Source: Marinicauda salina
Lineage (GTDB): Bacteria; Pseudomonadota; Alphaproteobacteria; Caulobacterales; Maricaulaceae
Reading direction: 5' to 3'
Assembly: GCF_003122085.1 (NCBI RefSeq)
Contig: NZ_QEXV01000003.1
Location: forward strand, 248,001 to 312,000
DNA: 64,000 nucleotides
Shown: positions 1 to 64,000 of the stretch, one piece after another
Layout: the number at the start of each line of letters is the position of its first letter
Numbering within the stretch: position 1 is the stretch's first letter
The notes under the pieces: generated by a model
What the model was told of the DNA's origin: nothing
Databases searched by the model: none
What the model saw: the letters and a program-made list of their open reading frames with translations, nothing else
Program-made: the position numbers and the translations under genes

Positions 1-665
1 CGCCCTGGTTCGCCGGCCAGTTCGCCGGCCAGGTGCTCAGGATCGGCTTTCTCTCCCTGCCCGTCGTCGGGCTGACCGCGCTGTTCACCGGCGCGGCGCT
101 GGCGCTGAACATCTATACCGGCGGGGCGCGCTTCAACGCCGAGAGCTTCGTGCCCAACATCGTCGCCATCGGCATCGTGCGCGAGCTCGGCCCGGTGATC
201 GCCGCGCTGATGCTCGCCGGGCGGGTTTCGTCGGGCATCGCCGCCGAGATCGGCGCCATGCGCGCGACCGAGCAGATCGACGCCCTGCACACGCTGTCGA
301 CCGACCCGATGCGCTACCTCATCGCCCCGCGCATCCTCGCCGGGCTGGTGACCCTGCCGCTGCTGGTGACGATCGCCGACATCATCGGCGTGTTCGGCGG
401 CTATCTCGTCGCGGTGAACACGCTCGACTTCGACGGCACGGTCTATATCCGCAACACGGTGGATACGCTGGAACGCTGGGATTTCCTCTCGGGCCTGATC
501 AAGGCCGCGGCGTTCGGATTCCTGCTCACGCTGATGGGCTGCTATCACGGCTTCCACGCCAAGGGCGGCGCCCAGGGCGTGGGCCGCGCCGCGACTCACG
601 CCGTCGTGTCCGCGGCCGTGCTGATCTTCGCCGCCAACTTCCTGCTCACCTCGCTCTTCGTGTGA
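1..665 (+). CDS. mlaE: MlaE-type ABC transporter permease, 5' end outside window
   Basis: Inner-membrane permease of the Mla-type lipid transport system, working with the MlaF ATPase to move phospholipid between the inner membrane and periplasmic carriers. The frame is open from base 3, so the N-terminus lies upstream; about 220 residues of a family usually near 260 are visible. The family's central conserved segment is clear (VRELGPVIAALMLAGR followed by AAEIGAMRATEQIDAL), then three hydrophobic segments to the C-terminus. The stop overlaps the start of the ATPase gene, so the two are co-transcribed. An in-frame 12-base tandem repeat (9-20, 21-32) gives FAGQFAGQ just inside the window. Identification is firm. 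Confidence 0.93.
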   Translation, partial: PWFAGQFAGQVLRIGFLSLPVVGLTALFTGAALALNIYTGGARFNAESFVPNIVAIGIVRELGPVIAALMLAGRVSSGIAAEIGAMRATEQIDALHTLSTDPMRYLIAPRILAGLVTLPLLVTIADIIGVFGGYLVAVNTLDFDGTVYIRNTVDTLERWDFLSGLIKAAAFGFLLTLMGCYHGFHAKGGAQGVGRAATHAVVSAAVLIFAANFLLTSLFV

Positions 666-1420
666 CCGCGATGCCCGATCCCAAGGTCAAGATCGCCTGG
701 AAGAAGGTCACCAAGCGCTTCGACGACAAGCTCGTGCTCGACGGGCTGAATCTCGAGGCGCACGAAGGCCGCTCGCTGGTGATCATCGGCGGCTCGGGCT
801 CGGGCAAGTCGGTGACCATCAAGCTCGCGCTCGGCCTGCTCGCGCCGGACGCCGGCCGCGTCGAGATCGACGGGCGCAAGATCTCCTGCAATCGCGAGGA
901 CGATCCCGGCGTCTCCCAGATCGGCATGCTGTTCCAGTCGGGCGCGCTGTTCGACTCGCTCAATATCTGGCGCAACGTGGCCTTCCGCCTGCTCAACGCC
1001 GACCACATGAAGCCGAAGCTGGCGCGCGAGCGCGCCATCGAGGCGATGGAGCAGGTCGAGCTTTCGCCGTCGGTGGCCGAGCAGAACCCGAGCGAGCTGT
1101 CGGGCGGCATGCTCAAGCGCGTCGCGCTCGCCCGCGCGATCGTCACCAACCCGAAGATCCTGTTCTTCGACGAGCCGACGACCGGGCTCGATCCCGTCAC
1201 CGCCGACGTGATCAACAAGCTCATCGTGCGCCAAGTGAAGAATCTCGGCGCCACGGCGGTGAGCATCACCCACGACATGGCCTCGATGCGCACGATCGCC
1301 GACGACGTCGCCATGATCCGCGACGGGAAAATCCTCTGGCGCGGCCCGCTCGAGGACGTGAACACCTGCGTCGAGCCGGAAGTCTGCCGCTTCGTCGAGG
1401 GCCGCAGCGACGGCGACTGA
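662..1420 (+). CDS. mlaF: MlaF-type ABC transporter ATPase
   Basis: Cytoplasmic ATP-binding subunit that energises the MlaE permease. A Walker A (GGSGSGKS, about residue 42), a Q-loop region (GMLFQSGALFDSL), the ABC signature (LSGGMLKRVALARA) and Walker B (ILFFDEPTTGLDP) appear in the usual order, and the 252-residue length is normal. The GTG at 662 is preferred because it overlaps the mlaE stop as GTGA, a junction used elsewhere in this window; an ATG at 671 is the alternative. The usual third partner, an MlaD-type MCE protein, does not follow: radA comes next. Confidence 0.92.
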   Translation: MTAMPDPKVKIAWKKVTKRFDDKLVLDGLNLEAHEGRSLVIIGGSGSGKSVTIKLALGLLAPDAGRVEIDGRKISCNREDDPGVSQIGMLFQSGALFDSLNIWRNVAFRLLNADHMKPKLARERAIEAMEQVELSPSVAEQNPSELSGGMLKRVALARAIVTNPKILFFDEPTTGLDPVTADVINKLIVRQVKNLGATAVSITHDMASMRTIADDVAMIRDGKILWRGPLEDVNTCVEPEVCRFVEGRSDGD

Positions 1421-1486
1421 TGCGCGCGCTGCGGCGCGCCGCCGTTCATGTTATGTTCGAGTGTTGATTCCCGAAGGATCGAGCGC

Positions 1487-2854
1487 GTGCCCCGTTCCGA
1501 CACTGTCTTCGTCTGCCAGTCCTGCGGCGCGGTCCACGCCAAGTGGGCGGGCCGATGCGACGATTGCGGGGCGTGGAACACGCTCGCCGAGGAGACCCAG
1601 GACGCCGCACCGATGGGAACGGCGGCGAAGGCCAAGCCGCGCGCCCGCCGCTCGCGCATGGAGCTCGTCGATCTCGGCTCCGAGACCGACGACCCGCAGC
1701 GCTTCGAGACCGGCATCGCCGAGTTCGACCGGGTCGCCGGCGGCGGTCTCGTGCCCGGCTCGGCCGCGCTCGTCGGCGGCGATCCCGGCATCGGCAAGTC
1801 GACGCTGCTGCTACAGGGCGTGGCCCGGCTGGCCCAGTCCGGCGTGAAGACGGTCTATGTCTCGGGCGAGGAGGCCGCCGACCAGGTGCGCCGACGCGCC
1901 CGGCGGCTGGGGCTGGCCGACGCGCCGGTCGGCCTGGCCGCGGAAACCTCGCTCGAGGTCATCCTCGACGGCCTCAAGGCGGAGAAGCCCGACGTCGCGG
2001 TCATCGATTCGATCCAGACCCTGTGGTCGGACCAGCTCGCCGCCGCGCCGGGCACGGTCGCCCAGGTGCGCGCCTGCGCCCAGGAGCTCGTGCGCTTCGC
2101 CAAGAAGCGCAACACCGCGGTGATCCTCGTGGGCCACGTCACCAAGGACGGCCAGATCGCGGGCCCGCGGGTAGTCGAGCACATGGTCGACGCCGTGCTC
2201 TATTTCGAGGGCGAGCGCTCGCACCAGTTCCGCATCCTGCGCGCGGTGAAAAACCGCTTCGGGCCGACCGACGAGATCGGCGTGTTCGAGATGGCCGACG
2301 CCGGACTGCAGGAAGTGACCAATCCCTCCGCGCTCTTCCTCGACCAGCGCGGCGACGCGGCCTCCGGCGCGGCGGTGTTCGCCGGCATGGAGGGCACGCG
2401 CCCGGTTCTCACCGAGATCCAGGCGCTCGTCGCGCCTGCGGCGTTCGGCACGCCGCGGCGCGCCGTCGTGGGCTGGGATTCGGGCCGGCTCGCCATGGTG
2501 CTCGCCGTGCTCGAGGCCCGATGCGGCCTTGGCTTCGGCGGGCGTGACGTTTATTTGAACGTGGCCGGCGGGCTGAAAATCGCCGAGCCGGCGGCGGACC
2601 TGGCGGTGGCGGCGGCCTTGGTTTCATCTCACTTCGATACGCCTCTCCCCGCGGACGGGGTGGTGTTCGGCGAAATCGCGCTGTCGGGCGACGTGCGCCT
2701 GGTCGGGCGCAGCGACGCGCGCCTGAAGGAAGCCGCCAAGCTGGGATTCACGCAGGCGATCGCGCCGCCGGGCGCCGAGGCGGGCGGGCTCGCCGTCGCC
2801 GAGGTGGACACGGTGCGCGCGCTGGTGCGAAAGCTGGAGCCGGCCGCGGACTGA
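1487..2854 (+). CDS. radA: DNA repair protein RadA
   Basis: Branch-migrating DNA repair ATPase of the RadA/Sms family, which processes recombination intermediates with RecA. The protein opens with a four-cysteine zinc finger (CQSC then CDDC), then a RecA-like core with Walker A GGDPGIGKST, the family hallmark KNRFG, and a C-terminal Lon-protease-like domain (about residues 270-455). GTG 1487 is chosen because the zinc finger then begins about 10 residues in, as in homologues, with an AAGGA about 10 bases upstream. An in-frame ATG at 1448 would add 13 unrelated residues. Same strand as cvpA and purF, which follow closely. Confidence 0.95.
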   Translation: MPRSDTVFVCQSCGAVHAKWAGRCDDCGAWNTLAEETQDAAPMGTAAKAKPRARRSRMELVDLGSETDDPQRFETGIAEFDRVAGGGLVPGSAALVGGDPGIGKSTLLLQGVARLAQSGVKTVYVSGEEAADQVRRRARRLGLADAPVGLAAETSLEVILDGLKAEKPDVAVIDSIQTLWSDQLAAAPGTVAQVRACAQELVRFAKKRNTAVILVGHVTKDGQIAGPRVVEHMVDAVLYFEGERSHQFRILRAVKNRFGPTDEIGVFEMADAGLQEVTNPSALFLDQRGDAASGAAVFAGMEGTRPVLTEIQALVAPAAFGTPRRAVVGWDSGRLAMVLAVLEARCGLGFGGRDVYLNVAGGLKIAEPAADLAVAAALVSSHFDTPLPADGVVFGEIALSGDVRLVGRSDARLKEAAKLGFTQAIAPPGAEAGGLAVAEVDTVRALVRKLEPAAD

Positions 2855-2881
2855 CGCACGCCGGGTCGTCGGGAGGGGGAC

Positions 2882-3466
2882 ATGGACGCATCAATGGCCG
2901 GTTTCGATCTCTTCGCTCTGATCGTGCTCTTCATTTCGGGCGTGATGGCGCTGCTGCGCGGTTTCGTGCGCGAGGCGCTGACGGTGACCGCCTTCGTCGC
3001 CGCCGCGCTGGCGGCGCTGTGGACGCGGCCGGTGTTCGCCGGGCTGACGATGAGCATGGTGGACTCCGCCCTCGTCGCGAACCTGCTGGCGATGGGCGTG
3101 GTGTTCATCGTCATCTACCTCGCCGTCAGCTTCGTCACCGCCTCGCTGCAGAAGAACGTCAAGAAGGGCGAGGACGTGAACGTGCTCGACCGCACGCTCG
3201 GCTTCGTGTTCGGGCTTGTGCGCGGGCTGGTCCTGCTCGGCCTGCTGGTGCTCGTGTTCAAGAACACCATGCCCGGCGCCACGCCCGACTGGATGCGCGG
3301 GGCGCGCATCTACCCGCTCGCCAACGCCACCGCCACCATGCTGCAGGCCCTGGCGCCCGACGGCTCCTGGGCGCGCGAGGGCGCTGAAGGCGAACAGCAG
3401 GAAGACCTTGACGACGACCCGCTCGGACGCCTTATCGAGCGCTCCACGGAGAATCCGCGCCGATGA
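2882..3466 (+). CDS. cvpA: CvpA family inner-membrane protein
   Basis: Small polytopic membrane protein of the CvpA family (194 residues), named for a role in colicin V export in E. coli and found next to purF in many proteobacteria; its molecular role is unsettled. Four hydrophobic segments are visible (about residues 5-25, 30-50, 60-85 and 105-130), followed by an acidic soluble tail. A GGGAGGGG precedes the ATG at 2882. ATG 2894, giving MAGFDLF, is an alternative. The last bases overlap the purF start as ATGA, so translation is probably coupled. Confidence 0.9.
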   Translation: MDASMAGFDLFALIVLFISGVMALLRGFVREALTVTAFVAAALAALWTRPVFAGLTMSMVDSALVANLLAMGVVFIVIYLAVSFVTASLQKNVKKGEDVNVLDRTLGFVFGLVRGLVLLGLLVLVFKNTMPGATPDWMRGARIYPLANATATMLQALAPDGSWAREGAEGEQQEDLDDDPLGRLIERSTENPRR

Positions 3467-4929
3467 CATTCCCCTCCCTCGCCTACGACCCGCATTCCGA
3501 CCGTCCGCGCGAGGAATGCGGCGTTTTCGCCGTGCGCGGGCTCGACGAAGCCTCCGTGCTCGTCGCGTTCGGGCTGCACGCGCTGCAGCATCGCGGCCAG
3601 GAGGCCTGCGGCGTCACCAGCTATGACGGCGTGCGGTTCCACTCCGAGCGCCATCTCGGCCTCGTGGGCGAGCACTTCACCGATCCCGAGACGCTGCAGA
3701 CGCTGAAGGGCCACATGGCCATCGGCCATGTGCGCTATTCGACCTCGGGCGGCACGGTGCTGCGCAACGTCCAGCCGCTCTACGCCGACGTGCGCGGGGG
3801 CGGCGTGGCGGTGGCGCACAACGGCAATCTCACGAATTCCCGCCAGCTGCGCGAAGAGCTCGTCTCGCGCGGGGCGATCTTCCAGTCGACCTCGGACACC
3901 GAGGTCATCATCCAGCTCGCCGCGCGCTCGCAGAAGACCAAGGCGGCCGATCGCCTGCTGGCCGCGCTGAAGCAGGTTGAAGGCGCCTTCGCCCTGGTGG
4001 CGCTGGCCAACGACAAGCTGATCGGCGCGCGCGACCCGCTCGGCATCCGCCCGCTGGTCATGGGCGAGCTCGACGGCGCGGTGATCTTCGCCAGCGAGAC
4101 CTGCGCGCTCGACATGATCGGCGCGACCTTCCTGCGCGAGGTCGCCCCCGGCGAGGCCGTGATCGTCTCCGACGACGGGGTGGAGAGCCGCCGCTACGCC
4201 CCCGAGCAGCCCGCCCGACCCTGCGCCTTCGAGTACATCTATTTCGCGCGGCCCGATTCGGTGATCGACGGGCGCTCCGTCTACGAGACCCGCAAGCGGA
4301 TGGGCGCGCGCCTTGCCCAGGAGGCGCCCGCCGACATCGACGTCGTCGTGCCGGTGCCGGACTCGGGCATGGCCAGCGCGCTCGGCTTCGCCGAGGAGAT
4401 CGGCAAGCCGTTCGATCTGGGCATCATCCGCTCGCACTTTGTCGGGCGGACCTTCATCCAGCCGACCCAGGCCAAGCGCGATCTCGGCGTGCGCCGCAAG
4501 CACGCCGCCAACGCCGCGGTGCTCAAGGGCAAGCGCGTGCTGCTGATCGACGACTCGATCGTGCGCGGCACGACCTCGAGCAAGATCGTGCGCATGGTGC
4601 GCGAAGCCGGCGCGACCGAGGTGCATTTCCGCTCGGCCTGTCCGCCGATCACGCACCCGGACTTCTACGGCATCGACATGCCGATGCGCGAAGAGCTGCT
4701 CGCCGCGAGCCACGAGCCGGAACGCATGCGCGAGAAGCTCGAGGCCGACTCGCTCGGCTTCCTCTCCGTCGACGGGCTCTACTGGGCGGTGTGCGGCGAA
4801 GCCCGCAATGATCGCCAGCCGCAGCTCGCCGACCACTACTTCACCGGCGAATACCCGACGCGGCTCGTTGACCGCGATCGCGACTTCTTCGCCAAGGAAC
4901 AGCAGCTCTCGCTTCTGGTCGACGCATGA
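3463..4929 (+). CDS. purF: Amidophosphoribosyltransferase
   Basis: First committed enzyme of de novo purine synthesis: makes 5-phosphoribosylamine from PRPP and glutamine. The N-terminal Ntn glutaminase domain carries a short propeptide ending in REE before Cys19 (CGVFAV), which would become the catalytic N-terminal Cys after processing. The C-terminal phosphoribosyltransferase domain has the PRPP loop (VLLIDDSIVRGTTS). Length 488 is normal. In the C-terminal region where Bacillus-type enzymes carry a CxxC pair for a 4Fe-4S cluster, this protein reads LADHYFTGEYPT with no cysteine, so a cluster is unlikely. It overlaps cvpA upstream and the SDR gene downstream by ATGA. Confidence 0.96.
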   Translation: MTFPSLAYDPHSDRPREECGVFAVRGLDEASVLVAFGLHALQHRGQEACGVTSYDGVRFHSERHLGLVGEHFTDPETLQTLKGHMAIGHVRYSTSGGTVLRNVQPLYADVRGGGVAVAHNGNLTNSRQLREELVSRGAIFQSTSDTEVIIQLAARSQKTKAADRLLAALKQVEGAFALVALANDKLIGARDPLGIRPLVMGELDGAVIFASETCALDMIGATFLREVAPGEAVIVSDDGVESRRYAPEQPARPCAFEYIYFARPDSVIDGRSVYETRKRMGARLAQEAPADIDVVVPVPDSGMASALGFAEEIGKPFDLGIIRSHFVGRTFIQPTQAKRDLGVRRKHAANAAVLKGKRVLLIDDSIVRGTTSSKIVRMVREAGATEVHFRSACPPITHPDFYGIDMPMREELLAASHEPERMREKLEADSLGFLSVDGLYWAVCGEARNDRQPQLADHYFTGEYPTRLVDRDRDFFAKEQQLSLLVDA

Positions 4930-5642
4930 GCAAGGACAAGCCGCTCGACGGCCGCGTCGCGCTGGTCACAGGCGCCTCGCGCGGCATCGGTTTCGCCGTG
5001 GCGAAAGCGCTGGCGGAAGCCGGCGCGCACGTCATCGCCACCGCGCGCACCCAGGGCGGGCTGGAGGAGCTCGACGACGCCATCCGCGCCGAGGGCGGCG
5101 CCTGCACGCTCGTCCCGATGGACCTCGCCGCGCCGGATTCGATCGAGAAGCTCGCCGAGATCGTCGCCGAGCGCTGGGGCCGGCTCGACATCCTCGTCTG
5201 CAACGCCGGGGTTCTGGGGACGATCACCCCGGCCCACCAGATCACGGCGAAGACCTGGAACGAGGTGATGGGGATCAACCTCATCGCCCCGGCGCGCTTC
5301 ATTCGCGCCTTCGAGCCGCTGCTGAGAAAATCCGACGCCGGCCGCGCCGTGTTCACCACATCGGGCGCGGCGACCAACCGGCGCGCCTACTGGGCGGCCT
5401 ATTCGGCGTCGAAGTCCGCGCTCGACGCGCTGGTCCAGTGCTGGGCCGGCGAGCTCGCCGAGAGCGATGTGCGCGCCAATCTCGTCGACCCCGGCCGCAC
5501 GCGCACGAAGATGCGCGCGAAGGCCGCGCCGGGCGAGGATCCCATGACCCTGCCCCATCCCGACGAGATCGCGCCGGTCTTCGTGGGGCTCTGCCTGCCC
5601 TCGGAGACCCGCAACGGCGAGATCGTCGCCGCGCAGGGCTAG
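4926..5642 (+). CDS. Short-chain dehydrogenase/reductase (SDR) family oxidoreductase
   Basis: NAD(P)-dependent oxidoreductase of the classical SDR family, 238 residues; substrate not predictable. The cofactor loop TGASRGIG is at residues about 15-22, NAG at about 96, the catalytic Ser in TTSGAAT, and the Tyr/Lys pair in YSASKSAL. It overlaps purF by ATGA and ends the radA-cvpA-purF run. An SDR in this slot after purF is a recurring alphaproteobacterial arrangement, but no link to purine synthesis is known to me. Confidence 0.9.
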   Translation: MSKDKPLDGRVALVTGASRGIGFAVAKALAEAGAHVIATARTQGGLEELDDAIRAEGGACTLVPMDLAAPDSIEKLAEIVAERWGRLDILVCNAGVLGTITPAHQITAKTWNEVMGINLIAPARFIRAFEPLLRKSDAGRAVFTTSGAATNRRAYWAAYSASKSALDALVQCWAGELAESDVRANLVDPGRTRTKMRAKAAPGEDPMTLPHPDEIAPVFVGLCLPSETRNGEIVAAQG

Positions 5643-5721
5643 AGCCCGCCTCCATTCCATCGCAGTTGTCGCCTCGAGCCTCCCTCAGTAAGGTCACGTG
5701 GAGGGTTAACGGGGGGATTGG

Positions 5722-6663
5722 ATGACTGCAGAGGCTGCGCCCACGGCGCCTGCCGCGCCCAACGCGTTCGAACGCGCGCTGGGAGCGCTCTTCATTCCCA
5801 CCATGCTGTCGTCGGTCATCGCGTTCGTCGCGCTGCTGGACGAGCACTTCAATCTCGCGATCCGGCTTTCGATCCTGGTGAAGCTCCTGACCGACGCCTA
5901 CGCGTGGGTCAGAAGCTGGCTGTTCGACCTCTTGCCGTTCGTGGTGCCGCCGCTCGTCCAGGATGCGCTGGTGATCGGCTCGCTGGTGTTCGTCGCGCTC
6001 AATCTCGAAAGCCTGCGCAGAACGCGTCGGCCTTGGGTGATCAGCCTCGTGCGGCACGCGATCACCTTCGCGCGCGACAAGAACGACGCCGAGAAGCGTT
6101 ACTTCCAGAACCTGTACATTTACGCGATCGTGCCGGTAATTTCTTTTGTCATTGCATGCATTTATATCGCGACATCGGTGTCCGGCTCCATCGACATTCC
6201 GTTCCTGAACCGGCTGGAGGCCGACTCCCTCCTGTATCAGTCCGCCATCGCCGGCGGTTTATTCGTCGCGAGCGCCAGCATACTCATCGCGATCTTCTTC
6301 TCGATGGCGTTCCTGCTCGAGGATGTGAACTGCGTCGTCGACCCCAAGACCAAAGAAAAGGCGTGCGACGACCGGATCGACACGATCGATCCGCTGCCGC
6401 TTCGGATCATTTTCTACATCTATCTCGTGGTGGTGGCGCTGGGCGTCGTCGCGGCGGCCTTCATGACGGTGCTGATCTCGAGCATCATCACGTCCCTCTT
6501 CCGCTCGTGGCGATCGATCGGGCTGCTGGCGGGCGGTCTCTGCGCCCTGATCGGCCTGAACTTCCTGTTCCTGAACTATCTCGACCCGATCCTGCTGGAT
6601 CCGCCGCCCGCGCTTCGGGACCTGATCAACGCCGATCTCTCGCGGCTCGTCGAAGACCGCTAG
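5722..6663 (+). CDS. Unknown polytopic membrane protein
   Basis: Not recognised. 313 residues with about six hydrophobic segments: roughly 20-40, 70-95, 132-155, 173-200, 228-260 and 268-290. A charged cytosolic-looking stretch around residues 95-125 (SLRRTRRPWV then ARDKNDAEKRYFQ) and a loop with two cysteines (DVNCVVDPKTKEKACDD) separate them. No transporter or enzyme motif is visible. It stands alone on + with its own leader after the purF run. Its stop overlaps the stop of the convergent der gene by 4 bases (CTAG). Confidence 0.75.
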   Translation: MTAEAAPTAPAAPNAFERALGALFIPTMLSSVIAFVALLDEHFNLAIRLSILVKLLTDAYAWVRSWLFDLLPFVVPPLVQDALVIGSLVFVALNLESLRRTRRPWVISLVRHAITFARDKNDAEKRYFQNLYIYAIVPVISFVIACIYIATSVSGSIDIPFLNRLEADSLLYQSAIAGGLFVASASILIAIFFSMAFLLEDVNCVVDPKTKEKACDDRIDTIDPLPLRIIFYIYLVVVALGVVAAAFMTVLISSIITSLFRSWRSIGLLAGGLCALIGLNFLFLNYLDPILLDPPPALRDLINADLSRLVEDR

Positions 6664-8045
6664 CGCCGCCGCCCCCGACCGCCGGACGCGTCGGCGTAGG
6701 GGTTCTTGCCAGCCTTCACGATCAGCCGGATGGGCACGCCCGGCAGGTCGAAGGCCTCGCGCAGGCCGTTGACGAGATAGCGCTTGTAGCTCTCCGGCAG
6801 GTGCGCCGCGCGCGTGCAGATGAGCACGAAGGTCGGCGGCCGCGCCTTGGTCTGGGCGATGTATTTCGGCCGGATCGGGCGGCCGTCGACGGCCGGCGGG
6901 GGATGGCGCTCGACCATCTCGCGCAGCCAGTCGTTGAGATCGGACGTCTTGACCTTGGCCGCCCAGTCGGCGTGCAGCGCCGCGACGGCGGGCATGATCC
7001 TGTCCAGCCCGCGGCCGGTCTTCGCCGAGACCGGCACGAGCGGCGCGCCCTTCACCTGCGGCAGCAGGCGCTCGAATTCCTCGCGCAGCTCGGCGAGCTT
7101 GGCCTGCTTGTCCTCGACCAGATCCCACTTCGAGATCAGCACGACCAGGCCGCGCCCCTCCTCGACGACGCGGTCGGCGATGGTGAGATCCTGCTTCTCG
7201 AACGGCCGCTCGGCGTCGACCAGCAGCAGCACGATCTCGGCGAAGCGGATGGCGCGCAGCGTGTCGGCGGCGCTCATCCGCTCGAGCCGGTCGGAAACCT
7301 TGCCCCGCTTCCTGAGCCCCGCCGTGTCGTGAAGACGAACCCGCCGGCCGTCCCATTCCCAGGCGACGGCGACGGCGTCGCGCGTAAGGCCGGGCTCGGG
7401 GCCGGTGATCAGGCGCTCCTCGCCGATCAGCGCGTTGACCAGCGTCGACTTGCCGACATTCGGCCGACCGACGACGGCGATGCGCAGCGGCGCGCCGTCC
7501 TCGTCCTCCTCTGCGCCGTCCTCTTCCGGCGCCGCGGTCTCGAGGCGGTCGCCCCCCTCCAGAGCCTCGCGCACGGCGGCGTAGAGATCGGCCATGCCCT
7601 CGCCATGGGCCGCCGAGATGGGCACCGGTTCGCCCAGTCCCAGCGACCACGCCTCGGTGACGCCCTCCTCGCCGCGCCGGCCCTCGCACTTGTTGACGGC
7701 GAGCACGACCGGCTTGTCGGCCCGGCGCAGCACCTCGGCGAAACGCTCGTCGAGCGCGGTCACGCCCTCGCGTCCGTCGATCAGGAGGATGCAGACATCG
7801 GCGTGGGCGAGCGCGGCCTCGGTCTGGGCGCGCATGCGCGCCTCGAGCCCCTCGCCCGCGTCCTCGTAGCCCGCCGTGTCGATGAGCCGAAGCTCGAGAT
7901 CGCCGATCCGGCCCCGCGCCTCGCGACGATCGCGGGTGACGCCGGGCCGGTCGTCGACGATGGCCAGGGGCTTGCCGGCGAGCCGGTTGAACAGCGTCGA
8001 CTTGCCCACATTGGGGCGGCCGACCACGGCCAGCGTGGGCGCCAT
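6660..8045 (-). CDS. der: Ribosome biogenesis GTPase Der (EngA)
   Basis: Double-Era GTPase required for 50S subunit maturation. Two complete G domains are present: the first with GRPNVGKST near residue 8, DTAGYED and NKCE; the second with a second GRPNVGKST near residue 193, DTAGLRKRGK and SKWD. A C-terminal KH-like domain follows (KYIAQTKARPPTF, then GLREAFDLPGVPIR). Length 461 is typical. The upstream neighbours on the same strand are bamB and a YfgM-like gene, the same trio as E. coli yfgM-bamB-der, which links outer-membrane assembly and ribosome assembly genes by operon only. Confidence 0.96.
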   Translation of the reverse strand: MAPTLAVVGRPNVGKSTLFNRLAGKPLAIVDDRPGVTRDRREARGRIGDLELRLIDTAGYEDAGEGLEARMRAQTEAALAHADVCILLIDGREGVTALDERFAEVLRRADKPVVLAVNKCEGRRGEEGVTEAWSLGLGEPVPISAAHGEGMADLYAAVREALEGGDRLETAAPEEDGAEEDEDGAPLRIAVVGRPNVGKSTLVNALIGEERLITGPEPGLTRDAVAVAWEWDGRRVRLHDTAGLRKRGKVSDRLERMSAADTLRAIRFAEIVLLLVDAERPFEKQDLTIADRVVEEGRGLVVLISKWDLVEDKQAKLAELREEFERLLPQVKGAPLVPVSAKTGRGLDRIMPAVAALHADWAAKVKTSDLNDWLREMVERHPPPAVDGRPIRPKYIAQTKARPPTFVLICTRAAHLPESYKRYLVNGLREAFDLPGVPIRLIVKAGKNPYADASGGRGRRR

Positions 8046-8068
8046 GGCTTCAAGTCCTCTCCGCGCCT

Positions 8069-9472
8069 TCAGCGCAGCGCGATCAGACGCGCTTCGTCGG
8101 TCAGAAAATAGACCGTCTCACCGGCGATGATGGGCGCGATATAGACATTGTCGCCGAGATCGCGCGACCCGATCCGCTCGCCGGTCGCGGGATCGAGCAT
8201 CATCATCGTGCCGCGCGAGTTCGCCAGCACGAGCCGCCCGCCGGCGAGAATCGGCCCGGCCCAGGCGATGCGGTGCTTCCGACGGTCCGCGTCGCGGAAC
8301 GACGCCAGCTCGGTGATCCACCGCACCGCGCCGGTGTCGCGCTCCATGGCGACGACTTCGGCCTCGGTGGTGACGAAGAACAGGAAATCCCCGGCGACCC
8401 AGGGCGCATGCAGGCCGCCCGCCGGCTGGGACCAGATGCGCTCGCCGGTCCGGATGTCGAAGCCCGCCATCTGGCCGGAATGGCTCATGGCGAAGACCTG
8501 ATCGTCGATGATCACCGGGCTCGCGGCGATGTCGTTGATCGTCGACATCGGGGTGAGGCCGCCCGCCCGCGTCAGCGAATCCGACCACAGCACGGTTCCG
8601 TTCTGCACGCGCAGGGCCACGATCTCGCCCGACGAGTACGGCGCGATCACCACTTCGCCGCGAACGGCGGGGCTCGCCGCGGTCAGCAGGCGCGCGGTTT
8701 CGGCGATGCCGCGATGGGTCCAGAGCACCTCGCCCCCGTCCGCGTCGAGCGCGAGCAGTTCATTGTCGTTGGTGCTCACGAAGACCCGGCCCTCCACCGC
8801 AGTGGGCGCCGAATGGAACGGCGTGAGCGCGCTCTGGCGCCACAGCTCCTCGCCGGTTTCGGCGTCGAGCGCGTAGAGCGTTTCGCCGCCCGCGTGGGCG
8901 ATCAGGCGCCCGGCGTCGACGGCGAGTCCCCCGCCGAAGGTGAGGATGCGTTCGCCGCTGCCGATGAACGGGACCCATCCGCCGCCCTCGCGGTCCTCGC
9001 CGGTGATCAGCCGCCGGTTCCAGAGCTCCTCGCCGGTTTCGGCGTCGCGCGCGGTGACGCGCCCCGCCCCGTCGATGGCGTAAATGACGCCCTCGGCCAG
9101 AACCGGCCGCGCGGTGAGGCGGTGGTCGCGGCCCGAACCCGCGCCGATCCGCTGCCGCCAGAGCACGTCGAGATCGCCGGAGGCCTGGGTGTGCTGCATG
9201 GCGTGCGTGGCGTAGCCGTCAGGCTGCGGCCAGCGGTCGTTGACGTAGGCGCGCGGCACCGCGACCGGCGCGCCGAAGGACTCGCCCCGGTTCAGGCGCT
9301 CCTCGAACTCCATGATGGAGATGCGCTCGGACTCGGCCGGCGCGTTCGGGTCGTCCGTCTCCGGGCCGCCGAACGGATTGAGGTCCCGGATGCGCTCGCC
9401 CGCTCCGCAGCCGGCGAGGACCAGCGCCGACGCCGCAAGAAGCGCCAGCGCGATGCGATGGGCCAGTGTCAC
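8069..9472 (-). CDS. bamB: BamB-like outer-membrane assembly lipoprotein (PQQ beta-propeller)
   Basis: Probable lipoprotein of the BAM outer-membrane protein assembly complex. The N-terminus is a signal peptide with lipobox LAGC (Cys about 21). The rest is a run of beta-propeller repeats with the recurring pattern DAETGEELW, A-DGGEVLWTH, RTGERIWSQ and DTGAVRW. Length 467 is somewhat longer than enterobacterial BamB (about 390). The GTG start overlaps the YfgM-like stop as GTGA. The start assigned gives a clean signal peptide. Confidence 0.85.
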   Translation of the reverse strand: MTLAHRIALALLAASALVLAGCGAGERIRDLNPFGGPETDDPNAPAESERISIMEFEERLNRGESFGAPVAVPRAYVNDRWPQPDGYATHAMQHTQASGDLDVLWRQRIGAGSGRDHRLTARPVLAEGVIYAIDGAGRVTARDAETGEELWNRRLITGEDREGGGWVPFIGSGERILTFGGGLAVDAGRLIAHAGGETLYALDAETGEELWRQSALTPFHSAPTAVEGRVFVSTNDNELLALDADGGEVLWTHRGIAETARLLTAASPAVRGEVVIAPYSSGEIVALRVQNGTVLWSDSLTRAGGLTPMSTINDIAASPVIIDDQVFAMSHSGQMAGFDIRTGERIWSQPAGGLHAPWVAGDFLFFVTTEAEVVAMERDTGAVRWITELASFRDADRRKHRIAWAGPILAGGRLVLANSRGTMMMLDPATGERIGSRDLGDNVYIAPIIAGETVYFLTDEARLIALR

Positions 9473-10155
9473 GCGTCACTCTCCTCGTCCGCCGCCGCGG
9501 TCCCGGCCGGCGCGTTCTGCTCGATATAGGCCAGCGCCTCGCGCGCCCGTCGCGATTGATTGGGCGAGCCGTCGAGCGCGAGGCTGAGCAATTCGTAGTG
9601 ACTGCGCGCCTCTTCCCAGCGCGCCTCGCGCATGGCCGCAGCGCCGGCGAGTTCGCGCGCCAGCGGCCCGAACGCCGCATCGCCGCCCATGAGCGGTTCG
9701 AGGCGCAGCATCACGTCGTCATAGGACAGGTCGTCGAAGCCGGCGAGCACGCCGCGATACCGCGCGAGATCGCGCGTGAGCCGGTCGGGGGCGCGCTCGG
9801 CGGCCTGCTCGTAGAGCTGCGCGGCGCGGGCGGCGTCGCCCTGTTCCAGCGCGATGGCGGCGCCCTCCATGAGCGCGAGCGTGGCGTAGCCGCGCGGCCC
9901 CTCCTCGGCGAGGGTCGCGAAGGCCTCGTCGGCCGCGTCGAGCCGGCCGGCCTCGAACGCCTCCTGGCCTGCGATGAAGGCGTCGGACGCGCGCGACTGG
10001 ACCCCGCCGCGCCAGAATTCGTAACCCTGATAGCCGGCCACGCCCGCCACGATCGCGGCGGCGGCTCCGGCGACCCAGGGACCCCAGCTGCGAAGAAGCT
10101 GCTGATACCGCTCGTGGCGCAGCTCTTCCTCGACCTCGTCGAATATGTCGACCAA
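9469..10155 (-). CDS. YfgM-like membrane-anchored TPR protein
   Basis: Single-pass membrane protein with a periplasmic tetratricopeptide-like region, resembling YfgM, which in E. coli associates with the SecYEG translocon and periplasmic chaperones. The N-terminal cytosolic segment VDIFDEVEEELRHER is followed by one TM helix (about residues 25-47) and helical repeats to residue 228. TTG 10155 is chosen because it places the conserved VDIFDEV at the N-terminus, with GGAG upstream; a second TTG at 10179 would add 8 residues. First gene of the yfgM-bamB-der run. Confidence 0.85.
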   Translation of the reverse strand: MVDIFDEVEEELRHERYQQLLRSWGPWVAGAAAAIVAGVAGYQGYEFWRGGVQSRASDAFIAGQEAFEAGRLDAADEAFATLAEEGPRGYATLALMEGAAIALEQGDAARAAQLYEQAAERAPDRLTRDLARYRGVLAGFDDLSYDDVMLRLEPLMGGDAAFGPLARELAGAAAMREARWEEARSHYELLSLALDGSPNQSRRAREALAYIEQNAPAGTAAADEESDA

Positions 10156-10235
10156 TGCGGCGCTCCGCCTCTCGACCAAAGAATGCGGCGGACCCTAGCC
10201 GCGTTGGAATCGCCCCGCAATACGCGCCTGCGGCG

Positions 10236-11063
10236 TCAGGACTTTTTGGCGCCGTAGACCTGATCCGGACCGGGGAAGGCCCGCGCGCGCACATCGTCGG
10301 CGTAGGCCTTGACCGCCTGCTCGGTGAGCGACTTCAGATCGCCGTAGCGCTTGACGAAGCGCGGCGTCCAGTCGAACTGGCCGAGCATGTCGTTGGTCAC
10401 CAGGATTTGGCCGTCGCAGGCCGCCGATGCGCCGATGCCGATGGTCGGCGCGGAAACCTTTTCGGTGATCTCGGCGGCGAGGTCCTCGGCGACGCCCTCG
10501 ATGACGAGGGCGAACGCCCCGGCCTCGTCGGCGGCGACCGCCTCGTCGAGTACGCGCGCGCGCTCGTCGGCCTTGCGGCCCTTGGCCTTGAATCCGCCTT
10601 CGACGAGGGCCGCCTGCGGGCGCAATCCGACATGGCCCATCACGGGCAGGCCGCGCTCGACCAGGAAGCGGACGGTCTCGCCGATATAGACCCCGCTCTC
10701 GACCTTCACCGCCTGGGCGCCCGTCTCGCGCAGAACGCGGGCGGCGTTGTCGAAGGCCTGCTCCTTCGAGCGTTCGTAGCTGGAGAACGGCATGTCGACG
10801 ACCACCAGCGCGCGCTTCGAGCCGCGCATCACCGCCTGTCCGTGCAGGATCATCATCTCCAGCGTCACGGGAATGGTGTTGGGCAGGCCGTGAACGACCA
10901 TGCCCAGCGAGTCCCCCACCAGCAGGACGTCGCAATGCGGGTCGAGCAGGCCCGCCGTCGGCGCGTCGTAGGCGGTCAGGCAGACGAGCGGATCGCCGCC
11001 CTTGCGCGCCCGGATCTCCGGCGGAGTCAGGCGTTTGACCGGGGTTTCGGACTGAGCGGACAT
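10236..11063 (-). CDS. panB: 3-methyl-2-oxobutanoate hydroxymethyltransferase
   Basis: Ketopantoate hydroxymethyltransferase, first step of pantothenate/CoA synthesis (5,10-methylene-THF plus 3-methyl-2-oxobutanoate). The TIM-barrel family signatures are present: [14 protein letters not shown] near the start, [13 protein letters not shown] with the Mg-binding Asp, MPFSSYE, KVESG and GHVGLRPQ. Length 275 is normal. No panC is adjacent. It lies upstream of the yfgM-like gene on the same strand, about 80 bases away. Confidence 0.95.
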
Positions 11064-11138
11064 GGACGGCCTCTCCCTGCTAGGCGGGCCGACCCTAGCT
11101 GTCTTCGCGCATGCAAAAAAGCCTTGTGCGCCGCAAGG

Positions 11139-11477
11139 TCAGGCGAAGCCGCGACGCGGAAGGACCCAGGCGAAGCCGAGCGCGATCGCGGCCATCGCGA
11201 CGGTCACGATCGCCTCGGGCCCCATGAAACCCGCCAGTTCGCCCAGCAGCCCGCCCATCTGCTCGACGGGCGTGTCGAGGAGGCGCTCCAGCTGCGTGCC
11301 CGCCACGGCCGAACCGCTGGCGCCGGCGCCGCCGAGCAGCAGGAACCGCCGGCGTTCCGGCCGCGCGAGATGCGCGACGACGTCCTCGACGAACGCGGGG
11401 TCGTCCTCGGGCGGCGCGGCTTCGGCGAACATCGCCTGAAGCCGGGCGTCGAAGGGATCCTGCTCGATCTCGGTCAC
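11139..11477 (-). CDS. Small membrane protein coupled to an ECF sigma factor
   Basis: 112 residues. The N-terminal third is soluble and acidic (TEIEQDPFDARLQAMF, then DDPAFVEDVVAHL). A short hydrophobic stretch (about 50-68) is followed by a C-terminal TM helix (about 88-107) ending in basic residues. The GTG start overlaps the sigma-factor stop as GTGA, so translation is coupled. The position directly after an ECF sigma gene suggests an anti-sigma or accessory role; that is inference, as no zinc-binding anti-sigma (HxxxCxxC) motif is visible. An in-frame start upstream at 11504 lies inside the sigma gene and is less likely. Confidence 0.8.
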   Translation of the reverse strand: MTEIEQDPFDARLQAMFAEAAPPEDDPAFVEDVVAHLARPERRRFLLLGGAGASGSAVAGTQLERLLDTPVEQMGGLLGELAGFMGPEAIVTVAMAAIALGFAWVLPRRGFA

Positions 11478-12016
11478 GCCGCCTTCTCCTTCTCCTCGAA
11501 CCACGTCTTGAGCTTGTCTCGTCCGCGGTTCACATGGGACTTCACCGTGCCCAGGGGAATGCCGGTGACGTCAGCCGCCTCCGAGTGGCTCATGCCGCAC
11601 GCGTAGCACATCACCACGCACGCCCTTTCGTCTTCCTTCAGCGTCGCCAGCGCCCGGTCGAGATCGACCTTGCCGCCGGCGTCGCGGGGCGCCTCGCTGG
11701 TCTCGGCGGGCTGTTCCTGGAACCGCTCCAGCGCCCGATCGGCGGCCTTGCGCTTGCGCGCCGACTGCAGGAACTCCGTGTAGGCGATCCGGCACAGCCA
11801 CGCCTTGAAGCTTCCATCGCCCTTGAAGCCGTCGATCTTGTTGAAGGCGCGTATGAACGCGTCCTGGGCCAGATCGTCGGCGAGCGCGTGGTTTCGACAC
11901 AGACGCATCATCATCGCCCTCACGAGGGACTGGTGACGGCGCACGAGTTCGCCGAAGGCGCGCGTGTCGCGCGCCGCCACCACCAGAGCGACAAGCTCCT
12001 CGTCGCTTGCAGCCAA
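11474..12016 (-). CDS. ECF-type RNA polymerase sigma factor
   Basis: Alternative sigma factor of 180 residues. Region 2 contains DLAQDAFIRAFNKIDGF and the promoter-melting KAWLCRIAYTEF; region 4 has a helix-turn-helix (SHSEAADVTGIPLGTVKSH) near the C-terminus. The start is TTG 12016, with AGGGGGA upstream at good spacing. It is flanked by two small membrane proteins on the same strand (12047-12439 upstream, 11139-11477 downstream), a common layout for ECF regulons controlled at the membrane. Target promoters cannot be read from this window. Confidence 0.93.
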   Translation of the reverse strand: MAASDEELVALVVAARDTRAFGELVRRHQSLVRAMMMRLCRNHALADDLAQDAFIRAFNKIDGFKGDGSFKAWLCRIAYTEFLQSARKRKAADRALERFQEQPAETSEAPRDAGGKVDLDRALATLKEDERACVVMCYACGMSHSEAADVTGIPLGTVKSHVNRGRDKLKTWFEEKEKAA

Positions 12017-12046
12017 GCCGCATCCCCCTGAGCGGGCGGCTCCGAC

Positions 12047-12439
12047 CTAGTCGGATGAACCGCGCTTTTCACGGTTGAACCAACCGAACACTAGCAGAAC
12101 CACGCCGATGAAGCCCGGAAAGGCGGCGACGCCGGCCATGATCGGCATCACCTCGGAGGCCTCCTCGGGCTCCACCGCGGCGATCGAGCCGCCCAGCACG
12201 AGCAGCGCCAGGGCGATCGCGATCATGATCGCGCCCGCCTTGAGGTCGCCGCCGCCCGTCTTCTTCGGCATGCCGAGCGCGCGGATCGTTTCGGGCGTGA
12301 GCTGCTGGCCCGAGCGCGCGGCTTCGCGCACGGTCTCGAGCACGTTCTGCCGGTTCTTCGATGCGAAATGCATGCTCACCCAGACGATGGCCACAACCAT
12401 CAGAAACAGGGAGACCGGTACGACGATATCAGGACCCAT
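12047..12439 (-). CDS. Small membrane protein (DUF6249-like)
   Basis: 130 residues with an N-terminal TM helix (about 5-24), a soluble linker (NRQNVLETVREAARSGQQL, then TPETIRALG) and two further TM segments (about 68-85 and 95-118) before a basic tail. The linker pattern resembles a membrane-protein family often found beside ECF sigma genes, which I know as DUF6249; function unknown. The start ATG 12439 is the first one compatible with the N-terminal TM helix. The sigma gene starts 30 bases downstream, so co-transcription is likely. Confidence 0.8.
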   Translation of the reverse strand: MGPDIVVPVSLFLMVVAIVWVSMHFASKNRQNVLETVREAARSGQQLTPETIRALGMPKKTGGGDLKAGAIMIAIALALLVLGGSIAAVEPEEASEVMPIMAGVAAFPGFIGVVLLVFGWFNREKRGSSD

Positions 12440-12495
12440 CTTTGAGTTCCTCTCTTCGCATTGTCTGGACCAACCGTTCGGCGTCCTTGCGAATC

Positions 12496-13080
12496 CTAGA
12501 TGCCCGGGGGCGCGGTTTCGGATGCAAACCCGACCACGGCCACGCCGAACAGCTGCATGTGGAACCAGGCCAGCGCCGCCGCCGCGCCGAGGCCGAGGAC
12601 GATGGCGACGAAATCGGCGCCCCAGTTTCCGGAGTCCTCGAACTGGCCGCCGCGCGCGTAGGCCGTCACCAGCGTGAGCAGCGACCACGCGCCGAGCGCG
12701 CCGAACAGGATCAGCGAGGCGCGCTCGCCGTTCGCCAGGAAGTGGGCGACCGCCCAGAGGAAGATGCCCAGCGTCATCGGGTGCCGGATAAGGGAGCGGA
12801 TATGCGTCGGCAGATAGGCCGCCACCACAAGCACCAGAGATATCGGCACGGCGACCAGCGCGAAGGACCGCGTCCACACCGGCGGGTTCCAGACCGTGGC
12901 CGACGGGTGGGCGAGGATGTGGCCGTACACGATCAGCGCCAGCCCGACGGCGCTCACGATCGAGTAGACGATGAAGAAACCCGTCTCGCCCAGCATCCGC
13001 GCGAATGCGCCGCGCAGGCCGAGCATGCGCAGCGAATGAATTCCGATGAACACGATCAGTCCGGTGACGAGTACGCCCAA
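12496..13080 (-). CDS. NnrU family membrane protein
   Basis: Integral membrane protein of the NnrU family, first described near nitrite/nitric oxide reductase genes in Rhodobacter and later in isoprenoid and haem-related contexts; activity not settled. 194 residues, about five to six TM segments, with family motifs HSLRMLGLR near the N-terminus and SLIRHPMTLGIFLWAVAHFL in the middle, His residues included. TTG 13080 is preceded by GGGAGGGG. No denitrification gene lies nearby in this window, although an NsrR-like regulator does (51781). Confidence 0.85.
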   Translation of the reverse strand: MGVLVTGLIVFIGIHSLRMLGLRGAFARMLGETGFFIVYSIVSAVGLALIVYGHILAHPSATVWNPPVWTRSFALVAVPISLVLVVAAYLPTHIRSLIRHPMTLGIFLWAVAHFLANGERASLILFGALGAWSLLTLVTAYARGGQFEDSGNWGADFVAIVLGLGAAAALAWFHMQLFGVAVVGFASETAPPGI

Positions 13081-13169
13081 GAGCCCCTCCCTTTACGGGC
13101 TGCAATCTAAGGCGACTCCCGGCCGCATGGCGACCGCTTTCCGGGCGGGTATTATGATTTCACTCCATC

Positions 13170-13418
13170 GTGTTGGAAAAACGCCTCTTGCCCGGCCTCG
13201 TCATCTTCCTCGTCCGCCACGCCTTGCTCGGCTTCGCGATCGGCGTCGTCTTCACCGGCGTGCTGCTGGCGTTCGACGTCGCGCGCCTGCGCTCGCTGAT
13301 GCTCGGCTCGCCGTCGGGATGGCTGGGGGCGGGCCTGCTCGCCTTCTTCGTCGGCTCGACCTTCGCCGCCGCCCAGATGGGCATGGCGGTGATGCTGAGC
13401 GGGCGGGAGGACGACTGA
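13170..13418 (+). CDS. Small two-TM membrane protein, unknown
   Basis: 82 residues starting at GTG 13170. Two hydrophobic segments (about 8-32 and 50-72) are separated by a short loop with a basic patch (DVARLRSLM). No family recognised beyond a small alphaproteobacterial membrane protein. It is convergent with the P-type ATPase gene, and the two stops sit inside a shared hairpin. Confidence 0.7.
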   Translation: MLEKRLLPGLVIFLVRHALLGFAIGVVFTGVLLAFDVARLRSLMLGSPSGWLGAGLLAFFVGSTFAAAQMGMAVMLSGREDD

Positions 13419-13443
13419 GCGTCGCAGCGACTCCGCTCAGTCG
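13412..13443. terminator. Hairpin between convergent genes, possible bidirectional terminator
   Basis: A perfect 10-base inverted repeat (CGACTGAGCG at 13412-13421, CGCTCAGTCG at 13434-13443) with a 12-base loop overlaps the stops of the small membrane protein and the ATPase. No T-run follows on either strand, so intrinsic termination is uncertain. Confidence 0.4.
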
Positions 13444-16166
13444 CCCGCTCCCGGAGCGGGCGCCGGCGGCGGCCGCCGGAAGGCGAGCCGCATCTGCTTC
13501 TCGGTTTCGATCAGGACGAAGAACACCGCGCCCACGGCGACGATGAGCGCGCCGTCCGTCAGCGCCACCGCATGCGTGCCGAATATCGCCTGCATCGGCG
13601 GCAGATAGGTGATGGCGAACTGCGCCGCCGTGACGGCGACGACGCAGGCCCAGACCACCTTCGTCCCCTTCGCCGCCGACCAGGTCAGCGAGGCCCCGTA
13701 AATATTGCGAATGAAGAAGAGGTGGAAGATCTCCAGCACCACCAGCGTGTTCATCGCCATGGTCTGGGCGAGCGCCGGCGGATAGCCCCGGTCGATCGCG
13801 TAGAAATACATTCCGAACACCGCGACGAGGAACAGCGTCGCGACCATCACGACGTGCCAGACCAGCGCGCCGGTGAGCAGCGGCTGGCCGCGCGGGCGCG
13901 GCGGCCGGCGCATGACTCCGGGCTCGGACGGTTCGAAGGCGAGCGCCAGGCCCAGCGTCACCGCCGTGACGAGATTGATCCACAGGATCTGAACCGCCGT
14001 GATGGGCAGGGCCATCCCGGCGAACAGCGCGACCATGATCGTCGCGGCCTCGCCCGCATTGGTCGGCAGCGTCCAGCTGATCACCTTCTTGATATTGTCG
14101 TAGACGGTGCGTCCCTCGCGCACCGCCGAGGCGATGGAGGCGAAATTGTCGTCGGCGAGCACGAGCTCGGCGGCCTCCTTGGCGGCCTCGCTGCCCTTGC
14201 GGCCCATGGCGATCCCGGCGTCGGCGCGCTTGAGCGCGGGGGCGTCGTTCACTCCGTCCCCGGTCATCGCGACCGTCAGGCCGCGGGCCTGCAGGGAGGT
14301 GACCAGACGCAGCTTGTGGGCGGGCGACGTGCGGGCGAAGACGTCCGTCTCGACCACGGCCAGGGCGAGCGCGGCATCGTCCATCGACTCGATCTCGGCC
14401 CCGGTCAGGATTCGGGACGTGTTCCTCAACCCGATCATGCCGGCGATGGCGCGGGCCGTGGCGGCGTGGTCGCCCGTGACCATCTTCACGCTTATGCCCG
14501 CCGCGTGACATTCGGCGACGGCTTCGATCGCTTCGGGCCGCGGCGGATCGATCAGCCCGACGAGGCCGATCAGCGTGAGCCGCCCTTCGAGATCGGCGGG
14601 CGTCAGCGCCGTCTGATCCTGCGGCGCGGCGCGGACGGCGACGGCGATCACGCGCTGCCCCCCGGCGGCCAATGTCTCGACCTGGTCGCGCCAGTGGTCC
14701 CCGTCGAGCGCCTCGACATCTCCGCCGGCCGCGCGCTGATCGGCGCACATCCCCAGCACCGCTTCCGGCGCGCCCTTGACGTGGATGCAGGCCTGGCCGT
14801 CCCCGTCGGCATGGAGCGTCGCCATGTAGCGGTGAGCCGCGTCGAAGGGGATCGCGTCGACGCGGCGCCACTCCGAAAACGGCGCGGCCCCGGCGCCGGT
14901 GATCTTTCCGGCGAGCGCCATCAGCGCGCCCTCCATCGGATCGCCCTCGACGCGCCAGCCGTCATGCGCCTCGTGCAGCGCCGCGTCATTGCAAAGCCCC
15001 GCCGCGCGGGCGAACTCCATCAGCACCGCGTGCTCGCCGGGATCGGCGTCGGCCTCGCGCCAGCGCACCGCGCCTTCGGGCGCATAGCCCTCCCCGCCCA
15101 CCGAATAGACGCGCTCCGCCGCGGCGAGGCTCGCGGCCATCATCTCGTTGCGCGTGAGCGTGCCCGTCTTGTCGGTGCAGATGACGGACACCGACCCCAG
15201 CGTCTCGATCGCGGGCAGCCGGCGGACGATGGCGTTGCACCGCGCCATGGCCTGAACGCCGACCGCCAGCGTGATCGTCAGCACCGCCGGCAGGCCTTCC
15301 GGGATCGCCGCCACCGCCAGACCGACCACCGCCATGAAGAGTTCCGAGAACGGAAGATGGCCGACGAAATACCCGTAGGTCAGCAGCGCCCCGGCGACGA
15401 TCAGGATGAAGACGGTCAGCCATCGGGCGAAGCGGTCCATCTGCGCGACCAGCGGCGTGGTCAGGACCTGAACTTCCGACAGCATCCCGCTGATCCGCCC
15501 GATCTGGGTGGACCCGCCGGTCGCCGCGACCACGCCGCGTCCCGTCCCCGCCGCGACGAGCGTGCCCGAGAACAGCACCGAGGCGCGATCGCCGAGCGCG
15601 GCGTCTTCGGCGACCGGCGCGACCGCCTTGTCCACGGGCGCCGACTCGCCGGTGAGGATCGCCTCCTGGACCCTCAGCCCGCGCGCCTCAAGCAGGCGCA
15701 GATCGGCGGGGACGCGATCGCCGGCCTCCACCAGCACGACATCCCCCGGCGCCAGCTCGGCGGCGTCGACGGTGCGGCGGCGGCCGTCGCGCAGCACCGC
15801 CGAGCGCGGCGCGAGCATGCCGCGGATCGCCTCCATCGCCTGTTCGGCCCGGCCCTCCTGGACGAAGCCGATAACGGCGTTGACCAGGACCACCGCGAGG
15901 ATCACCCCGGTGTCGACCCAGTGGCCGAGCGCCGCGGTGACCGCAGCCGACGCGATCAGCACGTAGATCAGCACGTGATGGAAATGCGCGAGGAAGCGCA
16001 GGACCACGCTGCGCCTCGGCGGTTCGGGCAACCGGTTCGGCCCGTGCTCGGCGAGACGCCGGGCGGCTTCCTCCGAGCTCAGCCCTTCCCGCGCGGACTC
16101 GAGCGCGCGCAGCGCGTCCTCATCGGACAGCGCGTGGAAGGCGGCGGCGTCGGGCTCGCCCGGCAT
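13437..16166 (-). CDS. P2-type cation-transporting ATPase
   Basis: Large P-type ATPase (909 residues), inner-membrane cation pump. An N-terminal cation-ATPase domain is followed by the actuator loop (TGESAPVDKA), M4 with PEGLP, the phosphorylation site DKTGT, the hinge MTGDGVNDAP and a six-helix C-terminal domain. It most resembles the Ca2+/Mn2+-type P2 family. The M4 Glu (PEGLP) and M5 NAGE match SERCA, but M6 reads WINLVTAVTLGLAL where SERCA has NLVTD, so the shared calcium-site Asp is Ala here. The transported ion is therefore open (Ca2+, Mn2+, Na+ or K+). No regulator gene is adjacent. Confidence 0.9.
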   Translation of the reverse strand: MPGEPDAAAFHALSDEDALRALESAREGLSSEEAARRLAEHGPNRLPEPPRRSVVLRFLAHFHHVLIYVLIASAAVTAALGHWVDTGVILAVVLVNAVIGFVQEGRAEQAMEAIRGMLAPRSAVLRDGRRRTVDAAELAPGDVVLVEAGDRVPADLRLLEARGLRVQEAILTGESAPVDKAVAPVAEDAALGDRASVLFSGTLVAAGTGRGVVAATGGSTQIGRISGMLSEVQVLTTPLVAQMDRFARWLTVFILIVAGALLTYGYFVGHLPFSELFMAVVGLAVAAIPEGLPAVLTITLAVGVQAMARCNAIVRRLPAIETLGSVSVICTDKTGTLTRNEMMAASLAAAERVYSVGGEGYAPEGAVRWREADADPGEHAVLMEFARAAGLCNDAALHEAHDGWRVEGDPMEGALMALAGKITGAGAAPFSEWRRVDAIPFDAAHRYMATLHADGDGQACIHVKGAPEAVLGMCADQRAAGGDVEALDGDHWRDQVETLAAGGQRVIAVAVRAAPQDQTALTPADLEGRLTLIGLVGLIDPPRPEAIEAVAECHAAGISVKMVTGDHAATARAIAGMIGLRNTSRILTGAEIESMDDAALALAVVETDVFARTSPAHKLRLVTSLQARGLTVAMTGDGVNDAPALKRADAGIAMGRKGSEAAKEAAELVLADDNFASIASAVREGRTVYDNIKKVISWTLPTNAGEAATIMVALFAGMALPITAVQILWINLVTAVTLGLALAFEPSEPGVMRRPPRPRGQPLLTGALVWHVVMVATLFLVAVFGMYFYAIDRGYPPALAQTMAMNTLVVLEIFHLFFIRNIYGASLTWSAAKGTKVVWACVVAVTAAQFAITYLPPMQAIFGTHAVALTDGALIVAVGAVFFVLIETEKQMRLAFRRPPPAPAPGAGD

Positions 16167-16298
16167 CGGCTTGAAATCAACCTCTCAAGGATCGGTGCGC
16201 ATCCCCTCGGGGGAGCGATGCGACGCCGGCGATTCTCGCCGCGCCCGCATCCGACGCCATGAGATAAGTCGTCGCGGATACTCCGACGCCAGAGCCCC

Positions 16299-17870
16299 CT
16301 ACTCCCACTCGATGGTCCCCGGCGGCTTGGACGTCACGTCGTAGACGACGCGGTTGACGCCGCGCACCGCGTTGATGATGCGCGTCGCCGTGCGCCCCAG
16401 GAAGTCGTGGTCGAAGGGGAAGTAGTCGGCCGTCATGCCGTCGACGCTGGTCACCGCGCGCAGCGCCAGCACGTGGTCGTAGGTGCGCGTATCCCCCATC
16501 ACGCCCACGGTCTGGACGGGCAGCAGCACGCAGAAGGCCTGCCAGATCGAGTCGTAGAGCCCGGCGTTGCGGATCTCCTCGATATAGATCCGGTCGGCGT
16601 GGCGCAGCGTGTCGGCCTTGTCCTTGGTGACCGCGCCGGGAATGCGGATCGCCAGGCCCGGGCCCGGGAAGGGATGGCGGCCGACGAAGCTCTCGGGCAG
16701 GCCGAGTTCGCGGCCGAGATCGCGCACCTCGTCCTTGAACAGCTCGCGCAGCGGCTCGACGAGATTCATGTTCATGCGCTCGGGCAGCCCGCCGACATTG
16801 TGGTGCGACTTGATCGTCACGCTCGGCCCGCCGGCGAAGCTGACGCTCTCGATGACGTCGGGGTAGAGCGTGCCCTGGGCGAGGAAATCCGCGCCGCCGG
16901 CGGCCTTGGCCTTCTCCTCGAACACGTCGATGAAAAGCCCGCCGATGATCTTGCGCTTCTTCTCGGGATCGTCGACGCCGGCGAGCGCGGTGAGGAAGCG
17001 GTCTTCCTCGTCGGCGGCGACGAGCGGGATGTTGTAGTGCTCGCGGAACAGCGAGACGACCTGTTCCGCCTCGCCCTCGCGCATCAGCCCGGTGTCGACG
17101 AAGACGCAGGTGAGCTGGTCGCCGATCGCCTCGTGGATGAGCACCGCGGCGACCGAGGAATCCACCCCGCCCGACAGCCCGCAGATGACGCGGCCGTCGC
17201 CGACCTGGTCGCGGATCTTGGCGATCGCCTCGTCCTTGAAGGCGGCCATCGTCCAATCGCCCTTCAGCCCGGCGATCCGGTGAGTGAAGTTCCTGAGGAT
17301 CACCGCACCGCGCGGCGTATTCATGACCTCGGGGTGGAACTGGACGCCGTAGAAGCGCCGGCCCTCGTCGGCGATGGCTGCGAAGGGGGCGTGGCGCGTC
17401 GCGGCGATCGGGTGGAAGCCTTGGGGAAGCGCGTTCACGCGGTCGCCGTGGGACATCCACACGCGCTCCTCGTGACCCACGCCGCCGACGCCGTCGAAGA
17501 GCGGGCTCTCGGCGACGATCTCGATGTCGGCGCGGCCGAACTCGCGCTCGATCGCCGGCTCCACCGAGCCGCCGAGCTGGGCGACCATGGTCTGCTCGCC
17601 ATAGCAGATGCCAAGCACGGGGACGCCTATCTCGAAGACGCGCTGCGGCGCGCGCGGCGTGCCCTCGCCGTGGACGCTCGCCGGACCGCCCGACAGGATC
17701 ACCGCGGCCGGGCCGAATTCCGCGAGGAAGTCCTCGTCGACATTGTTGAACGGGTGGATCTCGCAATAGACCCCGCTCTCGCGGAGCCGGCGGGCGATGA
17801 GCTGGGTGACCTGGCTGCCGAAGTCGATCACCAGCACGCGTTCGTGGTGTTTGTGGATGTCCGTCGTCAT
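16299..17870 (-). CDS. guaA: GMP synthase (glutamine-hydrolysing)
   Basis: Converts XMP to GMP, last step of guanine nucleotide synthesis. The N-terminal class I amidotransferase has the nucleophile in GICYGEQ (about residue 85) and the HPE motif (FHPEV). The ATP-pyrophosphatase domain has the P-loop GLSGGVDSS (about residue 230), and the C-terminal dimerisation domain ends in the conserved GTIEWE. ATG 17870 yields 523 residues, as in E. coli; an upstream in-frame start at 17921 adds unrelated sequence. guaB lies 6 kb away on the same strand but is not in the same operon. Confidence 0.96.
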
Positions 17871-18022
17871 GGCGCGCGGATTAGCGCGGTTCAGGCGGAT
17901 GCGCCAGAGGGTTCCGCGCACGCCGCGCCGCAGCGGCGGATGAACAGGAATTCAGGAACCGGCAATCCGCGCGTCATGCGAAACCCCCGCATCCTCGCGC
18001 CGGGAATCGCGAAGGAAGCGGC

Positions 18023-18820
18023 ATGGGTGTTTCGGCCTCGCAGGCGCCGATCTTCATCGGCGGCGCGCCCCGCTCGGGCACGACGCTGGTGCGGGCGATG
18101 CTCAACGCCTCGGGACGCGTCCGGTGCGGACCGGAGCTGCGCGTCATCCCCGCCCTGTGCCACCTGGCCGGTCAGATCCGGGCGAGCGCGCTGCCTGTCC
18201 TCCAGCGCCAGGCGGGGCTGACGCCCCAACGGATGGACGATCTGTTCGCCGAGACCATCTCCGGTTTCCTGGACGGCGCGGGCGGCGGCGACCCCTCGCG
18301 CCGCGTCGCGGAGAAGACGCCGGCGAACGTGCTGCATTTCCCGACCTTGCGACAGCTCTTCCCGGAGAGCCCGCTGGTCGCCGTCGTGCGCGACGGCCGC
18401 GACGTGGTCGCCTCACTCCTCGATTGCGACTGGATGGACGCGCGCACCGGCCGGCCGATGGACATCGTCGTCGATCCGGCCGCCGCGGCGCGGCTCTGGC
18501 TTCGAAGCGTCGAAGCCAGCGAAGCGATGGCCCGCGATCCGCGCCTGCACGTCGTCCGCTACGAAGGTCTCGTCGCCTCGCCCGGGGACGCGCTCGAGGC
18601 GCTGTTCAACCGTCTCGGCGAACCCTTCGATGCGGCGGCGCTCGACCATGCACGCGTCTTCGACCCGGCCGCCGGCCAGAACGAGACCAGCGCCGCGCGC
18701 GTCAGCCAGCCCCTCGACACGGCTTCGGTCGGTCGCTGGCGACGTGATCTGACGCGCGATCAGCTGCGAACGGTCGAGGCTGTCATTGCGCCGGCGCTGG
18801 ACCGCCTCGGCTATGAATGA
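18023..18820 (+). CDS. Sulfotransferase family protein (first of a tandem pair)
   Basis: Member of the PAPS-dependent sulfotransferase superfamily, 265 residues. The 5'-phosphosulfate loop is GGAPRSGTTLVRAML near residue 15, and the 3'-phosphate-binding region is seen in VVRDGRDVVASLL. Substrate unknown; bacterial members act on lipids, sugars or peptides. It overlaps the next sulfotransferase gene by 8 bases and is clearly a paralogue of it, so the pair is an operon from a duplication. Confidence 0.87.
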   Translation: MGVSASQAPIFIGGAPRSGTTLVRAMLNASGRVRCGPELRVIPALCHLAGQIRASALPVLQRQAGLTPQRMDDLFAETISGFLDGAGGGDPSRRVAEKTPANVLHFPTLRQLFPESPLVAVVRDGRDVVASLLDCDWMDARTGRPMDIVVDPAAAARLWLRSVEASEAMARDPRLHVVRYEGLVASPGDALEALFNRLGEPFDAAALDHARVFDPAAGQNETSAARVSQPLDTASVGRWRRDLTRDQLRTVEAVIAPALDRLGYE

Positions 18821-19643
18821 GCCTGCGCCGGCGCAGCTTGTCTTCCTCGGCGGATGTCCGCGGTCCGGCCTGACGCTGCTGCGCCGCCTCCTCGACGCGC
18901 ATCCCGACATCCATTGCGGTTCGGACAGCGGGATCGCACCAGGCGTCTGCATGCAATGGCGAGACTTCGCCGACCGGCTCGGCGGGCTGCACGCGCGCGA
19001 TTTCGGTCTGTCCGCGGAAGCGGTTCGAACACAGATGGCGGAGCTGCTGGCGGGTCTCCTGACGCCGGAAGGGGCCCGCATCGTGTGCGAAAAGACCAGC
19101 GTCAATGTCGTCGCCTTCACCGAGCTGGCCCGGCTCCTTCCCGAGGCGAAGTTCGTTCATGTCGTTCGAGACGGGCGCGACGTCGCCGCCTCCCTGCTCG
19201 AGCGCGACTGGCGCGACGGCCACGGCCGGCGCTTCCCTCACGTGAGCGATCCCGATCGCGCCCTGCTCTACTGGGCCGAGTTCGTCCGCCGGGGCCTGGA
19301 AGCCGAAACCGCGATCGTCGCCGACCGGATCCTGCGCGTGCGCTACGAGGATCTCGTGCGCCGCCCCCGCCGCGCGCTGAAGCGGCTGACCGGCTTCATC
19401 GGCGCGCCGATGCGCGAAGAGATGCTCGCCGCGCCGCCGCGCGAGATGGAGCTGGTCGGGGCGGAGCGGGACAGCCTGCCGCTGCTGCGCCAGCCGATCA
19501 CGACGAAGCGGACGGGACGAGGGCCTGCGGCGCTGACCGCGCGCGCCGGCGGCCTGGCGCCGGTCGCGGCGGCGCTGCGCGCGCTTGGCTATGCGAGCGA
19601 CGTCGACGGGATTCAACATCGAGCTGCGCCGCCGGGCTGCTAG
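18813..19643 (+). CDS. Sulfotransferase family protein (second of a tandem pair)
   Basis: 276 residues, paralogous to the preceding gene: GGCPRSGLTLLRRLLDAHPD forms the PAPS 5' loop and VVRDGRDVAASLLERDWRDG the 3'-phosphate motif. The first loop has SGLTL where the paralogue has SGTTL, so one usual Thr is Leu. The start ATG 18813 overlaps the upstream stop. A serine hydrolase gene starts 22 bases downstream on the same strand and may belong to the same transcript. Confidence 0.85.
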   Translation: MNEPAPAQLVFLGGCPRSGLTLLRRLLDAHPDIHCGSDSGIAPGVCMQWRDFADRLGGLHARDFGLSAEAVRTQMAELLAGLLTPEGARIVCEKTSVNVVAFTELARLLPEAKFVHVVRDGRDVAASLLERDWRDGHGRRFPHVSDPDRALLYWAEFVRRGLEAETAIVADRILRVRYEDLVRRPRRALKRLTGFIGAPMREEMLAAPPREMELVGAERDSLPLLRQPITTKRTGRGPAALTARAGGLAPVAAALRALGYASDVDGIQHRAAPPGC

Positions 19644-19665
19644 GCTGGCTCCGGGAGACGAAGGC

Positions 19666-20784
19666 ATGATCCGGATTGCAGCCATCACCGCGACCGCGTT
19701 CTGGGCCGTTTCAGGCGCAGCCGCCCAGGCGCAGGCCGACCTGTCGGCCTGCAGCGTGGAATCGGCCGTCGCGGAAATCGATGACGTGATGACCGGTTTC
19801 GGCGCCGACGGCCATGCCGGCGCGGTGATCGTCGAGGTCGAAGGCGAAGTGATCCTGAGCCGCGGCTATGGCCTCGCCGAGCGCGACGGCGAAACGCCCT
19901 TTACACCCGACACGATCGCCCAGATCGGGTCGCTGACGAAGCAGTTCACCGCCACCGCCGTCCTGCTGCTCGCCGATCGCGGCGCGATCGCGCTCGACGA
20001 CCCGATCGGGGCCCATATCGATTCAGCCGACGGGCCGGTGGCCGACGTGACCATTCACCAGCTGTTGACGCACAGCGGGGGGCTTCCGGAGTATTGCGGC
20101 CGCGACTTCGACGCGGCGAGCCGGGCGAGCCTTTTCGGCGATTGCCTGTCCGGACCGCTCCTGTTCGAGCCGGGGACCGACACCGCCTACTCCAATGCGG
20201 GCTACAGCGTCCTCGCCGCGCTGGTCGAGACCGTCTCGGGCGAGGACCTCGAGACGTTCCTCGAAACCGAGATCCTGGAGCCCAACGGACTGGCGGATAC
20301 CGGCTACCATTTCGACGAATCCGACCGCGCCCGCCTTGCGCACGGCTATCTCGACGGCCGGGACCAGGGCGTCATCTCCGATCGCATCGCCGCGCTCGGC
20401 GACACCTGGTGGAACCTCAAGGGCAATGGCGGCATGCAGGCCTCGACCGAGGACATGCATCGCTGGCGGCGCGTGCTGCAGGGCCGGGGCGCGCTGCCCG
20501 ATCCGGTGGTCGAACGACTCCGCACGCCGGCCGCGCCGTTCGAGGACGGCGTCGCGGAGGGCTATGGATGGTTCTTCCGAGACGACGGTACGGGCGAGGC
20601 CCGCCAGATGAGCCATGCCGGCTCGGACGGGGTGTTCTTCTCGTACTACTGGGACCGGCTCGTCGACGGCGTGTTCCTGTATTTCGTCAGCAGCACCGGC
20701 GAGGAGGCAGGCGTCGACGCGCTCCGCGCCGCGCGCGGCGTGCTTCGGGAAGCCTTCGTCGAGGATTGCCCCGCGCCGGATTAG
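19666..20784 (+). CDS. Secreted serine hydrolase, beta-lactamase/class C fold
   Basis: Probable periplasmic serine hydrolase of the beta-lactamase-related (class C/esterase/D-peptidase) family. A signal peptide covers about residues 1-24 (AAAQAQA end). The catalytic SxxK is SLTK (Ser89, Lys92), the second motif is YSN (in TAYSNAGYS) and the third position is taken by HAG (SHAGSDGV). Length 372 is normal. ATG 19666 puts the signal peptide at the N-terminus. Whether it is an esterase, peptidase or lactamase cannot be told from sequence. Confidence 0.85.
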   Translation: MIRIAAITATAFWAVSGAAAQAQADLSACSVESAVAEIDDVMTGFGADGHAGAVIVEVEGEVILSRGYGLAERDGETPFTPDTIAQIGSLTKQFTATAVLLLADRGAIALDDPIGAHIDSADGPVADVTIHQLLTHSGGLPEYCGRDFDAASRASLFGDCLSGPLLFEPGTDTAYSNAGYSVLAALVETVSGEDLETFLETEILEPNGLADTGYHFDESDRARLAHGYLDGRDQGVISDRIAALGDTWWNLKGNGGMQASTEDMHRWRRVLQGRGALPDPVVERLRTPAAPFEDGVAEGYGWFFRDDGTGEARQMSHAGSDGVFFSYYWDRLVDGVFLYFVSSTGEEAGVDALRAARGVLREAFVEDCPAPD

Positions 20785-20889
20785 GCGCGTTTCTCCGTCA
20801 CGCAGGGATCGAGACCGCTCGCTGCGGCCCGCCGCAAATGGAGACAATCTCCGCGCGATCGGCTAGACACGCAAGCGGAGGGCTGATCG

Positions 20890-21612
20890 ATGGTTTTCGT
20901 CTACCTGCTGACCTTCGGCCTGTTCGTCTTGCTCTTCACGCGCGAGGTGATCGCGCCCGCGTCGGGGGCGAGCTGCGACAAGCGCTGGCGGCTGTTCGCG
21001 GGCGCGATCAACATCCTCAATATCGTCGTGGTGCTGACCGCCGGCGTCATCTTCAGCGGCTGGATCGACGCCAACAGCCTCGTCACGCTTCCGCCCCGCT
21101 TCGGCGTGATCGGGACGAGTTTCGCCGTCTTCCTGACCGCCGGATTCGTCACCTACTGGTGGCACCGGCTCATGCACGCCTCCGACACGATCTGGCGGAT
21201 GGTGCATCAGCTCCATCACAGCCCGTCGCGCGTCGAGACGCTGACGGCCTTCTACGTCCATCCGCTCGACAGCTTCGCGGCCGCCTTCCTGAACGCCGTC
21301 GTGGCCTACTGGATCCTCGGCGCGTCGGCCTGGGCGACCGGTCTGGCCTTCTTCTACGTCTCGGTGTTCAACCTGATCGCCCACGCCGACATGCGCACGC
21401 CCTACTGGTTGGGCTTCTTCCTCCAGCGCCCGGAGATGCACCGCATCCACCACGAGCGCGGCGCTCACCGGAACAATTACGGCCTGCCGATCTTCGACAT
21501 GCTGTTCGGAACCTGGTGCAATCCGACCGGCGCGCCGGTCGCGTGCGGCTTCTCCGAGCCGAACGAGTACCGCGTCCGCGACATGCTGCTGATGCGCGAC
21601 GTGGGGGAGTAG
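20890..21612 (+). CDS. Sterol desaturase/fatty acid hydroxylase family protein
   Basis: Di-iron membrane oxygenase superfamily. The three histidine clusters are visible: HRLMH (after TYWW), HQLHH and HRIHHE, spaced across four TM segments. Length 240. Members hydroxylate or desaturate sterols, carotenoids or lipid chains; the substrate here is unknown. It is separated from the hydrolase by about 105 bases and convergent with the DUF2442 gene. Confidence 0.88.
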   Translation: MVFVYLLTFGLFVLLFTREVIAPASGASCDKRWRLFAGAINILNIVVVLTAGVIFSGWIDANSLVTLPPRFGVIGTSFAVFLTAGFVTYWWHRLMHASDTIWRMVHQLHHSPSRVETLTAFYVHPLDSFAAAFLNAVVAYWILGASAWATGLAFFYVSVFNLIAHADMRTPYWLGFFLQRPEMHRIHHERGAHRNNYGLPIFDMLFGTWCNPTGAPVACGFSEPNEYRVRDMLLMRDVGE

Positions 21613-21615
21613 GCG

Positions 21616-21888
21616 TCAGGCCGGATGACCCGCTGCCTCCAGCGCGCCCGACCGCTTCAGCCGGTCGTGCAGCGCCCAGGGCGCCAGATCGAATCCGTTG
21701 GGCCAGGTCGGCGCGCCGGCCTCGAGGAAGACACGGGCGAAGTAGTCCGGATCGCGAAGCGGCTCCACCATCGTCCCGCCGCGCGCGAGCAGGTCCGACA
21801 AATCGGCGACGCCGCGCGACCCATCGGAGAAGGTCAGGCGCAGCTTGTGGGAACCGGCCGGCTGGACGTCGAGCACCTTAATCAGCAT
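21616..21888 (-). CDS. DUF2442 domain protein
   Basis: 90-residue protein with the DUF2442 pattern: N-terminal strand VLDVQPAGSHKLRLTFSDGS, then GVADLSDLL and a C-terminal WPNGFDLAPWALHD. DUF2442 proteins are often paired with DUF4160 as a putative toxin-antitoxin unit; no DUF4160 gene is visible next to it, so it looks orphaned. ATG 21888 gives the usual length. Confidence 0.75.
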   Translation of the reverse strand: MLIKVLDVQPAGSHKLRLTFSDGSRGVADLSDLLARGGTMVEPLRDPDYFARVFLEAGAPTWPNGFDLAPWALHDRLKRSGALEAAGHPA

Positions 21889-21959
21889 CGATGCCTTCAA
21901 TTTTTGTCGAAAGCTCAATTCGCCTACTCTATGCGAGATCACCTATGCGAGCAGACACA

Positions 21960-22196
21960 ATGCGCACATCATATTTCATAATTCTCTCCGCTATTCCGAT
22001 CCTATCAAATTGTGGCGCACCACCCTCTAGCGAAGCCGATGGATTACCGAGCCTTCGCGAATGCGCTGAGCGCGGTGAACAGTATTTCCGCGATATCGGC
22101 TCTTACCCGAGATTGAGTGATGGCCGGCTCGCCGAGAACGTCGCGGCCGAGAGATGTAGACGGTCAAGGCTAGCGTTCGGGAGCGAGGAACGCTGA
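21960..22196 (+). CDS. Small putative lipoprotein in an AT-richer patch
   Basis: 78 residues with a short hydrophobic signal (TSYFIILSAIPILSNC) ending in a lipobox-like LSNC, then a small cysteine-containing domain (ECAERGEQYFRDIGSYPRLS). ATG 21960 or 21945 both fit. The first half lies in DNA that is clearly less GC-rich than its neighbours. It is flanked by genes on the other strand (DUF2442, rsmB-like). Not recognised beyond a possible lipoprotein. Confidence 0.5.
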   Translation: MRTSYFIILSAIPILSNCGAPPSSEADGLPSLRECAERGEQYFRDIGSYPRLSDGRLAENVAAERCRRSRLAFGSEER

Positions 22197-22206
22197 AACT
22201 CCTCGA

Positions 22207-23520
22207 CTAACCCCCCTTCTCCATCACGCACACGTAAAACCCGTCCGTGCCGGTGCGCGCCGGGGTGAGCTGGAGCGCGCCGTGGCGGCCCTCGCAGGCG
22301 CCGACCTGGATCTCGCCCTCGTCGGTGAGCTCGCCGGAGGCCTGGATCGCCTCGATCGCCGAAACCGGTTCGAACTCGGGATGGAGCTGCAGGAAGTCGG
22401 TGATGCGGTCCTCGTTCTCCTCGGGCAGAACCGAGCAGGTGACATAGACGAGGCGGCCGCCCGCCTTCACGTATTTCGACGCATTTTCAAGAACTTCCTG
22501 TTGTTCCTTGATGCGCTTGTAGAGGGCGTCGGACTTCAGGCGCCATTTCGAATCCGGCCGCCTTCGCCAGGTGCCCGAGCCGGTGCACGGCGCGTCGACG
22601 AAGACGACGTCCATCTTGCGCTCGAGATCGGAGAGCGCCTCGGCTTCCGCCCCGTCGCGGACCTGCACGTCGCGCACGCCGGCGCGCTTGAGCCTCGGCC
22701 AGATCGCGCGCAGCCGACGCCAGTCCCTGTCCCAGGCGTAGACCTGCCCGGCGTTTCCCATCATCGCGGCGAGCGCGAGCGTCTTGCCGCCGGCCCCAGC
22801 GCAGTAGTCGAGCACCTGGCCGGCCTCGCCGGTCGCCGCGGCCAGCGCGGCGATCTGGCTGCCGAGATCCTGCACCTCGACCCAGCCCTTGCCGTAGGCG
22901 GGGATGGAATCGGCCGGCGGCGCCTTGGCCCGCGGATCGGTTTCGGGAATGCGGATGGCGGATTTGACCAGCTCGCTGGCGCGGGCGTCCTTGAGTTTGG
23001 CGACGACGGCGGCGAGCGCCTTGTCGGGGTCGGTCTTGAGGCGATTGACGCGGAGATCGACGGGCGCGCGGGCGGCCATCGCCCGGCCCTCCAGGGCGGC
23101 GTCCTCGCCGAAGGCGCGGCTGAAGCTCTGCTCGAGCCAGTCGGGGATCTCGGCGAGCACGTGGAGCGGCGCGTTCTCCACCGGCCGGGCGAGGCCGGCG
23201 CGCTCGGCCGCGCTCATGGGCTCCGGGGCGTGCTCGTCATCGGCGAACATCGCCTCGATCTCGTCGACCGACAGGCCCCAGGCGAGATGAAGCGCGCCCA
23301 GCACCAGCGCGCGCGGCGCATCCTCGCTCATGACGAAACGCGCCGAGGCGCGCCGACGGAGCGCATCCAGCGCCAGTCCGGAGATCCAGGCGCGGTCCTT
23401 CGAGCCGGCGAAGCGGTGGGCCTTGCCCCAGTCTCGCAGCGCGGTCTTGACCGGCTGGTGTCGGTCGAGGACGGCGTCGACGACCTCGATCGCCGCCGCG
23501 ACGCGGCCGCCGTCCTTCAT
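22207..23520 (-). CDS. rsmB: RsmB-type rRNA (cytosine-C5) methyltransferase
   Basis: SAM-dependent RNA m5C methyltransferase of the RsmB/Nop2 family, probably acting on 16S rRNA. An N-terminal NusB-like helical domain precedes the Rossmann domain: SAM motif LDYCAGAGGKTL, VFVDAPCTGSGTWRRRP with the release Cys, and YVTCSVLPEEN with the catalytic Cys. Length 437. Assignment to RsmB rather than a sister enzyme rests on the N-terminal domain and is fairly secure. The MAPEG gene ends 3 bases from its start codon on the same transcript order (guaB, MAPEG, rsmB). Confidence 0.85.
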   Translation of the reverse strand: MKDGGRVAAAIEVVDAVLDRHQPVKTALRDWGKAHRFAGSKDRAWISGLALDALRRRASARFVMSEDAPRALVLGALHLAWGLSVDEIEAMFADDEHAPEPMSAAERAGLARPVENAPLHVLAEIPDWLEQSFSRAFGEDAALEGRAMAARAPVDLRVNRLKTDPDKALAAVVAKLKDARASELVKSAIRIPETDPRAKAPPADSIPAYGKGWVEVQDLGSQIAALAAATGEAGQVLDYCAGAGGKTLALAAMMGNAGQVYAWDRDWRRLRAIWPRLKRAGVRDVQVRDGAEAEALSDLERKMDVVFVDAPCTGSGTWRRRPDSKWRLKSDALYKRIKEQQEVLENASKYVKAGGRLVYVTCSVLPEENEDRITDFLQLHPEFEPVSAIEAIQASGELTDEGEIQVGACEGRHGALQLTPARTGTDGFYVCVMEKGG

Positions 23521-23523
23521 GGG

Positions 23524-23955
23524 CTAGCCTCCGCCGAAGACGGCGACGGCGAGCCTCGCCCACATCACCAGGATCGCCAGGAAGCCGACGAAGTACATCA
23601 TGAAGCGCGTCCGGATGCGGTTCGTCGTGAGATAGACGAAGGCGTGCACGATGCGCGAGGCGATGAAGACCCAGGCCGCCGCGATCATCCACATGTCCTG
23701 GACGGCCAGCGCCATGCCGAGGATCGCCGCGACGAAGAAGTAGGTCGGCGACTCGTACTGGTTGTTGAGCGTGTTGGAGAGCTGCTGGACCTTCTTCGGG
23801 TAATTCAGCTGGCCCAGCGCGACGTCCTCCTCCTTCACCGCGCCCGAGCCGAGCGCGCCGGCGCGCGCCCGCACCGTCATGAAGGACAGGATGAAGTAGA
23901 ACAGCGCCTGCGCGAACATCGGCGCAAGCAGCGGATAGGTCTCCAGATAGTCCAT
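23524..23955 (-). CDS. MAPEG family membrane protein
   Basis: 143 residues, four TM helices (about 10-30, 70-90, 92-110 and 118-138). The family motif is present as NQYESPTYFFVAA, with downstream RIVHAFVYLTTNRIRTR. Eukaryotic relatives conjugate or isomerise lipids with glutathione; the bacterial role is unknown. It sits directly between guaB and the rsmB-like gene on the same strand. A second MAPEG gene is at 54301-54771. Confidence 0.88.
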   Translation of the reverse strand: MDYLETYPLLAPMFAQALFYFILSFMTVRARAGALGSGAVKEEDVALGQLNYPKKVQQLSNTLNNQYESPTYFFVAAILGMALAVQDMWMIAAAWVFIASRIVHAFVYLTTNRIRTRFMMYFVGFLAILVMWARLAVAVFGGG

Positions 23956-23994
23956 GTCGCCCTCCCCGGCGGCCCCTGAGCGCGCCGCAGCGGG

Positions 23995-26349
<2,355 letters not shown>

Positions 26350-26412
26350 CTAGGATGGACCCGCGGCGCGGGATGCGGCGCAGCGACGCGGCGCTTCATC
26401 AGGTGTTGCTAA

Positions 26413-26428
26413 ATTAGTTTTCACTAAT
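26413..26428. promoter_or_regulatory. Palindromic operator between TSUP and persulfide dioxygenase genes
   Basis: Perfect inverted repeat ATTAGT-TTTC-ACTAAT in an AT-rich stretch otherwise unusual here. It lies between TTGCTA (26406-26411) and TACATT (26428-26433), which could serve as -35 and -10 elements with a 16-base spacer for the rightward gene. The form and gene context fit an ArsR-family sulfide/persulfide sensor (BigR/SqrR type). The regulator gene is not in the window; the assignment is inference. Confidence 0.6.
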
Positions 26429-26475
26429 ACATTGGTCAACGAGAAACGCGAACGCCAGGAACGAGGCAGTCAGTC

Positions 26476-27348
26476 ATGTCCCGAGAACCGTCCATCCAGG
26501 CCTTCTTCGACGAGCCGACCAACACGGTGAGCTATCTCGTCTGGGACCCGGAAACCGCCGATGCGGCCGTGATCGATCCGGTGCTCGACTACGACCCGGC
26601 GAGCGGGAAGGCCTCGGCCGACTCCGCGCAGGCGATTCTCGACGCCGCCGAGAAACAGGGGCTCAGCATCCAGTGGGTGCTGGAGACCCATGCTCACGCC
26701 GACCATCTCAGCGGCGCGCCCTACATCAAGGAGAAGACCGGCGCGCCGGTCGGGATCGGCGAGCGGATCTCCGAGGTGCAGACGATCTTCCGGCCGGTCT
26801 TCGGCGCCGACGACGTGTCCGGCGAGGGCGCCGAATTCGACCGCCTGTTCAAGGACGGCGAGACGTTCGAGATCGGCGGCCTCGAGGCCGAGGTGATCGC
26901 CACGCCCGGCCACACGCCGGCCTGCATCAGCTACAAGATCGGCTCGAACGTGTTCGTCGGCGACACGCTGTTCATGCCCGACTTCGGCACCGCGCGCGCC
27001 GATTTCCCGGGCGGCGACGCGCGCACGCTGTTCCGCTCCATCCAGAAGCTGCTCTCGCTGCCGGGCGAGACGAAGCTCTTCATGTGCCACGACTACAAGA
27101 CGGACACCCGCGACAGCTATGCGTGGGAGACGACCGTGGCCGAGGAGCGCGAGAACAACATCCACGTCCACGAGGGCGTTACGGAAGAGGCGTTCGTGAA
27201 GATGCGCGAAACGCGCGATTCGACGCTGTCGGCGCCGAAGCTGCTCCTGCCGTCGATCCAGACCAATATCCGCGCAGGCGCGCTGCCGCCCGCCGACGGC
27301 GAGGGCCGGCGTTTCCTGCGCATTCCGGTCACGCTCGTCGACGGCTGA
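26476..27348 (+). CDS. Metallo-beta-lactamase fold persulfide dioxygenase-like protein
   Basis: MBL-fold hydrolase/dioxygenase of the ETHE1/Blh group, 290 residues. The metal motif is THAHADH (about residue 73) followed by a distal His (TPGHTP), Asp (VGDTLF) and His (MCHDY). Fe(II) members oxidise glutathione persulfide to sulfite. Its divergent partner is a TSUP permease and they share a palindromic operator, so a sulfide-detoxification pair (oxidise persulfide, export sulfite) is the natural reading. The Fe versus Zn assignment is from the family. Confidence 0.87.
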   Translation: MSREPSIQAFFDEPTNTVSYLVWDPETADAAVIDPVLDYDPASGKASADSAQAILDAAEKQGLSIQWVLETHAHADHLSGAPYIKEKTGAPVGIGERISEVQTIFRPVFGADDVSGEGAEFDRLFKDGETFEIGGLEAEVIATPGHTPACISYKIGSNVFVGDTLFMPDFGTARADFPGGDARTLFRSIQKLLSLPGETKLFMCHDYKTDTRDSYAWETTVAEERENNIHVHEGVTEEAFVKMRETRDSTLSAPKLLLPSIQTNIRAGALPPADGEGRRFLRIPVTLVDG

Positions 27349-27379
27349 GCCGGCCCGGGAGGCCGCCCGCGTCGCGACC

Positions 27380-27502
27380 TCAGCTGATCGCGGCGTAGGC
27401 GGCGGCGATCGCGAAGAACAGCGCGATCATCAATGCGATCACGCCCCAGCGTATGCTGTGCGGACGAACGAACCCCTCGTCGTGATGTTCACCGTCATCC
27501 AT
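27380..27502 (-). CDS. 40-residue single-TM protein
   Basis: A short frame on - reads ATG to TGA with an acidic/histidine-rich N-terminus (MDDGEHHDEGFVRPHS), then one hydrophobic helix (about residues 20-40, IALMIALFFAIAAAYAAI). No frame on + competes in this gap. Several small single-TM subunits have this layout (for example short cytochrome oxidase subunits), but I do not recognise a family. Only 57 bases separate it from rlmE, also on -, so it could be transcribed after that gene. Confidence 0.55.
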   Translation of the reverse strand: MDDGEHHDEGFVRPHSIRWGVIALMIALFFAIAAAYAAIS

Positions 27503-27559
27503 TACGGATGCTCCGTGCGTCACATCGGCCCATTAACGCGCAGCGACGAAAAAATTTCC

Positions 27560-28318
27560 CTAAGGCCGCGGTGAGTCGGTTTCAACCGCCTTTCCGGAAC
27601 CGCGGAAACCGATCGCGACCAGATAGGTCTCGGCGCTTTCGGACCGGCTGGCCTCGGGCTTGTAGTGGCGGACGGTCTCGAAACGCTGCTTCAGCTCGTC
27701 GAGCAGGGATTGCTCGGCGCCGCCCTGGAACACCTTCGCCACGAAGGCGCCGCCGGGGCGCAGGGTGGACATGGCGAAATCCGCCGCCGCCTCCACCAGT
27801 GCCATGATTCTCAGGTGATCGGTCTGCTTGTGCCCGGTCGTCCAGGGCGCGAGGTCGGAGAGAACCACATCGGCCGGACCGCCCAATGCCTCGCTGACGC
27901 GATCGGGCGCGCCCGGCTCGGTGAAGTCGTCCTGCAGCAGGACCGCGCCGGGGATCGGCTCGATCTCGAGCAGATCGACGCCGACCACGCTCGCCGCGCC
28001 GCGCTTGAGCGCGACCTGCACCCAGCCGCCCGGCGCCGCGCCGAGATCGACCACGGCCGCTCCGGGCTTGAGAATGCGGAAGCGATCGTCGATCTCGGCG
28101 AGCTTGTAGGCGGCGCGGGAGCGGTAGCCCTCCATCTTGGCGCGCCGGACATACGGGTCGTTCAGCTGCCGCTCGAGCCAGCGCTTGGACGACAGCTTGC
28201 GTCCGCGCGCGGTCTTCACCCGGGTGTGCAGCTGCTTGGCCGCGCGCTTGTCGCCGCCCTTCGAGACCGGCCCCGAGCGCCGGCGCCGGCGGCGATCGTC
28301 TCCGCCCTCGTCGCTCAT
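27560..28318 (-). CDS. rlmE: 23S rRNA (uridine-2'-O)-methyltransferase RlmE
   Basis: FtsJ/RrmJ-type enzyme methylating the 2'-OH of U2552 of 23S rRNA during late 50S assembly. SAM motif [16 protein letters not shown]; the K-D-K-E tetrad is visible as Lys in SSKRWLE, Asp in SDLAPW, Lys in AKVFQGG and Glu in [11 protein letters not shown] basic N-terminal extension of about 40 residues (RRRRRRSG) precedes the core. ATG 28318 overlaps the stop of the Ppx/GppA gene by 4 bases, so the two are co-translated. Confidence 0.93.
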
Positions 28319-29415
28319 GCGTCGCCTCCGCCGCCACGCTTGCGCCCCCGCCGGCGCCCGCGCCGGCGCTTCGGCCGCATCAGGTTGAGCAGCATGCCCT
28401 CGCGCAGGCCGCGATCGCCGACGCGGAGGCGCTCGCACGGCCAGGCGTCCATCACCGATTCGAGGATCGCGCTGCCGGCGAGCACGAGATCGGCGCGCTC
28501 GGTTCCGATGCAGCCCTCCTCGGCGCGGCCGGCGGCGTCCTTGGCCGCCAGGCGGGCGCAGGCCGCGCGCGCCTCTTCGGCGCTCATCCACAGCCCGTCG
28601 ACGCGGGAGCGGTCATAGCGCTCGAGCTCGAGATGCACGCCGGCGACCGACGTGACCGTGCCCGACGTCCCGACCATGTGGGCGCGGCCGTCCTCGAAAA
28701 GCGGGCGCAGCCGCCGCGCCCCGCGCGGCGCGTTCATCTGCTCGTTCACATAGACCTTCATGTGCTCGTACCACTCGGCCCGATTCTCGTCGGGCTCCGG
28801 GAAGCGCTCGGACAGGCTGACGACGCCGACCGGCATCGTCATCCATCCCCGCAGCGGCGGACGCCCGCCCTGCTGGAAGCCGCCGCGCGCGCGCCACTCG
28901 GCGAGATCGACCCAGCACAGCTCCGTCGACCCGCCGCCGATATCGACCACGATCGCCGCGTCCATCGCCTCGTCGAGCAGGTCGAGACTGCCCTGGACGG
29001 CCAGGCGGGCCTCCTCCTCCGGCGTGATCGGCTCGAGTTCGAGGCCGGTCTCCGCGCGCACGCGGTCAAGGAAGACATCGGCGTTCGACGCCGCCCGGCA
29101 GGCCTCGGTCGCGATGGCGCGGACATGGGCGACCTTCCGGCGCTCGAGCCGGTTGGCGCAGGCGGTGAGCGCCGCCAGCGCCCGGTCCATCGCCGCGTCG
29201 GAGAGGCGGCCGCTCGCGCCCATCCCCTCGCCCAGCCGGACGATGCGTGAATAGGCGTCCACGACGCGGAACCCGCGATGGGTCCGCTTCGCCACCAGCA
29301 TGCGGCAATTGTTCGTCCCGAGGTCGATGGCCCCGTAGAGCGGACCGCCCGCTCCGCGGCGGTTGCGGCCGGGACGCGGGCGCGCCGGGCCGTCCCCGGC
29401 GGCGTCCTTCGCCAT
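28315..29415 (-). CDS. Ppx/GppA family phosphatase
   Basis: Exopolyphosphatase / guanosine pentaphosphate phosphatase family, 366 residues, actin-like ATPase fold. Phosphate-binding motifs: [15 protein letters not shown] near residue 27 and [13 protein letters not shown] near residue 157; GTSGTVT follows. The protein is short relative to E. coli Ppx/GppA (about 500) and lacks their C-terminal HD-like domain, which is common in alphaproteobacteria. It overlaps rlmE by ATGA. Whether it acts on polyP or pppGpp is undetermined. Confidence 0.9.
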
Positions 29416-29591
29416 GAATCACCTTCCTGTTCTGCCCGTCGAGCGGCGCGTCGCGCGGCCTTCGGAGCCGGCGCGGCCCCGCGCCGTCGCGGGCGGAAAC
29501 GTCCTGTTGTCGAAATGATAGCATGATGGGCGATGCGCGAAAGCGGCCCGCGCCGCTGGAGCGCTGTCGGCGCCGAGCTATGTTGGACGGT

Positions 29592-29945
29592 ATGGAAAGC
29601 GCAACGCCTGACATGCGCGAAGCGAAATTCGCGATCGGCGATGTCGTCAGACACCGCATGTTCCCGTTTCGCGGGATCGTCTTCGACGTCGACCCCGAGT
29701 TCGCGAACACCGAGGAATGGTGGCTGGCGATCCCGCCCGAGATCCGCCCGCGCAAGGACCAGCCCTTCTACCACGTGCTCGCCGAGAACGAGGAGACCTA
29801 CTACACGGCCTACGTCTCGGAGCAGAACCTCGTGCCCGACGCGCACAACGGCGCGGTCGGCCATCCCGGCGCGAAGGAGCTGTTCGAGGGCTTCGACGGC
29901 GCGCGCTACGTGCTCAAGGCCGAGGCGTCCGGCAAGGCGAACTGA
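29592..29945 (+). CDS. hspQ: Heat shock protein HspQ
   Basis: HspQ (hemimethylated-DNA-binding/YccV-like) protein, 117 residues from ATG 29592 (GGACGGT upstream; an ATG at 29580 also possible). Family motifs: FAIGDVVRHRMFPFRGIVFDVDPEF in the first half, read as FAIGDVVRHRMFPFRG then IVFDVDPEF, and FYHVLAENEE plus YVSEQNL. In E. coli and Yersinia it is a Lon adaptor/specificity factor and DnaA-linked. It is divergent from the Ppx gene and convergent with the FAH-type gene, with a small GC-rich hairpin at the shared end (29944-29960). Confidence 0.9.
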   Translation: MESATPDMREAKFAIGDVVRHRMFPFRGIVFDVDPEFANTEEWWLAIPPEIRPRKDQPFYHVLAENEETYYTAYVSEQNLVPDAHNGAVGHPGAKELFEGFDGARYVLKAEASGKAN

Positions 29946-29951
29946 GCGCCC

Positions 29952-30965
29952 TCAGCGCTCGTAGCGCACCACGTCCTGCTCGATCGCGCCGAAGATCGAC
30001 CTGCCCTCGGCGTCGGTCATCTCGATGCGGATGGTGTCGCCCGGCGTCATGAAGCGGGTTTTCGGCTCGCCGTCGTAAATCGTTTCGATCATTCGGATTT
30101 CGGCGATGCAGGAATAGCCCTTCCCGCCTTCGCTGACCGGCTTGCCCGGCCCGTCGTCGAGCTTGTTCGACACCGTGCCCGAGCCGACGATCGTGCCCGC
30201 CGTCAGCGGCCGGCTCTTTGCGACGTGGCTCACCAGGCGGGGGAAGTCGAACGTCATGTCGACATGGCAGTCGGGCTCGCCGAAGCGTTCGCCGTTGAGC
30301 GTCGAGCGCAGCGGCAGGTGGATCTTGCCCCCGTCCCAGGCCTCGCCGAGCTCGTCGGGCGTGACCGCCACAGGCGAGAACGCGCTGGGCGGCTTGGACT
30401 GGAAGAAGCCGAAGCCCTTGGCCAGCTCGGCGGGGATGAGGCCGCGCAGGCTCACGTCGTTGACGATCATGATCAGCCGGATCTTCGACTTGGCCTCTTC
30501 CGGCGTCAGGCCCTGCGGGCCGTCGCCGGTGATCACGGCGACCTCGGCCTCGAAGTCGCAGCCCCAGGAGTCATCGGCCAGCGGAATGGGATCGCGCGGG
30601 GCGAGGAAGGAGTCCGAGCCGCCCTGGTACATCAGCGGGTCTTCCCAGAAGCTGTCGGGCAGCTCGGCGCCGCGCGCCTTCCGCACCAGTTCGACGTGGT
30701 TCACGTAAGCCGAGCCGTCGGCCCATTGATAGGCGCGCGGCAGCGGCGAGAGCGCCTCATGCTCGTGAAAGCGCTCGCGCGGGATCGCCTCGCGCTCGAG
30801 CTCGTCGGCCAGCGTGCGCAGCGCCGGCTCGGCGCGCTCCCAGTCGTCGAGCGCGGCCTGCAGCGTCGGCGCGACATGGCTCGCGTCGGCGCACCAGGCG
30901 AGATCCTTCGAGACCACGACGAGACGGCCGTCGCGAGTGTCGTTCTTGAGGCTGGCGAGTTTCAT
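29952..30965 (-). CDS. Fumarylacetoacetate hydrolase family protein
   Basis: 337-residue enzyme of the fumarylacetoacetase family. An N-terminal small domain is followed by the catalytic domain with metal ligands in DFEAEVAVI (Glu-x-Glu) and VNDVSLRGL (Asp), and TAGTIVGSGTVSNK. Homogentisate 1,2-dioxygenase (32761) lies upstream on the same strand, separated by a sulfotransferase-like gene and carbonic anhydrase, so fumarylacetoacetase in tyrosine breakdown is the best guess. Maleylacetoacetate isomerase and 4-HPP dioxygenase are not in the window. Confidence 0.85.
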   Translation of the reverse strand: MKLASLKNDTRDGRLVVVSKDLAWCADASHVAPTLQAALDDWERAEPALRTLADELEREAIPRERFHEHEALSPLPRAYQWADGSAYVNHVELVRKARGAELPDSFWEDPLMYQGGSDSFLAPRDPIPLADDSWGCDFEAEVAVITGDGPQGLTPEEAKSKIRLIMIVNDVSLRGLIPAELAKGFGFFQSKPPSAFSPVAVTPDELGEAWDGGKIHLPLRSTLNGERFGEPDCHVDMTFDFPRLVSHVAKSRPLTAGTIVGSGTVSNKLDDGPGKPVSEGGKGYSCIAEIRMIETIYDGEPKTRFMTPGDTIRIEMTDAEGRSIFGAIEQDVVRYER

Positions 30966-31024
30966 CAGCGGCGCTCCGCGGCTTGTCGGTTGAAGGGGAC
31001 GGCGCGTCCCCCGGCTCGGTCGGA

Positions 31025-32050
31025 CTAGATCAGGGCGTTGGCGAGATAGGCGCTTCGCGGCGTGCTCGGCAAGACCTGGAAGCTCCACTCGACGATGCGG
31101 CCGAGATCGTCGCCGAGCTGCTCGCGCACCGCCGCGCCCTCCGAGCGCCGGGTCTCGGCGCCGAAGGCGCGTCCGGGATCCTTGGCGTCGCGCGCCATCA
31201 GGGGACCCGAGACGACCTCCGCGATGCGGTCTTCTCCAAGCCCGATGTCGAAAAAGGCGTCGGCCGCGGCGAGCGCTTCGGCCGGGCGCGCGATGAAGGC
31301 GTCGCCGTCCAGCCAGGCGGCGCGCCCGGTTCCGAGCGCGGCCTGGGCGGCGCGCATCTGCTCGATCTCCATGTGCCAGACCAGAGCGGCGACCTGCATG
31401 TCGGTCAGGCCGAAGAGCTGCTCGCCCGGGATGCGTCCCGCCGACAGGCCGTCGCGGGCGAACAGCGCGAACATCCGCCGCGCGAAAGCGCGGCCGGGCT
31501 CGGCCTTCTTGGCGATCGAGACGATGAACGCCTCGATGTCGGAGGTCAGGAACAGATGCTTCGCGTCGGGGAACGCTTGAGCCGCCTCGCCGACGAGATT
31601 GTTGACGATGTTGGTCGGCTTGATGACGGCGCGCTCGCCCGCGCCCGCCGTCCTGCCGAGCGTGCGGAACGTCGGCGCGGCGAGCTGCTGGAACCGGGCC
31701 GTGTGGCCGTGGCGCTTCAGGCTCGCCAGCGCCATCAGCGCCGCCGGCTCGCGCAGGCAGACCGACGCGCCCTCCGCGCTCAGGCACCGCGCGAGCAGGG
31801 TCGAGCCGCAGAAGGCCGAATGCCAGATGAAGACCGGGGCGCGATCCGGCGCGGGAATCGAACCGGACGCCAATTCGCCGAGCGCGATGTCGGCGCTCTC
31901 CAGGCTGGTCCGGTCGAGCCGCTCGTCGAGAAACGGCGTGTCCTCGAGCTGGCCGCGCGCGAGCTTGACGAAACGCGCGCGCCCGGCCTGGAGGTCGAGG
32001 GCGTCGAGATGCCAGGCGGAGTCGGCGAGCAGAGCCGCGGGATCGGTCAT
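31025..32050 (-). CDS. Sulfotransferase-like protein, divergent
   Basis: 341 residues. A P-loop-like motif FIWHSAFCGSTLLARCL (about residue 72) matches the 5'-phosphosulfate loop of sulfotransferases, with Cys-Gly-Ser-Thr in place of SGTT/S. Further on, HLFLTSDIEAFIVSIAKK occupies the place of the 3'-phosphate region but lacks the usual RxxxD. Function unknown. Start: ATG 32050, or GTG 32068 overlapping the carbonic anhydrase stop as GTGA. It lies between the fumarylacetoacetase-like gene and the carbonic anhydrase gene. Confidence 0.75.
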   Translation of the reverse strand: MTDPAALLADSAWHLDALDLQAGRARFVKLARGQLEDTPFLDERLDRTSLESADIALGELASGSIPAPDRAPVFIWHSAFCGSTLLARCLSAEGASVCLREPAALMALASLKRHGHTARFQQLAAPTFRTLGRTAGAGERAVIKPTNIVNNLVGEAAQAFPDAKHLFLTSDIEAFIVSIAKKAEPGRAFARRMFALFARDGLSAGRIPGEQLFGLTDMQVAALVWHMEIEQMRAAQAALGTGRAAWLDGDAFIARPAEALAAADAFFDIGLGEDRIAEVVSGPLMARDAKDPGRAFGAETRRSEGAAVREQLGDDLGRIVEWSFQVLPSTPRSAYLANALI

Positions 32051-32064
32051 CGAAGCGCTCGCCG

Positions 32065-32712
32065 TCACAGCGCGACGGGGGCGAATTCGCCGTCGACGGT
32101 CAGCCATTCGAGCTCGCCGTCGGCGATGCCGAAGCGCGCGCCGTGGAGCTTGAGACGCCCGTCGGCGAGGCGTTCGGCGACGAAGGGATAGGTCTTCAGG
32201 CGCTCGATCGACCGACGGATCGAGCATAGCTCGACCCGCTCGGAGAGCGCGTCCTCATCCGTCAGCTGCGGCTCCTCGGAGCGCGCATCGGCGAGCGCTT
32301 CGCCCAGCGGTTCGATCCACTGATTGATGAAGACCGCGTCCGCGTCCTCGCCGCCGCCCGCCACGCACGCCTTCACGCCGCCGCATTGGCGATGGCCCAG
32401 CACCAGGATGTTCGGCACCTCGAGCTTCTTGACGGCGAACTCGAGCGCGGCGGACACGCCGTGATGCCCGCCGTCGGGCTCGAAGGGCGGGACGATGTTG
32501 GCGACGTTGCGCACCACAAAAAGCTCGCCGGGACGGGCGTCGAACACCTGGGCGGGATCGACCCGGCTGTCGCAGCAGGCGATCACCAGCGTATGCGGAT
32601 GCTGGCCGTCCTCCGCCAGCGTTTCGAACAGGGCGTGCTGGCGCGGGTAGAGCTCGCTTCGGAACCGCGAGAATCCCTCGGTGAGGGGCGAAGGCATGGA
32701 ACGCTTGGGCAT
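32065..32712 (-). CDS. Beta-class carbonic anhydrase
   Basis: Zinc enzyme interconverting CO2 and bicarbonate, 215 residues. The ligand motif CCDSR gives Cys46 and Asp48; the second cluster is GHRQCGG (His and Cys). VRNVANIVPPF and GVSAALEFAV are also typical. ATG 32712 is taken; GTG 32721 and ATG 32697 are in frame. It is in the same direction as hmgA and the FAH-type gene, although carbonic anhydrase has no known role in tyrosine breakdown. Confidence 0.92.
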   Translation of the reverse strand: MPKRSMPSPLTEGFSRFRSELYPRQHALFETLAEDGQHPHTLVIACCDSRVDPAQVFDARPGELFVVRNVANIVPPFEPDGGHHGVSAALEFAVKKLEVPNILVLGHRQCGGVKACVAGGGEDADAVFINQWIEPLGEALADARSEEPQLTDEDALSERVELCSIRRSIERLKTYPFVAERLADGRLKLHGARFGIADGELEWLTVDGEFAPVAL

Positions 32713-32760
32713 CGGACGCACCCTAACGCGGGCCGGCGATTCCGCCAGCCGCGCGTTCGA

Positions 32761-33909
32761 TCACTCAGCCGCTTCGCGGGCGCGCCAGGAATTGACGTAG
32801 TCGGCGTTCTCCACGCTCGCCGCGCCCTCGCCGACCTCCAGCGGATCGCGCGTGTCGATCATCACCGCGTACTCGTCGGTCGCGGGCTTGGACTGCTCCA
32901 TCATGTTCTTGAGCGCCTTGGGATGCGGCCCGTGAGTGAAGCCCGACGGGTGGAAGGTCATCATGCCCGCATCGATGTTGTCGCGGCTGAAGAAGTCGCC
33001 GGCGTGGTAGAACAGCACCTCGTCGTAATCGTCGTTGTTGTGGAAGAACGGCACCTTGAGCGCGCCGGGGTCGGTCTCGAAGGGCCGCGGCGCGAAGGTG
33101 CACACGACGAAGCGGTCCGACAGGAAGGTCGTGTGCGCGCTCGGCGGCAGGTGATAGCGGTGGCTCATCAGCGGGCGGATGTCGCGCACGTTGAGCCGCA
33201 CCGGGTGCAGCTCGCCGTGCCAGCCCACGGCGTCCAGCGGATTGAACGGATAGGTGATGCGGCTGACCTGGCCGCGCTTCTTGACCTCGACGGTCCAGTC
33301 GCGCCCGGCGTCGGCCTGCTGGGCGCGGAACGCCTCGTCCATCGCCGGCACGTCGAACACGGCCGGGTCGAAAATGGCGTGCGGGCCGACCAGCCCCTTG
33401 TCGGGCAGGGTGTAGTGCGTGTTCGTCGCCTCGACCATCAGCACCGAGGTCGCCGCGTTCGGGTCGAGCCGCCACATCGTTCCGCGCGGCAGCACGATGT
33501 AGTCGCCGGCCTCGTAGGCGAGCCGGCCGAAATCGCAGAAGAGATCGCCGGAACCTTCATGGATGAACAGCAGCTGGTCGCCGTCGCCGTTTCGCGCCAG
33601 CGCCTCCATCGCAGTGTCCAGTTTCCAGAACCGGATATCGCACGACGCGTTGTGCAGCACGGAGGCGGCGCTCCACGGCGAGGCCTCGGCGATATTGAGC
33701 TTCGCCAGGTCGAAGGCGCGCGGTTGCAGCGGGCCCTCGAACTTCACCCAGCCGGTGGGCGGGTTCCGGTGATGGAGGAAGGCGGCCGGGCCGAAGAACC
33801 CCTCCTTCGACATCTCGCGCTCATAGGGCCCCTCCTCGGGAAAGTCGGCGTGCGCCTGGCGCGAAGCCTGGCCTTCCGTGCGCGACGCGTAGATCCATTT
33901 GCGAGCCAT
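32761..33909 (-). CDS. hmgA: Homogentisate 1,2-dioxygenase family protein
   Basis: Fe(II) ring-cleavage dioxygenase of tyrosine/phenylalanine catabolism, cupin fold. Metal-ligand region: FHNNDDYDEVLFYHAGDF with Glu and His, followed by TFHPSGFTHGPHP. Length 382 is shorter than many (about 430) but within the bacterial range. ATG 33909 (MARKWIY) is preferred over an upstream ATG at 33921. An inverted repeat lies upstream (33962-33979) and may be an operator. Together with the FAH-type gene at 29952, this suggests homogentisate degradation. Confidence 0.87.
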   Translation of the reverse strand: MARKWIYASRTEGQASRQAHADFPEEGPYEREMSKEGFFGPAAFLHHRNPPTGWVKFEGPLQPRAFDLAKLNIAEASPWSAASVLHNASCDIRFWKLDTAMEALARNGDGDQLLFIHEGSGDLFCDFGRLAYEAGDYIVLPRGTMWRLDPNAATSVLMVEATNTHYTLPDKGLVGPHAIFDPAVFDVPAMDEAFRAQQADAGRDWTVEVKKRGQVSRITYPFNPLDAVGWHGELHPVRLNVRDIRPLMSHRYHLPPSAHTTFLSDRFVVCTFAPRPFETDPGALKVPFFHNNDDYDEVLFYHAGDFFSRDNIDAGMMTFHPSGFTHGPHPKALKNMMEQSKPATDEYAVMIDTRDPLEVGEGAASVENADYVNSWRAREAAE

Positions 33910-33961
33910 GCGAGCCTCCATCGCGGGCGGCGCGACGCCGCCTTCCGAACGCGGCCGAAGA

Positions 33962-33979
33962 TAGTTTCATTTGTAACTA
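33962..33979. promoter_or_regulatory. Inverted repeat upstream of hmgA
   Basis: TAGTT-N8-AACTA, an AT-rich inverted repeat in an otherwise GC-rich intergenic region, 53 bases from the hmgA start on - and 123 from the HTH gene on +. It could be an operator for a MarR- or IclR-type regulator of the homogentisate genes, or for the divergent HTH gene. Assignment is inference. Confidence 0.4.
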
Positions 33980-34101
33980 AAAGGAAGAGGCCTCGCGCGA
34001 GGCCGCCTGTGCCGAGGCGGTTTGCAGAATGCCGCATTCCGATTATGGCCGTATGCCTTCCGAAAAGTCGCGAGCCGCGACGAAAACGAAAAGGGTGGAA
34101 G

Positions 34102-34710
34102 ATGAGGGGAAACAAGGATTGGGGGTCGATGTTGCGCGCATTGCGCATGCGGACGCATTTGAAGCAGGACGCCCTCGCGGCGCATCTCGACGTCAGCCAG
34201 AGCTATATCTCGCGTCTGGAGGGGGGCTATGTCCGCCCTTCAGCGGCGCTGCAGGAGAAGATCGAACAGCTGTGCGCGGACCCGCGCAACCGCCCGATGT
34301 TCGACGACTGGCGGATGACCGTGCGCCGGGCGTTCGATTTCAGCACCATCATCAGTCGCGACGGCGACACCGTAATCGCGATCGAGTTTTCTCGCGGGTT
34401 CAAGGACCTCGGAGAGCCTTTCTCGGCCGTGGAGGCCGGAGTCGATCTCGAGGGCGCGCTCAGCCCCGACGCCGACGTTCAGTTCACGCGGTTCAACGAT
34501 TTCGGTCTGTTCGCCGGCGAGGTATCGGCGATCGACACCATCTGGCGGCAGGGGGCCGGCGAGAGGGCCATCTGCTTCCAGGCGATGAACACGGCCGTGC
34601 GCGACGACTGGCGACGCTGGCACGTCCACACCTCTCATCGGCGGATTTCGCAGTCGGACTACGACGCCCGCAGGCGCGCCGGCGAGGAGACCCTGGTCCT
34701 CGAGGAGTGA
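34102..34710 (+). CDS. XRE-type HTH regulator with conserved C-terminal domain, copy 1
   Basis: 202 residues. An N-terminal helix-turn-helix of the XRE/Cro family (MLRALRMRTHLKQDALAAHL, then DVSQSYISRLEGG) occupies residues about 8-60. The C-terminal part begins with NRPMFDDWR and ends in VRDDWRRWHVHTSHRRIS, with a PAS- or ligand-domain look (alternating strands, W-H-H-HR motif). ATG 34102 is preceded by GGGTGGAAG. A close paralogue follows at 34797. Ligand and targets unknown. Confidence 0.83.
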   Translation: MRGNKDWGSMLRALRMRTHLKQDALAAHLDVSQSYISRLEGGYVRPSAALQEKIEQLCADPRNRPMFDDWRMTVRRAFDFSTIISRDGDTVIAIEFSRGFKDLGEPFSAVEAGVDLEGALSPDADVQFTRFNDFGLFAGEVSAIDTIWRQGAGERAICFQAMNTAVRDDWRRWHVHTSHRRISQSDYDARRRAGEETLVLEE

Positions 34711-34796
34711 GCGCCGGCGCCGGCTTGCCCGGCCGCCGGATCGACCTAACTCAACCGTATTGTTCAATGTTTCCAGCAAGCAACGTCTGAGGGGAC

Positions 34797-35423
34797 ATGT
34801 CTGAAGCCAGGGACTGGGGATCCGAGCTGCGCGCCCTGCGCGTTCGCCTGAATCTGAAACAGGACGCGCTGGCGACACACCTGAACGTGAGCCAGGGCTA
34901 CGTCTCGCGGCTGGAGAACGGCCTCGCGACGCCCTCCGCGGACATGTGCGCGGCGCTGGAGCGCCTGCTCTCGGACCCCGGCAACCGCCCCGTGTTCGAC
35001 GACTGGCGCCGCTCGGTGGCGATCTCGGAAACGATCAGCTCCCTCATCCGCTTCGACGAGGGGGCGATCCGCGCCGTCGAGTTCTCCCAGGGCTTTCGCG
35101 CGTTCGGCGGGTCGTTCGACGCGGCCTATGACGGCATGCCGCTCAACGGCGCCATCGGCGAGGACGCCGACGCCCAGTTCGAGCGGCTCCTGGACCGGGG
35201 GCTGTTCACCGGCGACGCAGCGGCGGCCATCAGCGTCTGGAGCACGCTCGCGAACGGCCAGCCCGTCTTCCTGAGATCGAAAAGCGTCCCGGTCCGCGAC
35301 GACTGGGGCGCATGGCACGTCCATTCCAGCCACCGGCTGATCGACGAAGCGCAGTACTGCGCCGTCAAGGAGTCGGAGCGCGACACGGTCGTGATGCCCA
35401 ACGGCGACGAAGTCCGGTTCTGA
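34797..35423 (+). CDS. XRE-type HTH regulator with conserved C-terminal domain, copy 2
   Basis: 208 residues, paralogue of the previous gene: DWGSELRALRVRLNLKQDAL and NVSQGYVSRLENG in the HTH region are nearly the same, and the C-terminal half shares NRPVFDDWR, ADAQFERL, GLFTGDAA and VRDDWGAWHVHSSHRLI. The C-terminal half has diverged more than the HTH. The two genes are separated by 86 bases, with their own start region. The pair may regulate each other or bind related operators with different ligands; this is inference. Confidence 0.83.
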   Translation: MSEARDWGSELRALRVRLNLKQDALATHLNVSQGYVSRLENGLATPSADMCAALERLLSDPGNRPVFDDWRRSVAISETISSLIRFDEGAIRAVEFSQGFRAFGGSFDAAYDGMPLNGAIGEDADAQFERLLDRGLFTGDAAAAISVWSTLANGQPVFLRSKSVPVRDDWGAWHVHSSHRLIDEAQYCAVKESERDTVVMPNGDEVRF

Positions 35424-35427
35424 CGCC

Positions 35428-35682
35428 CTACGCCACCTGCCTGAGGAGGATATTCATCGCGATCGAGATCCGGTCGCGTTGACCATTGTGCGGCCGTACG
35501 GCGTGCATGAGCCAGGATGGGAACAGCACGAGCAGCCCCGGTTCGGGCTGAATGTGATGCTGAGAGATCGGCTGGCCGCGCGGTCGCTCCCCCATCACCA
35601 CGTCCGCCGCCCCAATCCGGTTCATGGGGAAGCGCGCGATCCCCTCTATTGAACACCGCCGATTTTCAAATGCGGAGCGCAA
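35428..35682 (-). pseudogene. 3' remnant of a 2OG-Fe(II) oxygenase-like gene
   Basis: The last 50 or so residues of this frame match the C-terminal end of a 2-oxoglutarate/Fe(II) dioxygenase family: PGLLVLFPSWLMHAVRPHNG then RDRISIAMNIL, giving the distal His and the Arg that binds 2OG. The upstream HxD that completes the iron site is absent and the frame opens in unrelated sequence (around 35650), so the gene is truncated. It borders an AT-richer segment with a WYL-TerB gene, which may have replaced its 5' part. Confidence 0.6.
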
Positions 35683-35899
35683 CAGCTAGATGGCCGCCTT
35701 CAACGCGGGCGGCGAGCGGGGACGATCAGCGGGGTGGCGAAGAGAATGCTGACATCACCTCCTACTTTGCCAGCGGCATGGATATCTGGATAAGCGCTCA
35801 CGTGCGTCTCCCCTTGCTCCGAGAATAGCGCGAGATCGCAATACCATCCCATACGACACAAGCAGCTCGCTTTTCTCATACTAGATTTTATGAGAGCAT
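35683..35899. other. Intergenic, no gene found
   Basis: Lower-GC stretch between the oxygenase remnant and the WYL-TerB gene. Short frames on both strands (35517-35828 and 35700-35912) have no recognisable domain and are not supported. No terminator or repeat is seen. Confidence 0.5.
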
Positions 35900-36763
35900 A
35901 TGCCTCTACCATTGGTGGTGTTTGACATGCTCGAATTTCGAAAACTCCTCACCCTCATCGGCGAAAAGCGTCCAGATGTCGCTGCTCCTGCAAACCTGCA
36001 AGTGGAAGTGAAGGCGCCGGACGAAGCCGAGATGGTGCCGGAGCATGCCAACGAACCGGAGCCTTCGTTCGGATTTGCCGAAGGTCAGTGTTTTGGGATT
36101 GAGTATGTAGCTTCGGATGGCGAGGAGTCGCGCCGCCGCATTACTGTCTGGGATATCAAGCTCGGGAAAAATGGCATCCCCTGCCTTCTCGCTCGTTGCC
36201 ATGAACGCAACGCTACCCGCCAATTCCGCATCGACCGAATTCAATCCATCATCGACTTGGATGGCGAAATCTTCGAACCGCCAACCGAATTCTTGATTGA
36301 GATATTTGGGATGGACCCCGTATTTGCACGTGCCGCTGAAACCGGTAGCGTGGACATGCCCGAGTTTCGAGAGCAAGCCAGAATTCAAGCTGAACGCGCT
36401 GAACGCTGGCAACAGATTCGAGACATTGTAGTCCCCGAAATGAAGATCCTCGCCGCGCTATCGCTCTCCGATGGCTATATGCAAGCCGATGAGCGCGGTG
36501 AAATAGTCGCACACTTGCTAAGCCTTATTGCGCACTTGGAACCGTCTCTTGAAGAGGAAGACCGGTTGGTCGAACTGGTCAAGCGCCAGCGCCCGTCCCC
36601 GGGAGCCGTGGACCGCGCTATCGAGCAAGTGGGCAAATATCCTCGGGAACGACTAGATGCGCTCTGGGCGACATGCGTCCGAGTCATCGAAGCGGATGGT
36701 CAAATTCTAGAGGAAGAGCTCGAATTTCTGCGCACTCTCGGAGTTCAGCCCTACACGCATTGA
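35900..36763 (+). CDS. WYL-like and TerB-like domain protein
   Basis: 287 residues. The first half contains a WYL-type beta domain (IEYVASDGEESRRRITVWDI, then PCLLARCHERNATRQFRIDR and QSIIDLDGEIFEPP), a fold that binds nucleotides or RNA ligands in regulators. The C-terminal third is helical and TerB-like (ILAALSLSDGYMQADERGEI; later CVRVIEADGQILEEELEFL), with acidic helix pairs as in metal-binding tellurite-resistance TerB. Codon use is less GC-rich than in neighbouring genes, so it is probably acquired. No HTH is seen, so it is not a classic WYL transcription factor. ATG 35900 is used; ATG 35927 is possible. Confidence 0.7.
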   Translation: MPLPLVVFDMLEFRKLLTLIGEKRPDVAAPANLQVEVKAPDEAEMVPEHANEPEPSFGFAEGQCFGIEYVASDGEESRRRITVWDIKLGKNGIPCLLARCHERNATRQFRIDRIQSIIDLDGEIFEPPTEFLIEIFGMDPVFARAAETGSVDMPEFREQARIQAERAERWQQIRDIVVPEMKILAALSLSDGYMQADERGEIVAHLLSLIAHLEPSLEEEDRLVELVKRQRPSPGAVDRAIEQVGKYPRERLDALWATCVRVIEADGQILEEELEFLRTLGVQPYTH

Positions 36764-37828
36764 CTACTCCTCGTCTCCGTAGATCGCCACGACCGGCTCG
36801 CCGCCCGCGACGAGCGCGGCGCGGTACATGCCCGGCGTGTTGAAGCTCCACACCGGCCGGTCGCGGTGCAGCATCACGATCCCGCCGTCGCCGCCCATCG
36901 CGGCGAGTTCGTCCTGGATCACGCGATCGGCGATCGCCTGGGCGTCGGCCTCGCCGTCGGCTTCGGCGCGCTCGATCGCGGTGCAGATGCGCGCGGCGAT
37001 ATTGAGCCGGATGAAGAACTCGCCCGTGCCGGTCGCCGACAGCCCGCAGGCCTGATTGGCGTAGGTGCCCGCCCCGATGATCGGGGAGTCGCCGATGCGG
37101 CCCCACTGCTTGGCGGTCGTGCCGCCGGTCGAGGTGCCCGCGACGATCTCGCCGGACTGGTCGATGGCGACCACGCCGACGGTGCCGAAGGCGTGCTCGC
37201 GCTCCATCAGGTCGAGCGCGCCTTCCCGGATCGGCTCGGGCTCCGGCGCGCCTTCCGGGCGCGGGGGAACCGGCAGGCCCTGCGCCTCGACGGCGCGCGC
37301 CATCGACGCCCAGCGCCGCTCGGTGAAGAAATAGGCCGGCTCCACGAGTTCAAGCGCCTGGTCGGCGGCGAACGTCTCCGCGCCCTCGCCCGCGAGCATC
37401 ACGTGCGGGCTCTCCTCCATCACCGCGCGCGCGAGCGAGATGGGATGGCGCACCGTCGTCACGCCCGCGGCCGCGCCGGCCTGGCGGTCCGAGCCGCGCA
37501 TGATCGAGGAGTCGAGCTCGTTGCGGCCCGCCGCGGTGAACACCGCGCCGCGGCCCGCGTTGAACTTGGGATCATCCTCGAGGCCGCGGATCACGTGCTC
37601 GACCGCGTCCAGCGCCGAACCGCCCTCGGAGAGGATTCCGGCCCCGCGGGAGAGCGCCGCGTCGAGCGCGTCCCGGTAGGCCGCCTCGGTCTCGGCGTCC
37701 ATGTCGCCGCGCTCGATCACGCCGGCGCCGCCGTGAATGACGATCGCCCAGCGCGTGTCGTCCTCGGACTGGGCGCACGCCGCGCCCGAGGCGAACACGA
37801 ACAATCCGATCACAAATGAACGCAGCAT
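36764..37828 (-). CDS. Isoaspartyl peptidase/L-asparaginase, exported
   Basis: Plant-type asparaginase (Ntn hydrolase, Asparaginase_2). A signal peptide at residues about 1-19 (ending AACAQ) implies periplasmic location. The nucleophile Thr is in HAFGTVGVVAID, where autocleavage would occur before Thr; the N-terminal part has IVIHGGAGV and FNAGRGAVF, and the C-terminal half AGTSTGGTTAKQWGR. Length 354. It hydrolyses isoaspartyl peptides or asparagine. Upstream on the same strand is the isochorismatase-fold gene, about 65 bases away. Confidence 0.9.
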   Translation of the reverse strand: MLRSFVIGLFVFASGAACAQSEDDTRWAIVIHGGAGVIERGDMDAETEAAYRDALDAALSRGAGILSEGGSALDAVEHVIRGLEDDPKFNAGRGAVFTAAGRNELDSSIMRGSDRQAGAAAGVTTVRHPISLARAVMEESPHVMLAGEGAETFAADQALELVEPAYFFTERRWASMARAVEAQGLPVPPRPEGAPEPEPIREGALDLMEREHAFGTVGVVAIDQSGEIVAGTSTGGTTAKQWGRIGDSPIIGAGTYANQACGLSATGTGEFFIRLNIAARICTAIERAEADGEADAQAIADRVIQDELAAMGGDGGIVMLHRDRPVWSFNTPGMYRAALVAGGEPVVAIYGDEE

Positions 37829-37895
37829 CCCGGTCTCCCCTGTGTTTCGAACACGCAAGGAAGCATGCGGCCGGGATGCGGACAAGCAGGCGGGT

Positions 37896-38459
37896 TCAGG
37901 CGCGCGCGGCCAGCGACGGCGTTTCGCCGAGATCCCCATTGAACTCGGCCCGGCGGACGAGACGGCCGAGCTTGCGGGCGGTCTCGATGCAAAGCAGCCG
38001 CGTGTGGTGCGCGCTCCATTCGCCGACCTCGGCGGAGCCGACCGCTTCCTCGAGCAGGCTGAGCCGGTGGCCGCGATCCTGCGCGTCGTAGAGCGTCGTC
38101 GTCAGCGACATGGGCGCGGAAAAGCCCATCATGACGACCCCGCTCTCCATGGCGCCGTCGAGCACGCTTTCCAGCTCCGGATGGGCGTAGGCCGAAACGC
38201 CGGCGCGCTTGAGCAGGACCTCGCCCGGGCGCGGCTCGCAGCCGGGAACTGCCTGGGGAAGCCCCTGCCCCGGGATCATCGGTCCGCCGCGATGAAGCTG
38301 GGTGTGCACGACGTGCCAGCCCGACCGTCGGGCATTGGCGAGGATGTCGGCGCAGACCGCCGCGATCGCCTCCCCGTCAGGATCGGCCCACGGACGATGA
38401 CGGGCGACGAACTCCATCTGGAGATCCATGCACAACAGGACGGGGATGCCGAAGACCAT
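37896..38459 (-). CDS. Isochorismatase-fold protein with Ser in the nucleophile position
   Basis: 187 residues, cysteine hydrolase (isochorismatase-like) fold. Asp12 (CMDLQ) and Lys84 (VLLKRAGVSAY) of the catalytic triad are present. The third motif, usually GxxTxxCVxxT, reads GFSAPMSLTTTLYDA, so Ser118 sits where the nucleophilic Cys should be. The protein may be inactive, work as a serine hydrolase, or bind ligand only. It is 2 bases from the GNAT gene stop on the same strand, so the two are probably co-expressed. Confidence 0.8.
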   Translation of the reverse strand: MVFGIPVLLCMDLQMEFVARHRPWADPDGEAIAAVCADILANARRSGWHVVHTQLHRGGPMIPGQGLPQAVPGCEPRPGEVLLKRAGVSAYAHPELESVLDGAMESGVVMMGFSAPMSLTTTLYDAQDRGHRLSLLEEAVGSAEVGEWSAHHTRLLCIETARKLGRLVRRAEFNGDLGETPSLAARA

Positions 38460-38461
38460 GC

Positions 38462-39136
38462 CTAGTTCGTCTCCTCCTTGATCCCCTTCCGCGCGGCGGC
38501 CGGGCTTTCCGGGACCGGCGCCGCCTTGACGCGGCGTCCCGACATGTCCGCCGCGCCGCGTTCGACGGAATGATCGAGCGGGCCGGGCTCATCCCACGCC
38601 CCCTCGGGGCGATCCAGCGTCAGAGGCTCGGTCTCCGTGGTCAACGCCTTCGGGTGAAGCGCGTAGCGCCCCTCGACCTCGATATAAACGCGATCGGAAA
38701 ACACGAACGTTCCGCGGTGCTCCCTGTGGATCAGACCATACCGCTTCCAGTACGGCAGAAGCGGCTTCTGAATCTGACCGATCAACTTACGATACCCCTT
38801 GCGACGGATGATTTCTATCGCTTCGTCCATGAGCCGGCGCGTGATCCGGCCCGAGCGGTGGCCGTCGCGCACGCAGACGCGTTCGATCTTGGCGAAATCG
38901 CAGAACCAGCGAATGCGCAGGGTCGCGACCGGCTCGCCGTCGCGCTCGGCGAGAAGGTGCGTCGCTCCGGCCAGGTCGTTGCCGTCGTATTCCTCGCCAT
39001 AGGGACAGTCCTGCTCGGCGACATAGACGAGCGCGCGCACCATGAACACCTTCTGGAGGTCGTCCATGGTCCGCGCGACGCGCAGCGTCACCGCGGAGTC
39101 GTCAGCCGGCGCCGCGCTAGGCCGCGAACCGTCCAT
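38462..39136 (-). CDS. GNAT family N-acyltransferase
   Basis: 224 residues. A GNAT core is visible: VYVAEQDCPYGEEYDGNDLA, then ATHLLAERDGEPVATLRIR, and the acyl-CoA-binding ERVCVRDGHRSGRITRRLMD with R/QxxG/A-type loop. A long, charged C-terminal tail follows. ATG 39136 is selected because AAGGAGG lies 5-6 bases upstream; the gene overlaps the 3' end of the 39117-39737 gene. The substrate (amine, amino acid or lipid) is unknown. It is probably co-transcribed with that gene, which lies downstream of CtrA-type boxes. Confidence 0.82.
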   Translation of the reverse strand: MDGSRPSAAPADDSAVTLRVARTMDDLQKVFMVRALVYVAEQDCPYGEEYDGNDLAGATHLLAERDGEPVATLRIRWFCDFAKIERVCVRDGHRSGRITRRLMDEAIEIIRRKGYRKLIGQIQKPLLPYWKRYGLIHREHRGTFVFSDRVYIEVEGRYALHPKALTTETEPLTLDRPEGAWDEPGPLDHSVERGAADMSGRRVKAAPVPESPAAARKGIKEETN

Positions 39137-39737
39137 CCGGGCCTCCTTCATGATGTTCGAGTCCATCCTCGGGGCGCTGCGGCAGCCAGCCCAGCCAGGA
39201 CGGCGGGCCCTTCGGCGAGTCGAGGGAGGCGATCACCATCCGCCCTTCCCGGCTCATCGGGCGGGCGAACAGCGGAATATGGTAGAAGGCCCTCCGCCGC
39301 GCTTCCGTGATGGCGCGCGACAGGGCGCGCTTGGCGACGTCGTCGGCCGCAGCGACGCACCAGGGATAGAGCGCCGCAGCGGGTTCGTCGGGCTCCGTCA
39401 GGTGGTCGAGGCTCGGGCTGGCGGGCGTGAAGCGGCCGTGCATCAGCGCCTCGAACCCCGCCGCGTTCAGGTAGAGAAGCGCGATGAATCCCTCCGCGGC
39501 GCCGTCCTCGCCGCGGCGGATGAAGAAGCAGCGCTCGGTCTTGCGCTCGCACGCCAGCACATCGTCGGCGTCGGCGAGCTCGTCGCCGAGCGCGCCGGTT
39601 CCGATGGCGATCGCGTCCTCGACATCGGCGCGGCTGGACGATGCGCGAAAGCCGTGCTTGAGGAAAATGTCGCGCAGAAGCTGCGTCCGGGCGGCGTCTC
39701 CGCCGGCCCGCGCGGCGCTCATATTGTCATCAGGCAT
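39117..39737 (-). CDS. Unknown protein, gene downstream of CtrA-type boxes
   Basis: 206 residues, not recognised. The middle has a run ERKTERCFFIRRGEDGAA and EGFIALLYLNAAGFEAL, the latter half ALYPWCVAAADDVAKRAL and EARRRAFYHIPLFARP. These alternating patterns could be a GNAT-like fold, given the neighbour, but no acetyl-CoA loop is clear. ATG 39737 is favoured over a start at 39776. It overlaps the GNAT gene and lies directly downstream, on -, of two TTAA-N7-TTAA boxes. Confidence 0.7.
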   Translation of the reverse strand: MPDDNMSAARAGGDAARTQLLRDIFLKHGFRASSSRADVEDAIAIGTGALGDELADADDVLACERKTERCFFIRRGEDGAAEGFIALLYLNAAGFEALMHGRFTPASPSLDHLTEPDEPAAALYPWCVAAADDVAKRALSRAITEARRRAFYHIPLFARPMSREGRMVIASLDSPKGPPSWLGWLPQRPEDGLEHHEGGPDGRFAA

Positions 39738-39778
39738 AGAAGACCCCACCCTAGGCCAAGTCGCGGTTCCACCCATGG

Positions 39779-39812
39779 TTAATAGATCGTTAAATGGTTA
39801 ATAATTCGTTAA
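39779..39812. promoter_or_regulatory. Two CtrA-type boxes (TTAA-N7-TTAA)
   Basis: TTAA-TAGATCG-TTAA at 39779-39793 and TTAA-TAATTCG-TTAA at 39798-39812, both exact matches to the alphaproteobacterial CtrA consensus, spaced 19 bases apart (start to start). They lie between the divergent unknown/GNAT operon (-) and the LysR gene (+), with more TTAA half-sites nearby. A cell-cycle or flagellar-type CtrA control of one or both is likely; binding is inferred. Confidence 0.75.
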
Positions 39813-39905
39813 TCTCGTCTTAGTTTTTTCTTAACGCATTCCTGGCGTCAGCTGCTGCAACGAACTTGGAATAACCCCTATGCTGAAATCGAAGGTTGGG
39901 TTCTG

Positions 39906-40895
39906 ATGCACGGCAAAGCGCCTCTTTTCGACTGGGACGATCTGCGCGTGTTCCACGCGCTCGTCGCCGCGGGCTCGATGAGCAAGGCGGCGCAGCGCCT
40001 GGGCGTCGGCCAGCCGACGGTCAGCCGTCGACTGGAGGCGCTGGAGACGCGAATCGGCGCCCGCCTCGTGACCCGGGGCGCTGAAGGCGTCGAGCTGACC
40101 GATGTCGGCGAGCGGATCTGGACGTTCGTCCAGACCATGCAGAGCAGCGCCTCCGACATCGAGCGCGTCGCCCACCAGGCCGACAAGGCCGACGCCGGCA
40201 AGGTGCGCATCGCCGCGCCCGACGGCATCGCGGGCTTCTGGCTGGCCCGCCACCTGGCCGGTTTCGTGGAGGCCAATCCGCGCATCAAGCTGGAGCTGAT
40301 GACCCGGGGCCAAGGCGATTCCGCCGCCGAAGACGACGCCGACATCGTTCTCCAGCTCTCGGAGACCAAGCGGATGAGCATGGTCGCCCACGAGATCGCG
40401 ACGCTGCACTACGTCCCGTTCACCTCGCGCGCCTATCTGGACACCTACGGCCCGCCCAGCGGACTGGCCGACATCCTCAACCACCGCCTGGGCGACCTGG
40501 TGAACTATCGCCGGCAGCAGTCGCACTGGCCGTCGGAGGCCTCGGCCATCAAGCAGATGATGAAGCCGTCCCTGACGACGGATTCATCGGCGGCGCTGAT
40601 CGAGGGCGTCCGCTGCGGCGCGCTGATCGCGATGCTGCCGACCTACGCCTCGGCCGTCGCCCCCGAGCTGATCCATCTCGATCTCGATCTCGAAGTGCCG
40701 ATCACGCTCTGGCTGGTCTATCACCCCGACCAGCGCCGGGTGACGCGCGTGCGCAAGACCCTCGACTGGCTCCGCGAGATCTTCGATACGTCGCGCTATC
40801 CCTGGTTCCGCAAGGACTACGTCTCGCCGAGCGATTTCGCCGAGATCGAGACCATCGTCATTCGCGGCGAACGGCCGAAGCCGCGGCTGATCTGA
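39906..40895 (+). CDS. LysR family transcriptional regulator
   Basis: 329 residues. The N-terminal winged HTH is typical (DDLRVFHALVAAGSMSKAAQ then LGVGQPTVSRRLEALE). A periplasmic-binding-like effector domain follows (about residues 95-300). It lies about 94 bases downstream of the CtrA boxes and just upstream of, and convergent with, the quinone oxidoreductase gene. Ligand and targets cannot be read from the sequence. Confidence 0.9.
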   Translation: MHGKAPLFDWDDLRVFHALVAAGSMSKAAQRLGVGQPTVSRRLEALETRIGARLVTRGAEGVELTDVGERIWTFVQTMQSSASDIERVAHQADKADAGKVRIAAPDGIAGFWLARHLAGFVEANPRIKLELMTRGQGDSAAEDDADIVLQLSETKRMSMVAHEIATLHYVPFTSRAYLDTYGPPSGLADILNHRLGDLVNYRRQQSHWPSEASAIKQMMKPSLTTDSSAALIEGVRCGALIAMLPTYASAVAPELIHLDLDLEVPITLWLVYHPDQRRVTRVRKTLDWLREIFDTSRYPWFRKDYVSPSDFAEIETIVIRGERPKPRLI

Positions 40896-40904
40896 CCGGC
40901 CGGG

Positions 40905-41879
40905 CTACGGCGTGAGCACGACCTTGCCCATGACGCGGCGCTGCATGATGTCGTCGAAGGCCTGCTTGAAATCGTCGAGCGGATAGGCCGCCGAGATGCG
41001 CGGCTTGATCTTTCCCGCCTCGTAGAGGTCGAACAGCGCCTTCATGTTGGCGGCGTTCTCGCGCGGATTGCGTCCCGCCCACGCGCCCCAGAACACCCCC
41101 TGGATGTCGCGGCTGTTCAGCAGGGCGAGATTGAGCGGGATCTTCGGGATGTCGCCGGCGGCGAAACCGACGACGAGATAGCGGCCCTCCCAGCCGACGG
41201 CGCGCAGGGCCGGCTCGGCGAGATCGCCGCCGACCGGGTCGTAGACGACGTCGACGCCCTTGCCGTCGGTCAGCTCCTTGGCGCGCGCCTTCAGGTCCTC
41301 GCTGGCGTAGTTGATGCCCGCGTCCGCGCCGCTCTCCTTCGCCACATCGAGCTTCTCGTCGCTGCTCGCCGCGGCGATCACGGTCGCCCCCATCGCCTTG
41401 GCGATCTGCACGGCGGCGAGGCCGACCCCGCCGGCCGCGCCGAGCACGAGCAGCGTCTCGCCGGCCTTCAGGTCGGCGCGCTGCTTCAGCGCGTGATAGC
41501 TCGTCCCGTAGATCGTGGTCAGCGCCGCGCCCTCCTCGAAGCTCATCGAGTCCGGCATCGGGACGATCTGTGCGGCGGGCGCGGCGACCTTCTCGGCGAA
41601 GCCGCCGAGCATCGTCGCGGCGATGACGCGATCGCCGGGTTTGAACCCGGAGACGTTCGCGCCGATCTCGGAAACCTCGCCGGCGATCTCCATGCCCGGG
41701 ATGAAGGGCGTGTCCGGACGCATCTGGTACTTGCCCTCGACCAGCAGGATGTCCGGGAAGTTCACCCCCGCCGCCCTGACGTCGATGACGACCATTCCCT
41801 CGCCGGCCGGCGGCGCGTCGGCTTCGGCGACCTTGAGCTGATCGTAGGGGGCGAACTCTTCGCAGATCAGGGCGCGCAT
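40905..41879 (-). CDS. Zinc-independent quinone/NADPH oxidoreductase (MDR superfamily)
   Basis: 324-residue medium-chain reductase of the quinone oxidoreductase/crotonyl-CoA reductase type. The cofactor-binding segment LVLGAAGGVGLAAVQIAK is at about residue 143; AAGVNFPDILLVEGKY and PFIPGMEIAGEV are near the N-terminus. No zinc-binding cysteines are seen, as usual for QOR. It converges with the LysR gene. The 214 bases to the OMP gene contain no obvious gene. Confidence 0.9.
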   Translation of the reverse strand: MRALICEEFAPYDQLKVAEADAPPAGEGMVVIDVRAAGVNFPDILLVEGKYQMRPDTPFIPGMEIAGEVSEIGANVSGFKPGDRVIAATMLGGFAEKVAAPAAQIVPMPDSMSFEEGAALTTIYGTSYHALKQRADLKAGETLLVLGAAGGVGLAAVQIAKAMGATVIAAASSDEKLDVAKESGADAGINYASEDLKARAKELTDGKGVDVVYDPVGGDLAEPALRAVGWEGRYLVVGFAAGDIPKIPLNLALLNSRDIQGVFWGAWAGRNPRENAANMKALFDLYEAGKIKPRISAAYPLDDFKQAFDDIMQRRVMGKVVLTP

Positions 41880-42092
41880 CTCGCGATCCTCCGGCTGGCT
41901 TGCTGCGTCGGGCGCGCAGTGTCGCGAATTTGAATGCCGCGTCCAGCCGTCGCTGTGACCCCGACGCCGCAGCCCGGGGGAATTGAACGCCGGCCCTTGC
42001 CCGGCCGCCGGACCGGACCATTTACCGCCCCCGGAGGCCCGCACCGGGCCGCCGCAACAATCCCGTCGGTTTCCCTCCACCGGAGATGAAAG

Positions 42093-42887
42093 ATGAAACT
42101 CCTCCTCACGACCACGGCGCTGACCGCCGCGGCGACGTTCGCCGCGCCCGCCTCGGCGCAGATGATGTACGACTTCGATCAATACGTGTCGGGCTCGCTC
42201 GGCTACGCCATGCAGCACGACAGCGACAACGCCGGCGCCTTCACCAGAGACTTCACCACCGGCAATATCGGCGGCGCGCTGGGCGGCGCCACGCTCCCCG
42301 CGGGCACTGATGTCGGCTGGACGACCGAGTTCGAGGGCGGCCTGTTCGCCGCCGCCGCCTATGGCTGGCGTTTCGACAACGGGTTCCGTGTCGAAGCCGA
42401 GGTCTCCTACGACCAGAACGACGTCGACACCCATGACGGCGTGACCGCCGGCGGCATCGCGCTCGACGACGTCGACGCCGCCGTCCTGATCACCGGCGCC
42501 GACCCGCTCGGCGTCACGGTCGGCGATCTCGTCGCCGACGGCCAGGGCGACATCTCCAACTTCGCCGTGGCGGTGAACGCCTATTACGACTTCCGCATGC
42601 CGGACTCGCCGTTCTCCATCTATGGCGGCGCCGGCGTCGGCGTCATGGAGTCCGATATCGAGTTCGCGCCGTCCTCGACGGGCATCGTCGAAGACACCGA
42701 GACCGGCGGCTTCTTCCAGCTCATGGTCGGCGGCGCATACGCCGTCTCCGAGACGACCGAGTTCTACGCCGGCTACCGCTATCGCCAGAGCGAGGACCTC
42801 GAGGTCGACTCCTCCCTGATCCCCGCGACTCTCGAGATCGAGAACAAGGACTCGATCATCGAGGCGGGCGTGCGCTTCACGTTCTGA
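42093..42887 (+). CDS. Outer-membrane beta-barrel protein
   Basis: 264 residues. A signal peptide ending ASA-Q (about residue 23) is followed by alternating beta-strand segments with aromatic ends and a C-terminal AGVRFTF, the terminal Phe being the BAM-recognition signature. It resembles small OmpA/Opa-type barrels; function unknown. A strong intrinsic terminator follows at 42920. Another barrel protein of this class is at 55408-56097. Confidence 0.85.
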   Translation: MKLLLTTTALTAAATFAAPASAQMMYDFDQYVSGSLGYAMQHDSDNAGAFTRDFTTGNIGGALGGATLPAGTDVGWTTEFEGGLFAAAAYGWRFDNGFRVEAEVSYDQNDVDTHDGVTAGGIALDDVDAAVLITGADPLGVTVGDLVADGQGDISNFAVAVNAYYDFRMPDSPFSIYGGAGVGVMESDIEFAPSSTGIVEDTETGGFFQLMVGGAYAVSETTEFYAGYRYRQSEDLEVDSSLIPATLEIENKDSIIEAGVRFTF

Positions 42888-42919
42888 TCTCCCCGCTCGG
42901 AACGGTTTCGAAGCGGAAA

Positions 42920-42953
42920 GGGCCTCGCCTCCGGGCGGGGCCCTTTTCCTTTC
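42920..42953 (+). terminator. Intrinsic terminator of the barrel gene
   Basis: A 10-base stem (GGGCCTCGCC at 42920-42929, GGCGGGGCCC at 42934-42943, one G-T wobble) with a TCCG loop is followed by TTTTCCTTT. It ends the transcript of the barrel gene. Confidence 0.85.
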
Positions 42954-43032
42954 GCGCGCCCGACCGGCCTCCTCGCCGCAGACGAGCGGCGGCGATCCGC
43001 GCTATGCTTCGGGCGGAAAGGGGAGCGCGAGC

Positions 43033-43344
43033 ATGGAATTCGAGTGGGGCGCCCTGTTCGAGGGCGAAGCGATGCGGACCTGGATCCGGATCATGCAGTG
43101 GGTCTGGGCCCTCGGCGCGATCTGGATCGCGACCCTGCTGCTCCGGAACGGCTTCACCGATCTCGACGAGATCATCCGCTCCCGCCACGCCACGCCGCTC
43201 GAGCGCCTGCACGCCCGCGTCCGCAAGCCCGTGCGCGCCGCCGCCCTGCTCGCGGCGGCTGTTTTCGGCGCGACCAGCTTCGCCCTGCCGCTGTGGTTCC
43301 AGGGCGCGATCGTCATCCTGGTCTGGCGTCAAGTCGGCGGCTGA
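43033..43344 (+). CDS. Small membrane protein, unknown
   Basis: 103 residues. One hydrophobic segment is at about 17-36 (WIRIMQWVWALGAIWIATLL) and another at about 70-98; a basic linker (HARVRKPVRAAAL) lies between. Not recognised. It is flanked by the barrel protein terminator and by the leader of the TonB receptor. Confidence 0.65.
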   Translation: MEFEWGALFEGEAMRTWIRIMQWVWALGAIWIATLLLRNGFTDLDEIIRSRHATPLERLHARVRKPVRAAALLAAAVFGATSFALPLWFQGAIVILVWRQVGG

Positions 43345-43575
43345 CGCCCGCCCCCTTCGGCGCCGCGTCTTGCTGCGGCGCAATACCGCAGCTCTTCGCC
43401 TTATCCGGCTGGAAGTGAACGATGTTCGCGGACGCTGAGCGCGATCGTGGTGCGCTGCAGTGCGACATCGACGCAACACCTGCCGAAAAGCCTCGGGTGG
43501 CCGCGTGGTCATCGCTGACTATTGCAGGTATATCCGCGAGCTACCTCACAGCGGAAAGGGATGGTGCATCAAATA

Positions 43576-46182
43576 ATGATGAAATCGAAGGCACTTGCAA
43601 CTACAGCGCTTTCTTCGCTCGCTGCAGTTCTCGCCAGCGGCGTTTCTTCGGCTCAGGTCGAAGTCATCCAGGTCACGGCGACGAAGACTGAATCGACCAC
43701 TCAGGATATTCCGGTCGCGGTCAGCGCCCTCGACTCGAGCGCTCTCGAAGAGCTCGATGTCGACGTCTTCACCGACTATCTCGTCGAGCTGCCCGGCGTC
43801 ACCGCCGGCGGCGGCGGCCCCGGCCAGAACACCATCTATATCCGGGGCCTCGCCTCGACGACGCCGAACCTGACGGTCGCCGGCGTCGCGGGCCTGTCGC
43901 CGAACGTCGCCTTCTATCTCGACGAACAGCCGCTGGTTCAGCCGGGACGCAATCTCGACGTCTACGCAGCCGACCTCGAGCGCGTGGAGGTCCTTCCCGG
44001 TCCGCAGGGCACGCTGTACGGCTCGAGCTCGCAGGCCGGCACGGTGCGGATGATCACCAACAAGCCGGTCATCGGCCAGTTCGAGGCCTATTCGAACTTC
44101 GGCTTCTCGTTCACCGAAGGCGGTGAGATGAGCAACAAGGCCGAGGCGGTCGTGAACCTGCCGGTCGGCGACAACTTCGCCATTCGCGGCGTCGTCTTCG
44201 TCGACGACCAGGGCGGTTACATCGACAACGTCCCGGGCACGGTCGACACCTCCGAATCCGCGCGCTTCCGCCCCGAAGGCACCGTGCGCTCGAACGGCGT
44301 GCCGGTCTCGTCGACCCGCGCCGGCTTCCAGTCGACCGCCGACCTGTCGGACGTCACCTTCCTCGAGGCGAACAACGAGCGCCTCGTCGAGGACGACTTC
44401 AACGACACGACCTACTCGGGCTTCCGCCTGTCGGGCCGCTACGAGTTCAACGCCGACTGGCGCGCCACCGTGTCCTACATGCAGCAGCAGCTGGACAGCG
44501 AAGGCGTGTTCTTCCAGGACCCGAACCTCGGCGACTGGGAGATCCAGCGCTACGCGCCGGACGAGCTGGACGACCAGTTCGACAACATCGCGTGGACTCT
44601 GGAAGGCCGCGTCGGCGCGCTCGAAATGCTCTACACGGGCGCCTACACCGATCGCGACACCGACCAGGTCATCGACTACACCGACTACATGTTCGTGGGT
44701 CAGTACTTCCCGTACTACACCTGCGACGGCTCGGTGACCTATCCGGGCTCGGCCGATCCGTCGGGCGTGTGCCAGCCGCCGACGTCGTTCGTCGCCTCGG
44801 TGACCAACACCACGGTCGAAAGCCACGAATTCCGCGTGATCACGCCGCAGGAGCGGCGCATCCGTGCGACCGTCGGCGCGTTCACCCGCTCGATCGAGCT
44901 GGAAGAGCGCAACGACTACACCTACACGGGGTCGTCGGAAGCCGATCCGTTCGGTCCGTTCGCGCCGAACTTCCCGTTCCAGACCGGCTACTTCTCCGAT
45001 CCCGGCCCGTTCCCGGAGGACGTGATCTTCCGCAACGACGTCCGCCGCACGGACGACGAGCAGGGCGTGTTCGGCGAAGCCACGTTCGAACTGGTTCCGG
45101 ACCGGTTCGCGCTGACGCTCGGCGCGCGCTGGTACGACATCGAAGTGGACCTGCAGGGCAGCGCCAACTCGTCCTTCTTCAACTCGTTCAGCGCCGTCGA
45201 CCAGCAGGCGTTCGGCACCGACATCTCCGATCTGTACAACGGGGACGGCGTCTACACCTTCCGCGGGACGGGTCAGCCGCAGCCGACCTTCACGCTGGAC
45301 GACACGCTGGCCGACATCCAGGCCGCCGGCCTTACGGCGGACCAGGCCCAGCAGGTCTACAACGCGCTTCGCGCGCCTGACGTCGCGGCCACCGACGGCA
45401 CCATCTTCAAGGTGACCGGCACGTGGACGCCGACCGAGGACCTGCTGTTCTACGCCACCTGGTCGGAAGGCTTCCGTCCGGGCCTGCTCAACCGCCCCGG
45501 CGGCGCGCAGGGCCCCAACGGCTTCACCGTTCCGTTCGCGCTCGACACCGACGACGTGACCAACTGGGAAGCCGGCTGGAAGACGCTGCTCTTCGATCAG
45601 CAGCTGCAGTTCAACGGCAACGCCTTCTTCGTGGAGGTCGAGCGCCTGCAGACCACGATCTTCGATCCGAGCATCGTCAACCTGTTCTTCTCGGACAACG
45701 CGGCGAACGCCGAGATCATGGGCGTCGAGGGCGACTTCAACTGGGCGCCCGCGAGCATCCCGGGTCTCACCGTCGCCGGCGCGTTCTCGATCCTCGACAC
45801 GGAGATCACCGAGGTCCTGACCCCGACTGACGACGTCGTCGAAGGCGCCGAACTCGCGTTCGCTCCGGACTTCCAGGCGAACCTCCGGGCGCGTTACGAG
45901 TGGACCGCGTTCGGCGACAAGACGGCGCACGTCCAGCCGCAGCTGGTCTATTCGTCGGATAGCCGTTCGGACGTGATCGAGATCAACTCGGCTCCGGTCG
46001 ACAGCTACACGACGCTGGGCCTGCGCACCGGTCTCTCGACCGATCGCTGGTCGGTGGAGCTGTTCGGCGACAACCTCACCAACGAGGCCGCCGAGCTGTC
46101 GAACAACTTCGTGTTCGACCGCGAACGCACGACCGTCATGCGCCCGCGCACCTTCGGCGTGCGCGTCGGCGTCCAGTACTAG
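43576..46182 (+). CDS. TonB-dependent outer-membrane receptor (1)
   Basis: 868 residues from ATG 43576 (an ATG at 43561 is possible). A signal peptide ends near SSAQ, followed by a TonB box-like EVIQVTA, a plug domain (IPVAVSALDSSALEELDVDV; later RVEVLPGPQGTLYGSSSQAG) and a 22-strand barrel ending in GVRVGVQY. Barrel-type receptors import siderophores, vitamin B12, carbohydrates or other ligands; the ligand here is unknown. A strong terminator follows, and the next gene on the same strand is a TPR-sulfotransferase, a pairing common in this group of bacteria. Confidence 0.93.
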   Translation: MMKSKALATTALSSLAAVLASGVSSAQVEVIQVTATKTESTTQDIPVAVSALDSSALEELDVDVFTDYLVELPGVTAGGGGPGQNTIYIRGLASTTPNLTVAGVAGLSPNVAFYLDEQPLVQPGRNLDVYAADLERVEVLPGPQGTLYGSSSQAGTVRMITNKPVIGQFEAYSNFGFSFTEGGEMSNKAEAVVNLPVGDNFAIRGVVFVDDQGGYIDNVPGTVDTSESARFRPEGTVRSNGVPVSSTRAGFQSTADLSDVTFLEANNERLVEDDFNDTTYSGFRLSGRYEFNADWRATVSYMQQQLDSEGVFFQDPNLGDWEIQRYAPDELDDQFDNIAWTLEGRVGALEMLYTGAYTDRDTDQVIDYTDYMFVGQYFPYYTCDGSVTYPGSADPSGVCQPPTSFVASVTNTTVESHEFRVITPQERRIRATVGAFTRSIELEERNDYTYTGSSEADPFGPFAPNFPFQTGYFSDPGPFPEDVIFRNDVRRTDDEQGVFGEATFELVPDRFALTLGARWYDIEVDLQGSANSSFFNSFSAVDQQAFGTDISDLYNGDGVYTFRGTGQPQPTFTLDDTLADIQAAGLTADQAQQVYNALRAPDVAATDGTIFKVTGTWTPTEDLLFYATWSEGFRPGLLNRPGGAQGPNGFTVPFALDTDDVTNWEAGWKTLLFDQQLQFNGNAFFVEVERLQTTIFDPSIVNLFFSDNAANAEIMGVEGDFNWAPASIPGLTVAGAFSILDTEITEVLTPTDDVVEGAELAFAPDFQANLRARYEWTAFGDKTAHVQPQLVYSSDSRSDVIEINSAPVDSYTTLGLRTGLSTDRWSVELFGDNLTNEAAELSNNFVFDRERTTVMRPRTFGVRVGVQY

Positions 46183-46230
46183 GTCGCGCAGACAGCGCGG
46201 TTGTCGTCCAACCGCGCCGTCGGCTAACTG

Positions 46231-46266
46231 GAAAGCGTCCCGCTCCGCGGGGCGCTTTCTCTTTTT
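46231..46266 (+). terminator. Intrinsic terminator after TonB receptor
   Basis: A 13-base stem (GAAAGCGTCCCGC at 46231-46243; GCGGGGCGCTTTC at 46247-46259, one wobble) with a 3-base loop is followed by TCTTTTT. It separates the receptor from the TPR-sulfotransferase gene. Confidence 0.9.
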
Positions 46267-46282
46267 CTGCAGGGAGCCTCGC

Positions 46283-48280
46283 TTGTCGCAGACCAATGAC
46301 GCACACGCCGCCGCGCGCGAGAAGGCGCAGGCGGCCATGTACGCCGGGCGCTTCGAGGAGGCCCTGCTCGCCCTGCAGCCGGTGATCCAGGACGCCGACG
46401 ACGACGCCGACGCGCTCTACATGGCCGCGGTCAGCGCGCGCTATCTAAAGCGCCCCGACGAGGCCGCCGCGCTGCTCAAGCGCATCAAGGCCGCCGCGCC
46501 GGAGTTCGGCCGCGCCCACCAGGAGGAGGGCCACCTGCTGCGCGACAGCGGCGACGCGGCCGGCGCGCTCGCCGCCTACCAGCGCGCGGTGCGCGCCAAC
46601 CCGGCGCTGCATGCGGCGTGGACCGAGCAGGCGAAACTGCTCGACGCGCAGGGACGTAGCGGCGAGGCCGCCCAGGCCCGCGCCCAGGCGGACCGCCTGC
46701 AGCGCCTGCCCAAGGAGCTGCTCGCGGCGTGGCACCATCTCTACGAGAACCGGCTTCTGAAGGCGGAGAATCTCTGCCGCGCCTGGCTCCAGCGCCACCC
46801 GAAGGACGTCGAGGGCATGCGCCTGCTGGCCGAGGTCGGCGTCCGGCTCGGCGTTCTCGAGGACGCCGACTTCCTTCTGGAGAGCGCCGTCGCCTTCGAG
46901 CCGGACAACGTGCCCGCCCGGATCGACTACATCCAGGTGCTGCGCAAGCGCCAGAAATACGAGGCTGCGCTCGAACAGGCCAAGGAGCTCTACAAGCGCG
47001 ACCCGCGCAATCCGACCTTCGTCTCCCAGCTGGCCATCCAGCGCATGCAGACCGGCGATTACGAGGGCGCCCTCGGTCTGTTCAACGAGGTCCTCGCGAT
47101 GGTCCCGAACGACCCGGCGACCCTCACCTCGAAAGGTCACGCCCTCAAGACGTGGGGCAAGCATGACGAGGCGGTGGAGTCGTACCGCGCCGCGTGCCGG
47201 GCGCGGCCCGAGCACGGCGACGCCTGGTACGGCCTGGCCAATCTCAAGACCTATCGCTTCACCGATGACGAGATCGACCAGATGCGCCGCCTCGAGGCCG
47301 GCGACGATCTCGGCTTCCAGGACCGCATCTATATCTGCTTCGCGCTCGGCAAGGCTTACGAGGACCGGGAGGACTACGAGGCGTCCTTCCGCTTCTACGA
47401 ACGCGGCAACGACCTCAAGCGGCTCCAGACGCGCTACACCGCCGAGCAGATGGACGAGGAGCTGGAGGCCCAGCGCACGGTCTGCACGCCGGAGCTGTTC
47501 TCGAAGCAGGCCGGCAAGGGCTGCCCGGCGCCCGACCCGATCTTCATCGTCGGCCTGCCGCGCGCGGGCTCGACCCTGCTCGAGCAGATCCTCGCCTCCC
47601 ACAGCCAGGTCGACGGCACGCTGGAGCTGCCCAACATCCTCGCGCTGTCCCACCGCCTCCGCGGCCGCAAGCGCGTCTCCGACAAGACCCGCTATCCGCG
47701 GATCCTACACGAGCTGACGGCCGACCAACTGCGGGAGCTCGGCGAGGACTACATCGAGAACACCCGCATCCACCGCAAGGGCGCGCCCTTCTTCACCGAC
47801 AAGATGCCGAACAATTTCCGGCATATCGGGCTGATCAAGCTGATCCTGCCCAATGCGAAGATCATCGATGCGCGCCGCCATCCGATGGCGTGCTGCTTCT
47901 CGGGCTTCAAGCAGCTCTTCGCCGAGGGCCAGGAGTTCACCTACGGGCTGGATGAGATCGGCCGCTATTATCGCGGCTATGTCGAGCTGATGCGCCACTG
48001 GGACGAGGTGCTGCCCGGCGAGATCCTGCGCGTGCAGTACGAGGACGTCGTCGAGGACCTGGAGGGCCAGGTCCGCCGCATCCTCGATTTCTGCGGGCTC
48101 GAGTTCGAACCGCAATGCGTGGAGTTCCACAAGACCGAGCGCGAAGTCAGGACCGCGAGTTCGGAACAGGTCCGCCAGCCGATCTACAAGGAAGGCGTCG
48201 AGCAGTGGCGCCATTACGAGCCCTGGCTCGACCCGCTCAAGGACGCGCTCGGCCCGGCGCTGGACAACTACCGCGACTAG
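46283..48280 (+). CDS. TPR repeat-sulfotransferase fusion protein
   Basis: 665 residues. The N-terminal part (about 1-400) is a run of tetratricopeptide repeats (for example RYLKRPDEAAALLKRI and TWGKHDEAVESYRAACRARP). The C-terminal domain carries a sulfotransferase PAPS loop (FIVGLPRAGSTLLEQILASH, about residue 416) and later ARRHPMACCFSGFKQLF with Arg/Ser of the 3'-phosphate site. The start is TTG 46283 with AGGGAG upstream. Placement right after a TonB receptor is recurrent in this group; the sulfated partner is unknown. Confidence 0.87.
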   Translation: MSQTNDAHAAAREKAQAAMYAGRFEEALLALQPVIQDADDDADALYMAAVSARYLKRPDEAAALLKRIKAAAPEFGRAHQEEGHLLRDSGDAAGALAAYQRAVRANPALHAAWTEQAKLLDAQGRSGEAAQARAQADRLQRLPKELLAAWHHLYENRLLKAENLCRAWLQRHPKDVEGMRLLAEVGVRLGVLEDADFLLESAVAFEPDNVPARIDYIQVLRKRQKYEAALEQAKELYKRDPRNPTFVSQLAIQRMQTGDYEGALGLFNEVLAMVPNDPATLTSKGHALKTWGKHDEAVESYRAACRARPEHGDAWYGLANLKTYRFTDDEIDQMRRLEAGDDLGFQDRIYICFALGKAYEDREDYEASFRFYERGNDLKRLQTRYTAEQMDEELEAQRTVCTPELFSKQAGKGCPAPDPIFIVGLPRAGSTLLEQILASHSQVDGTLELPNILALSHRLRGRKRVSDKTRYPRILHELTADQLRELGEDYIENTRIHRKGAPFFTDKMPNNFRHIGLIKLILPNAKIIDARRHPMACCFSGFKQLFAEGQEFTYGLDEIGRYYRGYVELMRHWDEVLPGEILRVQYEDVVEDLEGQVRRILDFCGLEFEPQCVEFHKTEREVRTASSEQVRQPIYKEGVEQWRHYEPWLDPLKDALGPALDNYRD

Positions 48281-48326
48281 ATCGCGCCGGGTTTTCCCGC
48301 GGGCGCGCGCGGCCTAGCCTGAGGCC

Positions 48327-48647
48327 ATGACGATCGCGGTCCTCTATCGCTGGCGCGTGCAGCCCGGCATGGAAGACCAGTTCCGCGAGGGCTGGGTCGA
48401 GGGCACGCGCGCAATCCACGCGCGCTGCGGCTCCTTCGGGGCGCGGCTCCACGAATCTGGCGACGGCGTGTTCTGGTCCTATGCGAGCTGGCCCGACGAA
48501 GAGACCCGGAAGGCGTGCTTCGCCGACGGCTCGATCTTCTCCGCGCCCGGCTTCGGAAAGATGCGCGAGGCGGTCGCCGAAACCTTCGACGAGATCCCGC
48601 TGACGATCACGGACGACCTGCTGGCCGAGCCCGGCGGTCGAACCTAG
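48327..48647 (+). CDS. Antibiotic biosynthesis monooxygenase-like small protein
   Basis: 106 residues, ferredoxin-like fold of the ABM/EthD type: VLYRWRVQPGMEDQFREGWV, then GARLHESGDGVFWSYASWPD. Members are small oxygenases or dimeric binding proteins, often for quinones or haem. No haem ligand is obvious. It converges with the protoglobin gene, with 4 bases of stop overlap (CTAG). Confidence 0.7.
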   Translation: MTIAVLYRWRVQPGMEDQFREGWVEGTRAIHARCGSFGARLHESGDGVFWSYASWPDEETRKACFADGSIFSAPGFGKMREAVAETFDEIPLTITDDLLAEPGGRT

Positions 48648-49156
48648 ATCTCCACGGTCTCGTCCCGCCGGTTCCAGATCTCGCGCGTGTAGACGGAGAT
48701 GGCGAGGTCCATGTCCAGACTGACGACGCGCGTGATCGAGGTCAGCATGTCGGTCAGGCGGCGATCGCCGCGAAACTGGTCGGACACCGCGCCCATCAGC
48801 TCGCACTGAAAGAAGTTGTATCCCGCAATGTAGAGGTAGGGCGCGACGCCGCGGTCATAGTGCGCGCGCCCGATGCGGAGCGCGTGGGCCATGTAGTCCG
48901 CATCGAGCCGGCATTCGAACAGGCGCTTCCAGTGCGCCATCTGGCGGGCCTTCAGGCTTTCCACCATGGCCGGTTCGGCGAAGATGCGCCGGCCTTCGGG
49001 GAAGGTCCGCATGTGGCCGTAGAAGCGCTCGACGATGCCGTCGAGGAAGACGTCGAGCGTTCGCGCGACCGGCCTCAGCGTCGCGCGAACGCGATCGTCG
49101 ACGCCCAGCATGGCGAGCTTGCGGTTGAGCACCTTTTCCGAGGCCTGCGCATTCAT
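48644..49156 (-). CDS. Stand-alone protoglobin (globin-coupled-sensor globin domain)
   Basis: 170-residue globin of the protoglobin/GCS class; a haem protein that senses O2, NO or CO. The N-terminal pre-A/A helix region and the proximal His75 in LKARQMAHWKRLF are clear, with HYDRGVAPYLYIAGYNFF following, as in globin-coupled sensors. It ends right after the globin domain: no GGDEF, methyl-accepting or kinase output domain is fused. The next gene on the opposite strand (49268) is a PAS hybrid kinase, so the signal may be passed in trans. Confidence 0.87.
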   Translation of the reverse strand: MNAQASEKVLNRKLAMLGVDDRVRATLRPVARTLDVFLDGIVERFYGHMRTFPEGRRIFAEPAMVESLKARQMAHWKRLFECRLDADYMAHALRIGRAHYDRGVAPYLYIAGYNFFQCELMGAVSDQFRGDRRLTDMLTSITRVVSLDMDLAISVYTREIWNRRDETVEI

Positions 49157-49267
49157 CTCGATGTCTCCCCGCGCGATCCCGCCGTCCGCCGGACGCGTCT
49201 GTTATCCGAACATGCCGGCGCTTCTAGAACGACGAGTGTTACATTTCCGTAGGCGATTGATTCGAAA

Positions 49268-51361
49268 ATGAAATTGAGCGCGTTCATCGAGCGGGCGCTG
49301 CGACCAAGGGATCGCATGGGGCGAGCGGACAGCAACAGGTCCACCACGGACGGCGCGGCCGGAACCGATCCTCGCGCCGAGGCTGAACGCCGCCGGATCA
49401 GCGCCGAGGAGGCGATGCGGATCGAGCGAAGCCGCCTGGTCGAGGCCCAGCGCATCGCGAAGATCGGGTCCTGGGAGCTCGATTTCGCTTCCGAAGAGCT
49501 GCGCTGGTCCGACGAGGTCTTCCGGATCTTCGAGGTCGACCCGGCCTTCGTCGCGCCGTCGTACGATCGCTTCCTCGCGCTCATTCACCCCGACGACCGC
49601 GCCGACGTCGACGCGGCCTTCAGGCGTTCGCTCGAAACCCGCAAGCCCTACCGGATCTCGCACCGGCTGGTGATGTCCGACGGCCGCATCAAGTGGGTCG
49701 AGGAACAGTGCGAGACGACGTTCGACGCCGAGGGCGCGCCGGTGATCTCGCGCGGGACCGTCCAGGACGTCACGGAAGCCCGCCTCGCGCAGGAGGCGCT
49801 CAGGCGCAGCGAACAGACCCTGTCCTCCATCCTGCGGGCGTCTCCGGAAGCGATCGTCATCGCCGAGGAGGACGGCCGCATCCGGATCTTCAGCGACGGA
49901 GCCGAAGCGATCTTCCGTCGTCCGCGCGCCGAGGCGGTCGGCGAACCGCTGACCGCGCTCGCCGCACCTCAATCGCGCGCGGTCGTCCGCACCCTCCTCG
50001 ACGCCGGCGCGCCGCAGGCGACCGAGACGGCGCTCGCCTCGAGCCGCCGCGAAATCCTTGCGCGCCGCGCAACGGGGGACACGTTTCCCGCCGAGATCTC
50101 GGTATCGCGGGTCGCAAGCGAGGAAGGCCTCGTCTTCACCGCGATCGTCCGCGACCTGTCCGAACGCAAGGCCTACGAGGCCGCCCTGCAGGGCGCAAAG
50201 GCGCGCGCCGAAGCCGCCAGCGACGCCAAGTCAGCCTTCCTGGCGACGATGAGTCACGAGATCCGCACGCCGATGAACGGCGTGCTCGGCATGCTGTCCC
50301 TGCTGGTCGGCTCGGACCTGGACGACAAGCAGCGCCGGATGGCCGAGATCGCCCTGGATTCGGGCCGCGCGCTGATGAGCATTCTCAACGACGTGCTCGA
50401 TTACTCGAAGATCGAGGCCGGCGGGCTGAGCATCGACATCGCCGAATTCGACACGCGCGACGTGCTTCGCAAGGTGCACTCGCTCCACCGGCTGCGCGCG
50501 GAGGAGAAGGCGCTCGATTTCCGCCTCGAGATCGCCGACGACCTTCCCCGCTGGCTCCTCGGCGACGAGGGACGGATCCAGCAGATCCTGCACAACCTCG
50601 TCGGCAACGCGGTGAAGTTCACCGAACGCGGCGCGGTGGTCCTGCGAGCGAGAACCGAAGCCGCGAACGCCCCACCGGACGGGTTCGTGCTGGAAGTCGA
50701 GGACACCGGCCCGGGCATGAGCGAGGCCGAGATCGATCGCGCCTTCGAGCGCTTCTCCCAGAGCGACTCCTCGACGACCCGCCGATATGAAGGCGCCGGT
50801 CTCGGCCTGACGATCGTCAGGGGACTGGTCGACGCGATGAAGGGAGACATCGCCGTGCGCTCGGCGCCCGGGGAAGGCTCCTGCTTCACCGTCACCCTCC
50901 CGCTCCCCGCCCCGCCGCGGTCGCGCGACGCTGACCGGTCAATCGCGGCGGCCCCGGAGCCCGGCGCCGCGCTCGGGCGGCTGCGCGTCCTCATCGCCGA
51001 GGACGACGGCCCCAGCGCGGAGACCCTCGGCCTGCTGCTGGCGGAACAGGACATTTCCGCCCGCCTCGCGCAGAACGGCCGCGAGGCGGTCGCCTGCTTC
51101 GAGCCGGGACGGTTCGACCTGGTGTTGATGGACATCCGCATGCCGGAGATCGACGGCGAGACGGCGCTGCGCTTCATGCGCGAACGCGAACGCGAGGCCG
51201 ACGCCGCGCCGACGCCGATCATCGCGTGCACCGCCTACGCCGGCGACGACCTGACGGCGCGCTATCTCGACGCCGGCTTCGACGCGGTGCTGCCCAAGCC
51301 CGTCGAAGCCGAAGCGCTGCGCAGCGCCCTGTCCGAAGCGCGGGAGCGCAAGAGCGCATGA
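49268..51361 (+). CDS. PAS-PAS hybrid sensor histidine kinase
   Basis: 697-residue soluble hybrid kinase with no TM segment. Two PAS domains (about 55-165, 180-300), a HisKA dimerisation domain with His330 (FLATMSHEIRTPMNG), an HATPase_c domain (N box ILHNLVGNAVKFTE, G box MSEAEIDRAFERF..., GLGLTIVRGL) and a C-terminal receiver with Asp622 (LVLMDIRMPE) are visible. It starts 112 bases from the divergent protoglobin gene. The stop overlaps the start of a single-domain receiver (ATGA), so a phosphorelay is likely: kinase receiver, perhaps a separate Hpt, then the stand-alone receiver. Confidence 0.93.
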   Translation: MKLSAFIERALRPRDRMGRADSNRSTTDGAAGTDPRAEAERRRISAEEAMRIERSRLVEAQRIAKIGSWELDFASEELRWSDEVFRIFEVDPAFVAPSYDRFLALIHPDDRADVDAAFRRSLETRKPYRISHRLVMSDGRIKWVEEQCETTFDAEGAPVISRGTVQDVTEARLAQEALRRSEQTLSSILRASPEAIVIAEEDGRIRIFSDGAEAIFRRPRAEAVGEPLTALAAPQSRAVVRTLLDAGAPQATETALASSRREILARRATGDTFPAEISVSRVASEEGLVFTAIVRDLSERKAYEAALQGAKARAEAASDAKSAFLATMSHEIRTPMNGVLGMLSLLVGSDLDDKQRRMAEIALDSGRALMSILNDVLDYSKIEAGGLSIDIAEFDTRDVLRKVHSLHRLRAEEKALDFRLEIADDLPRWLLGDEGRIQQILHNLVGNAVKFTERGAVVLRARTEAANAPPDGFVLEVEDTGPGMSEAEIDRAFERFSQSDSSTTRRYEGAGLGLTIVRGLVDAMKGDIAVRSAPGEGSCFTVTLPLPAPPRSRDADRSIAAAPEPGAALGRLRVLIAEDDGPSAETLGLLLAEQDISARLAQNGREAVACFEPGRFDLVLMDIRMPEIDGETALRFMREREREADAAPTPIIACTAYAGDDLTARYLDAGFDAVLPKPVEAEALRSALSEARERKSA

Positions 51362-51732
51362 CGGACCGGTCGCCCCGCGTGCTCGTCGTCGACGACGACG
51401 ACGCCAATCGCCAGCTGGCGGTCTGGGCGCTCGAGGCGGCGTGCGAGGTGGCCGAGCACGCCGGCGGCGAAGGCGCCGCCGAGCGCATCGTCGAGTCGCG
51501 GCCGGACGCCGTCCTGCTCGACCTGCGCATGCCGAAGGTGAACGGCCTCGACGTCGTCCGCGAGCTGGCCGACCGCGCACCGGACCTGCTCCCGCGCGTC
51601 GTCGTCATCACCGCCGAAACGAGCCAGCCCGCGGTCGACGAGATCGCCGCCGCCCCGGTGGCGGGCGTCTTCCCGCGACCCTGGGAGCCCGACGAGTTTC
51701 TCGACCTGGTCAGGCGCTGCTGCGGGAGGTGA
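51358..51732 (+). CDS. Single-domain response regulator
   Basis: 124 residues, receiver only, no output domain. The acidic pocket (VVDDDDANRQ) and phosphoacceptor Asp55 (VLLDLRMPKVNG) are intact, and ITAET marks the Thr. The conserved Lys of the KP motif is Arg107 (VFPRPWEPDEF), a change that usually weakens the phosphorylation-driven switch. ATG 51358 overlaps the hybrid-kinase stop. It is the likely phosphorelay partner or a phosphate sink. Confidence 0.9.
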   Translation: MTDRSPRVLVVDDDDANRQLAVWALEAACEVAEHAGGEGAAERIVESRPDAVLLDLRMPKVNGLDVVRELADRAPDLLPRVVVITAETSQPAVDEIAAAPVAGVFPRPWEPDEFLDLVRRCCGR

Positions 51733-51780
51733 GGCCTCGCGCGCTTGCGCGGCCGCACCGGACGCCGCACCTTGATGGGC

Positions 51781-52221
51781 ATGCGTCTCACCAATTTCTC
51801 GAACTACGCGCTGCGCCTGCTCCAGTTCGCCGCGCTGCGCGCGCCCGAACATGTCCGCGTGGAGGACGTCGCGCGCGCGCACGGCATCTCGCGCCACCAC
51901 CTGCTCAAAGCCGCGAACACGCTGTCGCGCCACGACTTCGTGACCGTCATTCGCGGCCGCGGCGGAGGCGTGAAGCTGGCGCGCCCGCCGGCGGCGATCA
52001 CCGTCGGCGCGGTCGTGCGGGTCACCGAGGGCCCGATCGAGCTGGTCGAATGCTTCAACGCCGAGACCAACACCTGCCCGCTGCGCGGGGTCTGCCGCCT
52101 GTCGCGAGCCCTCGACGCAGCGCTCGAGTCGTTCCTGCAGTCGCTCGACTCGGTGACTATCGCCGACATCGCCGCCAATCGCGGCGATCTCCTGAGGCGG
52201 CTCGCCCCGGCGCAGGAATAG
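51781..52221 (+). CDS. NsrR-like Rrf2 family regulator
   Basis: 146 residues. A winged-HTH of the Rrf2 type (NFSNYALRLLQFAALRAPEH; then VRVEDVARAHGISRHHLLKA) is followed by three cysteines in the cluster-binding arrangement (ECFNAETNTCPLRGVC). NsrR proteins hold a [4Fe-4S] or [2Fe-2S] cluster and derepress NO-defence genes. ATG 51781 (MRLTNF) is preferred, since relatives begin the same way; ATG 51775 is in frame. It lies between the receiver gene and the peroxiredoxin gene, so NO or redox control of this group is plausible. Confidence 0.87.
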   Translation: MRLTNFSNYALRLLQFAALRAPEHVRVEDVARAHGISRHHLLKAANTLSRHDFVTVIRGRGGGVKLARPPAAITVGAVVRVTEGPIELVECFNAETNTCPLRGVCRLSRALDAALESFLQSLDSVTIADIAANRGDLLRRLAPAQE

Positions 52222-52254
52222 GCGATCCCTATGAGGCATATTGTCGCCATTGGC
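52218..52254. promoter_or_regulatory. OxyR-like site upstream of peroxiredoxin
   Basis: ATAG-N7-CTAT-N7-ATTG-N7-TGGC. The first two quarters match the OxyR consensus (ATAG-N7-CTAT, repeated) exactly, the third at 3 of 4 bases, the fourth poorly. It begins inside the last codons of the Rrf2 gene and lies about 110 bases upstream of a peroxiredoxin gene, as expected for an activator site. No oxyR gene is in the window. Confidence 0.45.
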
Positions 52255-52364
52255 GCGTTCTATGGGCTCGATCAATAAAACTCGTAAGACGTTTGCGACT
52301 TTTTGTGGTCATCTCTCCTCAACGCATCGGGCGGCGCGGCCGCCCCCGAACCAAGGAGATGATC

Positions 52365-53021
52365 ATGACCGACCAGCAACAAGACCTGCAGCCGGCCCTG
52401 CCCCGCCTCAACGAGCCGGCGCCGGACTTCAACGCGAAGACCACGCACGGCCCGCGCTCGCTCGCCGACTACAAGGGCAAGTGGCTGGTGCTGTTCTCGC
52501 ACCCGGCCGACTTCACCCCGGTGTGCACGACGGAGTTCATGGCCTTCGCCAAACGCGCCGAGCAGTTCAAGGCGCTCGACACCGAACTCCTCGGGCTTTC
52601 GATCGACAGCAATTTCGCCCACATCGCCTGGACGCGGAACATCAAGGAGCATTTCGGCGTCGAGATCCCCTTCCCGATCATCGAGGACCTCTCGATGAAA
52701 GTCGCCAACGCCTACGGCATGATCCAGCCGGGCGCGAGCGACACGTCGGCGGTGCGCGCGACCTTCATCATCGATCCGGAGGGCGTGCTGCGCGCGATGG
52801 TCTACTACCCGATGTCGAACGGCCGCAGCGTGGATGAATTCCTGCGCCTGATCGAGGCGCTGCAGACCTCGGACGAGCACGGCGTCGCCACGCCGGAAGC
52901 CTGGAAGCCGGGCGAGAAGGTGATCGTGCCGCCGCCCCAGACGCAGGCCGAGGCGGACAAGCGCGAAGGCGAAGGCTACGAGTACACCGACTGGTACTTC
53001 TCCAAGAAGGACGTGGCCTGA
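52365..53021 (+). CDS. 1-Cys (Prx6-type) peroxiredoxin
   Basis: 218 residues, peroxiredoxin of the Prx6/AhpC-TSA group. The peroxidatic Cys54 (PADFTPVCTTEF) is the only cysteine, so the enzyme is 1-Cys and needs an external reductant. The start ATG 52365 has AAGGAG at 52353-52358. It reduces H2O2 or organic peroxides in the cytoplasm. It is preceded by an OxyR-like site and an Rrf2 regulator. A hairpin follows at 53035-53063. Confidence 0.93.
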   Translation: MTDQQQDLQPALPRLNEPAPDFNAKTTHGPRSLADYKGKWLVLFSHPADFTPVCTTEFMAFAKRAEQFKALDTELLGLSIDSNFAHIAWTRNIKEHFGVEIPFPIIEDLSMKVANAYGMIQPGASDTSAVRATFIIDPEGVLRAMVYYPMSNGRSVDEFLRLIEALQTSDEHGVATPEAWKPGEKVIVPPPQTQAEADKREGEGYEYTDWYFSKKDVA

Positions 53022-53034
53022 GCCCGAAGACGTT

Positions 53035-53063
53035 CGGAGGCGGCGGAGACCCCGTCGCCTCCG
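53035..53063 (+). terminator. Hairpin after peroxiredoxin
   Basis: A perfect 8-base stem (CGGAGGCG at 53035-53042, CGCCTCCG at 53056-53063) with a 13-base loop follows the stop by 13 bases. No T-run follows, so termination is uncertain. Confidence 0.35.
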
Positions 53064-53196
53064 GTCCTCCGCGGCGCGCCGGTCCGCCTTGTCCTCCCCG
53101 GACCAGCAGGGGCGAGCCGGCGCGCCGCCCGCTTCAAGCATGCGACGATCCCGGACGCAGCGCGCCCGGGATCGCCGATTCGGAAGGGAGACGCCC

Positions 53197-53796
53197 ATGT
53201 GGGACGAACGCTACGCGACCGAAGCCTATGTCTACGGCGAGGCGCCCAACGCCTTCCTGGCGTCCTGTCTCGAGCGCCTGCGCCCGGGCGATCGCGCCCT
53301 CGCCGTCGCCGACGGCGAGGGCCGCAACGGGGTCTGGCTCGCCGAGCAGGGCCTGGACGTCGTCTCGGTCGACGCCTCCGCCGTGGGGCTCGAAAAGGCG
53401 CGCCGCCTCGCCGGGAAACGCGGCGTCTTCCCCGAATTCATCCAGGCCGACCTGTTCGCGTGGGACTGGCCCGAGGCCGCCTTCGACGTCGTCGCCGCGA
53501 TCTTCATCCAGTTCGCCGGGCCCGGGGACCGACCGCGCCTGTTCGAGTCGATGAAGCGGAGCCTCAAGCCCGGCGGCGCGTTGATCCTGCAGGGCTATCG
53601 CCCCGAGCAGGTCGCGCTGGGAACCGGCGGGCCGCCCGCGCCGGAGAACATGTACACGGAGACCATGCTGCGCGACGCCTTCGCCGATTTCGAGATCGCG
53701 CACCTGCGCGCGCACGACGACGTGATCGAAGAAGGCGCGGGCCATTCCGGCCTGTCGGCGCTCATCGATCTCGTCGCGCTCAAGCCTGACGCCTGA
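53197..53796 (+). CDS. SAM-dependent methyltransferase (class I)
   Basis: 199 residues, Rossmann-type methyltransferase: RALAVADGEGRNGVWLAEQG (SAM loop, atypical D-G-E-G-R-N) and VVSVDASAVGLEKARRL. It resembles TehB/thiopurine-type methyltransferases, which act on metalloids or small thiols. A GGAAGGGA precedes ATG 53197. The DsrE-like gene follows 17 bases downstream and may share the transcript. The substrate is unknown. Confidence 0.85.
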   Translation: MWDERYATEAYVYGEAPNAFLASCLERLRPGDRALAVADGEGRNGVWLAEQGLDVVSVDASAVGLEKARRLAGKRGVFPEFIQADLFAWDWPEAAFDVVAAIFIQFAGPGDRPRLFESMKRSLKPGGALILQGYRPEQVALGTGGPPAPENMYTETMLRDAFADFEIAHLRAHDDVIEEGAGHSGLSALIDLVALKPDA

Positions 53797-53813
53797 AACC
53801 GAAGGAGCCCGCC

Positions 53814-54278
53814 ATGAACAAGGCCCTGACCGCCGCCCTCGCCGCCGTGCTGCTCGCCTCGCCGGCCTGCGCCGAGGAGCCCGAACCCGCCCCGCCCGCG
53901 AACGACACAGAGGCCTCCGCCCTGCTCACCGTGCTGACGTCGGCCGATCCGCAGACCCAGCTGATGGCGCTCATCCTCACCCGCGCCAGCGTGCAGGCCG
54001 GCGCCGACACGCAGGTCCTGCTGTGCAGCGCGGCGGGCGACCTGGCGCTGAGCGAACCGCCCGAGGCGGCGACCGCGCCGCTCGCCCCGCGCGGGATGAG
54101 CCCGCACGGCCTGCTCCGGGGCCTGATCGCCGACGGGGTCGAGGTGCAGGTCTGCGCGATCTACCTGCCGAACAGCCCGCACGCGGACGACGACCTGGTC
54201 GCGGGCGTCGGGGTTGCGACGCCGCCGGCCATCGCCGCGCGCATGACCGATCCGGACGTGAAGCTGTTCACCTTCTAG
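53814..54278 (+). CDS. Periplasmic DsrE-like protein
   Basis: 154 residues. A signal peptide (about residues 1-20, ending ACAEE) is followed by a DsrE/DsrF-type fold: LTSADPQTQLMALILTRASV, VLLCSAAGDLAL and VEVQVCAIYLPNS, with two cysteines positioned like those of sulfur-relay proteins. Family members carry sulfur or bind small ligands. Export to the periplasm is unusual for sulfur relay but known for this branch. It follows the methyltransferase gene. Confidence 0.72.
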   Translation: MNKALTAALAAVLLASPACAEEPEPAPPANDTEASALLTVLTSADPQTQLMALILTRASVQAGADTQVLLCSAAGDLALSEPPEAATAPLAPRGMSPHGLLRGLIADGVEVQVCAIYLPNSPHADDDLVAGVGVATPPAIAARMTDPDVKLFTF

Positions 54279-54300
54279 GCGCCGACTCCGGGCGCGGACC

Positions 54301-54771
54301 TCACAGCGCGCCAAGCCCGGCGATCAGGACCATCACGGCCATCGCGATCACGGCGAGCGAACCGACCGTGTAGAAGGTCGCGCGCACCTCGTGGCTGCGC
54401 GCCGTGGCGTAGGCGACGGCGTGGGCCAGGCGCGCCAGAACGAACCCGTACATGAGCAGGGCGGCGAGCCAGAACGCCGGATCGATCAGCACGAACAAGA
54501 GCCCGATCGCGAGAAAGGCCGGGATGTTCTCCAGGTCGTTGCGGTGCATGCGCCGCGAGCGGTCGACATCGTCGTTGATCTCGAGCTGGGCGGGATCGGG
54601 ATTGCGATTGAGCGGCCCGGCGCGGAGATCCTCGGGGCTCGCCCAGCCGCCGCCCGCCTTCATCATCCGCCAGACCGTCATCCAGCCCTGCCCCATGATC
54701 TTCAGCACCATGAGCGCCGCGGCGACGAGATAGGTCGCGAAGACGGGGTTGTCGGGAGTGAGCAGGTCCAT
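54301..54771 (-). CDS. MAPEG family membrane protein (second copy)
   Basis: 156 residues, four TM helices with MAPEG signatures: RNDLENIPAFLAIGLLFVL and YGFVLARLAHAVAYATAR. It is closer to the mPGES-1-like branch than the copy at 23524. Convergent with the DsrE-like gene. Function unknown. Confidence 0.85.
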   Translation of the reverse strand: MDLLTPDNPVFATYLVAAALMVLKIMGQGWMTVWRMMKAGGGWASPEDLRAGPLNRNPDPAQLEINDDVDRSRRMHRNDLENIPAFLAIGLLFVLIDPAFWLAALLMYGFVLARLAHAVAYATARSHEVRATFYTVGSLAVIAMAVMVLIAGLGAL

Positions 54772-54948
54772 GGGGCGGCCTTTCGGCGGGAGGGCGCGGG
54801 GCGTGACGCGCTCACATTACTTGCACGGCGGCCGACGCCGCGCCAGCGCGGCGACGCCGCGGCGAGTGCGACGGACGCGACCGGCTTGACCCGCGCAGGT
54901 GGCGGACCTGTCATGCTATCAGACGAATCCGTGGCGGGAGACCGCGTG

Positions 54949-55278
54949 ATGAGCGAGACCGGCCGACGCTACCCGCCGCTGCGCGAGAAGGCGCAGCTGC
55001 GCACGCGCTACGTCCATCCGTCGGAAAGGCGACGACGTCGGAGACGCCTCGCCGCAATGGCGCTCGGCGGCCTGCTGCTCGGCGCGGCGATCGGCGCGGC
55101 GTTCATCCCGGAAGTGCGCGCCCCGATTATACGCGTCGTCTCGGAGCTACCCGATCGGGATTGCCGCGATTTCACGACGCAATGGGATGCGCAGCGTTTC
55201 CACGATCAGAGCCTGTGGCCCGGTCGGCATCGCCTGGACGACGACGGCGACGGCCGGGTCTGCGAAATGCTGCCGTGA
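54949..55278 (+). CDS. Membrane-anchored Excalibur-domain protein
   Basis: 109 residues. A basic N-terminal segment (RYPPLREKAQLRTRY; later SERRRRRRR) is followed by one TM helix (about residues 37-56) and a C-terminal Excalibur domain: DRDCRDFTTQWDAQRFHDQS, with HRLDDDGDGRVCE, a DxDxDG calcium-binding-like loop and two cysteines. ATG 54949 has GGGAG upstream; ATG 54913 is in frame. Excalibur domains are thought to bind Ca2+ at the cell surface. Confidence 0.8.
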   Translation: MSETGRRYPPLREKAQLRTRYVHPSERRRRRRRLAAMALGGLLLGAAIGAAFIPEVRAPIIRVVSELPDRDCRDFTTQWDAQRFHDQSLWPGRHRLDDDGDGRVCEMLP

Positions 55279-55407
55279 TTCAATGCGCACCGCGGCTGCA
55301 CGCGGTCGGTGATGAAAACGCCTCATTGATGACCCATGGAGCCGACCCGCAAGCAGCCCGTGATCAGAACCGCTCGGGCTGACTGCCGACGATGACCCTG
55401 CAGCGCC

Positions 55408-56097
55408 TCAAAATCGTCTGATATAGGCGATCGACACGCGGTCGACATTGAGTTCGTCAAGGTCTTCAAGCTCATACCGCGTGTAGTCGACACGAACGGC
55501 GTTCGGGCCGCTGAAGCGCCACTCGCCTCCGACTCCGAACGCGAAGCCTTCCGTCTCCTCGTCGAAATCGATTTCTTCAATCACCGACCCGTCGTCGAGC
55601 TTGGCTCGGCTATTTATGCCGAAACGCGCATAACCTGCTCGTGCGAACACCGTGAACTCTTCGCTGACTGGGTATTGGAGCTTTCCGAACGCGGCGAGGC
55701 TGTACTCGAGTTCGGCGGTCGCACGCGCACCGAACGGCGCCCCGTCAACAGTTCCGCTTATGTCGACGAGGTTTTCATCCCCAATGCCGAACAACCCTTC
55801 GACCTCTACGCCGAAATATTGATGAAAGTCGTATCCGCTAAGCAGGCTGACCGCCTGAAGCGTGGCATTGTCCTCGATCTTTACCGTATCGAGCGTAGCG
55901 CTGCTGGCGTCCGCGGCGTCGCGCACAGCGGCTTCAAGCTCATCGGCGCTCGGGTCGAGCAAGGCGCCGTAATCGACATTGGTCAGCGAAAAGCCGACGC
56001 CGAGGTAACCGCGGCCCGGCTCGGGCTGCTGGGCAGAGGCGGCTCCACTGGTGCAGATGGCCAGAACAGCGCTGGCGCCAATCAGGAACCTTTTCAT
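55408..56097 (-). CDS. Outer-membrane beta-barrel protein (porin-like)
   Basis: 229 residues. A signal peptide ends ASA-Q (about residue 22), followed by strands alternating with turns (YLGVGFSLTNVDYG; FGKLQYPVSEEFTVFARAGY) and a C-terminal SIAYIRRF ending in Phe. Belongs to the same broad class as 42093-42887. The ATG at 56097 is followed immediately by a basic signal start (MKRFLIG). It is just downstream, on the same strand, of a lipoprotein gene. Confidence 0.85.
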   Translation of the reverse strand: MKRFLIGASAVLAICTSGAASAQQPEPGRGYLGVGFSLTNVDYGALLDPSADELEAAVRDAADASSATLDTVKIEDNATLQAVSLLSGYDFHQYFGVEVEGLFGIGDENLVDISGTVDGAPFGARATAELEYSLAAFGKLQYPVSEEFTVFARAGYARFGINSRAKLDDGSVIEEIDFDEETEGFAFGVGGEWRFSGPNAVRVDYTRYELEDLDELNVDRVSIAYIRRF

Positions 56098-56119
56098 GAT
56101 GTCATTCCTTGTCGATCCG

Positions 56120-56764
56120 CTATCCGTCGTCTCGGGCGCGTTGCTGAGTACGGAAGAAAGGCGAGTATCTCTCCCAATCCTCGTCGGTCGGCCCATCGTG
56201 TGCGCCTTCATCTCCAGGCGACGCGCTTTCGCTTTGAGAAGCGGAAGCACGCATAACCGCTTCTTCTGAATCGGTGTCAGTACGTGGTCGCGGCTCCGAT
56301 CGCCTCTCAGGGGACGTTTGACCCGCGGCTGTCAGCGCAGGGGAGCTAACGCTTTCAGGTTCTTCAAGTTCTGGCTCGCTCTGACCGACGGACTCCAGCG
56401 TCACCTCGATCGGGTTCGGCACGAGGTCATTCATCGCGCCGGTCCCGGCGTCCACGGCGGCGCCGATCAATCCGCCGACCAGGACGTTCCCCGCCATCCC
56501 GGCGCCTCCGGCCCCGGAGACCTGGTGCGTAACGTTGACTTCGACCGTCTCGAAGCCCGGCTTCTCGATCGTTGCGACGAACTCGGAACGTCGCGGCATC
56601 TTGATTGCGCATGGCGTGCTTCGGCAGGAGTAGCCGTTCGACGTCGAGACTGAGGCCCCTGCCGGAGTCGTCTCGACCACGAGCGTGTCATTCGTACCCC
56701 GCGTTATAGTTGTGCACGCGCCAAGGCACCCAGCCAACACAGCGATTACAATGTATAATTTCAC
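56120..56764 (-). CDS. Lipoprotein with PEGA-like N-terminal domain and disordered tail
   Basis: 214 residues. Signal peptide with lipobox LGAC (Cys17), then a PEGA-like beta domain (VVETTPAGASVSTSNGYSCR; later KPGFETVEV) and a hydrophobic Gly-rich segment (about 86-110). The C-terminal third is acidic, Ser/Glu-rich and likely disordered. It is directly upstream of the barrel gene on the same strand, 22 bases away, so they are probably one operon. Confidence 0.75.
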   Translation of the reverse strand: MKLYIVIAVLAGCLGACTTITRGTNDTLVVETTPAGASVSTSNGYSCRSTPCAIKMPRRSEFVATIEKPGFETVEVNVTHQVSGAGGAGMAGNVLVGGLIGAAVDAGTGAMNDLVPNPIEVTLESVGQSEPELEEPESVSSPALTAAGQTSPERRSEPRPRTDTDSEEAVMRASASQSESASPGDEGAHDGPTDEDWERYSPFFRTQQRARDDG

Positions 56765-57214
56765 TATCTCGCCCCCAGCGATGAATTATTCGATCCGCAC
56801 CCTATTAGAGTTGTGGTTTTACGACAATGCTGGTGGCGACGCTGGCGATGGCCGACCCGTCAGCGCCAACTCAATCTTGATCGCGAATGGTGCATCACGC
56901 TTTCGCCATCGCCCGAGTGGGGGCGGCCAATCTCTTGTTATTCCGGTACGTTACAGAAGACGGAGTTCTGAAACCGATCGTCAGGCTTCAGTCGCGTCCG
57001 CTGCGCAGCGTCCCGCGCGGCGTGTTGCGGAGACGGAGAAGGATGTGGGTCTCCGTTTTCCCCGTCAGCAGTCGAGAGCACGCGCCTGGCGCAGGCGCGA
57101 AGGAATGCGCGACGCCGCAGTGCAGACATTTACTCCCGGGCGTGGTTGGGGCAGATCAAACCGAATGTTCCGTCCATCCATTCATTTTTTTCAGAACCCG
57201 GGAGCATCCGACCG
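56765..57214. other. 450-base gap without a supported gene
   Basis: No frame here resembles a protein; long frames on + (56887-57540) run into the protease gene out of frame and are not credible. A hairpin at 57028-57055 (CGGAGAC/GTCTCCG, 14-base loop) followed by TTTTCC could terminate + transcription. The left part probably holds the promoter of the lipoprotein-barrel operon and the right end the protease promoter, but I see no clear -35/-10 pair. Confidence 0.5.
57028..57059 (+). terminator. Possible terminator hairpin in gap
   Basis: Stem CGGAGAC (57028-57034) with GTCTCCG (57049-57055), loop of 14 bases, followed by TTTT. No + strand gene precedes it within 1.7 kb, so it may be fortuitous. 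Confidence 0.3.
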
Positions 57215-58132
57215 ATGATATTGCGCCGCCTGGCCGGCTTGTTGTCCGGCGTTCTTCTCATGTCCACGCCTGCGCTCGCCTTCTCGGCCGAGCCCGCACG
57301 GCTTCCGATCAGCTACCTGGAAGAGCGTATCCTCGTTCCCGTTCAGATCGCCGGCGTCGGCGAACGCTATTTCATCCTGGACACCGCCGCGGGCCGATCC
57401 GTGATCTCCGCCGATTTGCGCGCGGGGCTGGAGCTTGCGCCCGAGGACATCGATCAGCTCGAGGTGCAGGGAGCCACCGGCTCAACGACGTTGGAAGTCG
57501 TCACCCTGCCGGGCCTGTCCCTCGGCGGTCTCGTCCATGATGACGTGAGCGCCGTGGTCGCCGATCTCGGCGCATTCCGCGCGTATGACGGCCGCCGGGT
57601 CGAGGGCATTCTCGGGGTCGACATTCTCTCGCGCTACGACGTGGCGATCGATGTCCCCGGCGCGACGGTGACCCTCTTCCAGGGCCCGGCTTCGCATGCG
57701 GAGCTGGGCGTCGTCGAAGACGGCCTCGCATTCCATTCCGGGGTCCAGCCGGGTTTCGTCCAGTTCAACGCGACGCTGGAGGGCGAGCCCGTCGCCGCGG
57801 TGCTCGACAGCGCGGCCCGGGTCGGCACCCTGAACTGGCGCGCGGCCGGGCTGGCCGGACTGTCCGCAGACAGCGACGCCGTTACGGTCAGGGATGGCGG
57901 GTCGCGCGGCATCGACGGCCGGGGCGCGGAAAGCTACACGGCGCCGGTGAATGGCATCTGTCTCGGACCGCGGTGCTACCCGGCGATGGACGTGAAGATC
58001 GCCGACCTGCCCGTCTTCGAGGTTCTCGGCATCGCGGGGGCGCCCGCCATGCTTGTCGGCGCGGCGTTCATGGCCGACTGCCCCGTGCTCATCGCCTATT
58101 CGACCGAAACCCTGCACGTGTGCGCCGACTGA
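57215..58132 (+). CDS. Exported retropepsin-like aspartic protease, tandem domain
   Basis: 305 residues. A signal peptide (about 1-25) is followed by two aspartyl-protease-like halves: the first with FILDTAAGRSVIS, where the active Asp is in DTA-G, the second with AAVLDSAARVGTLN (DSA). The second has lost the Gly of DTG, so catalysis, if any, is probably by the first. Similar periplasmic retropepsin-like proteins are common in Proteobacteria; substrates unknown. ATG 57215 is used since it begins the signal peptide. Confidence 0.75.
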   Translation: MILRRLAGLLSGVLLMSTPALAFSAEPARLPISYLEERILVPVQIAGVGERYFILDTAAGRSVISADLRAGLELAPEDIDQLEVQGATGSTTLEVVTLPGLSLGGLVHDDVSAVVADLGAFRAYDGRRVEGILGVDILSRYDVAIDVPGATVTLFQGPASHAELGVVEDGLAFHSGVQPGFVQFNATLEGEPVAAVLDSAARVGTLNWRAAGLAGLSADSDAVTVRDGGSRGIDGRGAESYTAPVNGICLGPRCYPAMDVKIADLPVFEVLGIAGAPAMLVGAAFMADCPVLIAYSTETLHVCAD

Positions 58133-58195
58133 CCGCGCTGGCCGCCGGCGCCGCTCGCAGGCGAGAGGACGCGCGGCTTCATCGGGCGGGGAAAA

Positions 58196-58271
58196 TGGTG
58201 CCCAGGGGCGGAATCGAACCACCGACACGCGGATTTTCAATCCGCTGCTCTACCAACTGAGCTACCTGGGC
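58196..58271 (-). tRNA. tRNA-Phe (GAA anticodon)
   Basis: 76-base tRNA on -, from acceptor stem GCCCAGG at 58271 to the encoded CCA at 58196. D-loop GCTCAGTTGGTAGAGC, anticodon stem/loop with GAA flanked by T and A, and T-loop GGTTCGATTCC are all present. Encoded 3' CCA. Single tRNA, between an aspartic protease and a TonB receptor gene. Confidence 0.97.
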
Positions 58272-58497
58272 GCCGCGGCCCGCCCCTGGCGGGGCGGTGC
58301 GGAACGCGCGGTTTATAGGACCGGCCGGGGCCGCTGTCCATGCCCGCCGCGCCCGGAATCTGCACGCGGGCGCACCCGGGCCGCAAGCGCGCGGGATCGC
58401 GATCACATCGCTGCTTCCGACTTGCAGTCGCAGAAAGCGGCTGCTAACTCCCGCCCCGGCCATCCTGCCGCATATCCTGATGACCGGGACCTCCTCC

Positions 58498-61173
58498 ATG
58501 CGCCTTCTCCGCACGAGCGCGGCGAGCCTGCTCGCGCTTTCGACCGCCGCCCCCGCCCTCGCCCAGCCCGCCGACGACGGCGAAGTGATCACCGTGATCG
58601 GCGGCCGCGCGCCGGGCGCGGACATCGCCGATCGCCCGGTGACGACGATCTCGCGCGAGGACCTCGCCGCCCGGGGCTTCGACGATCCCGGCGACGCGCT
58701 CGCCTTCCTGCCCTCGGTCGTCGGCTCGGAGTTCAACGACGATCCCGGCACCCAGAACGACACCTCGGGAACCTCCAGCGTCAATCTGCGCGGGCTCGGG
58801 CTGGGCGCGACGCTGGTGCTCATGAACGGCCAGCGCCAGACGCCCGCCAGCGTGGCGTCCGACGACGGGGCGAGCATCGTCGACATGAACGCGCTCGTGC
58901 CCGCCATCGCGATCGAACGCGTCTCCGTGCTCAAGGACGGCGCCTCGCCGGTCTACGGATCCGACGCGGTCGCCGGCGTCGTCGACGTGACCACGCGCGA
59001 CCGCTTCGAGGGCGTCGAAGCGAGCGCCGAGCTGCGCGGACCCACGGAGTATGACGGCGCGGGCGGAGGCTACGAGCTCGCCGCGATCGCCGGGCGCGAT
59101 TTCGGCGGCGCGCATCTCACCGCCGCCGTCGAGTGGCTCGACCGGCGCGGGCTCGAGGGCTTCCAGACCGACTTCGTGCCCGGCACGGGCCTGTCGGCGC
59201 TGGGCCAGCCCGGCGCCTATTTCGTCACCGATCCGGGCGGGGGCTTCGCCGTGGCGAACCCCGACGGGTCGCCGATCCCGGTGATCGACCGGGACTGCGA
59301 GGCCGGCGGCGGAAACCCGCTGGTGCTGGGCGCCGACACCGCCTTCGGGACGCCGGGCTATTGCCGGCTCGATTACGGCCAGTTCTTCTCGGTGGTCACC
59401 GACGAGGAGCGGCTGTCAGGCTTCGCCGCGCTTTCGACGCGGATCGGCGAGACCGAGATCACGCTGCGCGGGAGCGGCGCCGACCAGCTCGTCGAACGCG
59501 GCAACTCGCCCTCGCTGCCCAATCTCAATTTCCCGCTCATCCCGGCGAGCCATCCCGGCAATTATTTCGGCCGCGATGTGGTCTGGCTGGGCCGCCCGCA
59601 GGGCGTTGAGGCCGGCGCGGCGCGCCGCCAGTTCGACCACGACACCTGGCGGATCGCCGCCGAGGCCGAGCGCGGCTTCACGCTCGGCGGGATCGCCTGG
59701 ACGGGAACGGCGCGCGCGACCTACTCGCGCAACGATCTCACCGCGACGATCACCGACACGCTGGCGCCGAATTTCGACGCCGCGCTCGCCGGGTTCGGCG
59801 GGGCCGACTGCCCCGTGCGCGAAGCCGGACAGGGCGTCGCCGCCGGCGATCAGTCCGCGGGCTGCTTCTACTTCAACCCGTTCGGCTCGGGCGGCCTCGT
59901 GGAGGATCCCTCCGATCCGCGCTTCAACGATCCCGCCGTTCTCGATTACATCATCGGCGAGGACGTCCGCACCTCGCGCGCCGATCTCGCCGTGTTCGAG
60001 GCGGTCGCGGCGACGGACGCGCTGTTCGCCCTGCCCGCCGGCGACGTGTCGGCCGCGTTCGGCGTCCAGCTGCGCCGCGAGACGCTGCGGGTCGATCACG
60101 GCGCGGACTTCAACGCCGACGATTTCCTGTTCATCATCGGCGGTCCGGACTTCTCCGGGGCGCGCGACGCCCGCGCGGTCTTCGCCGACGCGATCGTTCC
60201 CGTCACCGACCGGCTCGAGCTTCAGCTCGCCGCCCGTCACGAGGATCTCGACGGCTTCTCCTCGACCGATCCGAAGATCGCCGCAGTGTTCGACGCGAGC
60301 GATCAGCTGACGCTCAGGGGCTCCTGGTCGCGCTCCTTCCGCGCGCCGTCGCTGCACCAGCAGGTCTCGGCGACGACGACCCTGCAATCGCTCGATATCA
60401 ACGCGCAGAGCCTGTTCCGCCCGGTGCGCACCATCGGCGATCCCGATCTCGATCCCGAGACCGCCGACACCTTCACGCTCGGCGCGGTGTTCGAGCGCGC
60501 GGGCTTCACCGCCAGCCTCGATCTCTGGCGGGTCGAGTACAAAGACCTGATCGTCGAGGAGAGCGCCAACGCCATCCTCGCCGCCGATCTCGAAGACGAC
60601 GGCGTGTTCAACGATCCCCGCGTCGAGCTGTCGGGAACCGGCGACGTGGTGCTGGTGCGCGCGGCGTTCACAAACGCCCCCGAGGTCGAGGCCCAGGGGA
60701 TCGACGCCGCGTTCGAGACCGCGCCGGTCGGCTTCGCCGGCGGCGATCTGACCGTCTCGGCGCGCGGCTCCTATATCGACGAGTTCACGCTGATCGACCC
60801 CGTGCTCAACCGCGAGATCGACGCGGCGGGGAATCGCAACTTCACCAATTTCGCCCGCTCGGTTCCCGAGTTCCGCGGCGACGTGAACGCGGCGTGGACG
60901 CGCGGACCCTGGCGCGCGGTCGCCGGGGTGCGCCATATCTCGAGCTATGACGACGACGAGAACGCCGGCGCGGAGATCGACGCCTGGACCGTGCTGGACG
61001 CGCAGATCGGCTATTCGGCGCAAGTCGCGGGCAAGACGGTCGATCTCACTTTCGGCGCGCTCAACCTGACCGACGAGGCCGCGCCCGCCGTCGCCACGCC
61101 GCTGGGCTACGACACCAAGATCCACGACCCGCGCGGCCGCGTGGCCTATGTGCGGGTGTCGGTGCGGCGGTGA
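58498..61173 (+). CDS. TonB-dependent outer-membrane receptor (2)
   Basis: 891 residues from ATG 58498 (ATG 58480 also in frame). A signal peptide ends PALAQ (about 22), followed by the plug (VITVIGGRAPGADIADRPVT; later VLKDGASPVYGSDAVAGVVD) and a long barrel ending VRVSVRR. The last residue is Arg, not the usual Phe/Tyr of BAM substrates. Long insertions around residues 240-320 and 400-500 contain cysteine pairs. Ligand unknown. It lies directly after tRNA-Phe, on the opposite strand. Confidence 0.93.
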   Translation: MRLLRTSAASLLALSTAAPALAQPADDGEVITVIGGRAPGADIADRPVTTISREDLAARGFDDPGDALAFLPSVVGSEFNDDPGTQNDTSGTSSVNLRGLGLGATLVLMNGQRQTPASVASDDGASIVDMNALVPAIAIERVSVLKDGASPVYGSDAVAGVVDVTTRDRFEGVEASAELRGPTEYDGAGGGYELAAIAGRDFGGAHLTAAVEWLDRRGLEGFQTDFVPGTGLSALGQPGAYFVTDPGGGFAVANPDGSPIPVIDRDCEAGGGNPLVLGADTAFGTPGYCRLDYGQFFSVVTDEERLSGFAALSTRIGETEITLRGSGADQLVERGNSPSLPNLNFPLIPASHPGNYFGRDVVWLGRPQGVEAGAARRQFDHDTWRIAAEAERGFTLGGIAWTGTARATYSRNDLTATITDTLAPNFDAALAGFGGADCPVREAGQGVAAGDQSAGCFYFNPFGSGGLVEDPSDPRFNDPAVLDYIIGEDVRTSRADLAVFEAVAATDALFALPAGDVSAAFGVQLRRETLRVDHGADFNADDFLFIIGGPDFSGARDARAVFADAIVPVTDRLELQLAARHEDLDGFSSTDPKIAAVFDASDQLTLRGSWSRSFRAPSLHQQVSATTTLQSLDINAQSLFRPVRTIGDPDLDPETADTFTLGAVFERAGFTASLDLWRVEYKDLIVEESANAILAADLEDDGVFNDPRVELSGTGDVVLVRAAFTNAPEVEAQGIDAAFETAPVGFAGGDLTVSARGSYIDEFTLIDPVLNREIDAAGNRNFTNFARSVPEFRGDVNAAWTRGPWRAVAGVRHISSYDDDENAGAEIDAWTVLDAQIGYSAQVAGKTVDLTFGALNLTDEAAPAVATPLGYDTKIHDPRGRVAYVRVSVRR

Positions 61174-61199
61174 CGGACCGCTTGGTCTGATTGCGCGGC

Positions 61200-61695
61200 G
61201 GCGCCGACTCCCTCCCCCTGATGGAGCCGGGCGAGGAGAGCTGAATTCCCGGACGCGCCGCAGGCGCGATCCGGGACCTCTCTGCGAATAGTCGCCCGGA
61301 GGCCCCGGCTCTCCCCCGGATCAAGTCCGGGGTCGGCCGGGGTTTCATCGGCACGCCCCCCACCCCGGCCCTCCCCCGAGGGGGAGGGAGAGCGCGCTCG
61401 AACGCCTTCACCAACTCGCGTCAGCCGCAGCCGCAACATGACTCCCTCCCCTTGATGGGGGTGAGCCGCCCGAGAATGCGCCGGTGGCGCTTTCGAAGCG
61501 GCGAACGCGAGCGCAGCAAGCGGAATGGGGTGAGGATCGAAGAGCGCTCCACGCTCGCCCACAAGGCCCTCGATCAAGTCCGGGGCAGGCTCTGAGGAGC
61601 CCTGTCCCTCGTGCTTCGAGACGCTCCCCCGGATCAGGTCCGGGGTCGCCCTCAGCATGAGGGAACAGGGCGTCTCGAAGGACGAGGGCCGACGC
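61200..61695. repeat. Mosaic of intergenic palindromic repeats
   Basis: Non-coding. Elements seen: CCCCGGATCAAGTCCGGGG at 61314-61332, a partial GATCAAGTCCGGGG at 61572-61585 and CCCCGGATCAGGTCCGGGG at 61627-61645; a CCCTCCCCC-GA-GGGGGAGGG palindrome at 61369-61388; and a large hairpin with arms CTTCGAGACGC (61614-61624) and GCGTCTCGAAG (61670-61680). Such GATCAAGTCCGGG and CTTCGAGACGC units are widespread dispersed repeats in alphaproteobacterial intergenic DNA. Confidence 0.8.
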
Positions 61696-61696
61696 C

Positions 61697-61894
61697 CTAC
61701 TCCCCGTCTTCGCCCGCCTCCGGCGGCATGGCCTCGGGGGGAACGGGCTCGCCGGGAATCGCGTAGGCGCCGGTGAACCACTTGCCGAGATCGGCGTCGG
61801 CGCAGCGCTTCGAGCAGAACGGCTTGTATTCCGGATCGGTCGGCTTGCCGCAGATCGGGCAGCGCGGCCCCTTGGCTTGCTTCTTCTTCGTCAT
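61697..61894 (-). CDS. yacG: DNA gyrase inhibitor YacG
   Basis: 65-residue zinc protein that binds GyrB and inhibits gyrase. The zinc ligands are CPICGK (about residue 12) and FCSKRC (about 26), followed by DLGKWFTGAYAIPGE, the family C-terminal motif. The start overlaps the ribonuclease gene stop by 4 bases (ATGA), so it is last of the infA operon. Confidence 0.92.
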   Translation of the reverse strand: MTKKKQAKGPRCPICGKPTDPEYKPFCSKRCADADLGKWFTGAYAIPGEPVPPEAMPPEAGEDGE

Positions 61895-62952
61895 GCCGGC
61901 CTCGCCTCAAATGCGCGCGGACCGTAGCCCTCGCCCGCGACCAGCTCAAACCGCGGCCCCAGCCGGTCGGTCATCGCCTTGCGCCAGCCGATCGCATCGG
62001 CGTCGAGCCAGGCGAAGACCTCGTCTCCCGCCGAGAGGCGCAGGCGCGCCGACCGGTTCGCCCGCCCCTCGCGCTCCAGCGCGCGCAGGGCCGCCAGCGC
62101 GCGGGTCTCGACGCTGTCGGCGCCGAAGCGTTCCCAGCAGATCTCGTGCAGCGCCCGGCCCAGCCGCTGGCGCGACAACTCGACGATGGCGAAGCGCGAG
62201 GGCGGCGCGACGTCGATCTTGGCGGGATCGTTGCGGAAGCCGCCCTTCACCGCGTCCATGAGCGCGCTCTGATCGGCCTTCTTCTTCAGGGGCAGGAAGT
62301 CGATCGCCACGACCCCGCCGATGCCGCGCAGGCGGACCTGGCGGGCGGCCTCGCGGGCGGCGGCCTTGTTGACCTCGGCGGCGAACTTCGCCCCGCCCGA
62401 CGGCGCCTTGCGGCCGGCCGCGTCGACATCGATGGCGGTGAGCGCGGTGACGGGCTCGATCACCAGCCGTCCGCCGCCGGGCAGCGGCGCCTCGGCTTCG
62501 AGCGCGGCGTCGAACAGCGCCTCCATGTCGAGATCGGCCTCGTCTGGCGTGCGCACCGGCGCCTCGTAGAACATCGACAGGCGCTCCTCGACGGGCGGCG
62601 CGGGCACGACGGTCTCGGGCGCCTCGCCGGGCTCGACCTCGAACAGGCGCAGGGTCGGGCCCTTCTCCTGGAAGGCCTCGCGGGCGATCTGCACGCCGAT
62701 CGCCGCGCCCTCGCGGACGCCCTCCGGGCGGGCCTTGCCGAACGGCAGAAACCCGTCGGGCCCGCGGCCGATATCGCAGAAGGCGCCGTTGAGCGACGCC
62801 TCCACGCGGCGCACGCGGGCGCGGAACACCTCGCCGCGAACGGCGCGGACGCCGCGCTCGCTCCAGCGCTCGAGATGCAGCTCGACGGCGCGGTCGCCGT
62901 CGATCACCGCCGCGCGCGTCTCGCCGACACTGCGTTCGACGACGATCCTCAT
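61891..62952 (-). CDS. Ribonuclease E/G family protein, short form
   Basis: 353 residues, RNase E/G-type endoribonuclease or relative. The S1-like N-terminal region is reduced (VRAVRGEVFRARVRRVEASL; GAFCDIGRGPDGFLPF). The catalytic-type motifs TALTAIDVDAAGRK and GGVVAIDFLPLKKK carry both Asp residues of the Mg site. Much shorter than E. coli RNase G (489) and lacking the zinc-link cysteines, it may act as a monomer. It overlaps yacG and maf by ATGA. Confidence 0.87.
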   Translation of the reverse strand: MRIVVERSVGETRAAVIDGDRAVELHLERWSERGVRAVRGEVFRARVRRVEASLNGAFCDIGRGPDGFLPFGKARPEGVREGAAIGVQIAREAFQEKGPTLRLFEVEPGEAPETVVPAPPVEERLSMFYEAPVRTPDEADLDMEALFDAALEAEAPLPGGGRLVIEPVTALTAIDVDAAGRKAPSGGAKFAAEVNKAAAREAARQVRLRGIGGVVAIDFLPLKKKADQSALMDAVKGGFRNDPAKIDVAPPSRFAIVELSRQRLGRALHEICWERFGADSVETRALAALRALEREGRANRSARLRLSAGDEVFAWLDADAIGWRKAMTDRLGPRFELVAGEGYGPRAFEARPA

Positions 62953-63545
62953 GACGGGCGATATCCCAGGCCGATCAGGAGCTGGCGCGTCTCGTAGACC
63001 GGCAGCCCGACGACGGCGGTGTAGGAGCCGATCAGGTTCTCCACGAAAGCCCCGGCGCGGCCCTGGACGCCGTAGCCCCCGGCCTTGCCCTCCCATTCGC
63101 CGCTGTCGAGATAGGCCGCGATCTCCTCGTCGCTCAGCCGTTTGAACGCGATGCGCGCCTCGCCCACGCGGCTCGCCTCGCGGCCGTCGGGCGCGCGCAC
63201 GGCGACGCCGGTATGGACGCGGTGATTGCGCCCGCTCAGGCGCCTGAGGCAGGCCTCGGCCTCCTCGCGGGTTTCGGTCTTGGGCAGGATGCGCCGGCCG
63301 ACGGAGACGACGGTGTCGCTCGCCAGGACGTAATCGCCGGGATGGTCGGCGGCGGCGAGTTTCTCCTCAGCCAGGCGCAGGGCGAGCGCCCGCGGCGTCT
63401 CGCCGGGCCGTTCGGTCTCGTCGATATGGGTGGGCGCGACCCGGTCGGGTTCAAAGCCGATCTGGGCGAGCAGCTCGCGGCGCCTCGGCGAGGCGCTGGC
63501 GAGAACGAGAGCCGCGCCGCCGGATCGCTCCGTGCGGCTCGCCAC
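62949..63545 (-). CDS. maf: Maf-type nucleoside triphosphate pyrophosphatase
   Basis: 198 residues. The N-terminal motif LASASPRRRELL and later DTVVSVG and GVQGRAGAF are typical of Maf/YceF housecleaning nucleotide pyrophosphatases. The start is GTG 63545. It overlaps the RNase gene and follows infA by 4 bases, in the conserved order infA-maf-rng-yacG. Confidence 0.93.
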   Translation of the reverse strand: MASRTERSGGAALVLASASPRRRELLAQIGFEPDRVAPTHIDETERPGETPRALALRLAEEKLAAADHPGDYVLASDTVVSVGRRILPKTETREEAEACLRRLSGRNHRVHTGVAVRAPDGREASRVGEARIAFKRLSDEEIAAYLDSGEWEGKAGGYGVQGRAGAFVENLIGSYTAVVGLPVYETRQLLIGLGYRPS

Positions 63546-63549
63546 GGGT

Positions 63550-63768
63550 CTACTTGAAGCGATAGGTGATGCGCCCCTTGGTCAGGTCGTAGGGCGTCAT
63601 CTCCACGAGCACCTTGTCGCCCGCCAGCACGCGGATGCGGTTCTTGCGCATCTTGCCCGCGGTGTGCGCGATGATCTCGTGGTCGTTCTCCAGGCGGACC
63701 TTGAAGGTCGCGTTCGGCAGAAGTTCGATGACTTCGCCGGGAAACTCGAGCAGTTCTTCCTTCGCCAT
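63550..63768 (-). CDS. infA: Translation initiation factor IF-1
   Basis: 72-residue OB-fold protein with the family sequence [28 protein letters not shown] and [18 protein letters not shown]. It binds the 30S A site during initiation. A GAGGAG lies just upstream of the ATG. It heads the maf-RNase-yacG gene run. Confidence 0.97.
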
Positions 63769-63790
63769 GCGGCTCCTCTTGTATCAGCCC

Positions 63791-63808
63791 CGCCGCCCGC
63801 GGGCGGCG
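63791..63808. other. Perfect palindrome in infA leader
   Basis: An 18-base perfect palindrome, CGCCGCCCG-CGGGCGGCG, lies 23 bases upstream of the infA start. On the - strand transcript it could form a hairpin; no T-run follows, so a leader structure or transcription terminator for the upstream gene are both possible. Confidence 0.45.
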
Positions 63809-63875
63809 GCCGCGCCGCGCCTGCGCGGTTGCGTTTGCGCGCTATATAGGGGTTCCCGGGGTCATTCGTCGAGCG

Positions 63876-64000
63876 TCACGACTCGCCGGGCGCGGCGGAC
63901 GCATACGCCGCGATGCGCGCGGCCACGGCGTCGCGCGCGTCGCGATAGGCCGCAAGACGCGCCTCGCGCGGGCCCGTTTCCTGCGTCGGATCGGCGACCG
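63876..64000 (-). CDS. C-terminal end of a gene, probable low-molecular-weight phosphatase
   Basis: Open frame on - entering from beyond the window and ending at TGA 63876; the last about 40 residues read VADPTQETGPREARLAAYRD then ARDAVAARIAAYA. The pattern D-P-T, G-x-R-E-x-R-L-x-A-Y-R resembles the C-terminus of low-molecular-weight phosphatase/arsenate-reductase-like proteins, which often lie just before infA in alphaproteobacteria. Identity is not certain from this piece alone. Confidence 0.55.
   Translation of the reverse strand, partial: VADPTQETGPREARLAAYRDARDAVAARIAAYASAAPGES

What the first reader, a model, noticed from the sequence alone, without database searches (positions are those of the whole stretch)
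35428..36763. AT-richer segment with WYL-TerB gene beside a truncated oxygenase
A 2OG-Fe(II) oxygenase frame keeps only its C-terminal end (distal His and Arg), and the DNA next to it is visibly less GC-rich and encodes a WYL-like plus TerB-like protein without an HTH. The break and the base composition change suggest insertion of foreign DNA that replaced the 5' part of the oxygenase gene. WYL and TerB domains both occur in stress or phage-response genes.
Basis: partly seen in the sequence, partly recalled or inferred. Interest (0 to 1): 0.55.

Follow-up and report, generated by a model that had tools for sequence, protein, structure and literature searches.

The report
Solitary WYL-TerB gene beside broken oxygenase
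A marine bacterium has picked up a single foreign gene, of a family often found in bacterial viruses and next to anti-virus systems, beside a decaying oxygenase gene; the event is ordinary, but the family looks like an untested DNA sensor.

Summary
The window is Maricaulaceae-like. Frame 35428-35682(-) is the C-terminal end of a TIGR02466/PF13759 2OG-Fe(II) oxygenase that is intact, between the same asparaginase and HgmA-like genes, in Marinicauda. The neighbouring 287-aa gene (35900-36763) is a WYL-TerB protein without a recognised HTH (GC3 0.57 against 0.83-0.92 around it), absent from all 30 asparaginase loci tested. The oxygenase 5' part was not replaced: an N-terminal remnant survives at about 35744 and about 290 bp are missing from the middle. 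So there is an insertion between the asparaginase stop and the oxygenase start, plus an internal deletion, in unknown order. WYL-TerB fusions are known in print. Here the protein belongs to a sparse, sharply bounded family (14 of 398 order genomes). Of 19 other copies whose surroundings I read, 6 are prophage-like with an XRE gene near, 1 is beside Shango (SngABC), 1 in tandem with defence candidate PDC-S37, 5 at one conserved locus and 6 alone. It keeps arginines that bind ssDNA in PafBC. Best guess: a mobile ssDNA- or oligonucleotide-sensing adaptor of phage-host conflict; the mechanism is inferred, not shown.

The parts
35900..36763 (+). WYL-TerB gene, 287 aa: residues 1-62 low-confidence/disordered, WYL barrel ~61-118, TerB helices ~184-279
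   Evidence: Pfam, alignment A1, AlphaFold2
35745..36763 (.). AT-richer inserted segment (approximate edges); right edge abuts the asparaginase stop codon
   Evidence: GC profile; absent in relatives; no convincing flanking repeats
35428..35637 (-). C-terminal remnant of the TIGR02466-type 2OG-Fe(II) oxygenase (distal His and Arg region)
35638..35800 (-). N-terminal remnant of the same oxygenase, in another frame (motif LFATPLI starts at ~35744); about 290 bp missing between it and the C-terminal remnant
   Evidence: start near 35800 is my reading, not shown
36764..37939 (-). Asparaginase_2 gene, right flank, end looks native
   Evidence: Pfam E 8e-96; ends of relatives
32761..33921 (-). HgmA-like dioxygenase, left flank of the ancestral oxygenase
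   Evidence: PF20510; synteny
34102..35423 (+). Two XRE-type HTH paralogues standing between HgmA-like gene and oxygenase remnant; a separate feature, not part of the insert

Best explanation
The ancestor had asparaginase - oxygenase - HgmA-like, all on the minus strand. About 0.95 kb of foreign DNA carrying one WYL-TerB gene entered between the asparaginase stop and the start of the oxygenase. The oxygenase also lost about 290 bp from its middle, with a frame change, and is a pseudogene (shown by comparison; order of events unknown). The WYL-TerB protein belongs to a mobile family found in prophage-like regions and beside anti-phage systems. Most likely the WYL barrel binds single-stranded DNA or nucleotide fragments made during phage attack or DNA damage, and the TerB helices pass this on to a partner protein rather than to a promoter, since no HTH is recognised (inferred from homologues, not shown).
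For: Intact oxygenase in the same place in relatives, passing the TIGR02466 cut-off; WYL-TerB gene in 0 of 30 asparaginase loci; foreign composition; N-terminal remnant and 110 bp against 399-408 bp spacing. Family spread: full-length in 14 of 398 order genomes. 6 of 19 other copies in prophage-like regions, 2 of them in IMG/VR viral contigs; 1 beside SngABC and 1 overlapping PDC-S37. Foldseek's top hits are WYL domains of BrxR, PafBC, DriD, CapW; R79 and R110/R113 of the window protein line up with the WYL arginines of PafC and relatives, and PafB/PafC arginines of this kind bind ssDNA (PMC11804915, passages).
Against: No same-genus genome to compare. A plain protein alignment of the N-terminal remnant was not above shuffles, and the DNA alignment to G029 was not either (26 of 300 shuffles). 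The motif was chosen after it was seen. TerB is below the Pfam cut-off in the window protein. 11 of 19 other copies are at a conserved chromosomal place or alone, not with phage or defence genes. R110 is not conserved across the family. In PafC alone the arginine pair was dispensable for ssDNA binding. Foldseek E-values are all above 0.001 and the model is weak. No function was measured.
Confidence: 0.55

Rival explanations
1. One replacement event: the foreign piece was swapped in for the 5' part of the oxygenase.
For: The break and the composition change lie close together; the N-terminal remnant is short and weak by plain alignment.
Against: LFATPLI motif once in 64 kb, in the right place and orientation, with spacing that shows an internal gap; DNA alignment to G023 above all 300 shuffles.
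Confidence: 0.12
2. The WYL-TerB gene is ancestral at this place and was lost in all sampled relatives.
For: The asparaginase-HgmA interval is variable in the family.
Against: 0 of 30 loci carry it; composition is foreign; in most relatives with the oxygenase it starts right after the asparaginase stop.
Confidence: 0.05
3. The gene is foreign cargo with a general stress or metal role (Ter-like), not tied to phages or DNA.
For: TerB domain with invariant acidic pairs; 5 of 19 copies sit at one conserved chromosomal place and 6 alone.
Against: Prophage and defence neighbours in 8 of 19; WYL arginines kept.
Confidence: 0.25
4. The 84-aa oxygenase frame is a working short protein rather than a pseudogene.
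For: The frame is open over 84 codons.
Against: Profile positions before 61 of 101 are missing and the nine intact relatives have frames of 213-302 aa.
Confidence: 0.02

Closest known systems
WYL-TerB domain fusions (named in Makarova et al. 2014, PMC4012209, which cites Anantharaman et al. 2012; passages seen)
   Same: Same two domains in one protein; WYL proposed there as a ligand sensor of defence systems.
   Different: The passages seen name the fusion only; they do not describe this family, its prophage places or its Shango and PDC-S37 neighbours.
WYL transcription factors BrxR, CapW, PafBC, DriD
   Same: WYL fold and arginines that bind ssDNA in PafBC.
   Different: These carry a DNA-binding HTH (from recall and the entry titles); the window protein has none recognised and has TerB instead.
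Shango (SngA with TerB domains, SngB BrxC/D-like, SngC helicase)
   Same: One family member (L066) stands next to it and SngA also has TerB domains.
   Different: No Sng genes are near the window copy; the WYL-TerB protein is not SngA.
TIGR02466 2OG-Fe(II) oxygenases
   Same: The remnant is of this family; the intact relative passes the cut-off.
   Different: The window copy is broken.

Membership tests
WYL domain (PF13280) | Match above the curated Pfam cut-off | tested here: met
   31.8 bits against 21.8
WYL domain (PF13280) | Arginines that bind ssDNA in PafBC | tested here: met
   FRIDR of the window (R110, R113) aligns with PafC R201/R204; R79 invariant in 14 of 14; binding itself not testable here
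WYL transcription factor | DNA-binding HTH in the same protein | tested here: not met
   No HTH match; residues 1-62 unstructured in the model
TerB (PF05099) | Match above the curated Pfam cut-off | tested here: not met
   17 bits against 24.4 for the window protein; 13 of 14 family members match at E <= 0.1, best 4e-13
Shango (SngABC) | SngA, SngB and SngC together | tested here: not met
   Window neighbours are other families; only L066 has all three
TIGR02466 oxygenase | Full-length domain with the N-terminal iron ligands | tested here: not met
   Only the last part is present; ~290 bp missing
Transposon or integrative element | Terminal repeats, target duplication or own recombinase | tested here: not met
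   Only chance-like repeats; the only gene of the insert is WYL-TerB
Ter operon (TerABCDEF) | Other ter genes in the same operon | tested here: not met
   None among the flanking genes scanned, 32065-40895; the rest of the genome was not searched

The most novel reading that the evidence does not exclude
WYL-TerB proteins are a phage-borne class of ssDNA sensor without HTH: in lysogens they sense replication or damage intermediates and act through the TerB domain on a neighbouring repressor or defence machine (XRE repressor, Shango, PDC-S37), and solitary copies such as this one are leftovers of phages that the host has kept as immunity genes.
Probability: 0.22. Interest if true: 0.65.

Novelty: new member of a known kind. 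Interest (0 to 1): 0.36.

Why it matters
By itself the locus is a routine case of one foreign gene next to a decaying one. What may matter is the family: a two-domain protein with a WYL barrel that keeps ssDNA-binding arginines, but with no recognised DNA-reading domain, recurs near prophage repressors and beside anti-phage systems. The four members scanned have no NCBIfam match at the limits used. If it is an ssDNA sensor that works through protein contact, it would be a different use of WYL from the known transcription factors, and it is easy to test.

Tried and rejected
Homologues in phages, plasmids and viral contigs by the window protein alone: none. One phage hit with the L063 protein, phiKM1, covers the WYL part only; plasmids with the L066 protein: none; viral contigs with the L069 protein: none.

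Promoter- and terminator-like sites in the insert: none. Repeats at the insert edges: only short, chance-like pairs. A likeness of 5-6 bases between the asparaginase end in the window and the G029 oxygenase start was considered and dropped as too short.

Tree of 20 family members: the window protein is unplaced and its branch is long. Two lone copies (L033, L034) fall with the prophage-like copy L072 (97/97), and lone L035 with prophage-like L069 (97/97), which fits but does not prove deposit by phages.

Literature: WYL + TerB + prophage, TerB_N + BrxC, and 'TerB domain' + 'anti-phage defense' gave no papers; the library holds open-licence papers only.

Own errors: for the XRE gene at 34102-34710 I used a wrong frame, and its row is void; corrected. 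Its paralogue at 34797 was in the right frame and gave no match there.

Rows left out: of the 80 loci, 30 were tested. Of the homologues found had their surroundings read; weak or partial ones (order: G125, G145, G217, G332; class: G513, G664, G554, G763, G659 and a second place in G818) did not. At E <= 0.001 the family profile also hits 75 of 137 and 231 of 398 genomes, but those outside the full-length group are partial matches.

Full report
What is there. No same-genus species is held for the window's genome. Its asparaginase neighbour is closest to Maricaulaceae bacterium EIL42A08, Oceanicaulis, Marinicauda and Woodsholea. Genes around the finding, by Pfam: carbonic anhydrase 32065-32721(-); HgmA-like 32761-33921(-) (81 bits against an equivalog cut-off of 511, so not a proven HgmA); two XRE-type HTH genes 34102-34710(+) and 34797-35423(+); the oxygenase frame 35428-35682(-); the WYL-TerB gene 35900-36763(+); Asparaginase_2 36764-37939(-); then isochorismatase-like, GNAT and LysR genes.

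The oxygenase. The frame matches only the last 41 of 101 positions of PF13759 and positions 162-198 of 201 of TIGR02466. Nine same-family genomes read here hold intact stop-to-stop frames of 213-302 aa, whose similarity to the window frame starts at its residue 16-17. In Marinicauda pacifica (L082; taken as G029 because the contig length of 1,340,107 bases and the oxygenase agree) the gene passes the TIGR02466 cut-off (77.1 against 62.5) and sits between asparaginase and the HgmA-like gene, its frame beginning within about ten bases of the asparaginase stop. Of 30 asparaginase loci tested (of 80 returned), 10 have the oxygenase, 0 the WYL-TerB gene and 0 the XRE gene at 34797. The closest by asparaginase identity (L078-L081, L114) lack the oxygenase and have beside the asparaginase a short membrane-protein-like frame of 133-143 aa (by eye; no Pfam match in the one scanned, L078).

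The 5' part. Upstream of the C-terminal remnant the minus strand reads SILFATPLI at ~35744, in another frame. All nine intact relatives carry a motif of this kind near the N-terminus, 399-408 bp before the conserved RFP; here the distance is 110 bp. The tight motif occurs once in the six frames of the 64-kb window and once in 847 kb of other loci, or 0.0013 per stretch of this length. DNA alignment of the stretch to the G023 oxygenase scored 35 (0 of 300 shuffles reach it); against G029 it scored 25, which 26 of 300 shuffles reach. A plain protein alignment was not above shuffles. The motif was picked after it was seen, so I weigh position, orientation and spacing more than the count. The reading is an internal deletion of about 290 bp, not replacement of the 5' end.

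The insert. The WYL-TerB gene has GC3 0.573 against 0.83-0.92 for neighbours read in frame, and the lowest-GC 864-bp stretch of the window begins at 35719. Its stop codon abuts the asparaginase stop; the asparaginase end looks native by comparison. The insert is about 0.95 kb. I found no convincing terminal repeats and no promoter- or terminator-like site. The gene is single-copy in the genome.

The family. A profile of 14 members (A1) finds full-length members in 5 of 137 family genomes (E <= 4e-61) and 14 of 398 order genomes (E <= 6e-64), with a gap to 2e-11 for the next match. Of the 14, 13 match TerB and 12 match WYL. Invariant residues include R79, D191/E198 and D266/E273. The AlphaFold2 model from three sequences (mean pLDDT 64.6) has very low confidence over residues 1-62, five strands at 64-118 and helices from 128 on. 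Foldseek's best hits are WYL domains of BrxR, PafBC, DriD and CapW, none with E below 0.001. By sequence the closest solved chains are an AAA ATPase (8bnv), PafBC, PafC and a WYL protein, and for TerB 2h5n and 2ou3.

Surroundings of 19 other copies. Prophage-like, with an XRE gene near and another phage-type gene: L063, L214, L069, L070, L072, L073 (6 of 19). An integrase was found near four of them (L063, L069, L072, L073); L214 and L070 have ParB-like genes, and L070 also a methylase. In L063 and L214 the XRE gene (76% alike) is convergent with WYL-TerB. In L069 and L070 the XRE gene lies directly upstream. IMG/VR holds the L063 and L070 copies, 100% identical, in contigs it lists as viral (39.4 and 95.7 kb). 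Defence neighbours: L066 stands divergently from SngA-SngB-SngC (Shango), and L077 overlaps by 4 bp a gene matching PDC-S37 (1825 bits) (2 of 19). Conserved place between an mnmA-like and an ELM1-like gene (names by eye, from recall): L064, L065, L067, L068, L074 (5 of 19). Alone between ordinary-looking genes, judged by eye: L033, L034, L035, L071, L075, L076 (6 of 19). No test of enrichment was made. In 11 of 20 copies (window included) the gene is at least 3 GC points below its locus; the five at the conserved place are not among them.

Mechanism. Shown: architecture, no recognised HTH, kept arginines, sporadic spread. From papers, passages only: WYL+TerB fusions and the sensor idea (PMC4012209); ssDNA bound by the PafBC WYL domains, lost when PafB R211/R214 are changed but not with PafC R201/R204 alone (PMC11804915); conserved WYL arginines described as important for ssDNA binding in a Pif1 helicase (PMC9964779). 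The FRIDR arginines of the window protein align to PafC R201/R204. Inferred: the protein senses ssDNA or oligonucleotides and acts through protein contact.

Verdict. Observation confirmed; interpretation partly supported; an ordinary gene gain beside a pseudogene, with a family worth a bench test.

Noticed in passing
window 34102-34710 and 34797-35423: Two paralogous XRE-type HTH genes (46% alike) of a family found in 49 of 136 same-family genomes, up to 8 matches per genome and in places in close clusters, for example G107:C30:140321-144245. Not found at the oxygenase locus of relatives.
   Followed up: partly
interval between asparaginase and HgmA-like genes; L078-L083, L114 and window 33922-36763: The interval is variable in Maricaulaceae: oxygenase, a 133-143 aa membrane-like protein, a LysR gene (L083) or, in L079, 4 kb with several frames.
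   Followed up: partly
L066 (G107) 6188-13001: A WYL-TerB gene stands divergently from a Shango system (SngA, SngB, SngC by PADLOC); a possible accessory or regulator of Shango.
   Followed up: partly
L077 (G198) 1097-9304: A DUF4011 helicase-nuclease matching PDC-S37 overlaps a WYL-TerB gene by 4 bp and is followed by an SMC/AAA_23-like ATPase gene.
   Followed up: partly
L070 (G266) 7545-7922: A frame of almost pure Asp-Gly-Tyr-Gly repeats lies just downstream of the prophage WYL-TerB gene.
   Followed up: no
window 32761-33921: The HgmA-like gene scores far below the HgmA equivalog cut-off (81 against 511 bits), so its substrate is open.
   Followed up: no
L158, phage phiKM1 record positions 7431-7796: A short WYL-only gene, annotated YafY, sits beside an XRE gene in a Komagataeibacter phage.
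   Followed up: no
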